A stretch of DNA of 64,000 bases from positions 1 to 64,000 of the forward strand of contig LLEY01000169.1 of assembly GCA_001414485.1 (NCBI GenBank). Direction: 5' to 3'. How positions within the stretch are numbered: position 1 is the stretch's first letter; each line of letters begins with the position of its first letter. The notes beneath the pieces are model-generated. The model saw nothing but the letters and a program-made list of their open reading frames with translations, was not told where the DNA came from and ran no database searches. The stretch is from Calycina herbarum (taxonomy: Eukaryota; Ascomycota; Leotiomycetes; Helotiales; Pezizellaceae). A program made the translations under genes and the position numbers. This document shows, in pieces, positions 1 through 64,000 of the stretch.

Positions 1-870
1 ACCCCCCCCCCCCCCCCCACATTTTCGTTCATCCTATGTATGTGGGTGATCGGCCATCGCGCCTTCCTCCGAGACATGACTGATTCGGAAAGGAACCAAA
101 TAATATTTTATTTCACCACTGTTCCTTTTCTTCTTTCGTCGCTGATGACTGGTGATTAGGATACCTGACTATTTTCTCTGTTTTGGACTGCCACCTGAGA
201 GGAGGCCATGAAATGAAAAGGGTGCTGCGAACCTGATGATTAGGGGCAAGTGCAACTGGTTTGCTCCTTCCCTAGCTATTGAGCTACAATTTCCTGGGCA
301 GAATCTCCATTGTATTTTTCTCAAAGCAACGAATAATTCAGGGTGGTTTTTGTCCTTCTTCCCCCTAATAAGCAGCAATTGGAGCAAGAGATCTGGCCAT
401 TGCTCCGCGTCCACCTACTTTCCCGTGAATTGTACGAAACCTCCTAGGGAAATGAGAATTGTTGTTCGAGAGTACTTGAGAGATACAAACGTTGAGCTTC
501 TTATTGTTTTGTACCCTCTCGAACAACACTTTTGTTTATCTTAGACTAGGTACTTTGCATAGTCGAGGTGTACGTGGAGTCGTGACCAGCTGGCGACCTC
601 TTACCAGTCTTCATTCTCTAGACTTTTCTGCTATTGGGGAGAGACCGGAAATGCTGTTACGGACCCTGGGTTGGGCAACTGCAAGTGGCTGTTTCTTCCC
701 TACGCTGTTGGATGCAAATTGTGTTGGCTCTTCATCGTGCCTGCCTCGAAAATATGGAAGAGCCCAGCCAAGTCGATATTTTGGAAATCCCCCATCATTC
801 CCAGGAAAATACACTGCATCATCAACTCGCATACATTACATTTTTCTTTCCCATCGCATTGTTTATCGCT
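1..870. other. Upstream non-coding stretch with poly-C start
   Basis: The window opens with a run of C broken by a single A. The stretch up to the tyrosinase start contains only short open frames that overlap on both strands and resemble nothing I recognise. It presumably holds the tyrosinase promoter. I see no clear TATA box. Confidence 0.4.
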
Positions 871-2050
871 ATGCGTCTCCATGTTATCTCCAAGTTCGCT
901 ACGCTTCCAGTCACCGCCATCCTCTTCTTCAGCACACCCTCCCTATCCCTCTCCTTGCGTCAAGAGCCCTGCGGAAACCCAAGAATCCGCAGAGAATGGA
1001 ACCAATTGAATCTGGGGGAGCGTGATCAATACATCAAAGCAGTCTCCTGTCTTGCAACGAAGCCATCGACGATCAGATTGACGACGACATGGTACGATGA
1101 TTTTACCTGGGTACATCGAGAAATCTTCGATGAAGGTATGCCTCTCTTAGATATATTCCGAAACTGATCGCGAGCTGATCTCAATAGTCCATATTTCCAG
1201 CAATCAAATCCTGGCTCAATTCTTACCATGGCATCGGTATTCTTCCCCTTCTTCAACACCACAACCCAACATCGTAACTGACATGGAATGCTGCAGATAC
1301 TTTGGTCACATATACGAGACCGCACTGAAGCAATGCGGCTACACCGGTGCTCTGCCATACTGGGATTGGGCCGCCAGCAGCAACGATCCCCTTCACGCTA
1401 CCGTACTTGCGGCACCCCCAAATGGCCTGGGTCCAGATGGCGTTCCTTCAAAAAAGTGTCTTTACAATCCTCAGCTTCCTGCAAAATGCGTTGCCAGTGG
1501 ACCATTTGCAGCACTTCGTCCCGCGTACTTCAATGCCGGCACCAGACCACACAGCCTGCATAGATGCTATACTTGCGCTTCCCCCACAATGCGGAACGAA
1601 TCATACACATACAAGGTGGTGAATCGTATACAAAGCATACCGGGGTACCAAGAATATGGGACAGAATTGTTTTCTGGACCACACCAGGCTATACACGATG
1701 CCATTGGAGGGGACTTTCCAAAGACGTCCAGTCCTAATGGTATATACTCCTGTGTGGTTTTTGCACACCCGGTCACCTCCAAATCGAAATGCTGATTCTC
1801 ATTGATCATAGATCCCATCTTCTTTCTACACCACGCCCAAGTTGATCGTCTCTGGTGGAAGTGGCAGCAAGCAGACCTCGAGAACCGACAATGGCAGTAT
1901 GGAGGTTACGCTCAACCACTGACTGCATCCAAATTGTCGGGAGCCACGATAAATGATAGAGTTCGCATGTTGGGTTTGGCTGCTGACCTCAACGTAATTG
2001 ACTTGATGGATACCCAAAAGGGACTCCTTTGCTACCGGTACGAAGACTGA
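871..2050 (+). CDS. Tyrosinase (type-3 copper monooxygenase), probably secreted
   Basis: Tyrosinases hydroxylate monophenols and oxidise diphenols to quinones, the route to melanin-like pigments. Inferred exons are 871-1135, 1188-1236, 1297-1739 and 1812-2050, giving 331 residues, and all joins keep frame. The first 25-30 residues look like a signal peptide. A Cys-x-Asn-Pro motif near residue 34 starts the domain. Copper site A has His82 (DDFTWVH), His90 and His104 (FLPWHR). Copper site B has the two His of GPHQAIH and the LHH of DPIFFLHH. The protein ends at LLCYRY, as short secreted fungal tyrosinases do. His90 to His104 is 14 residues, about five more than usual, right after the first splice junction. 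That is either a real insertion or a mis-set splice site. An in-frame ATG at 634 also exists, but the signal-like start favours 871. Confidence 0.88.
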
Positions 2051-3931
2051 AAAGGAGATTCATTGGGACCCTGAAAAGGGCAAGGGACTTTGAAGCAGAT
2101 ATTGGAGAATGCGAAGAACTGGTTGACAAGAATGGCTTTGTCAAAATTTCTGGAGTCTTGACAAGTCCCCAGAATCCCACACGCGAGCATGTCGGGGATA
2201 ACGTTTGTTCTCCAAGCATAACGCTGTTATGTTTCAGGGGGAAGGTGGAGATGGGGCTAGAATTTTCTAATGGAGAAACAAATTTCTTAGCTAATCCATA
2301 TTCTGGATCCAAGATGACTTGAAATGACCAGATTTCTTGAAGAGTTTTTCCGCGTGACCCTCAATTGCACCGAGAGACTTGTGGTCCATGATGGTCGGAT
2401 AAATTTCCAATGTGTCCATCATTATCTGAACGACTCGAGTGAGTTTTTTCCCTTTCTTGTCTGAGTTGCACTTGCAATTGGTTGGTTATTTTATGGTCTC
2501 TCGTGATTTTTGAACAGATGTCAGAGTTTACGAACTCGCCATCTCTTCAAAAGTAAGTTTTATATACAGAAGTCTCGTTTTTTGGGACAACGGTGGGTAC
2601 TTGTGGATACTTTCTACCGATCTGATGGAGACTCTTTTTCTTTTTAGAAGCGAAGATGACGAGGGTGGCGTAACTAATGCCGGAATTATGGAATTAAGCA
2701 GTTCTCGGCGGCGGGAGGGCTTCGGATGAGGCTTAGCCAGGCGATTTAAAAAATGGATTCCCGGCGAATTCTTTTTTTGAAAGTGGAGCTTTGAACAACG
2801 ACAACGACGGGTTTTGCGGATTTCACGGAAACGAGAACTCAGGAGAGATTGCGAGGCGATCTGAGCATTTCGGCTTTCGGGATGCGACTGAAGGTTTGCA
2901 CTGTGCAGAGGGGGGGGAAGTTGGTTGTCTGGCTGAGAGGCCTAGACGGGTAGTACGTGGCAGTCAAGCTGTGAAGACAGGTGAGGCTGTCGTTGAAGAA
3001 AAATGCGAGAGGAAAAGAAAGGGTCCAGAAGCGAAAAAGGGGGTCCAACCTTAATTCAGGGGAGGGAAAGTGGAGCGAAGGGGAGCATTGTCTGGATATT
3101 TTCTAGGCTGGCGGTTGTTTGTTGTGAATGGCCTGTTTATTTTTATGTCCTTGGCCGAAGATGACTATTTACTAAGGGTTTCCCCAAGAATGAATGACGA
3201 GTTGTAACATTCGACTTTCTAACGGTCTTGATTTAGGACGACGGTTTGTCAGCGGTGGCATGTTCGTTCGCGATAGTTTCCGGTGATACTGCGGCTCGGC
3301 TGCTGGGCCGGCACAGTTGCCCCCCCTACCATGTCGTCAAATGCGAAATTCGAGGGAGTGGTCTGACGGAGAAGTGAACCACAGTTGCAGCGTGAAGGCC
3401 CGAAGAAGGTCGGCCGAATGACGTTGAACCGCCGAGGCTGGTCGAGGCTGAGAAGAAATCAAAGAGCACTCTGCTAAATTCCACACTTTCCAACAGGCAA
3501 TTGGGGAATCGGGGGACTCCATTGCCTTGCGGGGACATTTTTTGTGGAGGGCTCTTTGTTTTTGCTTAGAAGCGAATCTCACCGGGTTCCACATTATTTG
3601 GTTTCTTGTTGTTCTCGTGGGAAAGCAACAAACCTGTCAGTTGGCAAGGCAAGATTCGAGGACTTTCTTTATCGCCTAATTTGGTGGCGCTCCGCTTATT
3701 TCAGTCATCTTTTCTTGAAGTACACGATTCTGGACTCGGCTCTAGATTGCAGCGTGGGTTTTGCGGGGTTGCTTCTTTAGTCCAACCCGCCATCTTGCTT
3801 GGTACATTTTTTTAGTATATACTCTCGTCACTGCCCCGTTGCTTTCTTTTTCTTTTTTCCCTTCTCTTCTCCAGTCTTACTAAATCAACTCAACCTTTTG
3901 TCTATAGAGATATCGATAGAATCAATTCAAT
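2051..3931. other. Intergenic region; possible small spliced frame near 2.3-2.7 kb, unproven
   Basis: Between the tyrosinase and the sugar transporter no known family is visible. A frame from 2326 (ATGACCAGATTT) runs to an intron-like break (GTGAGT at about 2439, AG before about 2518) and continues to a GTAAGT near 2553, but the next join does not keep frame. I do not call a gene. The last 300 bases are pyrimidine-rich, as expected for the transporter promoter. Confidence 0.35.
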
Positions 3932-5913
3932 ATGCGTCTCTTTAATAAGAAGCAGCCTGTGGAGGCAAATCCACAAGAGAAGCTCGCCGAGTCTTCTACA
4001 CCTACTCCCCTCGAATCTAGTCCTCATGGCACACCTTTGGGAACGACCGCCAGAAATACTACCGAAGTACCACGAACGAATGAGAAGGTTGTCCAGGAAC
4101 CAGTGAAGGGAAAGAAATGGTACTCTTTTGGAGCAGAGAAGGATACGGAACGAGGGGATAAGGGAGCACCAGCAACTACGAAGGCTATTTTACTTGGTGC
4201 TATTGCTTCCATTGGTGGTTTCATGTTCGGTTATGAATCTGGTCAAATTTCTGGTAAGTTTGCCCCCAAAAATATTCAACTTTTCCACTAACAAGATCTG
4301 CAGGATTCCTCCAAATGACCGATTTCCTCGACCGTTTCGGTCAAGACGGAAAATTCTCAGCTGTTCGCCAAGGTACAATCGTCGCTTTACTCTGTGCTGG
4401 TACCCTCATTGGATGTCTTGCCACGGGAGATATCTGTGATCGTATTGGACGTCGTTACACCATCGCCGCTTCCGCATGGTTTTATATCATCGGTGTTATT
4501 ATTGAGATTACCAGTGAGAAAACATGGGTTCAATTCGCTATGGGTAGATTTACTGCTGGCTTGGGTATTGGTGCTTTGAGTACTAGTGTTCCTATGTACC
4601 AGTCTGAGAGTGTACCGCCCAGTATCAGAAGTGTTATTGTGGGAAGTTATCAACTTTTGATTACTTTGGGTATTTGGACTGCTTATATGGTATGTTGTAT
4701 TCCATTCTGGGGGTTGACCGGGGTTCTTCAGAATCAGTGAAACGGTTATGAACATGCAATTCTTACTTACAATTGATAGGTCAACTACGGAACATCAGCA
4801 GCATACACCAACTCTGCACAATGGAGAATTCCAAATGGTCTCTCCGCACTTTGGGCCATCATTCTCGGATCTGCAATCATGTTCATGCCCGAATCTCCTC
4901 GTTTCGCATTCCGAAGAGGAAGAGAAGACGAAGCCCGCAAAACAATGGCTTCCCTCATCAAGAATGGAGATCCCCACGGCCCAGAAGTCGACAAGATGAT
5001 CTTCGAGATCCGCGAACAACAAGAAGCTGAGAACGCAGGTGGTGACCACCCATGGCACGAATGTTTCACTGGCCCAAGAATGATGTACAGAACTCTCCTC
5101 GGAATGGTCCTTCAAGCCGGTCAACAACTTACCGGTGCCAACTTCTTTTTCTACTACGGCACAACCATTTTCAAGTCTACCGGTATTGAGAATTCATACA
5201 TCACCTCCATTATCCTCGGAACTGTCAATGTAGTAGCTACCATCGCCGGACTCTGGATTGTCAAGAACTGTGGACGAAGAATTAGTTTGATGGTCGGAGC
5301 CGCAGTCATGTGCGGATGTTTCTTGATCTACTCCTTCGTTGGACAATACGCTCTTTCCACTACCGATCCTTTGAGCACACCAGCCGCAGGATCGGTTCTC
5401 ATCGTCTTCACCTGTATCTTCATCGTTGCATTTGCCACCACGTGGGGACCACTCGTCTGGACCATCACCGGAGAGATGTACCCAGCTCGTTACAGAGCAC
5501 CATGTGTTGCCCTCGCTACTGCATCTAACTGGCTTCTCAACTTCCTCATCTCGTTCTTCACTACCTTTATCACCGATGCGATCAACTACTTTTACGGTCT
5601 TGTATTTGCGGGCTGTACATTCGCCCTTTTCTGGATCGTTTACTTCTTCTTGATTGAAACCAAGGATCGATCCATGGAGGAGGTGGACAGCATGTACATA
5701 TCCGGCGTCGCACCACGAAAGAGTGCTAGCTGGAGACCAAGTGATCTTGGTGCTGAGGGATTGAAGGGACTGAACACTGATAATATTTACCTTACTAAGG
5801 GAGGACAAGATATCAAGAAGATCCCAGGAGGAAGGGATGGACTTTTACAACATAACGAGTCGATGTTCCCGGAGAACGCAGCGCCTGAGACGGTTCAGAA
5901 GGAAACTGTTTGA
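3932..5913 (+). CDS. MFS monosaccharide (hexose) transporter
   Basis: A 12-helix sugar/proton symporter of the plasma membrane. Exons are 3932-4253, 4304-4689 and 4780-5913 (613 residues); both introns are GT-AG and in phase. Family marks are GGFMFGYESGQISG in helix 1, DRIGRR near residue 153-158 in the helix 2-3 loop, PESPRF near 273 before the central loop, a GQQLTGANFFFYYGT segment in helix 7, and ETKDRSMEEVD after helix 12. The first 80 residues form a polar Lys/Glu/Pro-rich cytosolic tail and the last 85 another. Lengths fit hexose carriers and lack the very long tail of the Snf3/Rgt2 glucose sensors. Substrate cannot be set from sequence. Confidence 0.93.
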
Positions 5914-7009
5914 GGGGTTGGTTCTTTCGTGGAATTGTATATAAAAATGGGGAGGATATGGCATGTTTTTTCTTTTTCGATTAATGACCGGGCTTAATTT
6001 GCATTGGGATTTAGGGGGTGTATGGTGCTTTTTCCGAATGGGATCTGGATGGTTTTGAGCATTTTATCGTTGCATTGCGGTTTTATATGGACCTATTAAT
6101 AGAGAAAAGAGAGAGGGGGAGAAAGTTAGATGTGTGAGATAGTTCTAGATGATAATATTAAATTCTTAATACCCTACTTCTCATTCATACTTGAGTTCTT
6201 CTTTTTATCATTTCAATACTGGTTTCTTGCTGCTTGTAAAAAGATTTTTTTGGGTGTGACTTGAAATGGGAAAACTCAAGCCCGATGTTTAGTGAATGCT
6301 GTGCTTGGAAAGTTTTGTCGTATATCAATCACACCTTTGGAAATTGGAATTGTCTCGGGGATTTTAGAATTGATAAGTCTTCTTAATTTGTTGTAGAAAT
6401 TTAGGGTTGTACGTTCTTTTCTATACTGAGTGTAGAATTTACAGTAAGTAGTTAGATTACTCCCTTCTATCATAAACACTTAAGCAATAACCAGGATTAT
6501 TCGAGAAGGTGGAGAGGAATGAGAGTCGAAATCCCTCTCAACTGAACATACTCCAAGAACTTAGAAACATAATTAATCTAAATTATAACTCAAACAAAAT
6601 GACAATACTTTTTATAGTAATATATTTACGTAGACCTAAAAGATAGTTGGTAAAAATAATTGTTCCAGATGGATTGGGCAACTCGATGGATCAAATAACT
6701 ATGGGTATCCCCTCAGGTGCCGAGGGTCCCTGTGGTTGGAGCGAGAGGAGAGTACAGAGCCAATAAGATATGTTCCTTCTTTTCAGTGATACTAAGATAT
6801 TATTAGCTCAATTCTCTGACACCAGCCACTTGAAAGATAAATTTGAAATATCGATCACGATAGGAGTAAGAACTTAACAAATCTCTCGCCTGAACCCTTA
6901 TCTAAGTGAAGACTCGTTACAGTAGTATTTATCTTACGTTGATATTCCTCATTCATTTACAGGGCTGGGTTATAGGTGTGAGTGATAAAAAGAAGATTGG
7001 GGATTTGAA
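5914..7009. other. AT-rich intergenic region
   Basis: This is the 3' flank of the sugar transporter. No coding frame longer than about 70 codons and no recognisable element is seen. Confidence 0.45.
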
Positions 7010-7370
7010 AGTAAGCTGCTGGTAGACTACTAATTTATGAGTAAGCTGTTAATTCTCAGTTGGCGAGTAATCTAGCGATTTACAGGTAAGCTGTTGATTT
7101 CTAGGTTGTAAGTAAGCCGTTTTTTTACGAGTAAGCGACAGACTGTCGCTCATGATTAAGCTAAAAGTTGGCGAGTAAGCTACTTATTTACGAGTAAGCT
7201 GTAAGTTTCGTGTTGTAAGTAAGCTGTTGTTCAGCTAATAAGCTATCAATTTGCGAGTAAGCAAGAAATTTCACGTTGTGAGTAAGCTGTAAATTGGCGA
7301 GTGAGCTATCGATCGACTTTCGAGTAGGCTGCTAGTGTCTCGGTTGCGAGTGAGCTGCGGATTTTGGAAA
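7010..7370 (+). repeat. Degenerate minisatellite with core GAGTAAGCTG
   Basis: About 14 copies of the ten-base core GAGTAAGCTG (variants AAGTAAGC, GAGTGAGCT, GAGTAGGCT) are spaced mostly 19-26 bases apart in one orientation. Spacers often contain TTGGC, TTTAC or GTTGT just before the core. The copies are diverged, so the array is old. No open frame spans it, so it is not a coding repeat. Confidence 0.75.
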
Positions 7371-7479
7371 GCTACCTTAAATTCTTGAAATAATTCTCTT
7401 CTTCCGAGCTTCCGAGCTCTAAAGAATTTATTAAAAAGTCTTAAATATTTAGAGTATACACAGAAACCTAAAAACAGAA

Positions 7480-7870
7480 GTCCTCCCTAGGTAGCCCAAG
7501 AGTAGTACTGAAAGATAAAAAGTGTGCTATTTCCAGGTAACCCATGAACAACATAAGAAATGTAAATCTTGTTATCCCCAGGTTGCCGGTAAATAGCCCT
7601 GGAAATGAAAGACTTGACGATTTATAGGCAACCTACAAATAGCAAGCGACAAATAAAAGAAGTCTTGCTATTCAAAGGTAACCCGTGAATAGAAGGAGAA
7701 CATAATGAAAAGAAAATCCTTACTCCTCTCAGGTAGCCTTCTAACAGTACGCTTTTCTCTCTCCAAATATCATAAGTAAGCTATAAATACTCACAAGAAA
7801 TAGAAAAACTACACTCCCCAGGTACTCTAAAAAGAGCAAGCATTTCCCTCCCCCACCTACCAACTACCCA
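7480..7870 (+). repeat. Second degenerate tandem array with core CCAGGTAACCC
   Basis: About six to seven imperfect units of roughly 55-70 bases each carry CCAGGTAACCC or a close variant, then an A-rich stretch and TCTTGCTATT-like sequence. It sits directly downstream of the GAGTAAGCTG array and shares the short string GGTAAGC/GGTAACC, so the two arrays may be related in origin. Confidence 0.55.
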
Positions 7871-9715
7871 TAGCTAACCCGCAATTAGCTACAAGTATCT
7901 AAATCCCGCTAGAAATAACACTCTACTTAACTCAGTACTGTTATCCGTAAATATCAATCATAAGAAAGTTTACTTTTCACACGACTGATTTCCTTCCACA
8001 AACATTCTCAACTCATTATAACATCAAACAAAAGATATAGAAGAGAAAACCCGAAATTCCAACCAAACCAAGTCAATTCACCAAGGTCACTGAGTTCACT
8101 TCAATAACAACACATCATTCCCTCTCATTTCCCTGTTCAATGATCGCTCAGTTACACTTTCACCACTCAGAAAAACAATTCTCCCCACCACCCCCAAAGA
8201 ACCAGTAGTCCAACCCTTCAACCCCTCCATAAAATCAAGCTAACTTCTTGAAATCCTTTAACTTAAATCTAGAGTCCCTATACCCAACCCAGCCTTTGAT
8301 TATTACAGTGGCCATTCCTTTCTTACCCAACCTATGACTTAAACCTTACCTCGCATAAAATTTACACACTTAAACTCCTACGCTGCCTCTCCTCCCATTC
8401 ACATTCCCCCCATATTCTCCCATTCTCCCATTCTCCTCCTCAAATTCTAAACTCAGAAAACCTTAACCGCACTCCAAAACATAGCATTCTAATTCTCCGA
8501 TCCACTCTTTACCCTGCTCAAAATTTATATTACGCCCGATTTTTCTTTCCTCCGACCGGGCAAAATCCTACTAACTACCCATCTCTATCCCCCAACGAGA
8601 GAACACGATGTCTGTTCATTTATTCGTAGAGGTGTTAATAAGTAATAAGATAGCTATAATTTTTCGCGTCGCTCGCTTAATTTGTCTTACCTAGCTAGTA
8701 GTATCGCAAGAACATAAGACTCAAGTTAAACTCAAATTATTCCATAGATATCTTAAATAAAACTCTCGCTTGTGAGAATATTTATACCTAATATACTTAT
8801 ATATGAAGTTAGAGTAAGTACCTAGACATCCACCCCTCTCCCTGGCTATTTCTACCTTGCACTGTTTCCACTCTCACTCTCACTCTCACAGCCGTCAAAA
8901 AGGAAACAACCAGAGTCCTTCCATTTCTCAAAGGGGTAAGAGGTAAGTCTTCTTTCTAGAGATAGGTGTGAGGATTAAGAATCCTAAAGTGTAAGAACTT
9001 CTCTCTCTACTCCATCTGAATTCACAATCAACTAAACTGCCAGGAACACCCATCACAAGCGCTATAAAAAGTCCTGGGAGTATCTTACTCCCTAAACCCC
9101 CTCGCACGTCCGGCAAAGAGCCCCTTCTAATCATGAAAACACATCACCTCCCTCACTCAATCTTAATAAACTTCCTCACCTTATATACAAAATTTTCACC
9201 ATACAGGAGCTTTATAGTCAACTTTCAACATGAAACATTGGATCGATTTAACTTAACTTAACTTAAATCAATCCCGCTCCGCGTTCAGGGTAAAAACAAA
9301 ATCATTTGACTCCTAGAGTGTAGATTAAGTCGACGTTGTTTCGAAATGTGAATTATTACACAACACGACAACCTCTGTCGCCTTACCAACACCCCTTTTT
9401 TGGAGATGGATGAAAAGATAGCGAGTTTACATAAACAAGAGATTATACGAAGAGTGTACGAAGAGTCGTCTTGAAAAAGGAAAGAATGCTGCAATATCAC
9501 GCTTTTAAAACACGTCTCAGGGCCGACTAGAGGTAAAATTCATCAATATCGTAACATGTAGGCACCAATCATTCACATCATAATCCTTGTCCCTCACCCC
9601 TCCGCAAACCCTAAACGTCCATATTCACTTCCGCTCAATTGGTCCAGCAAGAATATTTCCATCCAGCCCTGTCTTAGAGCCTCGCCATCTCCATCTCCAC
9701 CTTACCATATCCAAG
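7871..9715. other. AT-rich gene-free stretch
   Basis: Long C- and A-rich then T-rich sequence with no convincing coding frame. It ends at the stop codon side of the minus-strand hydrolase gene. Confidence 0.4.
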
Positions 9716-10696
9716 TCAGATCAAATGCTCATTAAACCAAGTAACAGCCTGCAAAAAGGCCTGCTCCTTGGCGAATTTCTCCACTTTCTTGCTGAGATCG
9801 CAACGAACAGAGAAACCGTGGACGGTACCGCTGTAGAGGTTGATTTGGTAGGGGAGCTTGGTGTCTTTGAGGATTATCTCGGATTTGTGACGTTTCTCGG
9901 CCGGGAAGATTTCGTCGGTTTCGGCGGCGGAGATGGAGAGGGGGCCGGTTATGGAGGAGAGTTCTTCTTCGTCGACGAAACTGGAGGGTGTTAGTGGGGG
10001 GATAGATGAAAGGTAGGAAAGAGGATGAAATGGAGGAAAGAGGAGGAAAGGGAGGAGATGGGGAGGAGGGCTGATCAGAAAGGATACGTACGATGGGTGA
10101 GCCATATATCCAACATCGAGACCCTTTCCCTTTGCCATGTATCTCGCAACATATTTAGCACCCTATCCAAATAATTAGCTACAAACATCCCAAACCAATT
10201 GGAAAGTAGGGGAAAACTCACGAAACAGTAACCCGTACTTCCAATCTTCTTAAATCCCTTCTCCTGCAAGTGCTTGATCGCCTTCTCAACAATAGGATCA
10301 ACCTCCTTCCACGTATGTCCATTATCGCCCGTACTTCCCTTGGTCAACCAAGCCATGAAGTCGAAATCATCCTTTCGATTGAGGGAGAGGGCATCGCCGT
10401 TGAAGAGGTCGACGATCAGGGTGTAGTAGCCGTTGGCGGCGTATTGATCGGCCATCAATTTGCTGTTTTGCCAGATGGAGATTACGTCGGGCAGATAGAG
10501 GATGGCGACGTCTTTGTGGATTGTGTTGCCTTTTGGCTCGGCGACGTAGGCTTCGATGGAGCCGATTTTGAAGGTCGTGCCTGTTGGTTCGCCACTGAGA
10601 GGGTGTTAGTTGGGGGAATAGCTGGGGGAACTGGTGGGGGAGCTACTCGTGCTTGACACCGACAGTGCAACAGGCAGCTGGTGGGTTGGACGCCAT
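9716..10696 (-). CDS. Dienelactone hydrolase family protein
   Basis: A cytosolic alpha/beta hydrolase of the dienelactone hydrolase family, which opens lactones such as dienelactone in aromatic breakdown; many fungal members have unknown substrates. Exons on the minus strand are 10696-10647, 10594-10222, 10162-10092 and 9980-9716 (252 residues), all joins in phase. The catalytic triad is visible as Cys140 in GYCFG, Asp187 in AETDEIF and His219 in TVHGF. A CCTVG motif near residue 9-13 is typical of fungal members. It is divergently arranged with the mitochondrial ribosomal protein gene across about 530 bases. Confidence 0.92.
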
Positions 10697-11224
10697 TTTG
10701 AACGAGTTATTGAAGGTTTCTATGGTATCTTGGTCGATTGAGGTGTTTTCTAAGCTTGAGGTGTAGAGGTGAGAAGATGATATCAGTGGAAAGAAGTCGA
10801 TGGAGGGGGAACGTGAAAGTCAATTGGAGACCGAGACTTGGCATTTTATATCTACAAGCTGCATTGCTATGAGGGGTCAGTGGGGCGCTGACATATTACT
10901 GACGTTTTACCTCTTCCATCTAAAATCCAGAAGAGGTAATTGGTGCCCTGGCCCATCCATTTGGAAGGAATTCAAATCCTTGCAATACGATTTGCGACCC
11001 CTCATTTATTTCCATGACGCTCTTACAGCCGAGATCGCACGGCCAATCTATTCCCCCTTCCGGAATCCGATTTCCCTCCGAGATACGATAACGGCCCGAT
11101 CTACCGAGCTGTACAACCCTCTATAAGCGCGTAGATTTTCTGCTCCGCGCGCTTATTTTGTATCTGCGCATGTCGAGAAGACCATCATCAACCTCCTAAC
11201 CCAATTCCCAATCCCAATCCCATC
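10697..11224. promoter_or_regulatory. Divergent promoter region between hydrolase and mL23 genes
   Basis: About 530 bases separate two divergently transcribed genes. CT-rich sequence precedes the ATG at 11225. I see no motif I can name with confidence. Confidence 0.4.
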
Positions 11225-11928
11225 ATGGCCTCCAAATTCGCAAGCAAGGCCCCCCAACTAGGCCGGAAACCAGTCTACCTGTCCGTACCCTCCCCTTGCC
11301 CTCCAATCCAATCTAACACCCTCCAGACCAAACTTCACACTCACCCTCCTCAACAACCCCAAGCTCCCCCCGAATTTCGCATCCTTCATCGTCCCCCTCA
11401 ACCTAAACAAACTCGACCTCCGCGATTATCTATGGAACTGCTACGGGATCCCCGTGAGAGGCGTAAGGTCGTACATCCAGATGCAGAAGATCCAACAGGA
11501 TAAGAGTAATACGAAGAGGATTTCTGCGCGGCGGTGGTTTAGACCGAGGAGTGTGAAGAAGATGATGGTTGAGATGGATAGTGCTTTTGTGTGGCCGGAG
11601 CAGCCGGAGGATTTGGAAGCGTATGTTTTCCTCCTTTCTTTACAATTGGAATTGGAATGAGATTTAGGGGAAGAAATGCTAGCGGGCTTATTGATGGAAT
11701 TGAGGATATGAACTAATGCCGAATTGCAGATGGGATAAATCATTCGAAGACCGAAAAGGAAAATTCGACGAGGCACAACAAGCAAAGAATCGCCCCGATT
11801 ACCTCCAGAGACCCGTCTCGGACCGGGGTACCATTGCCGAACAAGCAAAGGAGTTACTAGATGGAAAGAAGGAGTGGAGGCAGAATGATTTGGAATGGGA
11901 AGAGGTGGAGCAGGATGTAAAAATATGA
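11225..11928 (+). CDS. mrp20: Mitochondrial large-subunit ribosomal protein uL23m
   Basis: Component of the mitochondrial 54S ribosomal subunit near the polypeptide exit tunnel. Exons are 11225-11280, 11327-11620 and 11730-11928 (182 residues). The L23 fold core is visible in exon 2: a NFTLTLL strand, then KLDLRDYLWNCYGI, VRGVRSYIQMQK and RRWFRPRSVKKMMVEM. The C-terminal extension is rich in Lys, Glu and Asp, as in fungal mitochondrial members. The first donor (GTCCGT) is weak, but the join restores the conserved frame. Equated with yeast Mrp20 by family, not by search. Confidence 0.88.
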
Positions 11929-12056
11929 GGGAAGAGCTTGTAGATTTGTAGATTTGTATTGTATGTATGAATATCCACTATGGGGGACATTGTCCACGGG
12001 ACACGAGAATTAAGAAGACCCGATGAGATCAATTGGCAGCATTATATCCAAGGGAA

Positions 12057-13181
12057 TCAAGAAGATTGCTCCATCGGTACCCAATGCTCATCAGTTTGGA
12101 ACTTCAAAACCTCATTCCCCCACGTCCACCACCCCTCTGTCATATTCCTCGCAAAAACCTCTAACCCCCTGAACCCCTCCCTCCCAATAACCTTCCCAAA
12201 AATCCCTTTCAAGTTTGGTTTTCGAGAATGTACATCCGGGATTCCGATAATAACTCTTCTCTTAACCCCCTCCCCCTCCTTATTCTCCATATCCTCTGGC
12301 TGGTCGATCGATCCCTTCTTCCTCCCCACCAAAAGAATCTCATAAGCCTTTCTCCACACCGAATCGAGTTTACAAATCGGTTCTCCCTTCTCCGTGACTT
12401 TTAACCACACCCATTCTTCTATGTACTCCACCTCCCAGAGATCGAAAAGACCACCTTCCTCGAGGAGCATGGAGCGAAAAGCGGGTTTATTTGTTATCCA
12501 CACTCCAACGAATCCTTCATCTTCTAGATGGTCTTCAATTGGAATTGAACAAAGTAGTGCTTTGATATCTGTTGATGAATACGAGAGTTCGTAAGACCCC
12601 TTCCTTCTTGCTGAACGATTTGGCCAGGGGGGGTCGATGAGTATGAGGTTGAATTTTGGGGCGTGGTGGGTGAAGAGGGGGAGAGTTTGATGGAGGGAGC
12701 CGAGGAGGGCTATTGAGTGTGGTGGGATATGACACCGTGATCCGGGGGAGTTGAGGTAGAGAGATGAGGGAGAGGGGTTTTGGTACAATGGTCCTATTTC
12801 TTCTTGCTTCAACTTTTGCTCTTCACGAGTCGCAGCTTCTTCATCGACGAGTTTCCGTCTCTTCTTAGGTCGCAATTCTTCCTCCTCACGATCGTCCTCC
12901 GTAATCCGAGGTAAACACCAAGGACCACCATAGGCCTCTTTCATACCTTCCATCACGAGCTCAACATGCTTCTCAAGTAACAGTTCTTCAATTGATGGTT
13001 TCCTCAGATTTGCCTTTGCCTTTTCTGATTTCGGCTCAACGGACGGGTATGGATCCTGCAGAGGTGCGGAAGAGATGAGTTTTTGTTTGAAACTGGGTCC
13101 TTGGGCTAGTTCTAGGGAGCGGGGTATGTCGAGAATTGTTACTGATGAGGAATCATCTTCGTAGAGTATACATGAAGCCAT
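12057..13181 (-). CDS. MT-A70 family adenine N6-methyltransferase, METTL4-like
   Basis: A SAM-dependent methyltransferase that would add a methyl group to N6 of adenine in RNA or DNA. The catalytic DPPW motif lies at residues 183-186 inside NLILIDPPWPN. Downstream, VGVWITNKPAF, WVWLKVTEKGEP and RKAYEILLVGRK follow the usual MT-A70 order. The single exon gives 374 residues. I chose the ATG at 13181 because it begins MASCILYEDD and the longer frame starts only at TTG. The N-terminal half has a charged linker with a KKRRK stretch near residue 106, a possible nuclear signal. The METTL4 branch is my inference from layout; METTL3/14 are larger. It lies convergent to mL23, with 128 bases between stops. 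Confidence 0.85.
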   Translation of the reverse strand: MASCILYEDDSSSVTILDIPRSLELAQGPSFKQKLISSAPLQDPYPSVEPKSEKAKANLRKPSIEELLLEKHVELVMEGMKEAYGGPWCLPRITEDDREEEELRPKKRRKLVDEEAATREEQKLKQEEIGPLYQNPSPSSLYLNSPGSRCHIPPHSIALLGSLHQTLPLFTHHAPKFNLILIDPPWPNRSARRKGSYELSYSSTDIKALLCSIPIEDHLEDEGFVGVWITNKPAFRSMLLEEGGLFDLWEVEYIEEWVWLKVTEKGEPICKLDSVWRKAYEILLVGRKKGSIDQPEDMENKEGEGVKRRVIIGIPDVHSRKPNLKGIFGKVIGREGFRGLEVFARNMTEGWWTWGNEVLKFQTDEHWVPMEQSS

Positions 13182-13980
13182 TGACGGCAATGTGTGTTTT
13201 TGGATGGTGGTTGGTCTGAGAATAAACTCGGGAATACCTGGTGATTGAGAAAACAATTTTTAGACTCCCAACTTGATGTTTATAGGCCTCCTAATTTTCC
13301 CAAGACACATTTTTCCCCTCTAGTTTCAATCAGCAAATATCTACTATAAATTCTGGAGCGAAGGATTTTTGGTATGTACCAAGTGCTGGCCATTTTCGAT
13401 CATATGACACAGAATACCCAGGGCATTCTTCTTGCTCTGACTCTTACTATCATGTCTTACGATAGTCAGGATTTGAAAGTCGACTACAAAGACTAATTGA
13501 TGTCGAGGAGTAGATAGTTCAGGTCACGATATGTTCAGAGTTTACAGGCGGTTCCTCGGAAAACAGCGGGTTAAAAGCGCACCGAAACCGGGCCCGGCAA
13601 TGACGTCCTCTACCTGTGACCCGTACTCACTCTCTACTACTCTTTACTAGAGCTTTATTTAAAAAATATAAATTAAATACAATTTACTTCATAAATACCA
13701 AAATCCAAGCGATTTTAATCAACTTGCCGTTTTGTTAAAAGAGTTGCGAGCGACCAAAGCGGAAAACCCCACACGTAAAGACGTTCCTGGTTCCTCGGCA
13801 AGCAGGAAAGCTGCATTTCAAACCTCCAAGAGATCCATTCTCTAAACCTTCCCCACCAACATCTACAACCTCAAAAACGACACGCGACAACCTCCCTACC
13901 GTTTGAAATTGACACTACATAGAATGCTCACACCATCTCACACCAATCAATAATAACCGGAGCCTCTCGGGCGGCAAGGA
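13182..13980. other. Divergent intergenic region with an AT-rich patch
   Basis: Promoter space for the methyltransferase (-) and the mitochondrial carrier (+). An AT-rich patch at about 13645-13740 stands out. No gene is seen. Confidence 0.4.
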
Positions 13981-15169
13981 ATGCCCGCGGCCCTCTTCAA
14001 CAATGCCATTTCCACTTCGGCAGTGCGCCAGGACAAATCACCAGAGATGAGCCAGGATGGGCGGATGAAGGAAGCCGTCATGAAGGATATGGCAGACACA
14101 GATACCGCGAATCGGAAACCGCAGAAGCAGAGTTTTGATTATATCTGGAGGACTGGAGTAGCGGGGGGAATGGCTGGTTGCGTTGTTTGTTCTCCCATGC
14201 TTGGAATATTGCTTCATCTAACATTATTTCCAGGCAAAAACAGTCGTAGCCCCTCTCGATCGAGTCAAGATCCTCTTCCAAGCCAGCAATCCCCAATTTG
14301 CCAAGTATGCTGGATCATGGTTCGGTGTCGCGACAGCCATGAAAGATATATATCGCGAAGACGGAACTAGAGGACTTTTCCGTGGACACTCTGCTACACT
14401 CCTCCGAATTTTCCCTTATGCAGCTATCAAATTCCTAGCCTACGAACAAATACGCGGTATAATAATCGAAGGACCCCACCACGAAACACCCATACGTCGA
14501 CTAGTCTCTGGTTCCTTAGCAGGCGTAACATCAGTATTCGTTACCTACCCCCTAGAAGTAATCCGCGTCCGTCTAGCCTTCGAAACAAAACGAGATTCCC
14601 GATCCTCCCTCTCGCAAATCTGCAAACGAATATACAATGAAATCACCCCTCCTCCACGTACCACAGGAAGCACAACCGCAGTCGTAACAGCCGTTCACAC
14701 GGTAACTCCTAAAAATGGACTCTCGAACTTTTACAGAGGATTTTCGGCAACTGTATTGGGCATGCTACCCTACGCAGGAATGTCCTTCCTCACCCATGAC
14801 ACAGCAGGCGATATCCTCCGCCACAAATCAATATCCGCATACACCACCCTACCAAAACCCGCAAACTCTCCCACGGATAAACCGCCGCCTCTGCGTTCAT
14901 GGGCCCAATTGCTAGCCGGCGGAATCGCAGGACTCGTGTCCCAAACCTCGGCTTACCCATTCGAAGTCATACGACGGAGAATGCAAGTTGGTGGTGCGGT
15001 GGGAGATGGGCATCGATTGGGTATTGGGGAAACGGCACGATTGATTTTAAGGGAGAAAGGGGGACGGGGGTTTTTCGTGGGACTGACGATTGGGTATGTG
15101 AAGATTGTTCCGATGGTTGCGATTAGCTTTTATGGGTATGAGAGGGGGAAGACTTGGTTAGGCATATAG
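13981..15169 (+). CDS. leu5: Mitochondrial carrier (SLC25), Leu5-type coenzyme A carrier
   Basis: Inner-membrane transporter of the SLC25 family. Yeast Leu5 is needed for coenzyme A accumulation in the matrix. Exons are 13981-14181 and 14234-15169 (378 residues), phase-0 intron. The three carrier repeats show their PxD/ExxR signatures: APLDRVKILFQ in repeat 1, TYPLEVIRVRL in repeat 2 and AYPFEVIRRRM in repeat 3. The stretch HSATLLRIFPYAAIKFLAYE after repeat 1 is characteristic of the Leu5/SLC25A42 group. Long loops between repeats 2 and 3 (about residues 215-290) are typical of fungal members. The donor GTTGTT is weak but the join rebuilds GGMAGCAKTVVAPLDR exactly. Confidence 0.9.
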
Positions 15170-18100
15170 ACCAGTGGATGGATGATTGGGCATTGGGATT
15201 TGGAGTTTGGCGTTTTCTTTTTTGTTTTTCTCTTCCCTCAGAGTATGTGTGGTTTCCCTATAGATAGATACATACATAAGTCTTGGATTCGCAAATGTTA
15301 GATCCCTCTTTTCCCTTCGCTTTCTTCCGTAGTCAATATTTTTGCACTGTAGGGTGTAGCACTGGTAGACCTATCATGTCCAACTGGCGGATATTTCAAG
15401 TATGTTCTTTTACGAATCCCTCTTTTTGTCGAACACAAACGTCAAGGTACTTTTCACCTTTCCCTCTCTCGTTCCAGCCAAGACCCAACCATCCCTTTCT
15501 TGCAAAAGCCAACCTCGGTCAGCATGCATTCTATCTCTACTCGCACATAAATTTCGTTGCACATCGCGAGCGCCACCAACATAGGTACCTCGGTACCTCG
15601 TGCTCGGGTTCTCAATTCAGCCGCAACCATTTTACACCTGTGGCTTGAAAAGTATATTCCCCCCCCCCCCCCCCAGTTGTGAGGTTTCTTTCATTGGCTA
15701 AAGTTTTTTTTGTTGGTTTTTGTTGCATTTCGCAATGTTGGTTCTGAGGTCCCGAGGTTAGTTAGGGTTTGGGGGAAGGGGAGGTTGGGTTGGGTTCCAT
15801 GTGGGATGAACGTTCGGACATAGTACGAACTTGGGATTGAGTTTTTATTTTTCGGTTTGGGGGATGTGGTTTGATGAGTTGGGCTCGGTTGAGTTCAGTT
15901 GACTTTGCCATAGTTTAAGAACTGATGAAGTTGGAGGTTTTTTATTCCGAAGCCTCAAGGAAGTTGGGAGGTACGGTATTAGATGTGTGGAGCGAAGTGC
16001 TTTCTTTTACCGTACTCGGGATTGTAAAGAATGAGCTGAAGAACTACCTGCTTGAATAGCTGACTTAAATCAGAAGAATTGGTGATGCTATTTTTGAGTT
16101 TACTTTTTGTGAGGTGGGAAGGGAGGGGAGGCTGAAGGGTTTGGAAAGAGGGATTGAAATTTGGAAATGTTTAGAGTGGGCTGTGAGGAGGGGGTGGAAG
16201 CGTGGAGTTAACTTATCTCTAATGTCTTGTTCAGGAGACTGTTCTTTTCAGAATACGTCAGCTACGAGACTTTCAAGAATTGATTTGAACTTGAGTAGTG
16301 TTATGAGTTATTACTTTTTACTTCAAATTTTTCTATACAAGCTTAGAGTTCTGCCTTTATATTACAGACGACCTCCTTCCATCCCACCCGATGTGCTGAG
16401 GCGATAAGCAGTATACTTCTAGGCGCCGTCAAGGCCTATATCAACTCGAAGATTACTTCTTGGAGAAAATTCATTTCAAGTCTTCACCTTACTTGCTTTC
16501 ACTGTATTAGATAAGGCGTAGTTATATCAGGTACCTCATTAAAGGTGTACTCATTCTCTCTGTGTACTTTTCAAGATATTTCCATGGATATTCAAGGCTA
16601 GAAACAGCACTTTAGACGAATTTAGTTATGCGCATGTACTATAAGAGGGTTGATATCTTACTTGTTTTATGCCCACTTTGAACGCACCTTTTGAAATATA
16701 CCCTGACCTTCACGAATCGCAAATATCATGAGGACGACAGAAGTTCAGCGGTGGGACTTCCTCGGACTTTCAAAGCGAGAGTTTAAACTATTGAATTTAG
16801 GGGACCATATCTTTCTGTTTGGAGACTGAATCTTTTATTCTTACTTTGATTTGGTAGGCTCTGTTCTACCGAAAGCCCCGCCCTGTGTCTGGAGATAATC
16901 TAAGGCACTTTTTCAAAACCCTAACAATCCAGAGCCTATATTCTAACGTCGCAACTAACAACCAGAAAACAAAGACCTATACAGATCAAAACAAGGATAA
17001 TTGCTAGCTCCAATAATATAGATATTGTCTACTTAAAATAAGAAGTAATAACTACTTTCAAAGAATGGCAAAGTTATAACTTATAAAATGTTTTGAGCTC
17101 CTACAAATATAGTGTTTTAAATAGCTACTTTTATCTATAATTAAATCCCAAATTATAAATCTGTGCTCTTCGTCTCTTGCGCGCTTGCTATCTAAAGTGA
17201 CAGAGACAGAGATCAAGAAGAGAGAGCAGGCGGGGTAGTAAATGTTGGCTTTCTCGCTTAAACCCCCTGCTCTTTATATAACCATAAGAAGAGTGTTTCT
17301 AGCTCTCTATTCTTGCTTCTTAATATAAACTTTGAAGTACAGCAGTGAGGGCAAGTGAAGATACGAGAATACGACAAGATAGAGAAGGCAGCCGAAAGGA
17401 GAAGAAGAAGTGAGGTGAAGAGAAAGAGAGAAAGCGAGAAAAGGTGATTTTTATTATAGGTAAGATGTCAGAAGACTCCCCTTCTCACATTGTTCTTTGG
17501 AATTGGATTCGTAGCCGGAGCCGTAGCTTGCAGGTTGTTCGGCATCGGTCTCGTTGCTTGCGGAAAAGGGGGGTATGCTGCGGAAGTGAGTGCTCGGCTT
17601 CGAGAAGTTTGTGAAACGCGAGCGTGATAGCGCAGAAGGTTGAGTCGGTAGGAGGAGACGTTTGCAAATATCGTAACTCTAGAGAGTGGAAAGCTGGTGA
17701 GGATAAGAAATCCTTCTCGGTGTCTCAAGACGAGTTGCTTTCTTGCTTTCTTTCACTGTAAGCTCGACTTTCCGGATCAAAATTCCGAACTCTTTCTTGA
17801 ACTAGCGAAAATTCTAGCACAAGCCTTCTTGAACCGACGGAATGTTGAATCTAAGCTGTCTTCTTCCTCTCTCTTCGCATATACCGAAATCGATCAATGT
17901 GCAAGCCACTCGTTCTATCCCGGGTTTCTCGATCTCGGGTTCTCTCTCTTACACCTACACCATTCCTTGTAAAACCTTTCACTGTTCGCAAGCCATACGT
18001 CCCATCCCGAACTGAATGGAGTATTTACCGTATACTTCGCAGCTCGCGAACGAGGGGCCATGATGCTGGGTTTCTCAAAGAGTCAACTCAATAAAAAGGT

Positions 18101-18480
18101 CAAGACTTGTCGGTTTGACGAGGGATGTCGGTTCGTCTAACGAGGGAAGGGAGTGTGAAGCTCGTCGTTTGCCAGCGAAGTTAAGACGACGAAGCAGCGA
18201 AAGCGTAAGATTCTAGCTGTTTGTGATTAATGACAAACGACCAGAACTGGAAATCCTAGTGCCTATTCCAGGCTGATAGTAAAGTACGAGAGAAAGACGA
18301 ACCTCGAATTCAGATCGTAGTAAGGCATTGCTATCAAATGTCAGAAGACGATAAGTGTAATAGGAAGTGAATTCAAGGTGCTCTACTAAAGTAAGAGCCT
18401 AGAGGGCAATATATAGGCTTCAGTGTTACGTTCTACGAGAGGCTTAGTAGAACTCGTAATATAAGAAGAGTCTATAAAGA
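15170..18480. other. Gene-poor stretch with poly-C run and pyrimidine tracts
   Basis: A C-run lies at about 15660-15674. Open frames up to about 120 codons (for example 15283-15648) have no recognisable family and low-complexity composition. From about 17.2 kb the text becomes GA- and CT-rich and then grades into the RIPed transposon block. The phrase ATGTCAGAAGAC occurs near 17465 and again near 18337, perhaps a small repeat. I support no gene here. Confidence 0.4.
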
Positions 18481-18829
18481 TAGTAAATATCTTTATTTTA
18501 CTCTTTTTCTATCTTCTCTCTCTCTATCTTCTCTCTCTCTATTCAAATCGCTTTCTTTATTCTATTTATTTCTTCTCTTTAACTAGAATAGAGAGATATA
18601 AGAATATAGACTATAAGAAGAGACACTTATTCTCTTTCTAACTATATTATAGACTTTGAGATTTAAGATATATATTCTCTCTCTCTCTATTCTCTTCTAG
18701 ATATATATATAGTAATTAACTATACTATAACGTGTTTCACAAGCGAGTCGCTTACTTTCCTCGTCGTATACTATATACTACCTTTAAATTATAATAGCTT
18801 AATACTACAACGTTTAATTACCTTCTTAA

Positions 18830-20418
18830 GAAGCTAATATTATTTTAGTAACCTAAGAACTCGAAAACAACGCGTTATTAACTAAACAAAGCGCTATAAA
18901 GATTTACTATATTCCTTAAAAGACTCTCTCCGATTAACGTGCTAGAAAGCTCTTATAACGCGATTACTAGCCTAATTCGAAAAAGCTTATAAAGCTAGAG
19001 GAGGAGGTAATAGTTAGATATATATTAGAGTTAGATTTACAAGGGTTTTCGCCTATAAGGGATATAGTATAAGATATAGCTAATAATCTGCTAAGAGAGC
19101 GCGACGGAAAGCCTATAGACAGGAATTAGCTAGATAACTTTATAAAACGTATATCTAAGCTTAAAACTCGATGAAGTCGTTTATATAATCGTTAGCAAGC
19201 TTTAACTAAGGATCCGCGAGTTATTAGCCTATGGTTTACGCTTATACAGTCTATTAAAGAGAAATATAGTATTTAAGATAAGGATATTTACAACTTTGAC
19301 GAAAGTAGCTTTATAATAGGAGTTATTTCGTTCTAACTTATTATTACAAGCTTAGAAACGCGTAGGAAGCGAAAGCAAGTTTAGCTAGGTAATCGCGAGT
19401 AGGTTATAGTTATTCAGAGAGTTAATATAATAGAATAGGTAATCCTACTATTTATTATATTCGTAGGTAAAGTACTTATTTCTACCTAGTACTAAGACAT
19501 ATATATACTATACGATTAGGTAATTAAGGTTAGTAACAACGGTTAGATAAATAATAAGCTTAGAGTTATATAGTTAAAGTATTTTAATAAGTATATAAAA
19601 GTACAAAGTGTAGAAGGATATCGTTTATTAATTATTAATAGTTATAAAAGCTATAACTCGCTTGAATTCTAGTAACTCTATAAAGACTTAAACATTATTA
19701 CTCTCTATATACCTCTACACTTATCGTACCTACTATAGCTGCTTAATATAGTCTGCTTCTCGCTGTTAAAGCGAGCGTATAGAGCTAAGATATTAGGCTT
19801 AGCACGGAATTATATTAATTATATTACTAAAGAAACCTTTCTTCTCGCGTTTAAAGCAGCTTTTTATAAAGCATTTATAAAGGATAACATCTACGCGAGT
19901 TTTAAAGGGGCTAGGCTAGTCCTACACAGCCTAGAAGCTATGTTATTAAAGCTTGATTTAAGGCTTCGTATACTAATACTAACAATACTAGAAGACACTC
20001 TATAGACACCTAAAATACTAAGTAATATATACGAAATAATAGCTTAATCAACGCTTATTCGAGATCGGATTCAAAGATATTAAGACTTATTACCTAGTTC
20101 TATTATTCAGTCTCTTAATCAACTTAAAAAAGGCTTAACTAGGGTGATATATAATATAGTATTAATATACAAGGAAATTACTAGTCTTTGTATAATAACT
20201 AAGGCTATAACTAAGTGTAAAAGTTATAAGAGGAAGTATATTAAGAGTTAAGAGATATTAACAGTAGGCGACGTAGCTGATTTAATTATATCTAAGGAAA
20301 ATAGTAGCTAGAAACAAGGTAAAGAGTCTAGGAAGAGAGTTCGCGTAGACAGGTACTATAGCCGTTGTAGTAAAACTAGGTATAATTCTTATACTTATTA
20401 GATAGAAATATTAGATAT
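18830..20418 (+). pseudogene. RIPed pogo/Fot1-type transposase relic 1
   Basis: Reading the plus strand through many stops gives the order of a Fot1-like transposase: an HTH/CENP-B-like section (QEEE then ILELDL.GF), KEKYSI then NFDESSF (first DDE Asp), GNREQ/INIIE-like strand, the NSYKSYNS section matching the usual DGHxSH, then LHLSYLLQLLNIVCFSLLKRAY (third catalytic region, L.P.HSSHLLQPLD) and KAAFYKAFIKDNIYASFKGARLV. A Cys/His-rich tail is cut at 20418 by the LTR of element A. Most stops are TAG or TAA that would arise from CAG, CAA or TGG by transition. Confidence 0.75.
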
Positions 20419-20601
20419 TGTGACAGTCCCAGTCACATACGACTGGATCACGTGCCGAGGTTCTACCGAAGTCTCGCTTAGTGTACATAAATAGAGACAG
20501 AGCGTACCAACTCTCCTCTTCTCTCTTTAGTTTAGTTTTCTTCGAATATAGGTACTATTCTATAAGCATCTCTTTTAGTGTATTTATAGAGGGCTGTTAT
20601 A
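20419..20601 (+). repeat. 5' LTR of chromovirus A (183 bp)
   Basis: Begins TGTGACAGTCCC and ends GTTATA, which is the RIPed form of the GTCACA ending kept in the 3' copy; TGTGAC and GTCACA are inverted termini. It is the same length as the other three LTRs of this family and differs from them almost only by transitions. Confidence 0.9.
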
Positions 20602-23600
20602 CTAAAACTAAACTCACACTCTTGCCTAGGAAGGCATACGAATATCCTAAAACTGACGAACGAAAACACATATATTCACCTTATAACAAATCCCTTCGCA
20701 CGCGGTAACAAGTTACGACGCTCCTCTCTTAGCTAGCTCGATAAGCAATCGGACGAAGAGCCTCTACCTTTACCTTTACCTTTGCCACCTACTATTAACA
20801 CTAGCTCTCGAAAGACTAAGACCTCTTCCTAAGCTATAGCACCACCACCTCCACCTACTAGCAAGGCTACTGCTAGCTCTTCTACAGCAGCAAAGTCTAA
20901 GTCACCTCCTCCTCTTATAGTCGACGATGCCTTATAACAAATCCTTTAAACGATAACCACTCTTATAGATAAGGTCTACTACCTTAAAGTTAATACTAGA
21001 TCTACCTCTTAAGTAGCAGAAATACACGCACGCTGTGAATACACCTCTATAGAGCTTAAAGCTAAAAAGGTTACCTAATCCACTCCTGCTGCCTAGTCTT
21101 CTAAGAAGACTAGTAAAGTAGAGAATCTACGTACGTTTATAATAGAAGACGACCAGATCATATACAACAACTAGGAGACTGAAATTATAGTAAAGCTATA
21201 TATTAATACCGACTACTTCGAATCTAAGAAGGCAAAGATGAATCTGGTATATTGCGCTACTACTAGCTAAGCATGTGATTATATTTACCTAAAATATAAG
21301 TTCGATACTAACAACCGATTTACCACTTATAACGAGATGCTAGCTTACCTCTATAACATTATAGTTAGTCTATACGTTCGTAACAAGGCTTATAAGAAGT
21401 ACTAAGAGCTACGAATAGCTTAAGAGACGTTCTACGAGTTTCGAGCAAAGTTCTAGAAGCTAGTAGACAAGTCTAGGGCTCTAAAGCAAGATAGAATTAA
21501 CAACCTTTTTAATAAGTTAACTATCAACCTCTGACAAGCCCTTATAGTTATTAGACTTCAAGCTAAGAGAGACATAGACCTCTTTTATACTCTTGCTAGT
21601 AGCGTCGACAACGACCTATAAGATATTATAGAAGAAAAGGCTAGAAAGCATATAAGCAAGTATCTACCTACTACAGCTATAAATACAGCTATAGCTACAC
21701 GTTCTCTAGAAATTCCTGCTCGCGTAGCTAGTATTTACCCCTCTACTAACATGTATTACAACTATAGAGAAGTCAGCTATTATATCAAGTCCTGCCTATA
21801 GCTAAGAGTCTATAAGAAGGTAGACTTAAGCGAGCTAGAGAAAGAAGAAGAAGCTAGATCTAAGTCGGGAAACAAATATACCTAAGAGAAGACTCTACCT
21901 TAGGTAAATATAGGATTAATCTCTCTAAGATTAATCTATAGTTATTAGTTAGTAGAAAAGCGTTTACTTTACCTAGTATAATAATAATTAATAGATATAA
22001 TATATAAACCACTGCTCTTAGTAACCTAGGAGTAAATATATTCTCTTTTATAAACGCCTAATTCAGCTACGACTTAGCGAAGTTCTATAACCTTAAAATA
22101 AAAAGACTTCCTATACCTATAAAGATTCGCGAATATAATAGAGAGATTAGCAGAGAAGCTACTTACTACCTCCTCTCTAATTATATATTAGATAGCTATA
22201 AATTCTTTAATATACCCTTTATTCTACTAGACCTAGGATTATATAACGTTATCCTTAGCTAAAAATTCTTTAAATACTTTTATATTAATATTAACGTAAC
22301 TTATCGAAAGTTACTCTAGCTAGAGGAACTTAAGCCTTACTTCTCTACTTAGTAACCTATCTCTCTCTCGTATGAAGCTATTCGTCCTAAGGACCCTACG
22401 CTCTTTTACTAGAATTAGGCAGACGCTCGTAACCTTGTAATAGAAATAGACGAATTATAAAGATAGAATAGCTAATCTATTCTAGAACTCTATATAATAG
22501 AATATCTAGAATACGTACCTACGATCCGCGAAAGCAACTACTAGTCTTCTATATAAGTATAATACTAGATTATAAAACAGGAACTTAAGGGATTACCTAA
22601 GAAAGTACTTACCCTAGTCTATTAATAAAAGCCCTTTCTAAAGCAAGAACCTTCTATAATAATTAACATCTCTACTATATCCGTAGTAGGAATATACTAC
22701 TATTTACTTTAAGAAGATAGTAAGATGTTTACTACTAGCTTATACGAGATTAATAGTATTATAGCTAGATAAGAAGAGGATTGTATAGTAATACTAGAGG
22801 TTCTAGAGAAGTATATAGATTTTATAGACGTATTCTTAAAGGAAGCTTTAGATACCCTACTACCTTACTAATATTATAACTATAAAATATAGCTAGAAGA
22901 AACAGATACTCTTAGATATTCCCTACTATATAAGATGTCGACTAAAGAGCTACTTACTACAAAGGAATATATCTTAGACAACCTTTATAAGGGATTTATA
23001 AAGCATAGCCAGTCCCCTTTTACTACTCTAGTACTATTTATTAAGAAGGTAGACGGAAGATTACGCTTTTATATCGACTTCTAGAAGCTTAATAACCTTA
23101 CTTAAAAAGACTACTATCTACTTTCTTTTATTAATAAAACGCTAGCCTATATTAGTAAAGCTTATATCTTTATAAAACTCGATATCTATTAAGCTTTCTA
23201 TTATATACGAATAGATCCTGATTCTAAAGAACTAACTACTTTCTATATATGTTATAGAACGTATAAGTATAAGGTTCTACTCTTTAGACTTACGAATAGA
23301 CTATCTACGTACTAGTAGTATATAAACAACGTACTTTTCAACTATTTAGACGATTTCTACTCTACTTACTTAGACGACATCCTTATCTATTCTTCGAATA
23401 TATTAGAGTATGAGAAACATGTACGAAAAGTCTTCTAGCGACTATAAGATACTAGCTTATAAGTAGATATTAAGAAATACGAATTTAACGTCGAGAAGAC
23501 AAAATACCTTAGCTTTATTATTAGAACTAACAATATTAAAGTAGATCTAGAAAAAGTTATAGTAGTCTAGAATTAGTAAGCACTAGATATAGTAAAAGGT

Positions 23601-25914
23601 GTCTAGAGCTTCCTAGGCTTTTACAACTTCTACTAGAGGTTTATATAGAATTATAGAATTATTACAAAACCACTTACACGTCTTATAAAGGATAACGTAC
23701 CCTTTAACTTCGACAAAAGCTGCTAGGACGCTTTTAAGGAGCTAAAAGAATGCCTTACAACGGCACTAGTCCTTCGCTACTACTCTCTAAAGCTTCCTAC
23801 AATAATCGAGATAGACGTCTTAGACGGGATAATCGCTAGGATACTATAATAACAGTAAGCAGACAGCGAATAGTACCTAGTAGCTTACTTTAGTAAGGTC
23901 ATATCCTTAGCTAAGTATAATTACGAGATTTATAATAAAGAGATGCTTATAATTATACACTCGCTTACAGAATAGAGACTAGAATTACAAAGCATATACG
24001 AGAAAGTTCGTATTTATACTAACTATAAAGCACTTAAGTACTTTATAATAATAAAGCAGCTTACTATACGTTAAGCTAGATAGGCTAAAGCTTTAGCTGA
24101 ATACTACTTTATAGTAATATACTGTTCTAGAAAAGAGAATAGAAAGGCGGACGCTTTAATACGAAAAACGGACGAGTTATAGACTCAGAAGGAGCTAAAA
24201 GAATAATACTAGACCTATATACTCTTAACGAAAGAACAAGTCGATATAGAAACACTTAAAGACCTTAGAGTTGAAATAAGCTCTATTACGCTGGCTCTAG
24301 TCGACGACGACCACTTTTAGGAGTCTCTTACACTCTCTAAACGAATCTATAAAGTAAATAAGGATGCTAAGACACTTTAAGCTTTACGATTATAGGCTGA
24401 GAACGACGAAGACTCTCTATACGTCTTAGAGGAAGACCTACTACTTTATTAAGGCTGCTTAATAGTACTAGATATCGATACTTTATAGATAGACCTAATC
24501 TGTGAAGTACACGACTAAGTACTACTAGCCTACCCTAGATAAGACAAGACCTACTAGATCCTTTGCTCAAGATATATCTAGCGAAATATAAAGTCTAATA
24601 TTATATAATACGTATATAACTGTTATAAATGTCGAAGAGCGGATATACTAAGAGATAAGACCCTTGGTTATCTATACCTACTTCTAGTCCTATTATATAT
24701 ATAGTAACACGTGATAATAGACTTTAAATCCTTCCTAGCTAATAAGCACGGCTTTAATAATATATTTGTAGTTATTAACCGATTATCTAAATAATCTATC
24801 TCTATCCTATACTAAAAGGAAGTAACAGCTAAGTAGATAGCTAGGCTATACTTATAGCACGTATTACGATATTATAGAATCCTAGAGAGTATTATCTCTA
24901 ATAAAGGCCCTTAGTTTATCTCTACCTTCTAGCAAGAATTTACACGAATCCTCGACGTCCGGCTTTAACTTTCGACTATAAATCACGCCTAGATAGACGG
25001 ATAAACCGAAATTATAAACCAGTACCTAGATCAGCGCTTACAGCCGTACGTAAATTACTACCAGAATAATTAGTTAAAGCTACTTCTAATAATAGACCAC
25101 GCTTAGCTTATACTACCTTACAATACTATTAGAATGTCCTCGTTCGAATTACAAAAGGGCTACTTACTAAGAACGTCTTTTAACTAGTATACGCCTAAAC
25201 CCTCGACTATATAAGAGAGGCTATCATAAGAAGAAGCTACAACAGTTACAAAGACTCTTTAAGAAGTACTAGACGTCGGCTAAGCGAATATAGTAAAAGC
25301 TTAAGAAAAGAAAGAACGGAACGTGAATAGACATAGACGAGAAGTAGACTTTGAAGTCAGCGATATAGTTTTTATTACTACAAAGGACTAGAATACGTAA
25401 AGACCTAGCTAGAAGTTAGACCACTAGATAGCTAGACCTTTTAAGATCCTTAAGGAAGTTAGCTCTGCTTTTAGACTCTAGTTACTATCCTCTATTAGAG
25501 TCTATCCTGTCTTCGCACTAGAGAAGTTATACAAAGCTTTAGACAATCCTCTGCCTAGACAAGTAAGTACGCTACCTCCACCGATTATCGTCGACAAAGA
25601 AGAAGAATAAGAGGTTAAGGAAGTACTTACAAGTAAGACGCGATAGAAGTCTCTTTACTACCGATTAAAGTAGAAGGGCTATAACGAGGACCTTGACTAG
25701 CACCTAGCTCGCTACGTAGCCTACTCGCTACATATGTTAAAGGAATTCTATTTAGCGAATCCAACAGCTGACAGGCCTCCAAAGGCTCTTCCTTTGTAGC
25801 TAGAGGCGTACGAGGCAGGAAGAGACAATTACAGCGAATTAGAGAGTAACGACCCTATGGCTACGGAAGACAAAGCGGCTTAGTTAGAGAGGGCCCGGTT
25901 AAAGGAGGGGGTGG

Positions 25915-26097
25915 TATAACAGTCCCAGTCACATACGACTGGATCACGTGCCAAGGTTCTACCGAAGTCTCGCTTAGTGTATATAAATAGAGACAGAGCG
26001 TACCAACTCTCCTCTTCTCTCTTTAGTTTAGTTTTCTTCGAATATAGGTACTATTCTACAAGTATCTCTTTTAGTGTATTTGTAGAGGGCCGTCACA
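25915..26097 (+). repeat. 3' LTR of chromovirus A (183 bp)
   Basis: Begins TATAACAGTCCC (RIPed TGTGAC) and ends GTCACA. It follows the polypurine tract with no gap. It contains the TATAAATAGAGACAG string, a likely promoter TATA region. Confidence 0.9.
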
Positions 26098-26499
26098 GTA
26101 GCTCTAAGTACTCTAAATATACTAGAAAAGGCAAGTCTTACGATATTAAGAAGTAGAACTGAATACTCTTAATTTTCGAGTAGAAATCTCTTAATACTTA
26201 GAAGTAACAGTTATAATAGAAGAAGAAGGTAGCTTATAAGATTTAGAAAGAAGCTATATAGAAAATCCTCTAACTATAGAAACAGTAACACTTTCTTACT
26301 AAGCAGGAGTAAGAGATACTCCGTCGTAGTCTTACTAATCTATAAGAGCTTAATAAAGCTAAAGAGAGAGAAAAAGAAGAGAAAGAGTAGAGAGATATAG
26401 AGGTTATCTAGCTAGTAGTCTCTTCTTTCTCTAATAGCTCTGCTTTTGTTATTAAGCTATCTCTTAATTTAGCTTTTCTCAAAGCCTTCTCTTCTAACT

Positions 26500-27498
26500 A
26501 CGAGATATAAGTAACTCTAGGTTTTAGTAGTAGAACTTCTGAAGTTTCTCTAAGTACTAGTTGAGATTTTTCCTAGGTTTCTAAGTATTCTCTAAGTATA
26601 GATAATCTAACTATTTAATTAAATACTTAACTTATCTTCTAATAAGTCTATAGTTAAGAATTCTTTTAACCTTATACTTAGCGTTTAGGTTTACTAGTTG
26701 AATTTCTATAAGTAGAGCTAGTAGTACTTCTAGTAGTACTAGTTTAAGTAAAGATATATAGAATACTAGGTAGATGTTTATTATTCGTAGTAATACTAAT
26801 TTATAATTTAAAGATTCTCTAACTTATTTAATTTTAAATAGTCTAAGTTTTTTATAATCTAGTTTATTACTTAGTCTTTTTATTTTAATATTTTTTTATA
26901 CTAAGTAGACTTTATTCTTCTCTTTTAATATTAGCTTCTAACTACGTTATTAGTTATAATAGTATATATTTCTTTTAGATATAAACTATAAGTCTTTTAT
27001 AAGTTCTTTATATAATCTCTTAATTTTTAAGACCTAAATATAAGTAAGCTAATTATTAATAGTCGTAGGTAATAGTTCTTAATATACTACTAGTTTATAC
27101 TTAAAGTTAGTATAGAATAGTATAATAAGTATTATTTCTATTACTAAACTATTATAAGTAAACTATACTAAGAGTAGTAGCTCTACCTAGTTATTTTACT
27201 AATAGTTTATATAATAACAAAGGTATGTCTTAACTACTTAATTTATCTATTCGTTTCCTCTATTTATCTATAGATAAAAAGCTATAGAAAGCTTTCTTTT
27301 CGTACCTAGTCGTTTTATAAGAGCGATTTAAAATTTAAAAGTAAAGAGTTTATCTCTGTCTAAGAGTATTTCTTCTAGTAGTCTATATCTTAAGACTACT
27401 TCTTTAAGGAATATAAATACTAATTCCTTAGCTATACTTGACTTTATATATAGTACTAGAATTATATATTTCGTAAGTCGTTCTATAATAACTAGGAT
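26500..27498 (-). pseudogene. Integrase and chromodomain remnant of chromovirus C
   Basis: Read on the minus strand from 27498 this gives ILVIIERLTKYIILVL, then DRDKLFTFKF and RLGTKRKLSIAF, the usual order of a Ty3/gypsy integrase core (VIVDRLTK, DRGSxFTSxFW, LGxxxxxSTAxHPQ), followed by a chromodomain-like section at about 26540-26660. The sequence is a different family from A and B. It is cut at 27498 by element B; the upstream part of the same element resumes at 33187. Confidence 0.7.
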
Positions 27499-27681
27499 TA
27501 TAACAGCTCTCTATAAATATATCAAAAGAGATACTTATAGAATAGTACCTATATTTGAAGAAAACTAAACTAAAGAGAGAAGAGGAGAGTTAGTACGCTC
27601 TGTCTCTATTTATATATACTAAGCGAGACTTCGGTAGAACCTTAGTATATAATCTAGTTGTATATAACTAGGACTGTTATA
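27499..27681 (-). repeat. 3' LTR of chromovirus B (183 bp)
   Basis: Left boundary TATAACAGCTCTC and right boundary GGACTGTTATA are the RIPed complements of the A-family LTR ends. Length is identical to the other copies. Confidence 0.88.
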
Positions 27682-30600
27682 CTACCCTCTTCTTTAACCG
27701 GGCTCTCTCTAACTAAGCCGCTTTGTCTTCCGTAGCTATAGAGTCGTTACTCTCTAATTCGTTATAATTGTCCCTTCTTACCTCGTACGCCTCTAGCTAT
27801 AAAGGAAGAGCCTTTAGAGGCCCGTTAGCTATTAGATTCGCTAAATAGAATTCCTTTAACATATATAGCGAGTAGACTACGTAGCGAGCTAGGTACTAGT
27901 TAAGGTCCTCGTTATAGCTCTTCTACTTTAATCGGTAGTAAAGAGACTTCTATCGCGTCTTACTTATAAGTACTTCCTTAACCTTCTATTCTTCTTCTTT
28001 GTCGACGATAATTAGTAGAGGTAGTATACTTACTTATCTAGGTAGAGGATTATCTAAAGCTTTATATAACTTCTATAGTATAAAGACAGGATAGACTCTA
28101 ATAGAGGATAGTAACTAGAGTCTAAAAGCAGAGCTAACTTCTTTAAGAATCTTAAAAGGTCTAGCTATCTAGTGGTCTAACTTCCGGCTAGGTCTTTACG
28201 TATTCTAGTCCTTTATAGTAATAAAAACTATATCGCTGAATTTAAAGTCTACTTCTCGTTTATGTCTATTTACGTTCTATTCTTTCTTTTCTTAAGCTTT
28301 TACTATATTCGCTTAGCTAACGTCTAGTACTTCTTAAAGAGTCTTCGTAACTGTTATAGCTTCTTCTTATAATAGCCTCTCTTATATAGTCGAGGGTTTA
28401 GGTATATACTAGTTAAAAGACGTTCTTAGTAAGTAGCTCTTTTATAATTTAAATAGAGATATTCTAATAGTACTATAAAGTAGTATAAGCAAAGCGTAGT
28501 CTATTATTAGATATAGCTCTAACTAATTATTCTAGTAGTAATTTATATATAACTATAAGCGCTAATCTAGGTACTAGTTTATAATTTTAGTTTATCTATC
28601 TATCTAAGCGTAATTTATAGTCGAAAGTTAAAGCTAGACGTTAAGGATTTATATAAATTCTCGCTAGAAGGCAGAGATAAACTAAGAGCCTCTATTAGAG
28701 ATAATACTCTCTAGGATTCTATAATATTATAATATATACTATAAGTATAGCCTAGCTATCTACTTAGCTATTACTTCCTTTTAGTATAGAATAGAGATAG
28801 ATTATTTAGATAATTGGTTAATAACTACGAATACGTTATTAAAGCCGTGCTTATTAGCTAGGAAGGATTTAAAGTCTATTACTACGTATTACTATATATA
28901 TAATAGAACTAGAAGTAGATATAGATAACTAGAAGTCTTATCTCTTAGTATATTCGCTCTTCGACATTCGTAACAGTTACGTATATATTACGTAATATTA
29001 GACTTTATATTTCGCTAGATATATCTTAAGCGAAGGATCTAGTAGGTCTTGTCTTATCTAGGGTAGGCTAGTAGTACTTAGTTATATATTTTATAGATTA
29101 GGTCTATCTATAATATATTAATATCTAATACTATTAAGCAGCCTCGATAAAGCAGTAGGTCTTCCTCTAAGACGTATAAAGAGTCTTCGTTATTCTTAGT
29201 CTATAATTATAAAGCTTAAAGTATCTTAGTATTCTTATTTACTTTATAGATTCGTTTAGAGAGTATAAGAGACTTCTAGAAGTGATCGTCGTCGACTAGA
29301 GCTAGTATAATAGAGCTTATTTCGACTCTAAGGTCTTTAAGTACTTCTATATTAACTTATTCTTTTATTAAGAGCGTATAGGTCTAGTATTATTCTTTCA
29401 GCTTCTTCTAAGTCTATAACTCGTCTGTTTTTCGTATTAAAGCGTCTGTCTTCTTATTCTCTTTTCTAGAACAGTATATAACTATAAAGTAGTATTTAGC
29501 TAAAGCTTTAGTCTATCTAGTTTAATGTATAGTAAGCTGCTTTATTATTATAAAGTACTTAAGTACTTTATAGTTAGTATAAATATAAACTTTTCTATAC
29601 GTGCTTTATAATTCTAGTCTCTATTCTATAAGCGAGTATACGATTATAAGTATCTCTTTATTATAAATCTTATAATTATACTTAGCTAAGAATATAACCT
29701 TACTAAAGTAAGCTACTAGGTACTATTCACTGTCTGCTTACTATTGTTATAGTATTCTAGCGATTATCCCGTCTAAGACGTCTGTCTTAATTATTATAAG
29801 AAGCTTTAGAGAGTAGTAGCGAAGAACTAGTACTATTATAAGGTATTCTTTCAGCTTCTTAAAAGCGTTTTAGTAGCTTTTGTTAAAGTTAAAGAGTATG
29901 TTATTCTTTGTAAGACGTATAAGTAGTTTTATAATAATTCTATAATTCTATATAAACCTTTAATAGAAGTTATAAAAGCCTAGAAAGCTTTAGACGCTTT
30001 TTACTATATCTAGTACTTACTAATTCTAGACTATTATAACTTTTTCTAGATCTACTTTAATACTATTAGTCTTAATAATAAAGCTAAGATATTTTGTCTT
30101 CTTAATATTAAATTCGTATTTCTTAATATCTACTTATAAACTAGTATCTTATAGTTATTAGAGAACTTTTTATATATATTCTTTATACTCTAATATATTT
30201 AAAGAATAGATAAGAATGTCGTCTAAGTAAGTAGAGTAGAAATCGTCTAAATAGTTAAAAAGTACGTCGTTTATATACTACTAGTACGTAGATAGTCTAT
30301 TTATAAGTCTAAAGAGTAGAATCTTATACTTATACGTTCTATAATATATATAGAAAGTAGTTAGTTCTTTAGAATTAGAATCTATTTATATACGATAGAA
30401 AGCTTAATAGATGTCGAGTTTTATAAAGATACGAGCTTAACTAATATAGGCTAGTGTTTTATTAATAAGAGGAAGTAGATAGTAGTCTTTTTAAGTAAGA
30501 TTATTAAGCTTTTAGAAGTTAATATAAAAGCGTAATCTTCTATCTACCTTCTTAATAAACAGTACTAGAGTAGTAAAAGAGAACTAGCTATACTTTATAA

Positions 30601-33003
30601 ATCTCTTATAAAAGTTATCTAAGATATATTCCTTTATAGTAAGTAGCTCTTTAGTTGATATCTTATATAATAGAGAATATCTAAGAGTATCTATTCCTTC
30701 TAGCTATATTTTATAGTTATAACATTAGTAAGGTAGTAGAGTATCTAAAGCTTCTTTTAAGAATACGTCTATAAAATCTATATACTTCTCTAGAACCTCT
30801 AGTATTACTATATAATCCTCTTCTTATCTAGCTATAATACTATTAATCTTATATAAGCTAGTAGTAAATATCTTACTATCTTTCTAAAGTAAATAGTAGT
30901 ATATTCCTACTATAGATATAGTAGAGATATTAATTATTATAGAAGGTTCTTACTTTAGAAAGAGCTTTTATTAATAGACTAGAGTAAGTACTTTCTTAGA
31001 TAATCTCTTGAGTTCTCGTTTTATAATCTAGTATTATACTTATATAGAAGACTAGTAATTGCTTTCGTAGATCGTAGATACGTATTCTAGATATTCTATT
31101 ATACTAAGTTCTAGAATAGATCGGCTATTCTATTTTTATAATTCGTCTATTTCTATTATAAGGTTATAAGCGTCTACTTAATTCTAGTAAAAGAGTATAG
31201 AGTTCTTAAGACGAATAGCTTTATACGAGAGAGAGGTAGGCTACTAAGTAGAGAAGTAAGGCTTAAGTTTCTCTAGCTAGAGTAACTTTTAATAAGTTAT
31301 GTTAATATTAATATAAAAGTGTTTAAAGAATTTTTAGCTGAGGATAACGTTGTATAACCCTAGGTCTAGTAGAATAAAGAGTATATTAAAGAATTTATAG
31401 CTATCTAATACGTAATTAGAGAGAAGGTAGTAAGTAGCTTCTCTACTGATCTCTCTATTATATCTACGAATCTTTATAAGTATAGAAAGTCTTTTTATTT
31501 TAAGATTATAGAACTTCGCTAAGTTATAGCTAAACTAGACGTTTATAAAAGAGAATATATTTACTCTAAGGTTATTAAGAGTAGTAGTTTATATACTATA
31601 TTTATTAATTATTATTATACTAGGTAAAGTAAACGCTTTTCTACTAACTAATAACTATAGATTAATCTTAGAAAGATTAATCTTATATTTACCTAAGATA
31701 GAGTCTTCTCTTAGGTATAGTTGTTTCCTAACTTAGATCTAGCTTCTTCTTCTTTCTCTAGCTCGCTTAAGTCTACCTTCTTATAGACTCTTAGTTATAA
31801 GCAGGACTTGATATAATAGCTAACTTCTCTATAGTTATAATATATATTAGTAGAGAGGTAAATACCAGCTACGTAAGCAGGAATTTCTAAAGAACGTGTA
31901 GCTATAGCTGTATTTATAGCTATAGTAGATAGATACTTACTTATACGCTTTCTAGTCTTTTCTTCTATAATATCTTATAAGTCGTTGTCGACGCTACTAG
32001 TAAGAGTATAAAAGAGGTCTATATCTCTCTTAGCTTAAAGTCTAATAACTATAAGAGCTTATTAGAGGTTAATAGTTAACTTATTAAAAAGGTTATTAAT
32101 TCTATCTTACTTTAGAGCCTTAGACTCGTCTGCTAGCTTCTAAAACTTTGCTTAAAACTCGTAGAACGTCTCTTAAGCTATTCGTAGCTTCTAGTACTTC
32201 TTATAAGCCTTGTTACAAATATATAGACTAACTATAATATTACAGAGGTAAGCTAGTATCTTATTATAAGTAGTAAATCGGTTGTTAGTATCGAACTTAT
32301 ATTTTAGGTAAATATAATTATATACTTAGCTAGTAGTAGCGCGGTATACTAGGTTTATCTTTATCTTCTTAGATTCGAAGTAGTCGGTATTAATATATAG
32401 CTTTACTATAATTTTAGTCTTCTAAGTATCGTACGTAATCTAGTCGTCTTCTATTATAAACGTACGTAGATTCTCTACTTTACTAGTCTTCTTAGAAGAC
32501 TAGACAGTAGGAGTAGATTAGGTAACCTTTTTAGCTTTTAGCTCTATAGAGATATATTCATAGTATACGTGTATTTCTACTACTTAAGAGGTAGATCTAG
32601 ATCTAGTATTAACTTTAAAGTAGTAGACCTTATCTATAAGAGTAGTTATTATTTAAAGGATTTATTATAAGGTATTATTAATAGAAAGAGAAGAAGATAA
32701 CTTAGTTACTACTATAGAAGAGCTAGTAGTAGCTTTACTAGTAGAAAGAGGTAGTAGTATTATAGCTTAGGAAGAGGTCTTAGTCTTTCGAGAGCTAGTA
32801 TTAATAGTAGGTAGTAAAGATAAAGATAAAGGCTCTTTATTCGATAGCTTATTAAGCTAGCTAAGAGAGGAGCGTTATAACTTGTTACCGTATATAAAGA
32901 GATTTACTATAAAGTAAATATATATACTTTCGTTCGTAAATAGCGTTGTCTATTTTAGGATATTCGTATACCTTTCTAAGTAAGAGTATAAGTTTAGTTT
33001 TAG

Positions 33004-33186
33004 TATAACAGCTCTCTATAAATATACTAAAAGAGATACTTATAGAATAGTACTTATATTCGAAGAAAACTAAACTAAAGAGAGAAGAGGAGAGTTAGTA
33101 CGCTCTGTCTCTATTTATATATACTAAGCGATACTTTAGTAGAACCTTAGTATATAATCTAGTCGTATATAACTAGGACTGTTATA
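33004..33186 (-). repeat. 5' LTR of chromovirus B (183 bp)
   Basis: Same ends and length as the left copy. It carries extra transitions, for example GCGATACTTTAGTAG where A has the less mutated form. Confidence 0.88.
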
Positions 33187-33269
33187 AGAATAGTTTACTA
33201 ATTAATAATTCTATTCTAGTATATAACGTCTATTCTATTAACTACTCTAAGACGGTATAGCTTTATATC
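33187..33269 (-). pseudogene. Protease continuation of chromovirus C
   Basis: If the solo LTR next to it and one copy of its ATATC duplication are removed, the minus-strand reading continues from the protease section on the other side in the same frame (LNVLIKDI then KLYRLRVVNRID). That matches the usual continuation of a gypsy aspartic protease region. It ends at element B. Confidence 0.6.
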
Positions 33270-33732
33270 TATTATAAATTATATACTTATATATAACTAG
33301 TGAAATCTAGGCGACGCTCTAATAGAACAAGCAATACTAGAACCTAGAAAGAAGAAGGAAGGATTAAATATAGAGAATATATAATCCGTAGATCTTATTA
33401 TATTTATATTACGTAACTCGGTTAGAAGTAGTTAGATAATAGAGTCTAGTTTCTAGGAGCCTTAGAATTAAAGTCGGACTCTATCTTTAGAACTCTTATA
33501 AGAACTAGACTTTAACTAGAACAGAAGATTCTATATAAGACTAGCACGTCTGCTATTAGATAGAAGCTTCGTACTTAACTTTAGTTATTAATCTTATTAT
33601 CTTATTTAATATCTTTAATATAAGTAACAAGTTTACTTCTAAGTAAATAACCCGGTGTATCTATACTTCTTATCTATATACTAACCTTCGAGACTTAGTT
33701 ACCTTTGTTTAGTTTGTTTAAGTTTCGTTATA
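33270..33732 (+). repeat. Solo LTR of the chromovirus C family with ATATC duplication
   Basis: This 463-base copy is an inverted match to the C LTR at 35997-36452: both share a TAGATAGAAGCTTCG-type core and a GTTTCGTTATA end. It is flanked by ATATC at 33265-33269 and again at 33733-33737, a perfect five-base target duplication, so it inserted independently and then lost its internal part by LTR-LTR recombination. Confidence 0.8.
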
Positions 33733-35900
33733 ATATCTTTAATTAGAACGTTTAGCTTCTTTAGAGCTATTAGAGAAAGGAAATTACCTATTACTCTAGA
33801 GTTAATTATAACTCGAAGTTTCTTTTCTTATATTCTCGTAGTTATAATTAACTGATTTTCTCTAGAGATAGCGTTTAATTCTTTTTTTATAAAATATACT
33901 TTAAATCTTTACTTATTCTCTTCTTTCTAACTAGATTTTAGAATGAAGGTTACTTTCTCTAAATCTATAAAGGCTATCTTATATATTAATCTATATTCTA
34001 TAGTTTATTCTAGTTCTAGTAAGGTTCTAATAAATCGTTTTTTTATAGACTAGTTAGATATAGGATTTAAATAATATTATATCTATTTAGCTATAGTTCT
34101 ATTTATTATTTTAATAGACTATAACTCTCTAACTATTAGATAATAAAGCTTCTTCTATACTATCTCTGTTTCTTATTTAATATTATATTTATTTATTTCT
34201 TAAAAGATTATACTAAATAATCTTCTATTTCTAGGATTTTAGAATATTACTCTAATATTACTAACTAAAGCGGCTATAGTATACTAGCTCTCTATTTCTA
34301 GTATCGTTTCCTTATTACTAGGTAACGTACTTAAGAAACTAGGTTTCAGTTATTCTATAAAATCTCTACAACTCTACTACTACTATAAGCTGGTTTCTTC
34401 CTATAGGTCTATAACTATCTAAATATCTTCTATCTTAGGCTAACTAGATATCTTAATCTGTTTCTAACCGTGTTTAGGTTCCTTAAACTTAATAGTTTCT
34501 TAGCTTATAACTAGACTAACTATAGTTATTATTTTAAGATTATTCCTAGTAATAGTATATATTATTAGAATAGTAGGTTTAATACTCTAAGTAGTATAAG
34601 GGTTTAAGAAGTTAGGCTTCTAGTTATCTATACTTACTTATTAGTTTCCTTATTTAAAGATTCTAGTAAAGGCCTAAGTTTCTCTAACTTCGGTACTTAT
34701 ATCTCTAGTTTCTTCTTTCTATTTAGAAGATAAGTCTAATAATTCTAAGGAATTAGTTAATAGTAGTGATTTATACTCTACTTAAAGAGGTAGTTCGTAT
34801 TCTATTTCTAATCACGTATTATAATATTCTTTAAAAAGTAGATCTCTATTATTACTAATGTCTTATACCTCGCTAACTTATAACTCGATTTCTTTATTAT
34901 ACTCGATCTACGTACTATATTCTCTAGCCTCGAGCTTAGCGTCTATAAGTTCGATTCGATCGAGTAATACTACTTCTATTTAAATAGTAGTATTAACCTA
35001 TTTCTTTCCTTTCTAGGATTTCGTTTTCTTCTAGCTATAATTAGTTACTCTATAGCCTAGTTTACTATAGATATAACAGAGTTACTAGTCTCGTCGCCGG
35101 TTACGTTCCTTCTAAGAAAGTCCGTTTCTTTCTAAAAAGATCTTTTTCTATATAGCGTTTATTATCTTACTATACTTATTAGTATAGACGTGTTTCTACT
35201 TTCCTAATCTCTTACTCTTTCTCTATATCTAGGGTTACTCTTTCTAAATTTATATAAACGATTATCTAGCTAGATAACCTTCTTAATTATACTTATAATA
35301 GTTTAGAACTATATATTCTATTTAGCTATTTCCTTATAAATATATATCTTTAATCCTCTATAAAAGAGTTTTATAAGAGCGATAGTATTCTATTCTGATT
35401 TCGTCTTATAACGTTGGAATTTATTAGTATAATCTATTACTAATCTAGTTTAGTATAAATCTAAAAGCTTATATATAGTAGTTTAGATTATATCGAAGTC
35501 TCTAAAGACTTTTCTAATAGTTACTTTAAATCCTCTCTAAGATTTAAATATAATCTTAGTTATCTTTATCTTTCTATCTTTATTCTTATTTCTAAAGAAG
35601 TTTTCTAAATATAGCTAAGCCTATTCTAATACTAATTCTCTAAGGTAGGAGATAGTAAAGATAGTCTATAAGTTATAATTGCTTTTAAATTTATCTAAGT
35701 TAAAGTTAAAGTAGATATCTATTTAGAGAAGAAACGAGTCGAGTTTCTTACGCTTTCTATAATACGTATCTAGTATTTTAACTTTAATAGACTTAAGTAC
35801 TTCAACCTTATAAAGCTCGGAAGCGTCTAGTATACTAACGTTGTTATCGTTCCTAGCTAATTATATACTAGCAGGTGTTCCTCTAGTAACACTTCTAGAT
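33733..35900 (-). pseudogene. Gag and protease remnant of chromovirus C
   Basis: On the minus strand from about 35830: a capsid-like retrotransposon gag section (RGFKVTIRKVFRDFD, then VIDYTNKFQRYKTKSE, then LFYRGLKIYIYKEIAK), a zinc-knuckle remnant at about 35045-35100 (CYIYSKLGYR, Cys and His partly lost), and a protease section near 33750-33850 (NSRVIGNFLSLIALKKLNV, the GNFL and LGV positions being recognisable). Reverse transcriptase and RNase H of this element are missing between the protease and the integrase. Confidence 0.75.
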
Positions 35901-35996
35901 ACTCTTATAATATTAACTCGACTAGTATTTAAGCTAGCAGCGGCGGCGAGGGTTACTAGAGCTATAGCGACTAAACTTCTAAGCAAGTGTTTAAAG

Positions 35997-36452
35997 TATA
36001 ACGAAACTCAAATAAACTAAATAAAGGTAACTAAGTCTCGATAGTTAGTATATAGGTAAGAAGTATAGATATACTAGGTTATTTACTTAGAAGTGAACTT
36101 ATTACTTATATTAAAGATATTAAGTAGGATAATAAGATTAATAACTAAAGTTAAGTACGAAGCTTCTATCTAATAGCAGACGTACTAGTCTTATATAGAA
36201 GCTTCGTCTCTTCTAGATAGATAGAATCGTCTGTCGTTCTAGTTAACTAGATCGCCTAGATCGCTAGTCGACCTAGGTAATCCTTTATATTATATAACCT
36301 CTAATATACTTCTAATAGTAAGATCCTAGAATCTCTAAATACCTCTATATTATAGATTCCCTTCTATATTACCTTCTATTTCCTAGACGTTATATCTTAT
36401 TCTATTAGAGCGCTATCTAGACTACTTACTACGTAAAACGTAATTCGTAACA
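35997..36452 (-). repeat. 5' LTR of chromovirus C (456 bp)
   Basis: On the minus strand it begins TGTTACGAATTACG at 36452 and ends CGTTATA at 35997, directly upstream of the gag remnant. Its inverted partner is the solo LTR at 33270-33732. Confidence 0.75.
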
Positions 36453-37215
36453 CTGTCTTATTATTAGTCTATCTATTACTTATCGGCTTTATAACCTGAT
36501 TATATAGTAGGCCGCTCTTAGTATACTAACTAGTAAGATAGTTTTTTACTTTAACTACTAAAAATAGTAGTATACTCGAACCTTCTCTATTAATATATAT
36601 AATTACTATAGCTTATTCTCGATTACTAGGTTAAACAGCTTTGTCTCTACTACGTTAATCTGTATATATAACAACTATAGCAAAGCTAATTATACCTATT
36701 ATAAAGCCGGTCTTATTAAAGTTTTAAAAGTCGTAGTCTTAAATACTATATTTCGCTTATATATTCTCTACTAGCTGGAACTATATTCTAATAAGCTTAG
36801 GATCTTTATATAAGGCTTTTTAAAAGTCGTAAACGTGATTAAAACACGTCTTTAACTCTAGACGTCGTTATATAAAGTGTTAAGCCTAGTTCTTTCTAAT
36901 ACGTTATTCTCTATATAACTCTAGTATATAATTTACTATATCTTCTATACTAGCTAACTAAGGCCTAAATCCTCTTATATCTAGATTAAATATATATTAA
37001 ATAATTACTTTCTTCTCTAGTTTAGTTAACTTATAACTTACTAGTCGACGTTTACTAAGAGTTATATAGCTACTTATTCTATTAGAAAGCGTAGATTTAG
37101 ATACTTTATATATCTTAGTAGTAGCGCGACTACTAAGTTTTTTTATTATTCGAATAGCTTCGATAGCTAAGATAATTCGTACTTCTTAAGAATAGGTTTC
37201 TATTACTAATTATTA
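36453..37215 (-). pseudogene. RIPed pogo/Fot1-type transposase relic 2, truncated
   Basis: Minus-strand reading from about 37215 gives an HTH-like N-terminus (AIEAIRIIKKLSSRATTKIY), the CENP-B-like section (LEKKVII then IFNLDIRGFRP), KEKYSI-like AKYSI, then FNKTGFIIGIIS, which corresponds to the first catalytic Asp region, and SNREQAIVI. It stops at the C-family LTR at 36452, so the second and third catalytic regions are missing here. Confidence 0.65.
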
Positions 37216-37838
37216 AGAATTTATATATTAAGGTTAGAAGGTAGTAGAGTAAGGAAAAGTGTTCGAGGTTCTAAGATATTTAGAGTTCTAGTATACTACG
37301 TTACTTAGTTTATTAAGAAAATAATCTAAAATACTTAGAATAACTAAATTAAAATATAATAGTTACTAGAAAACTTGAAAAATAAAAATATTTATTTATT
37401 AAACTTTTCTTTATTACTTTATCTACTTAATTTAAAATTTAAAATTTTTTAAAATACTTTTATTTAATAGATATCTTTTAGATAAAAAGTAAACAATAGT
37501 ATATACTTTTAATCTAAAGATTATTAAATTTATTCTATTACTTAAAATATCTTAGAAAATTTAGTTAAGTCTAGTAATAGAGAAAAGTAAGATATATAGA
37601 TCTAACTACTTTTAAGTATTCTATTAAGTCTTATATTTTAGTTTAGTTATTCTAACTCTCTTATATAATATTATTTAGTAAATAAGACTAAGATAATAAT
37701 ATAGCCGCTTATAAATAAGTAGAGAATAGTATATTTCTCAATTTCTCAAAGTCTTATTATTTATTACTAGAAAGTGTATAGAATTCAAGGATTTATTAGA
37801 ACTTCTAAAACTCTAAATACATATACCTAAATTCCATC

Positions 37839-39298
37839 TCAATAGTTATTATCTTCTACCCAATCCCTATGAATCCCAGGTCTGGTAGCTTCAACAGCAG
37901 CATCATCGGTGTGCCAGGCAGAGCGACTATTCTCAGTTAGTTAACTGCTTCTTTGTCAATACAGTGAGGAAATGCTTACCAGAAAGGACAATTGCGCATA
38001 TAGCGCGGCTTGCCTTCGTGCCAGGTCCGGATGCACCCAGAATGAGCGTTTTGACCACAGGTTAAGCACCAGGTTGCCTTTGATGGGTTGGTGAGGGCGT
38101 CGCTGAAGTCGGTGTAGCAAATGGCGCAGTGATCGTCAAGTGGCATTCGTGGCATTCGACGAGCTGATTGGACAGGAGGGTGTGACGCTGGACCAAAAGG
38201 CAGAGGGAAAGGATTTTGCAGAAATTCACCGTTTTGGCGAGCGGTTTGGCGAGCGGACGGTTGGAGTGCGGGAACATGCGTGGGAAAATCCCAGTCGAAG
38301 ATACTATTCCCTCGTAGAAGTAGTTCAAGTTGAGATATTGGTCGCTCTTCGGTTCGTTCGTGAGCCTGAAGGTATCTGTAAGGGTCGATCGACTCGAAAT
38401 CGATGCCAAGGTAGTTGCTCCAAGCTAAAAGTGGTGCACGAGCATGTTCCATAATGCTATCCAGTGTCACCAACGCTAGTCCCGACAAATCATATGTCCC
38501 GTTCCCGATATTCGCTCGTATAATGGTTATGTGCTCTAGTACTTGATGTACAATTGTTCCTGCTGCTGCCAATCGTATCTGCGTTGAGCCAGCGTCTGGC
38601 GCCTCCTCCTCTATTTGAGATTGCCGGATAGCATCTAGCATCTCATATAAGCTGGCCTGACGTGCGTTGGAAAACTCGTCGACAAATTGATCCAAGAAGA
38701 TAGGGCAGCGTAGATCCCAATCAGTCTCTAGTTGGTTCATTCGTTGTTCTTCCATCCTCCATTGAGTATCCAAGTTATCGAGCTCGATTTGTCGAAGGGT
38801 GAGTTGTGAAGCTAGCATTTCAATACGTTCAAAATGCGCAATCCCCTCAAAATGCGCAATCACCTCAAGGCGCGCGATCCCTTCTTGAAGTGTCCGGCGG
38901 CGTGTTAGGTATCTTCGATGGTCGTCGGAAAATTTTCTGCGGCTATGCTCATGCTCTAGTATCGCTAGTGCGTCTCGCAGTTGGCTTCCAACACGTTGCA
39001 GCTCCCAGTAGACCTGAAACTGATAACTGCTGTTCTCTCTTGGAGTGTATGGACCGTGAGGTCGGGATTGCATCAACTGTTCCCAGTCTTGGTTGTACAG
39101 GGTGATATTTTGGAGAGTAGGAAGACTTTGAGGTTCGGCGCGTGGTGTAGGTTGTCCATTAGGCGTCGTTGGCTGAAGTCGGTTTGTTTGGGGTGCGGTG
39201 GTTGATTGAGATTGTTCAAGTGTTACATCATGTTCATTCATGAATGCGACCGTCTCCTGCATAGCCGGAATGATATCATCAGGGGGCTCTCTCTCCAT
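37839..39298 (-). CDS. RING-type zinc finger protein, hypothetical
   Basis: Exons 39298-37980 and 37926-37839 give 468 residues. The C-terminal zinc finger is CAIC at 391-394, CLTCGQNAHSGC in the middle and CPFC completed across the intron at 437-440, a RING-like ligand pattern, which suggests E3 ubiquitin ligase activity. Without the intron the last Cys would be lost. A Glu/Arg/Gln-rich helical region at about 95-215 looks like coiled coil; the repeated IAHFE phrases at about 144-156 show a small internal duplication. The N-terminus is Pro/Thr/Gln-rich and disordered. The gene lies at the very edge of the RIPed block yet keeps normal codon use. Target unknown. Confidence 0.8.
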
Positions 39299-40379
39299 TT
39301 TGCCGTTTACTAGGGATTGTTTTGTGGTTGTGGGCGCAGATCAGTGAAGGATATTGTGTGGTTTGAGGTTGTTGAAAAGAGCTCGGCGGAGTTGTGAGAG
39401 CCGATGGATGGTTTGTGGGTTGTGGTGCGTTAGTCCTAGGGAAAGTGAGGCCCAAAAAGAGTTTTTCCATTGCCGCCTAGTCTTGACAGTGAATCGGCTG
39501 GAGCTTCCTCTCTTCGCTTAAGAGGAAATATGAACCTTTTGTAGCAGAAAATTTTCATTCCCCCCCCCCCCCTTTGAAACTATTCATATATATATATTCT
39601 CTTCATTTTGGTAGCCAACTTCAGCATTTGAGTGGTCGTGGTAGGGCTCCAAGTACTATGCCTTTCAACATTCTATAGGAGAACTTCAGATCCTTTTCAA
39701 CCCCCCTACTGCACCTCGCTTAAAAATTCACTTTAGTGCACTAGCGCTTTCAGCCGTGACAAACATGAACTGACTATGACTAGCTTTCTATTCACTGAAG
39801 GACCACATTATCTAGAACAACGTCAACCCAGCATAAGACCCTCCGATCTAGGCAAGCATGCACATGATTCAAGCAGACAATTGTAGCAAAGTTTGTTTTG
39901 AAGTAGGAAAATGACAGAGACCATTGAGTTTACATCGTGTTAATTGCAAGTGGTGAAGAAATTTGCAAGTGATGAATCGGTTATCCCTTCCAATTCTTAA
40001 AATGCGCAGGTTTAAACGTGCGCCACCAAAAGTGGATACTTTTCAGCCAGATACAGCAACTTTAGATATACACATATGCTATAAAGTGGCTGATGCTCTC
40101 TCATAAACTCATGTTCCATGTAATTCAAACCAAAATCTTTTTCACTTGGAGTGCGGTTTTTATGGCAAGCATATGAAGACTGGAAGGGTCTTGATCCTCT
40201 TTATCTCTGTCTAGGATTTGCAACTTCTTTTCATCTACTGTCAACTATTCCTATGATTGCTTCCATGTATTGGCTCTCTGGATAGTTCTCGAGTCCAGAT
40301 TATCTCCATCATACTAGCAGCACATGCCTCTCGTGGGTTCCACCCAAGTTTTTATATTTCAATAATACAAGCTTCAGCA
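39299..40379. other. Intergenic region
   Basis: Contains a C-run at about 39560-39572 followed by a TA repeat. No convincing gene. Confidence 0.4.
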
Positions 40380-40920
40380 AGCCCATACTACCCAACTCGT
40401 GTTTTGTCGAACCAGTTGATACTGAACTCGTGCCATACTCAATCCAAAGTAAGTATTCCTCTATTTCGCGTTCCGACGGTAGTTTGTACTGATCTTGAAC
40501 TTAGGTAGTATGAGAGAGGCTCGCAGCACGGCCATTAACTTGATTGTCGACTTGTTGGAAAATCATTTGTCGTTACTCCAAGATCCAAACATCATCAAGT
40601 GTACAAAAGGTGCCAAGAGCTGCGACTTGCACGAGTTTTCGCTCTTGGTTATTGGCCTTGCGAGAAAGGGCATGTGGCCACTGACTCTCGTCAAGATGAT
40701 TAAAAGTCCTTTGCAGACGACAATTAGCCAGCTAGCACACGAAGTGTTTCGATAAGACCAATGTTTTCAGGAACCAATTAGTCGAGAGAGTGGACTTAGA
40801 TAAGTCAAAGGATCTACTAAGTCCGGAGGTGAAGAGACACATGGACAGGGCGAGGGAACAGTTGATGGATAAATATAAAGATGGGGAAGATGAAACAGGG
40901 AACTGGAGGAAACCAATATG
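40380..40920 (+). pseudogene. Decayed partial copy of the neighbouring BTB-like gene
   Basis: A frame from 40506 (MREARSTAINLIVDLL then CTKGAKSCDLHEFSLLVIGLARKGMWPL) matches the last exon of the gene at 41357-42686 (MREAHHLGFAALLNVL then CQKGDKDCDILLHSALVVGLIKRDLWPL). After a stop at about 40755 another frame ends with VKRHMDRAREQL, matching AQKAHMDRARARL of the neighbour. The BTB-like N-terminal part is absent. An intron-like GTAAGT at 40449 precedes the match. It reads as a tandem duplicate that has lost its front half. Confidence 0.65.
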
Positions 40921-41356
40921 AGAGAACCTCAGCGATCTTATCGACTTCGTGTGTTCACCAGGATGAACTTTTAGTCTGACATGGGAGTTTGTAAAAAAGG
41001 GTCTTTAGAGGCTTGTGTCTTGTTTCTTCTCCCCATAGTCACAGAATTGATCTTTGTACCACTCATACTATATTTAAAAGCTGTTGTGAAGTAAAAATTT
41101 TGCAAGGTGAAAGAAAAGCTTGTAGTTATTCACTAACACTATGGATTTAGCTGCCATCAAGTGTGACTGTGATGTTAGGAAAGCTTTTTGGAAAGGGGAC
41201 ACTAGTCTCTAGACGACATTTAATTATTCACCCCCATACTTTGCTCCATGAGGATTCTTGAACTTTCTATAAAGACTCCAGCCACCACTCTTTCATTTCT
41301 TCCTTTCGTCTATGCTACTTTCAACAGTACACAAACAATAGTCGAAAACGCAAAGG
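40921..41356. promoter_or_regulatory. Upstream region of the BTB-like gene
   Basis: About 430 bases between the decayed copy and the ATG at 41357. No named motif seen. Confidence 0.3.
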
Positions 41357-42686
41357 ATGTCTACTCTTCATGCAAGCGACTTCTATTTTGAAGGCGGAGA
41401 TTTTATGATAATAGTAGTGATCAATGAACAACTCGTTCATGGGCTTGTTTACTCACAGGTTCTCTCCCTTGTGTCTGATGTTTGGAAACTGTTCCTGTTT
41501 CCGTAAGTAGCCTCCACACTTTCCAAAGAAAGAGAAACTGGATTTTTTTTATTCCAAGGCATTTCCAAGAAAATTTGTGCCCATCCTTGAAAAATTCGCT
41601 TACTCCGAGGTCTCGTTATATAGGCCGTTTCCATGTATCGAGTCGGCTAGCGAGGGTCATATCCCCCCCGAGGTGGCAAAAACAGAAAAAACTGCAAAAT
41701 ATACCCCCCGCAGAGACACGACCATTGAGAGAAAGGTTATTGCTACTCTAGACTTCACAGAAGACGACCCTGAGGTATGTTGACCTCAAATTTTAAAGCA
41801 TGGCTGGCATGGCTAACTTCTGGTCCACAGGCTCTTTTGATACTTCTCAAGCTTGCACATCATCGAGCTACAGACATCCCTATCAATCCCTTACCAGGAA
41901 AGCTCCTATTCCATCTTGCAAATCTTATCGAACAATACCAAGTACCAGATTTGGTAAAGCACTTCGTACCAGAATGGATAGACGTTTTCAGGGGACTTTC
42001 CGCAAACCGTCGGGGTTATCTGTCCCAAGAGGAGATTGTTTTTGTTGCATATGTGTTTGGAAGAGAGGGAGAGTTTGTGAATCGATGCACAGAGTTGGTT
42101 GAAATGTTGCATTTGGTTGATGGGGTGTTTTCCGGCCAATACAAGAGCATTCGGAACAAGAAATTTCTAGATCTGAACACTGATATTTTGCCTCCAGGGG
42201 TTTTAAGTAAGTTCAAGATTGATTTAATAAAAAGTTTAATGATGTCGCTAACCTCGTTTAGACCACATGAGAGAAGCTCATCATTTGGGATTTGCTGCTT
42301 TGCTAAACGTGTTGGACAAGACCCTAGTTCGGTTGCAAAGTTCTACGAATACAACCTGCCAAAAAGGTGACAAGGATTGCGACATTTTGCTCCACTCGGC
42401 GCTCGTCGTTGGTCTAATCAAACGAGATTTGTGGCCTTTAAAGGAGACGAGAGGGCGAAATGGCTGTCTATGGGAACTTAACCTTGGTCTTCGTAACATG
42501 CGGAAAGATGAGGTTCTTTGGGCTGGCATTCATTACCACGAACATCGCGACTGCTTGAGTGCTCTTGGCAAAAAGTGCCTTTGGGGATTACATGAAAAGT
42601 GGTCTCCTGCTATACGTGAAGCGGTGTTGGGACCAGCTCAGAAAGCACACATGGATCGAGCTAGAGCCCGGTTATCGTTAAAGTAA
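41357..42686 (+). CDS. BTB/POZ-like domain protein, hypothetical
   Basis: Exons 41357-41502, 41570-41774, 41831-42206 and 42262-42686 give 383 residues, all phases consistent. The N-terminal section (FYFEGGDFMIIV, VHGLVYSQVLSLVSDVWKLF, LDFTEDDPEALLILLKLAHH, LPGKLLFHLANLIEQYQVPDLV) follows the order of fungal BTB domains: GD-hydrophobic strand, HxxVLsxxS helix, then a D-PeALxxLLxlxH segment. The C-terminal half with its CQKGDKDCD loop is shared with the decayed neighbour. BTB proteins mediate dimerisation or link targets to cullin-3; no role can be assigned here. Confidence 0.75.
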
Positions 42687-43150
42687 GAGCTTCTCCAGGT
42701 TTGCTTACTACAGAAAGTCGATTGATGTATCAACAATGACATTGTACGATGGGAGAAGGGGGTGGAGATGGGGGAAGATGAAGAGTGAGGATTGTGAGAC
42801 TCGGCAAGAGCGTTGTCATTCCTCTCGAACCTAGATAGAGGAGTCAATAAATACTATCTTGGACTCTTCACTTGTACAAGTGAAGTGTGAACTTTATCCA
42901 GTATGGCCAAGAGAGCTCTCCGAAATCTAGTTACGGTATTTAAATAAACTCGCTAAAAGCACATTGCAGTATTTGGTATCGTAATCAACGTGAACTATTA
43001 CTGTAGGCGCCAAAGAATGACGGTTCATATTACTAATACTTCCGAAAAACTTGCCACTCAAATTCAGATGTCTCCCAGTCAAATTGAGAATTCTCATTTA
43101 GTCCTTCGCTATCCCCTTGCATTTCCTTCTCCCGAAATAATCATAATCTA
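42687..43150. other. Intergenic region
   Basis: Convergent space between the BTB-like gene and the broken unknown gene. Frames here, such as 42990-43229 on plus, are antisense to the last exons of the unknown gene and are not credible. Confidence 0.35.
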
Positions 43151-43409
43151 TCAAGCAGTGCAAATGTCACAAAAGACCTCGAATCCCTACCACAATAGAG
43201 TAAGTTTCATGGATTGCTATGCGAGATAAAAATTTACTTACAAGATTCTTGCCCGGTGAATCGGTGCAGTTATTGGAAAGTGGAAATTGTCTCTGGATAG
43301 CCCAAAGAACAGTTGTGAATGAGTAGTCGAACACAATTGGGGCGAGAGGTGCCTCAACCCGATAGAGCTGGATGATATCTATGAAGGATCATAAGTTAAT
43401 GAAGCCGTA

Positions 43410-43452
43410 ACCGATTTCCCTGGACTGTGCACGCCCCTGGACTGTGCACGCC
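43410..43452 (+). repeat. Left TIR of the pogo-family element
   Basis: Begins ACCGATTT and contains two direct copies of a 17-mer (43418-43434 and 43435-43451), a possible double transposase-binding site. Confidence 0.9.
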
Positions 43453-43574
43453 CCCTCAACCATTTCACTAAATCACTTAAAATGTATATATTTCAACAAC
43501 TACACATTAGATTTGTATGTAATTAAGTAGGAAGATCAATGAAGGGTAGTTAATTGTATATTAAGTACAAAAAT

Positions 43575-45502
43575 CTATGCGCGAGCACGAAGAGGTAGCC
43601 TAATCTGGCGTCCAGACCTAGTTTCCCGCAAAAGTGGGGCTACCTCTTGAGGCTGGAACTTGACCTTGGGAACAACTATTCTACTTGGCTTTTCAGCCTT
43701 TTTAGAAGCCTTTTTAGACTCTTTCTTGACTTGAGGCATCCTTGGAGCAGCCTTTTTTGATGTAATGTGTATAGACTTCTTCTGCTTTAGGGCCTGGGGA
43801 GTTATAGCAGCCAGCTCCCTCTGAAGCTGCTTTCTAGTCCTCTTATTGGCTAATTCCTTAGCCTTTTTGCTCTTAAGAAGTGCCTTTGCCTTTCGTTTAA
43901 CTCTCCTCTCTTCTTTTGCTTCTTCTTCTTGCCTTGAAAGTTCTTCTTTCTCTTGCTGATTTACCCTAGCTTTCATAACCTGCCCTAGGGAGTATACTTC
44001 TACCCCCTTACTTTCTTCCCTACAAAGATTAAGTCTCTTTCCTTTCTTCCGTTTCTGGTTTTCAAGTATAATAGCTATCTTAAGTCCCTTATTTTTATGA
44101 GAAAGAACACTTACTTGACTTAAGAGAGTAAGAACTGAAGAGAAGACCTTGTTTGCTTTGAGTTTTAAGAGCGATTTCTCAAAGTCTAAGTAGGCTCGTC
44201 GAATTGCTTTTAAAGTAAGGGGTGTTTTCAAGCCTTTAGAAGTCGTACGAAGAGGCGAAGGAGGCTTCGTCACTTGGTCTATTATCTTTTGGCTAGTAAT
44301 AGGCCAAATTCCAGGCTTTTGGAAAGCGTATGTGATATTTCGCTCTATAAAAGCCTTGTCCTATGCTGCCTTGAACATTGTGTAGAAAAATCGCTTTGAC
44401 ATTGAGACTAGCCCTCGAGAAGTAGACATTAAATTGTCTAACTGGTTTGAGTAGAAGGCTGAGAGAGGACCGAACAGGCCAACGTCTAGAGGCTGTAACC
44501 GGTGGGTTGTATAAGGAGGAAGGATTATGATAATAATTCAGTAGCGATCTGTAAAGTCGATAAACTTTATATTAATATACGAGGAGTGGCCGTCTACGAG
44601 GAGGAGTCGGTAGGCCCTTAGAGACTTCGGTTTTATATGCTTTTCGAACACTTTTTCTAGCTACTTAAGGCCAAAGTCGTTCGAGGACCAGCCGTTCTCT
44701 GAGGAGCCGAAGTATACTCCGGAATGCTCTATGACGTCTACGAGCTAGGAATCCTAGAGACATCCAGAGCTTCCTTTATATATAAGGAGTGGTGGGATCG
44801 CTCGTCTAATAGCTGAAATATACGCAAGAAGTGAGATAAACTCCCGAGACCTATCCTACTTGTTTTTAGTAACCCGACCTAAATTATACGCCCTAAGGCT
44901 TATTATACGCTTTATAGAACGACTAAAACTAATAAGGAAGCCCTTTTCGTCAAAGTTATAGAGGTTATCGGCTATAATTTGGAATTTCTCGATAATAGAG
45001 GTTAACTATAAGTAGCGAGTAATATTAGCTTTTATAAGGAAAGGAGCGATAAGTAGTAAAAAGAGAGTAAATACCAAGGCGAAGAAGAGAGTAAACATAG
45101 GCGTATACTCGGCTATAACCCTTAAATTCTCAATATTCTTAAGATAACCGCTGTGTAACCTGTCCTTATGCCGCTGGATAAAATCCCCTATCTAGTTCTT
45201 TCCAACCTCCCTTCCACGTATCTCTTCAGCGAGGTTTCAGACGATTGACGAAGTAGGCGGCATTCCACGCTCTATAAGCCTATTTATCTGCCGAATTAGG
45301 ACCTCCTCTTACTCCTTAGTTAATGCTTGAAGGTAAAAAGCGGTGGCCTCCCTACGTGTCTTAGTCAAGCCCCTAACCCTCCGTGAAACCGTAGAACGGT
45401 CACATCTATACTTCTTCGCAGCATCAGCATAATTACTCACTTCTCCCCTTTCGATTGCTGCCACCGCCTGGTTAATCCGATGAGTATTGTCTGCTCTAGC
45501 CA
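43575..45502 (-). pseudogene. pogo/Fot1-family transposase with in-frame stops
   Basis: Starts MARADNTHRINQAVAAIERG with a psq-type HTH (YADAAKKYRCDRSTVSRRV). A TAA at 45309 replaces an expected Gln codon. Further on come the CENP-B-like part (LIERGMPP then GKNWIGDFIQRHKDRL), NFDEKGF (first catalytic Asp), VDGHSSY (second) and LPPYTTHRLQPLDVGLFGPL (third). The C-terminal 232 codons (44273-43575) are open, very Lys-rich and end in RSGRQIRLPLRARA. Stops in the middle third are TAA/TAG/TGA of RIP type, so the protein is not made at full length. Confidence 0.85.
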
Positions 45503-45544
45503 TAATTAAAGTGGGAGAGTGGGTAGAAAGTGAGGCTATTTTGA

Positions 45545-45587
45545 GGCGTGCACAGTCCAGGGGCGTGCACAGTCCAGGGAAATCGGT
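45545..45587 (-). repeat. Right TIR of the pogo-family element
   Basis: Exact inverted copy of the left terminus, including both 17-mers; the inner sequence diverges after the shared TCAA. Confidence 0.9.
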
Positions 45588-46097
45588 TACAGGGTAAGAG
45601 ATTGAAGTGCAAATTACCCGCAAATCGAGATTTTGAAGATGAGATCCCCTAACGCCGTAACCAACGCCTGTAGTGTTCCAAGGAGTACCAGCAACCTGCT
45701 TTGCAAGAACACTAAAGTTCTGCTCTGGTCCCATGAGGACAACTAGATTAAAAGATTGCGTCAACTATACGAACAAATTGTGGGATTCTTGGGAGCTGGA
45801 GTTACCTCAGAGATTGTAGCCAGCTTTAACGATATCTGCGGCATCTGCTCGGAGACCAGCATCGACAACAGAGGAATTAAATCCTTGAGATGTGACGAGT
45901 GGGTGATAAGGCGGGAGTCCTCTAATATATCAAAAGTTAGCGTTTCCACTCTGTTTAGGTCGAATACTTAGGTGATAGACGCACGTAAAGACAACGTTCA
46001 ACTCTCCGCAAGCTGGATTTTGGTTACAATTTGGGAGGGTTGCAGCAGCTGCACAGACAACGGAGCCGAGAAGTACACGGAAGTTGGACAAGACCAT

Positions 46098-47091
46098 GAT
46101 GTTAGATGAAGGGTGATGCAAGGAGTTGTTTGTCGGTTGAGTTGAGGGAGCAAATATTGATGTGTAAAGCACCTTGATGTAGTAGTAAAGATGAAACACT
46201 TATGCAGAATCAAATTTTATAGACGCGCAATAATTCCGAGACCAAGTTTATATCCGACTGAAATACAAGTGTGCATTGACAATTCTCGAGATATTCCCTT
46301 CACTCTAAAATGAGCAGTACGGAGACAAATACCAGGACATATAGAGTATCCCACACTTACAGCATTTTTATCTAGTATGACGTCTATCTTGCGAGGTTGG
46401 ATATTGTTGAGCTGGTCTGGATCAAGATTATCTGAGCATTCCACTGGTAGTTCTATGATTTGAACCCCTGAACTGCGCATCAGGATCGTGCAAAACTCTC
46501 GAGTGACGTGGTTTTGAAGTATCACTAAACTTTCCAAAAAGGTTCATTGTTCTAAGTACAGGCTGTTTTAGTCTCTAGCCTTTTGGTTTTGTAAAATAGA
46601 GTTTTTTAAAAGCTGTTCTAATTTCTAGGAAACATTTACATTCCAGGGATTACAAGGAAAGACAATGTTTAGCTACAACTATGCGGAAGCCATGAAATCA
46701 TACGTCATATACCACCAAGTTTATATTTATCATTAGATTTGATGGAATAGTCTCTTGCTGCTTGAAGTTTTCTTTTCCTAATAATAATTCAGAAAGCTAA
46801 CCGAGACGTAGAGAAAGGAGCACTGTATGAGCTGAGAGCTGACGGGCGAGCTGGAGGGGGATTATACTCTCTTGAATATGAATGATGCACTGACCCAATC
46901 CAGGGATAGCCATACTATCAAGTTACTTGTGTCATTACAGAACCATACCTAGTTTACCACACCCACGTGATCTCCATGGTTGGTAGTATAATTCAACTTT
47001 TCTCTCAATCAATGACATGATATGGGATGTGAAAGCGAAAATCATCACTCAGTTCACTGAATACTAACAATACATGGTCTTGAAATTCGAG
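46098..47091. other. Intergenic region
   Basis: One open frame of 106 codons (minus, 46537-46217) has no recognisable family, no splice support and ordinary composition; I do not call it. The rest is AT-rich. Confidence 0.35.
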
Positions 47092-47992
47092 TCAGACACG
47101 TGACTCAGAAAGGGGCTCAAATTCTTGGCTTCTCTTCCGTTCTTCAGATGCTTCCCACGCAACTTTCCGATATTGTTCTGCTTTCGCCCGTGGATCTTTA
47201 GCATTGCAGATGCCCGTCCCAACAATTATCACATCGCAGCCTCGAAGAATTAGCTCTCGCGGTGATACATATTGTTGCCCGAGCGCATCGTTCACACTCG
47301 GCACAAATTCCGATCCATCGAGAGACTCCTCCGGGGTCAAAGAACACCCTGGTGTCATAATGATGAATGAATCGTCGGGTTCGCTATTTTGTGGTTGAAG
47401 GGCAATGAAGCCCATCACAAAATCGCGGTTTTCCCTCCCGATGGCGACGCAATTCTTGGTGTAAGTGGCGTCCAAGAAATTCCCAGAGCTGCTCATCTGG
47501 GCGAGGAGAAGTGCTGCGCGTTCAGATGGAGGTTCCGCGATATAAGCGACTCTCGATTCCGATACAAATTCCTCTACAGCACGAGATTTTCCCGAGTCCT
47601 TCCAAGTCTTTGCTGTTTCCTTCAGTGCCCGGACGATATCAGGTCCGGGTATAATGTGAGCATTGATGACATGTGCCCATTCCAAGATCTTATAATCACC
47701 TCCGGCGTATTGCAGTTGAACAGTAAATCCAATGTCGGCAAATTTCCTGTCTTCGAATATCAAAAAGCGATGTCGACGAGCAATTGCGGCAAGCTTGGCT
47801 CCTGTGCCAGTATGTGGATCTGGATTCCAACCCGACAACATATCGGCATGGGTTTCGAAAACCACAATACTGGGACCAACTGCTTCCGCTAGAGAGAGCA
47901 TCCCCCCCCACGGTCGTTATATCGGCGCTGACGCATAGGTTTGATTTTTTCGCGCATATCAAGTCATGAAGATAGGAGGTGAGAGGATGCAT
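47092..47992 (-). pseudogene. Divergent OMP decarboxylase-like gene with a poly-G frameshift
   Basis: The family decarboxylates OMP to UMP in pyrimidine synthesis. Family signatures are SNLCVSADITT, LIFEDRKFADIG (the Asp-x-Lys-x-x-Asp active-site triad is kept), WAHVINAHIIPGP, LLLAQMSSSGNF, FVMGFIALQPQ and LGQQY. Two key places differ: the KTHxD lysine (Lys59 in yeast) is Glu in VVFETHADM, and the phosphate-binding Arg of VGRGI is Thr in VGTGI. A run of eight G (C at 47902-47909 on plus) puts the N-terminal part one base out of frame; seven would restore it. An in-frame ATG at 48130 would add 46 residues, but the HPLTSYL start aligns with family N-termini. It may be a paralog that lost OMP decarboxylation or a decaying gene; a sequencing error in the run is possible. 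Confidence 0.8.
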
Positions 47993-48440
47993 TTTTGTTT
48001 GTTTTGTTGAATTGTCAAAAGCTTGAAGGAACAGCGTTTGTTTTCGAGTACAATTGAAGCTTGGAGAAAAAGTAGTCTGAACCCTACCGTCGGTATCTTC
48101 GTTGGAGATTGTGGGTCTTTGTGCCCCCATCTTCGAGGAACCAAACCCTTGACGTATTTATTTTCGACGCTGATTTTGTGGGTCTGTCATTGATAAAGAT
48201 ATCTTTTTTGAGCTTTGCCCGGGCAGATAAAAGAGTCGTCGGGTTCTATCCCGATAATTACCTTAAGAGGTATCATTAATTCTGAGGTCGTTTATCACTA
48301 GACATCCCCCCACATTTACAAAGCTTTGCGCTCTAAGTTCCTGTCCACGTCTAGAAAACTTCCTTTTCTTCACTCTCTGTCTCTTTCTATTGGAATAATC
48401 GTGGCCTAGGAACCAATTTACAGTTCTTTAAAACAGGAGC
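47993..48440. promoter_or_regulatory. Divergent promoter between OMPDC-like gene and NCS1 permease
   Basis: About 450 bases separate the two starts (310 if the upstream ATG at 48130 is used). The shared upstream space would allow co-regulation of a pyrimidine enzyme-like gene and a nucleobase transporter. I see no named binding site. Confidence 0.4.
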
Positions 48441-50288
48441 ATGGCCATCTCGTCGTTGTCCCCCCGAGGAATCGGCCGGTCAATATCTTCAACAGTTCAA
48501 AATGTTAAAGATGCCACAAAAAGCAAAAGTGCTTTTCACAAATTTCTGCAAACTCGCGATAGCGATTCCACGGGCACCTGGTCATGGATGAATGAGGGTA
48601 AACTTGCTCCGATTCTTACACGAACAAATCTGATCTTGTCATAGATCTCTTACCTACGCCAAGTGAGAAGCGCACATGGCGAGCATGGAATTATATCTTC
48701 TTCTACAGCAGTCTTGCCATGGATAATTGGACACTCGGATCCGCCTTAATTGGTGTGGGAATGGTTTGGTGGCAAGCTATCGTTGGAATATTCATCGCTC
48801 AATTCATTGGCGCGGCAGCTAGTGCTCTCAACTCACACTGCGCTGAAATGTATCACATTGGATTCCCCATGGTTGCACGTTCTGTTTTCGGAATGTATGG
48901 GAGTTTTTATGCTGTCGGTGCGAGGGCGGTACTTGCTGCAATATACTATTCTCTGAAGAGCAAGTAAAATGATCGAATCCAGCTGTGTCGGAACTACGCT
49001 AACCACTTCCGCAGTGTACGTCGGATCTTCATTTGTCGTAAATATGCTTCATGCGGTTTTCGGCAAAGGGTTCACATCGATTCCAAATGGTCTACCCCAT
49101 TCCTTAGGATTTACAACACAGCAAATGCTCGCATTTTTCTTATACTGGTTATGCCACATCCCGTTCGTGTTTCTACGTCCTAACCAGCTGAAATGGCTTT
49201 TTACCTTGAAGATGTGTACCATGGTACCAGCAATGGTTGGACTCTTTACATTCTGTATGGTCAACACCGGAGGCAAGCTCGGCGCAACCAGATTGACTTC
49301 CGGTTTACCTCTAAACAGCACTGCTTGGCTCTTTATGTATGCCATAAACTCATGTCTCGGAGCTCATTCAACACTCATCACAAATCAGCCTGACTACTCG
49401 CGTTGGGCTAAAAATCGATGGTCTTCAATCTGGACGCAACTTATATTCTGGCCTCTATCCGTCACAATTTCTGCGGCTTTTGGCATTCTATCTACTGCTG
49501 CTGTCAACAATGCGTGGGGACTTAAGCTGTGGAATCAATGGGATCTTCTTACTGCTATCCTCAATCGTTACCCAAGCTCCGGAGCCCGTTTTGCAGTCTT
49601 TTTGTGTGCATTGTTTTGGGCGATTCTAGTTCTAGGAACAAATGTTGCAGCAAACATGATTCCATTGGGAAGCGATCTTGCAATGTTGCTTCCTCGGTAT
49701 ATGAACATGAAAAGGGGTCAAATTCTCGGTCTTTTCCTGGCTTGGGTGATCTGTCCTTGGAATATATATGCCACGGCTGCTACTTTCACGAAATTCCTCA
49801 GCGGATATGGACTTTTTATGGGAGGCTTGACTGGAGTTATGATTGCAGACTATGGAATTACCCGAGGCAACCTATTCATTGAGAATCTTTATGATGGAAG
49901 CAAAACCAATCCAAGGTATTACTACTCGCGAGGATGGAATGTCCAGGCGTATATCGCATACATTGCTGGCCTAGGAATTGGGTTCCCAGGATTCTGTGGT
50001 AATCTGGGAGCAAAAGTTCCCCAAGTTGCAAAGGAATTGGGCTACCTTGGTTGGATTTTGTCATTCACAGTCTCGATTACTGTTTATATCGCTTTGAGCA
50101 GCGTTTGGCCAACGCAAAGTCAGCGTGCGATCAGAGAGCTCACTTTGCGACGAGAGGAGATGGCGGATGGTGTGGATGATTTCGTTTTTTCTCAGCCTGA
50201 AAGTTCAAGTGGAAGTTTAGTAACTACGGAGATTGTATCGGATGATTCTAAAGAACACAAAGGGGCATCACGCGTTTCAGAAGTATAA
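48441..50288 (+). CDS. NCS1 family nucleobase/allantoin-type permease
   Basis: A 12-helix plasma-membrane symporter of the Fur/Fcy group, carrying uracil, cytosine, allantoin or related compounds. Exons 48441-48597, 48645-48959 and 49015-50288 give 581 residues. Family marks include NYIFFYSS, VGMVWWQAIVGIF, GFPMVARSVFGMYGSFY, YSRWAKN, NVAANMIPLGSDLAMLLPRYMN, and GVMIADYGITRG. The second intron is best read as GC-AG: AAGA|GCAAGT to GCAG, 55 bases; the GT four bases further would break the frame. With it the helix reads AAIYYSLKMYVGSSFVVNML, as expected. Divergent from the OMPDC-like gene, suggesting a pyrimidine-linked pair. The exact substrate is unknown. Confidence 0.88.
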
Positions 50289-50486
50289 GTTATATAATTG
50301 GTGGGACTTCAGTTCGGTTCGTTGGTTGTTTGTATCTGGATCCTCATACCTCAATGTCTACGATAATTGGGGTTGCGATTCTCGTAGAAAAAATACAATA
50401 TAATGTCGAAAAGGCATATATTTCTAATTCCCCTTATAAATTAAATATCGAGAAAAATGATAAAAGAGCTTTCATGGAGAAAATTG

Positions 50487-51545
50487 TTAGTTTGTTCTTA
50501 CTGGCCCGTTGATGCTGAGCTGAACAGTGCCCATTTGATGCATCTTCTCCGCAACACGAAGTTCCATCCGTAGCGTCGTCTCTCGGATGAAGGCTTCTGA
50601 ACTAGTGTCATAAGAGCAGAGTAGCGCTCTGTGCATAACGCCTTCATTTCCACATATCAAAACAGCATCTGGGCGGTTTTGGGCCCAGAACACCGTGGCA
50701 GTCAATGTGTACGTATCCACAAGAGTAAAGAGATAGGGGCCATCGGTACGACTCTTGTTCCAGTCTATTGTATCGCTAACGAGCGGATTTGATGCTGGAT
50801 CTAGTCCGGCACGCTGGCCGAATTCGTTAACAGTGGGCATGGAGAATACACTGCCATTGAGACTCCAGGTAAGCTGTCGACGAGTGTTGCCAAATATGGC
50901 CAGCTGAGCTGATTCAAGGCTAACGTAGCCTTCAATGCCAACAAAAGAAACTTCCCGCTTGGCATTTGTCTTTCTAGGCCACCTTGAACCAAAGAGCCTG
51001 CGAGGCTCGTAAGTTTTGCTCGCCGGCATTGAGGAAAGCTATTGAATCGAAGCTCTTAAAACACCATCGACAAGCAACGTATCGTTATATCCTACTCCCG
51101 AGACCCGACAAATCGGATGGAAATGCCACAAATGTATGTCCCAGACGTCTTCCGGAGTTTGCCAATATTGTCCGTCGGCTGGGTTCCTCGGATTTATACA
51201 GACCAGTCGCTCGAGAAACATATCGGTATCATTTGCAAGAAGTAGCCGTGCGAAGGCTTGAAAAGCCGAGTCCGTTTTGTCTACGACCGGCCTACGTGGT
51301 AAAGTACCCATCAAAATGTACGACAAGTCGCCGCGTAGGTATTCGAGAGTAGAGCCGCGTCTCACCAATTTCATCGTGGCGAGAAGAACTTCTGTCCGAC
51401 TGAGCGTCAATGTTCCTTCGCAGCATAATTGCGATAATTCTGATGTTTCGTTAGAATGTTTTGCATTCTGCCAGAAATGCCTAAGCCCCTGGAGTCCTAA
51501 GACAGAAGGAAGCCCACGGAGAACGAGCAATATTTCCATCCGGGG
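50487..51545 (-). pseudogene. Broken gene of an unnamed fungal family
   Basis: Two frames (51584-51039, then 51029-50487) follow each other with a TAG at 51039 between them, after GVLRASIQ. The first contains CCEGTLTLSRTEVLLATMK, LEYLRGDLSYILMG and TDSAFQAFARLLLANDTDMFLERL; the second contains FVGIEGYVSLES, IFGNTRRQLTW, YLFTLVDTYTLTATVFWA, CGNEGVMHRALLCSYD and ETTLRMELRVAEKM. From memory this order belongs to a common uncharacterised fungal protein with membrane segments between the two halves; those segments are missing here. The expected residue after Gln is Trp, so TAG could be a TGG transition. Function unknown. Confidence 0.55.
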
Positions 51546-51583
51546 TGTGAAAGGGGGGGATTTGTCATTTCGACCACCACTCA

Positions 51584-51812
51584 CCCACCAGTGCTCGTCC
51601 CACCTATCATATCAAAAACTTGACAGGCTCAAGTTTTTTATCAAGAGGCCGGGACTTGTTCACACCCCTCATGATATGCTTCAATATCATGATCATAGAC
51701 AGACCACGTACCCCTCCACCATCTTAACAAGGCTGGTCAGCGAAGAGTCCGCTAGTCAGGTCGAGTCTTACCGTCTTTGTCGAAGACAATCTGCCGTCAT
51801 ATAACGATGTTT
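51584..51812 (-). pseudogene. Patatin-like phospholipase N-terminal fragment
   Basis: On minus, DGGGVRGLSMIMILKHIM (the oxyanion glycine loop of patatins) is followed about 30 residues later, one frame over, by CQVFDMIGGTSTGG, which contains the GxSxG nucleophile elbow (GTSTG). One missing base in the CCTGTCAAG stretch explains the frame change. A probable phase-1 intron (GTAAGA to AG) precedes DGGG. Nothing of the remaining patatin domain follows; the sequence passes directly into the unrelated broken gene. A truncated, frameshifted relic. Confidence 0.65.
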
Positions 51813-52106
51813 TCAGGTGTGTTTTCAGCCTCACGAAGCAATCTGCACGAAGCTGCAGCCTGCAGCGATCCAGCCCGGGTCACATGATCCACCTCGTTAC
51901 TGGTGGCCAGCCTGCAGAAGCTTCTCAAAATCGAGGCCGTGAATTTAACTATAAAACTATAGCTGATTTCGTATAATCAACTAAACTCGCTTAATAGAAC
52001 AATTAAGAGACATTGGAACGTTTAGAGTATCTGTATTAAATATAAGATGTCTTAGAATAAAACAGAGATTAACGAGAGGAAGCAAGTATAACAGTATCAA
52101 GTTATT
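51813..52106. other. Short intergenic stretch
   Basis: No feature seen. Confidence 0.3.
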
Positions 52107-53731
52107 TCAACAGCATTCCATCTTCACACTCAAACCCCGCATCGCAATCCCCGTCACTCTTTCCAAAAACAGCTGCGCCTCCTCCCGATCATGAAAACTC
52201 TTATTGTAAGCCGCACTCAACCCCATTCTCCCATTCCACGTACCAAGAAATATCCCGTATCCAGTACTATACTCTCCCCCAACGACCCAGGGTGAAGAAG
52301 TGACTTCAAATGCCTCGTAGTTGGGTTGTATAATCTGATTGATTATCCCAAGACTCGAGAGCGAGACCGAGGGTTTGGTGTTCGGTGGGGGAAGTGCTGA
52401 TATTGGGGCAGAAAAGTAAGGTGGTGTGATGGAGGAGAACAGCGAGGGTACGATTGAGAGAAAATCTTCATCTACGCGAGTGTTTTACGAGAAGGTTTTT
52501 ATCTGCCTTATTGCCTCTTCGAAGTTCTCATCTTCCTCTTTCTTTTTCTGTTCAGCTGCCGCGGTTGTTTTCGATGGGATGGTAATATCGATGCTTAATT
52601 TTAAACTAGATGCACAATGATATACCGATACAGCATGTTGAGCACTACCGTAAAGCGCTACACAATGCTTCCTCAAATTGATGAGGGAGTATGATATATA
52701 GCGTGCTGATTGAGGGGCCTCAGTGGTGGGTTGTAGTTCTGCGAGTGCGAGCGCGACGCTGGAGTGGATTGCTTGTGTAGGTGTTATTCCCCTTGCTTTA
52801 CATGCTGAAATGACAGCTGTTGTTTGGGATGTTATGAGGAGAATTTCTGTCCGTGGTGATTTTCCCGGTGTGGAAGAGTGGGTAGAAAATGGGAGAGAGA
52901 GTATTGTGACGTTGGGCATGGAACCAATGATGGTGTTGAGGGTGCGTGTTGCTGCGAGCTTTGAGCTTTGAGAGGCAGTCGGTGAGTGAGGTATGTTGGC
53001 TGCAAGACGGAAGGGAGGAGAGAGGTTTTTTGTTTCGTTGATAGTTTTGAGGGTGGTGTATGTGTGGAGTGAGTCCGAGGATGAGACTGCTGAGGCGTGA
53101 TGGAGGAAGTTATTAAGAAGGTAGAATGATCCAAGACCATCGATGATGTGGTGCGGGCTGCGGAAAATTATGTCGTGTCTCAACTCATTGAGATGATTCT
53201 ATGCAGGCTTGACGATGAAGAGCTTGGCTATGGGTCCGACAGGAGGATATGTATTGGCAAATTTCTCCCCCGTCCGTCCGTCGATAATCTCAAATGTGTC
53301 TTTTAGCCAATTGTTCAGCTCAGTAGCAGGTGACTGATACACTTTCTTGCATTTCTTCGTACTGGTGTCGCACACCACAGGCGCGGCCAAAGTTGGATGA
53401 TCGAAACGCACTTTCTTCCATGCACTTCGGAAGGAATCATCAATCTTCTCATCAAAACTACGAATATCCACATCCACCGGTCGAACAACGTTTAACTAAT
53501 GCCAGAAGTGACAGCAAATATTGTATGGCCAGTTTCCTCATATGTCTTTGCTGTGGGCGCGTAGAATTGCTCTTCTTCGTCGATTTCTCGCTCGTATTTT
53601 CCTGGAGCAGTTTCCTGCCAGATGAAGCGTTGGTAATCTATGTTTGAGAAAAAAGGAGAGATGTGAGGATGCTGGCTAGAATTTAGTTTAGCACTCTTTT
53701 TTGTTACGAATTGAGGGTAAAGAACAAACAA
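52107..53731 (-). pseudogene. HHxxxDG acyltransferase (condensation-like) with three disabling lesions
   Basis: Acyltransferases of this type move acyl groups to alcohols or amines, often in secondary metabolism. FIWQETAPGKYEREIDEEE, SAWKKVRFDHPTL, RSPHHIIDGLGSFYLLN (the HHxxxDG catalytic motif) and a C-terminal WVVGGEYSTGYGIFLGTWNGRMGLSAAYN read in order. Three breaks: a one-base loss around 53492 (TAA after TSGIS), a TAG at 53199 (after FIVKPA, expected Gln) and a TAA at 52485 (after IKTFS). Two of the three are C-to-T type. Resembles TRI3-like acetyltransferases, by memory only. The true 5' end may be a splice acceptor near 53648. Confidence 0.72.
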
Positions 53732-54020
53732 ATCTGGAAGAAGTATATATTTAGTGATGTTTCGGGATAAACGTTTTAGGAAAGTTCCGAAAACACGTAT
53801 TTCGTAAAATGGTAACTTACCCGATTCGGATCCGCCCCGCCTGCACGCCTTCCAGAGTTCTCTGCCTCATCCGAGACGCCGTACATTCGAGGCATCTGGG
53901 GAGACGAGCAAAAAAGGTAATATACAGCACTTCGCAACTCCGTGTAGGGCATGTACCTTACAGGGGTAAAAAGAGAGTCCCGTGACCATCCCGGAGAATC
54001 CTAGCTACTTTTATATCGGG
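53732..54020. other. Short non-coding stretch
   Basis: No feature recognised. Confidence 0.3.
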
Positions 54021-54800
54021 GCATGGTAAATCGGCGGGGCCCTTTTTAGTAAAACAGCGGCCCCGCCTTTTATATAGGCACCAACACCTCTAATATACTT
54101 TAACACTATACTATAATTAGTGTATATATAATAATATATAATACTATTATTATTTAGTATTAAAAAGATATTTAGTAATTAAAATTAGCTTAAAAAGTAG
54201 GATTTTACGCTTTTATAATACTAAGCTATAATTTACTATCCTACTATTAAATTAACTAATTAGACTAGCTTACTTCTCTTTTTTAGCCTTCTTTTCTTCT
54301 ACTACTATAGTACTACTATACTAGTTATAGTTACTATACTACTTTATATACTTCTTTATATACTACTTTAGCTTATATCTTATATAGTCTTTTCTTATCT
54401 AAATAATTTATCTTAACTAAGAGCTCTATCTTAGTAGTAGTACCTTAGCTTTATAAAAGGTAGTATATAAATCTTTATAGAAAATTTATAATTAGTACTA
54501 ACTAATTATTAGATAATATAAGTTAGTAGAATATAAAGATTTATAAGAGATAGTAAAAGCAGTTATAAATTTATAGTTTATATCTACTTACCTAGCTCGT
54601 TCTTCTAGCTATCTAGAGTAATATAAGTATATTATTCTAAATATCTAAAATAATTTAAAGTATTAACTTCTCTTACTTTAAAAAGTTAAAATAATAAGAT
54701 AGGTAGAGTAGATACGAACTCGATGTTTACTACTACTTTTATTCTCTATTAGGAGAGAGAGAGGCGTCTTTTTACTAAAAAGAGGCCCGCCGATTTACTA
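54021..54800. mobile_element. Small RIPed TIR element without coding capacity (MITE-like)
   Basis: Left end GGTAAATCGGCGGGG followed by CCCTTTTTAGTAAAA; the right end is its imperfect complement (TTTTTACTAAAAAG then GGCCCGCCGATTTAC). The roughly 700 bases between are TpA-saturated like the 18.5-37.8 kb block, with no open frame. About 780 bases in total. I cannot assign it to a superfamily. Confidence 0.65.
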
Positions 54801-54917
54801 AGTCCTTTTTATATTCTTTAAACCCAACATTATTTTCTTTTAAAGATTGTGACTAACATAGCCAAATGTTAAACGACTAGCTATCCAGGTACCAACCACT
54901 ATGTAAGGTCAAACAAT

Positions 54918-56873
54918 TCACAGCTTCTCAGCCGCATCAAAACGGAAGACATTCTTCTCCCCTTTCCCCTCTGCCTGTGCACTCATCACCCATCCCTTCC
55001 GTCCAATGGGTTCTCTATCGTCGCTTATCAGCTGTAATAGCGTCGCACCATCTTCTTGGTTTGCCAGGAACCGGTGGCCATTCTTACACAATCTCCCAAT
55101 CACAAACCCCCGTTTCGCCTTTCCGTCGCGACCGAATTCCACGGTATAGGTCTATAAATGAATTAGTCTTCTTTTGCCGCTTCTCTCCACTTCAATTCTC
55201 CCGGGAATTTTTACCTCGACGACTGCTTCACCTTCCGGTCGTTCTTCGATCGATGGAACATCGACTGGGTCTGTGACTTGGAGTGGATTCCTCTCTGGAT
55301 ATGGTGTCTTCCTTGGGCTTCTGGAGAGGCAAACGACATGCTGATACGTTGCTACGCCTCCGTTGGCGAGAATTAATCCATTCGCAGCATTCCCTTTCCG
55401 CAGTTCTCGTACCATCGCCGCTAATGCCTTTTCAGGTTAGAAATGTAACACCAAACTGTGGGGTGTGATGTTGCACGAAGCCAAGGTAACTCACATGCAA
55501 GGAATAATTATTTCCAGCACCTCCGAAAGACGTCAGTCCTCCGAGGAGCGTTATGGGTTTCTGTGAATGAAGAATCGGAAGCCCGAGATGTTCACAAGCC
55601 AATTTGGGGATGATCGGGAAGCATCTAACAAAGTCAGGAGATTTCCATCAAAGCGATTCCGCTACTCGAGAGGAGCGTACGAATAAAAGTCAAAGATCTC
55701 AACTTCATCCTTGCTCAGTCCCGAGACTTGCAGACTAGCATCCAACGACCTCGAAATAGCTGGACTTGAGAAGAAATTCGGCCTTTCCCAGACTGCATCT
55801 TGTTAGGAACATACCCTTCAATCGATTTGGAGGAATGCTTTGTTACAGTTGACGCTATCACTAGTACCTGCACCTCCCAGGGGGTAGATCCATCGACTTT
55901 CGGGAATTCCAAGCTCTTGAGCATACTCAGTCGAGGTCAAAATACAAGATCCCCCAACATTGACGTTGTTGAATGCATTCATCAATAACGGGTCTGTATT
56001 CGGGATTAGTAGGTGGACTGAGAAATGGAGGTAAGGTTACATGGAAAGCAGATCATTCTGTTCTTTTTTGACACGGTCCCGATCATTTCTTTGTCTGCGG
56101 CTGGCTGGCCATAATTCCATGCTATAGGATTTCTCTCTGCAACCTTAGCAAAGTCGGCATACAGCTTGGCCGACTCCTTGTTGTTCTCACGGATTGTCTG
56201 GCCCCGATGAGCTCGGAAACTATTCTCATATAATGGATACACATGGATTGGCAAACCGATCGAGTGCGAGTTGGCGACATCTACTTCCAATTAGGATTGG
56301 CTTATATTCTTGCCCAAATAATTTTACTGGAAAAACTTACTGTCCCCCTTCCTGAAAGTTGTGGAACCTGCCACCCCTTTGGCATTCTCATCTGCTTCTT
56401 CCCACCCTGGAGGCGGCATCATTCCAGCAGCAGCACATGCCATCACTACTCCAACTCAGCTAGAGTCACTCGCCAGCTACAAAATACTCACACGATGCCA
56501 TTGCTTCACCACCAGTCACAACTGCTACCTTACTTTCTCGGAAAGAAATCCTGCGCGCAGCTTCGTCAAACAATCGTGCTGGGGAGGCACCGTTATGCTC
56601 ACTCATAGTCTTATAACTAGGCTCAACGCCCAATTTTCCAGCGACAAGGCTGGGGAGGTCATGATAATTCCACGACCATGGTGCCACAACCGAAATACTG
56701 TCGATATCTGCTTGTAACTTTATCCCTTCGGACTCGGATAAGTTGGTATCTTTCACTGCTTCTTGGATGGATTGAATCATCAGTAGCAGAGGCTCGATGG
56801 CGTCTTCCACTTTTTGGGATCTGTTCTTCACTTCCCCAACTCCTACAACGATTGGGGTCGCTCTCGCAAACAT
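54918..56873 (-). CDS. Thiolase-like protein (SCP2/acetyl-CoA acetyltransferase-like)
   Basis: Thiolases form or cleave 3-ketoacyl-CoA. Eight minus-strand exons (56873-56492, 56445-56341, 56283-56041, 55993-55868, 55798-55681, 55624-55495, 55427-55215, 55151-54918) join in phase to 516 residues. Readable marks are TPIVVGVGEVKNRS, VVTGGEA, HSIGLPIHVYPLYENSFRA, RMICFPYPLLMNAFNNVNVG, WIYPLGGADAVWERPNFFSSP, VEIFDFYSCFPI and LTSFGGAGNNYSLHALAAM, plus a C-terminal OB-like domain from about residue 430. The usual nucleophile Cys is not evident near residues 95-110 (MSEHNGAS), as in several non-degradative thiolase-like proteins, so classical thiolase activity is doubtful. Lies next to an acyltransferase relic and an MFS exporter. 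Confidence 0.82.
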
Positions 56874-58351
56874 ATTCGAGTTTGTGTTAACGATAAATTA
56901 TGAATGTTTGTAGTAGAACACTAGCCCCATCATCTTTGAATTGCTACTGGCATCAAGCTATTCACGTCTGTCGAAATGAGGAGAAAGACGAGTAAGTGAC
57001 TCGGCTTCTGGGATTATCCGAGTCGCATTACCTCGGTGCTACAGGGGGGCAACAACGCCAGTAAAATTCCAATGAATATGTCTTCTGACAGCTGTCAAAG
57101 CTCTCTATCAAGGAGATGGAATCCAACTACTCTTCTACTACCAGTACTGTAAACATCTCACAACTGAGACTCCTGAACAGAAACAAACCCAAGTGGACAG
57201 CCAGCTCATATTGCGTACGTACAGTCACGGAAATGGAACTACCATCGCCAAGACAAATAATACATTGTCCGCAAAGTCCGCAGTGCTTCAAGCCTCCAAG
57301 TTTTCTATCCAAACTTCAGGCCTTCTGAATTCGAACGTTGATCTTACAGATCTCAAGACCTCGTTCGCATTGATCGACCTTTCGAGATGGACATTTGAAA
57401 CTCCTGGTGGATACCGGCACTTCCGTGGGTAAGCATCTTGTAAATTCCCGCCCAGGACAAACTCCAGAAGCCAATCAGAATATTTCGACACTGCTATGTT
57501 TCTCAGGTGAAATAATTTATTATTAGTTAAGACCTATTTGATATTCAGTTTAAAATGGAATTGACGTTGTCTACATAAACTCATACTCAATACCCCTCCT
57601 GGAACCTTGGTGGAGGCCGCGTGGGTGGTGCGTGGGTGGGCACGTAAGTGGGTTTTGGCCCTTTTCCCCGATCAGTTGTCACAACTCTACGGAGGTAGAT
57701 GCAAGTGGACATTTAAACTTTCAAGTACTTTGGTTGACATGGGCAAAGTTGAAGGTCTAAAGGGCCTTGAGGTCCTATCAAAACAGAAAGCGCTACTGTT
57801 GATTGGATCAACATCAGCAAGTGAAAGTTGGCTGCCCCCTTTTCTGCTACACTACCAGTCTGGTATCAGTCCGAAGCAAGCTCGACAACGATGCTTTTAC
57901 TAGCATACCATGTCAATGATAGGGCTGATCTCCCACAGCATAAGGCATGGAACCTTGTTCGGGAAGCTGAATGGCAATTCTTGAAACATCAAGAGTGGAT
58001 CTTGGGATGAAAGTGCCGCTTGTGCTTTCATCTTCTTTAGGCAATATTATGGGGAAAGCTTTCTCTCACAGCTCATTGCGTGTCTCTTTCTGTATCGAAT
58101 ACCATTCAAAACTGGCGCCACATTTCGGACTGATCAAAGCTCCGTCTCCGCTCCCCTGCTACCGATGGGTAGTGTAGATCCTGAACCTACTCCCCATTTT
58201 TAAATTCATATAGAAGCCAGCTGCTCCGTTCCAGTTATCCACGACTTTCAGAGATGATTCCTGGAGAACGAGCTGGCTCTTACTTCTTCTCACAATCACT
58301 CTTTTCTTACCGGCCTCCGGGTGAGAGCATACTTTTCATACTTTAATAATT
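56874..58351. other. Unresolved stretch, possibly a decayed gene on plus
   Basis: Several plus-strand frames look protein-like but do not join: around 57193-57432 (DLTDLKTSFALIDLSRWTFETPGGYRHFRG), 57607-57903 and 57828-58180 (CPFSATLPVWYQSEASS-like text, then WQFLKHQEWILG). I found neither consistent splice joins nor a family. It may be a degraded gene. The last 150 bases are the promoter of the MFS gene. Confidence 0.3.
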
Positions 58352-60597
58352 ATGGCGGCAACCAAGAATGGAGATGGAGGAGATTTAGGTCGTGTACAAC
58401 TTCGTGGGGAGAATGGAGAGGTTATTTTGATTCCGAAGCCTTCAAGTGATCCGAACGACCCTTTGAATTGGTCAGTAAAACACCCATGTGTTGAGAATAA
58501 AACTAACTGGGAAAAAGGTCGCAAGCTTTCAAGTACTATGTCGCTGTCGTCACTTGTTTCGGCATGCTCATGTGTACATTTCTAGCAGCGGGACCAACTG
58601 TAGCACTGGTTCAGATAGCGATGGATTTCAATGGGGGACCGATGGCAAATCTCGCAACGGCCATCCCACAAGTTGCATTCTTCTTTACTGTATCAGCCCT
58701 TACGCAAGGAACGGGCAATCTTCTTTGGCAGCCTCTCATCAACAAGTACGGCAAACGACCACTTTATATCATCTCATTTTCTGGTTATCTCGCAACTGCG
58801 ATTTGGTCGGGGATGACTACTGGGTATATGAGTGAACTTGTTGCTAGGACTCTTCTGGGTTTCTTCTCCGGTGCTGGAGAATGTCTGGGGCCAGGAACGA
58901 TCTCGGATCTCTTTTTTCTCCATGAGAGGGGGTCTGTCATGGCGTAAGTTTAAATCCTTTCGGAAAAGAGAGTTTGCTAATTCCATTCATAGAATGTACA
59001 GTTTTGCCACTGGCTCGGGAGTCTCGATAGGAATCATTGTTGGTGGTGTGATTACCCTCAACAACTCATGGAGGTTTATCTACTACGTCGGAGCCGTCAT
59101 GATCGGAATTCTACTTATCCTCATCATTTTCACATTCCCGGAGACGGCGTACAACAGAGTTTATGACGAGGCGTCCGAGAAAGGAGATATCTATGAGAAT
59201 AAACAAAATCCGTATCGATTATCGATTTCCATCATCATGGACGACTACGAGAAAGCTGCTATTAGACGTTACTATCTCGACGATGGAGAGAAGGCCGATA
59301 TGGCTCAGGAGGAGGTTACCGGAATAACCCCGATGCAACACATGGAAGAACGAATTCGTCGACTTGAAGATGTTGTGCTTGGGAAGACGAATTATAAGGC
59401 TCTTCCGAGAGGTGCTCTCCCACCGGGTTCGAGGGGCGAGAAATCTTATTGGCGCAAGATGGCCCTTTTCTCAAGCGAGACATTTACCAGCGAGAGTTTG
59501 TGGAAGAGTATGCAACCTTTCCATTTGTTCGCCCTTTTAAGCTCCCATTCCTATTCTTAGTGGTCGGGAGCAAGTTTTAACTTTACTCACTGCTCCCGGC
59601 CCCTGAATCGGCCGAGAGAAAAGCATGCTGATTTGTTGTAGTGTTCGTGCGTCCTTTTGGTCTTATCCTCCTTCCGCCTGTCATTTGGGCTACCATGGTA
59701 AGTCTCAGAATCTCGGAGCATTTCCCCCTATTCGGCCGTTTCATGAGTATTTCTTAAAGAGGAAAACTAACTCCGATATCCTGGGATTAGGTTATGGCAG
59801 TCATCATCGGATTCAACGTCGCTCTTTCGTCGAGTTGTAAGTTACCCAGTCCTACATACTTATTCCGATCCTAATTGTTCTAGTTGCAAGCGATCTTTCC
59901 ACCGCCTATGGATTTACTTCATTTCAAAGCGGTCTCTGCTTCTTCGGTGCTTTCGTCGGAGGTCTTCTTGCAAGTAAGTTCCCCCCCCCTTCTCTCTCAG
60001 ACTGAGTAAGAAACTAATTCCTCCCTCCCACAGTACCAGCAGGAGGCCCAGTCGGCGAATGGGTAGCAAACTACTACACCGTCCGCAACAACGGCATCCG
60101 AGAACCCGAATTCCGTCTCCCCGCCATCGCAATATCCTTCATCACCGGACCACTGAGTCTAGTCCTGTACGGCGTGGGGTTGCAATATAAACTCCATTTC
60201 ATGGTTCCAGTCCTAGGAATTAGTCTTCGTTTGTCCCCCCTTCTTCCCATCTCCCCCTTTATCTCCCGCTAAGATAGCTCTAGTCGCCTTCTCCTCCGGC
60301 CAAGCATTAAACATCTCATTCGTCTACACACTCGATGCCTACTCCCCCGTCGCAGGCGAAGTCACCATCGCTCAATTGGCGTTTAAATCCGTGATTGGAT
60401 TTGGGCTTTCGGCGTTTACGAATGTGTGGATTGCGAAGCAGGGACAGATGATGGCTTTCGTGGAGATGGGGCTTATTGTTGGGGTTGTTTTGGGGTTGGC
60501 GTGCCCGATGTTCTTTTATGGGGCAAGGTTGAGAAGGTGGAGTTTGGGGTGGAGGGTTGTGCAGTTCATTAAGTGGGATAGTGATCGAGAGGGTTGA
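58352..60597 (+). CDS. MFS transporter, drug:H+ antiporter (DHA1) type
   Basis: A 12-helix plasma-membrane exporter. Exons 58352-58470, 58518-58943, 58993-59507, 59642-59697, 59791-59836, 59884-59973, 60034-60222 and 60278-60597 give 586 residues. It opens with DPNDPLNWS, the usual fungal DHA1 start. Further marks are INKYGKRPLYI in loop 2-3, GFFSGAGECLGPGTISDLFFLHERG in the helix 4-5 region (the ERG at the end is typical), a long cytosolic loop at about 250-340, PFGLILLPPVIWA, and FVYTLDAYSPVAGE near helix 11. The donor of the seventh intron is a weak GTCTTC at 60223; an alternative three codons later is possible and would change only two residues. Confidence 0.88.
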
Positions 60598-60652
60598 GAA
60601 GGTTGGTGTTTAAATAAATTGGAATTTTTGTTTGGAATTGATCAAGACTTGG

Positions 60653-62653
60653 CTAACAATTCCCCGACGTCCCCACAGGACCAGCCCAAGCAATTTCAAT
60701 CCCCCCCATAGTACTCACACATGGCCCAATCGCAACTGTGCGATTCTGATCTTCATAAATCCACGGTTGATTACAATCCTCCTGTCTCACAAACTTATAG
60801 TCAACACCCTCCCCCGCCTCAAAATAAGTATCCAAACTCCACAACGGCCTCTCCTCCGTATAACCCCTCGCATTCAAAGGAAGTGCCTTGCCCAAATCCC
60901 AATTCCCTAGTTCCGTCGTGTTCCCCGTGATGTAGATATTTTCCCCATAATAGGTTGTGGCGTTAAGGTTGAAAAGTACATTGATTGGACACCCGATTGT
61001 TGAGTTGGGTGCGCCGGCAGCTACTGCGGGGATGTATGTACCGGTGTAAGATGGGACGGTGCAGTTAGGAGAGGGTAGGGGATCTGCTTGTCTTGTGCCC
61101 CAAGTCCTAGGATATTGGCCGGCGCGACGGGAGGCCATGGTGATGAATGTTGCGTACGACCAAGTCAGATCACGAGCGGAGAGAGGGACGCCAGTGGATT
61201 TATCGATTTGTTCAGAGAGGGAACCATCCGCTGGGGTGTATTTCTCCGCGATGGTGACGAATGAATCAGCGTACGCGGTGACTGCTTCCATAATTTGCGA
61301 GAAAAGACTGTTTTCGTTTCCGCTGTTGTATCGTCGAATACTAACGTTTGGGTAGATCTCCTGGAAAAAGGCAAGTGAAGTTTCGTCAACCACCAAATTG
61401 TGACGGGCCTTCCATTGTGCTACGGCATCGTAAAGAAATTCTGCTGCAGCGGTTATGGTAAGATACCAAGGATTGCCTCCAAAATAGGTATCTTCTGGAT
61501 AACGTCCAATAGCAGCGCCTTTCCCAGCTGGGATCTCATCGTTGATCGGATATGTTCGGAAACTGTCGACCAAAACTTTGAAATTGGCTAGAGATTTGCT
61601 GTTACATGGTTGGAATGTAGGGCTGTCGCAGTATGCGTCGATGTCAAAAACGGCGATTGACGCTAAAATCGAGTTGCTATCGATCCCTGAGCGGTGATCG
61701 TCAATATTGATATTCGCATCGATGTATTGTCCATTCCAAAAGTTCTGAACGAGACAGAGAATTGAAGATGCTACGAAACAAGAGGAGCATGTAACTCCCA
61801 GGTTTCGTGCGAGCTTTGTACCTTCGACAAGAGATCTGTATTGGTTCAGAGCAGTAAAAAAGCTCGACCCCTGGACTTCTTCCCAAAGATCAAACCCCGT
61901 CTGGTTCCACCATTGTGCAACATAGGAAATATCGTTGGATATGATGGGCCAGACGATTGTCTTTGCTTTTTGGGATTGGCCATTTCTGACTAACCAGTCA
62001 CTGTAGGTAATCAAAGCGACGGCACGGAGAGCCGGCCCATCACGCTGAGGGCGTCCCCACTTCAATAGATCAGCACTGTAGTTTTTCTAGCAAAAGGAAA
62101 CTGAGCCGCAAAGTGGATAATTTTTCCAAAGACAAATGGACTTGAGAGAACGAAAAGATATGTTTTGCTCACAGCTCCATTGAATCGACTACCGTCGGCC
62201 ATATATTTGGGTTCTCCGAGACCACGCCCGGAAGGAAAAAGCGTCCCAGAAGGGTTGGAAACTGTTTGAAGGGTAGCTTGTGCCTTTATATAATCGTTGA
62301 TTATCGGCTCCAGAGTAGCATTGCCCAAGATGAATTCGTCGACGATCATCTTTATGGTCAAAGCAGAATCTCGGGTCCAAGTGAAGAAGTCTGGGAAGAA
62401 TTAATGCTGTGTCTACCAAGTATTGCAAATACTTACAATCTGGGTCGGATTTTGAGGGACTTGCGATAATTATGCCAGCTGCGGTTCCGGGAACTTGTGA
62501 GCCATGGGGACCGATGTTATTAAGAACGCCTTGAAGCGCAATTGCTCTCTCTGTGCCCACAAAGGAATCCAAGTCTCGCCTCTGGATATTTGATGCAGCA
62601 CTTGATCGCGAGCATAAGGACAACACTGTTACGAGTGGCGAAGAGAAATACAT
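60653..62653 (-). CDS. Glucoamylase, GH15 with C-terminal CBM20 starch-binding domain
   Basis: A secreted exo-hydrolase releasing glucose from starch ends. Exons 62653-62437, 62390-62173 and 62059-60653 give 613 residues. FFTWTRDSALT and RFNGAWGRPQRDGPALRA start the catalytic barrel. The general acid is Glu204 in GFDLWEEV and the general base Glu427 in GSLSEQIDKS, followed by LSARDLTWSYATF. The last 100 residues (NVLFNLNATTYYGENIYITGN, LGNWD, YKFVRQED) form a CBM20 with a short linker. Start: an ATG at 62725 exists, but a TATAAAG lies at 62734-62728, right beside it, so 62653 (MYFSSPLVTVLSL, signal-like) is more likely. Lies tail-to-tail with the MFS gene, only 55 bases apart. Confidence 0.93.
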
Positions 62654-62727
62654 GATGAATATAGAGATACAAACGGAGGGGAATAGACAGCAATAGAGGA
62701 AAGTCACCAGATCTAAGGAGCACATGG

Positions 62728-62734
62728 CTTTATA
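62728..62734 (-). promoter_or_regulatory. TATA box of the glucoamylase gene
   Basis: TATAAAG on the minus strand, 75 bases upstream of the preferred ATG at 62653 and only 3 bases upstream of the alternative ATG at 62725. Confidence 0.55.
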
Positions 62735-63708
62735 ATGGCCACAATTCTTCCGTTGGCACTATTGGCACTAACCAAGAAGTAATCAAATGTACGAGGTATT
62801 CTTCAAAAATACCACAGGTGAAATGCAACGGGCCGATTGACTTTCGGGGTTGAATTCGTTGCCATTGGCCACAACGGAGGTCGTACGAGAAATTACCCCA
62901 AAAATCTTCTTGGGGAAGCGGGGTACCTAGCCAACGTTCGAGGTACGAGAGTATCTGAGAAGAAAGCTCACAACCGCAGCTTACTTCGTGACTTCGTCTG
63001 TACTTCTTTTCTAGTGCACAAGGACAGCCGTAGCGGATCTCGTAGTCTTAGAACCATAACAAGGCCTCCTGCGAAGCAATATTGAGATCCTAGACCTTGT
63101 AGTACCCAACCTCTTTTCCCTCTAGTGGCCTTCTTGGAAGGCTATGTGTAGGCATGACGCTTGCCTGGTCTCTTGACGCTTTCAAAGCGCTGCGTTCTTG
63201 TGCTTCCATGCCCCTTATGTCTATCGCATGGTCCTGTTCCCCGTTTCGCACGACGCAATACGCCCTCTATTGTGTACGATCCGGCGCAGTTCGATTCTCC
63301 ACTGGGAGCAAGAGTATAGAGGTAGGAAGAGTCGCTCGCGCGAGAGGGAAATAGGACCTCTGCACGAAGCTGAGGGTGCAGGTGGTGCTGTGCGACAGAA
63401 CCCAGAGATTCACGGCAGGCGGAGGAGGGGGGGGAGAGGCATCTCGTTCGGAGAAACTCAATCGTAAGGCTCCTGAGGAGTTGCCCTTGGGGGAAGTAGG
63501 TACGTGTAGAACTCGAGATGGGAAGGGAAGGAAAGAAGACCTTGGAAGGCAATCTCCACACGTGCGGTTGCACAATTTGAAGAGCAAAAAATGGATTGAA
63601 TTGCGCAATCCTCGAATTGAAACACGCACCAACAATACAGGGGAGGGAAGGGGCAGTATAAAAGACAGACCAGACCTTCTCCAAAAGTGCAAAAGAAAAG
63701 AGAGAAGA
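62735..63708. other. Intergenic region between glucoamylase and tRNA
   Basis: Overlapping open frames on both strands at 63142-63690 (up to 180 codons) are GC-balanced but resemble no family. A poly-G run lies at about 63428-63434. No gene is supported. Confidence 0.35.
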
Positions 63709-63792
63709 AGCTCCCTAACCGGTTCGAACGATTGACCTGGCGATATAATTGCGTTACTGCAATCGCCCGCTCTACCGCTGAGCTAAAGGAGC
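63709..63792 (-). tRNA. tRNA-Cys (GCA) with a 12-base intron
   Basis: Read on minus from 63792: acceptor GCTCCTT pairs with AGGGAGC; D stem GCTC/GAGC with loop AGCGGTA; anticodon stem GGCGA/TCGCC with TT-GCA-G; T stem AATCG/CGGTT with TTCGAAC loop; discriminator T at 63709, the base used by tRNA-Cys. Mature length is 72; the extra 12 bases sit one base 3' of the anticodon, the standard intron position. A T-rich tract follows, fitting Pol III termination. Confidence 0.92.
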
Positions 63793-63913
63793 TGGTTCTT
63801 TTCTTCTCGATACACCAATTTTGCTTATTACAGACTAAGACTGTAGTCACTATTTTGTGGGTAAAAATGGGCTCCAAGGTGCCAGTTTACGGGGCGACCT
63901 CCAGATGACGCTC

Positions 63914-63951
63914 GGGCTTGGCCGGAACTCTTGGGCTTGGCCGGAACTCTT
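63914..63951. repeat. 19-bp direct repeat, two copies
   Basis: Two adjacent identical copies of GGGCTTGGCCGGAACTCTT (63914-63932 and 63933-63951) followed by the start of a third. Confidence 0.85.
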
Positions 63952-64000
63952 GGGCCGACTGGTATCAACCAAACCCCGCTTCACAGGTACTCACGCCTGC

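What the first reader, a model, noticed from the sequence alone, without database searches (positions are those of the whole stretch)
43151..46097. pogo-family transposon sitting exactly in an intron of a gene of unknown function
The 2,178 bp element has 43 bp identical TIRs and TA duplications. The host exons on both sides join in frame (LDLR then LYRVEAPL) with normal splice ends, so the insertion enlarged an intron of about 70 bases to about 2.25 kb. An intron insertion can be spliced out and tolerated, but it also places a RIP-prone duplicated sequence inside a gene.
Basis: partly seen in the sequence, partly recalled or inferred. Interest (0 to 1): 0.75.

Follow-up and report, generated by a model that had tools for sequence, protein, structure and literature searches.

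The report
Dead transposon inside a dead gene
A fungal jumping gene, itself full of stop codons, sits in an intron of a gene that is also broken by two other mutations, so the tidy in-frame splicing that made it look interesting is an illusion; it is a good but ordinary example of transposon and gene decay.

Summary
The transposon is real: 2,178 bp, two perfect 43-bp inverted ends, TA on each side, a pogo/Fot1-type (DD35D, Pfam DDE_1) transposase on the minus strand. It does sit in an intron, one whose position is conserved in homologs. The rest does not hold. The host gene is not intact: it has an in-frame stop at 45809-45807, where the 33 of 34 homologs that reach the site have Arg or Lys, and a 7-nt shortfall in exon 3, where 30 of 31 homologs spanning the stretch keep one spacing. 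The element is dead too: 10 in-frame stops, and its closest copies differ almost only by transitions, without indels, the signature of RIP. One exon used as query found no second host copy. Best reading: an RIP-scarred Fot1-type copy in intron 3 of a recently lost gene in a Helotiales-like fungus. Which loss came first is not resolved. Ordinary, modest interest.

The parts
43410..45587 (-). pogo/Fot1-type DNA transposon, 2,178 bp, RIP-scarred copy
43410..43452 (.). terminal inverted repeat (3' end in transposase sense), holds a tandem pair of a 17-bp unit
45545..45587 (.). terminal inverted repeat (5' end in transposase sense), 43 of 43 identical to the other
43408..43409 (.). TA target-site duplicate
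45588..45589 (.). TA target-site duplicate
43575..45503 (-). broken transposase frame (DD35D, DDE_1), 10 in-frame stops starting at 45311, 45239, 45194, 45008, 44858, 44756, 44747, 44663, 44540, 44363; the C-terminal 261 codons (43575-44360) are stop-free
45985..46097 (-). host gene exon 1 (ATG at 46097; hydrophobic N-terminus by eye)
45806..45921 (-). host gene exon 2, with a premature stop just before its end
45807..45809 (-). in-frame stop where the 33 homologs (of 34) that reach the site have R (29) or K (4)
45618..45742 (-). host gene exon 3, 7 nt short near 45627-45628 relative to homologs (frameshift)
43379..45617 (-). host intron 3, phase 1, 2,239 nt with the element, 59 nt without
43242..43378 (-). 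host gene exon 4
43151..43186 (-). host gene exon 5 with terminal stop

Best explanation
A Fot1-type pogo element inserted by cut-and-paste at a TA dinucleotide inside the 59-nt, phase-1 third intron of a five-exon gene (shown: ends, TA, intron position; cut-and-paste follows from the family). The copy cannot make transposase: its frame has 10 stops (shown), most of the kind that C-to-T/G-to-A mutation by RIP makes (RIP as cause is inferred from the spectrum). The host gene is a pseudogene with a premature stop and a 7-nt frameshift in its exons, besides the insertion (shown by comparison with homologs; loss of function inferred). Its other residues are still well conserved, so the loss is recent (inferred). 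Whether the insertion or the exon lesions came first is not known; a 2.2-kb insert in an intron of about 60 nt is a plausible first cause, through failed splicing, after which the other lesions would be neutral (inferred).
For: Ends and TA. Transposase family: 225 homologs at E<=0.001, and the 120 listed carry PF03184, read by eye; the window frame passes the DDE_1 cut-off with stops read through (59.7 bits, cut-off 22); catalytic D's in place with 35 residues between 2nd and 3rd, as in 5 of 5 relatives measured. RIP-like state: window against L010 201 of 204 and against L011 217 of 217 differences are transitions, no gaps over 2,178 bp. Stop sites against 40 of the 120 listed relatives: at 6 of 10 sites the relatives that cover the site are nearly all Gln or Trp (nt 277 Q 3 of 3; 394 W 3 of 3; 730 Q 38 of 40; 841 W 40 of 40; 925 W 38 of 40; 1225 W 35 of 40). 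Host lesions: stop, 33 of 33 reaching homologs have R or K; spacing, 30 of 31 spanning homologs. Intron 3 position: homologs translated without splicing run from R-[FL]-x-G into unrelated sequence and 5 (P0013, P0020, P0026, P0027, P0029) come back at D/E-I/M-I/V. Window exon 3 has a second frame that reads SRFAD, continued IIQLYR across the CATAG acceptor, the homologs' reading. One match for exon 3 in the assembly.
Against: No RNA data. No orthologous DNA was available, so the empty site in a relative and the order of events are untested. The lesions rest on one assembly and could in principle be sequence errors. The homologs are 42-65% identical, not sister species. Stop sites nt 832 (Q 15 of 40), 1048 (R 18, G 18 of 40), 580 (Q 2, L 2) and 349 (K, H, R one each) are mixed in relatives. 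Homolog P0018, whose prediction leaves out the whole exon-3 stretch, and P0022, which reads RFAVLAL without the G, do not fit the junction pattern; both are single gene predictions.
Confidence: 0.85

Rival explanations
1. One reading: a working gene tolerates the insertion because the enlarged intron is spliced out, joining LDLR to LYRVEAPL.
For: The CCAG acceptor does join exons 3 and 4 in frame.
Against: A stop lies upstream in exon 2; the junction skips six residues present in all 15 aligned homologs; unspliced homologs place the intron one base into the next codon, which fits the CATAG acceptor.
Confidence: 0.04
2. A shorter protein is still made: translation starts at the Met in exon 3 (MGPEQ...) after the stop, and the cryptic CCAG acceptor cancels the 7-nt frameshift.
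For: 7 nt missing plus 11 nt skipped is 18 nt, a multiple of three, so the frame is restored; the remaining residues are well conserved.
Against: It would lose nearly the N-terminal half, with the conserved GLPPYHPLV and GYN segments, and needs a 2.25-kb intron spliced in a gene whose other introns are 55-63 nt. A third of such combinations would restore the frame by chance.
Confidence: 0.05
3. The two host lesions are assembly or sequencing errors and the gene is intact apart from the intron insertion.
For: Single assembly; all 29 invariant residues kept.
Against: Two lesions of different kinds in one gene of about 175 codons; the neighbouring OMP decarboxylase frame is open over 269 codons.
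Confidence: 0.08
4. A refinement of the best explanation, not exclusive of it: the insertion is younger than the gene's death, and the element landed in an already neutral pseudogene.
For: Perfect TIRs and few private C>T/G>A changes in this copy (5, against 71 in L010 and 83 in L011) fit a young insertion, though a copy spared by later RIP would look the same.
Against: Nothing dates the host lesions; the residue conservation says they are young too.
Confidence: 0.4

Closest known systems
Fot1 subfamily of pogo elements (Tc1/mariner superfamily), fungi
   Same: TA target site, TIRs, DDE_1 transposase with 35 residues between the 2nd and 3rd catalytic D, fungal host. PMC7325037 (passages seen) gives DD35D for its pogo groups 33-40 and names Fot1 as clade 37, mainly fungal.
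   Different: This copy is inactivated by 10 stops. Its ends hold a tandem 17-bp pair; whether that is usual in Fot1 was not checked.
RIP-inactivated transposons of Hymenoscyphus fraxineus and relatives (Helotiales)
   Same: Transition-only differences between the closest copies and stops at Gln/Trp sites; PMC8254937 (passages seen) reports 92.9% of TE sequence in H. fraxineus as inactivated by RIP.
   Different: That paper's emphasis is LTR elements; here it is a mildly affected Tc1/mariner copy inside a gene. In contrast, PMC4188875 (abstract and outline seen) found no evidence of RIP in Tc1-Mariner elements of Sclerotinia sclerotiorum.
aoxB alleles in Aspergillus niger (PMC10219456, passages seen)
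   Same: One dispensable fungal gene lost through several kinds of lesion, transposon insertion, frameshift and nonsense among them.
   Different: There the insertion is a Ty1/copia retrotransposon in a separate allele, and one allele has frameshift plus nonsense; here all three lesions are in one allele and the DNA transposon is in an intron.

Membership tests
pogo/Fot1 (Tc1/mariner) | TA target-site duplication and terminal inverted repeats | tested here: met
   TA on both sides, TIR 43 of 43. Of 13 further loci scanned, 5 had both ends located (L010, L011, L013, L014, L021), TA at both; 8 had one end located, TA at 7, not at L020
pogo/Fot1 (Tc1/mariner) | DDE_1 (PF03184) catalytic domain | tested here: met
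   59.7 bits against a cut-off of 22, stops read through; the 120 listed of 225 homologs carry PF03184
pogo/Fot1 (Tc1/mariner) | DD35D spacing | tested here: met
   35 residues between 2nd and 3rd D in the window and in 5 of 5 relatives measured
pogo/Fot1 (Tc1/mariner) | CENP-B-type DNA-binding domain (PF03221) | tested here: inconclusive
   Full-length relatives P0074 and P0115 have it, P0036 does not; the window's N-terminal piece gives only sub-cut-off HTH matches
pogo/Fot1 (Tc1/mariner) | placement in the Fot1 clade by phylogeny | not tested
   no tree was built
autonomous (active) transposon | intact transposase frame | tested here: not met
   10 in-frame stops
RIP product | C>T/G>A bias, CpA preference, no indels among copies | tested here: met
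   Against L010 and L011 only; private C>T/G>A changes at CpA/TpG: 44 of 71 in L010, 51 of 83 in L011; in the window copy 3 of 5. The five more distant copies differ from the window by 122-125 transversions as well
RIP product | made by the premeiotic RIP machinery of this fungus | not testable with these tools
   Seven DNA_methylase (PF00145) matches in the genome, not resolved into RID or others
pseudogene | disabling lesions relative to conserved homologs | tested here: met
   stop and frameshift
pseudogene | no functional product | not testable with these tools
   needs RNA and protein data

The most novel reading that the evidence does not exclude
The copy was already RIP-damaged when it jumped here: RIP kills the transposase but can spare the ends, so dead elements keep being moved by another element's transposase, and RIP-scarred copies spread into genes. 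In the window copy all 10 stops are shared with L010 or L011 (7 with both), its private C>T/G>A changes number only 5, and its TIRs are perfect. A shuffle of the stop sites does not make the sharing significant (7 shared by all three, 4.9 expected, P = 0.12), and shared RIP hot spots could explain it.
Probability: 0.3. Interest if true: 0.45.

Novelty: new member of a known kind. Interest (0 to 1): 0.22.

Why it matters
It shows how an in-frame junction can mislead: a cryptic acceptor cancelled a frameshift and hid a lost gene. For fungal genome biology it is one clean case of a transposon, a nonsense change and a small deletion in the same conserved gene of unknown function, whose order population data could resolve, and one more RIP-scarred copy with perfect ends, which bears on whether RIP stops transposition or only autonomy.

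Tried and rejected

RIP before or after transposition: outgroup-polarised counts looked like shared ancestry (117 C>T/G>A sites derived in all three copies against 3 in the window copy alone), but the control in the opposite direction gave 117 shared sites too (61 against 52 and 47 against 42 at stricter cut-offs), so many of these are plain subfamily differences. At CpA sites L010 is derived at 92% of the sites derived in the window copy against 51% of the others, L011 at 90% against 66%. The stop-site shuffle was not significant. Left open.

RIP leaking into the host exons: the 5' host side is slightly TpA-rich but within the range of comparable windows; not supported.

Rfam: no match at gathering scores in the window. 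A viral-contig scan with the neighbouring OMP decarboxylase found no relative. Seven paper searches were answered; I make no claim that this is absent from print.

Full report
The element. The window lies in an unnamed 68.8-Mb assembly of 379 contigs. At 43410-45587 there is a 2,178-bp element with two 43-bp inverted ends that match at all 43 positions, between TA dinucleotides. Each end holds a tandem pair of a 17-bp unit. Searching the genome with 601 bp of it gave 41 matches, itself included, the others at 93% to 68% identity; this is a lower bound. Thirteen loci were fetched. In five (L010, L011, L013, L014, L021) both ends were located and all are next to TA; in eight only one end was located, next to TA in seven and not in L020. 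Searching proteins with the frame, X at each stop, gave 225 relatives among the 7,999 candidates scored, and the 120 listed carry DDE_1, read by eye. The catalytic aspartates are in place with 35 residues between the second and third, the spacing that PMC7325037 (passages) reports for the pogo groups that include Fot1. So 'pogo family' is right; clade placement by tree was not tested.

The element is dead. The transposase frame has 10 in-frame stops, all between element positions 277 and 1225. Against 40 of the 120 listed relatives, six sites are nearly all Gln or Trp where covered; the other four are mixed: nt 832 (Gln 15 of 40), nt 1048 (Arg 18, Gly 18 of 40), nt 580 (Gln 2, Leu 2), nt 349 (Lys, His, Arg one each). 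The two closest copies, L010 and L011, have the same length without a gap, and 201 of 204 and 217 of 217 differences from the window copy are transitions, the signature of RIP. L010 and L011 have 30 and 28 stops in the same frame. Of 150 scored DDE_1 matches in this genome (801 candidates), 5 have no stop inside the matched stretch (counted by eye).

The host gene. On the minus strand from ATG 46097, 34 homologs were found at E<=0.01, 42-65% identical, none with a Pfam domain. The organisms named are ascomycetes (my knowledge of the genera); most names are 'hypothetical' or 'uncharacterized', and two UniRef names say 'Glycoside hydrolase'. For the neighbouring OMP decarboxylase the best relative after the window itself is unnamed (87%); among named ones are Glarea lozoyensis (73%) and Hymenoscyphus albidus (81% over 77% of the query), so I infer a Helotiales-like fungus. 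In H. fraxineus the host homolog (HYFRA_00004679, P0010) and the OMP decarboxylase (HYFRA_00004663, P0172) are listed on contigs of the same length, 1,651,922 bases; 16 tag numbers apart there, next to each other here. I infer a conserved neighbourhood and orthology.

Lesion 1. Exon 2 holds a stop codon at 45809-45807, one base before its donor. Of 34 homologs, 33 reach this site and have Arg (29) or Lys (4); P0029 starts after it. Homologs translated without splicing read NLRG or NLKG there, so the donor position is conserved.

Lesion 2 and the true junction. All 15 aligned homologs have six more residues at that place, such as FGDIVQ or FADIIQ. Homologs predicted without introns (P0013, P0020, P0026, P0027, P0029) run from R-[FL]-x-G into unrelated sequence and return at D/E-I/M-I/V; P0019, P0025 and P0031 run into the intron and end; P0022 (RFAVLAL) does not fit. 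So the intron is in phase 1, G|AT. The window has this: its exon 3 read in another frame ends SRFAD and continues IIQLYR across the CATAG acceptor at 43379. The frame that begins exon 3 and the frame that ends it differ by a 7-nt shortfall near 45627. Of 31 homologs that span the stretch, 30 have one spacing; P0018 lacks the whole stretch in its prediction, while P0005, from the same species name, has it; P0032, P0033 and P0034 do not show it. With the conserved acceptor the intron is 59 nt empty and 2,239 nt with the element; the others are 63, 63 and 55 nt.

How recent. I infer that the gene was under selection until recently. The host exons are not outliers for RIP indices among comparable windows. 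One match to exon 3 was found in the assembly, the window itself, so no spare copy is seen, with the limit that one exon of 42 residues was the query.

Mechanism. Shown: insertion at TA in a real, conserved intron; broken transposase; broken host frame. Inferred: the element arrived by its own transposase before RIP or by that of another copy; RIP caused most of its stops; the large insert may have impaired splicing and released the gene from selection, or the gene was lost first. The data do not order these.

Movement after RIP was examined because the copy combines stops with perfect ends. All its stops are shared with L010 or L011, but a shuffle gives P = 0.12, and the reverse-direction control weakens the polarised counts. 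It stays possible, not shown.

Verdict. A genuine Fot1-type element in a genuine intron, in a gene that by its sequence no longer works. The finding's attraction, a tolerated intron insertion in an intact gene, is not supported.

Noticed in passing
18000-38000: AT-rich block, GC 0.26-0.37 in 2-kb steps; over 26000-38000 TpA/ApT 1.80 and substrate index 0.15, typical of a heavily RIP-mutated repeat block.
   Followed up: partly
43575-44360 (minus): The C-terminal 261 codons of the transposase are free of stops while the centre holds all 10: of 19 comparable stop-capable sites after element nt 1225, 0 are stops in this copy, 11 in L010 and 9 in L011. RIP-like damage is mosaic.
   Followed up: partly
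43418-43454 and 45545-45579: Each element end holds a tandem pair of a 17-bp unit, possible paired transposase-binding sites.
   Followed up: no
12057-13256 (minus): MT-A70-type methyltransferase gene (PF05063, E 1.4e-32).
   Followed up: no
homologs P0001-P0034: A fungal family, mostly of about 165-190 residues, without a Pfam domain, with a confidently predicted alpha/beta fold and invariant GYN, GPE and G-x-G-x-G-x-R residues in 21 aligned members: uncharacterised, possibly enzymatic.
   Followed up: partly
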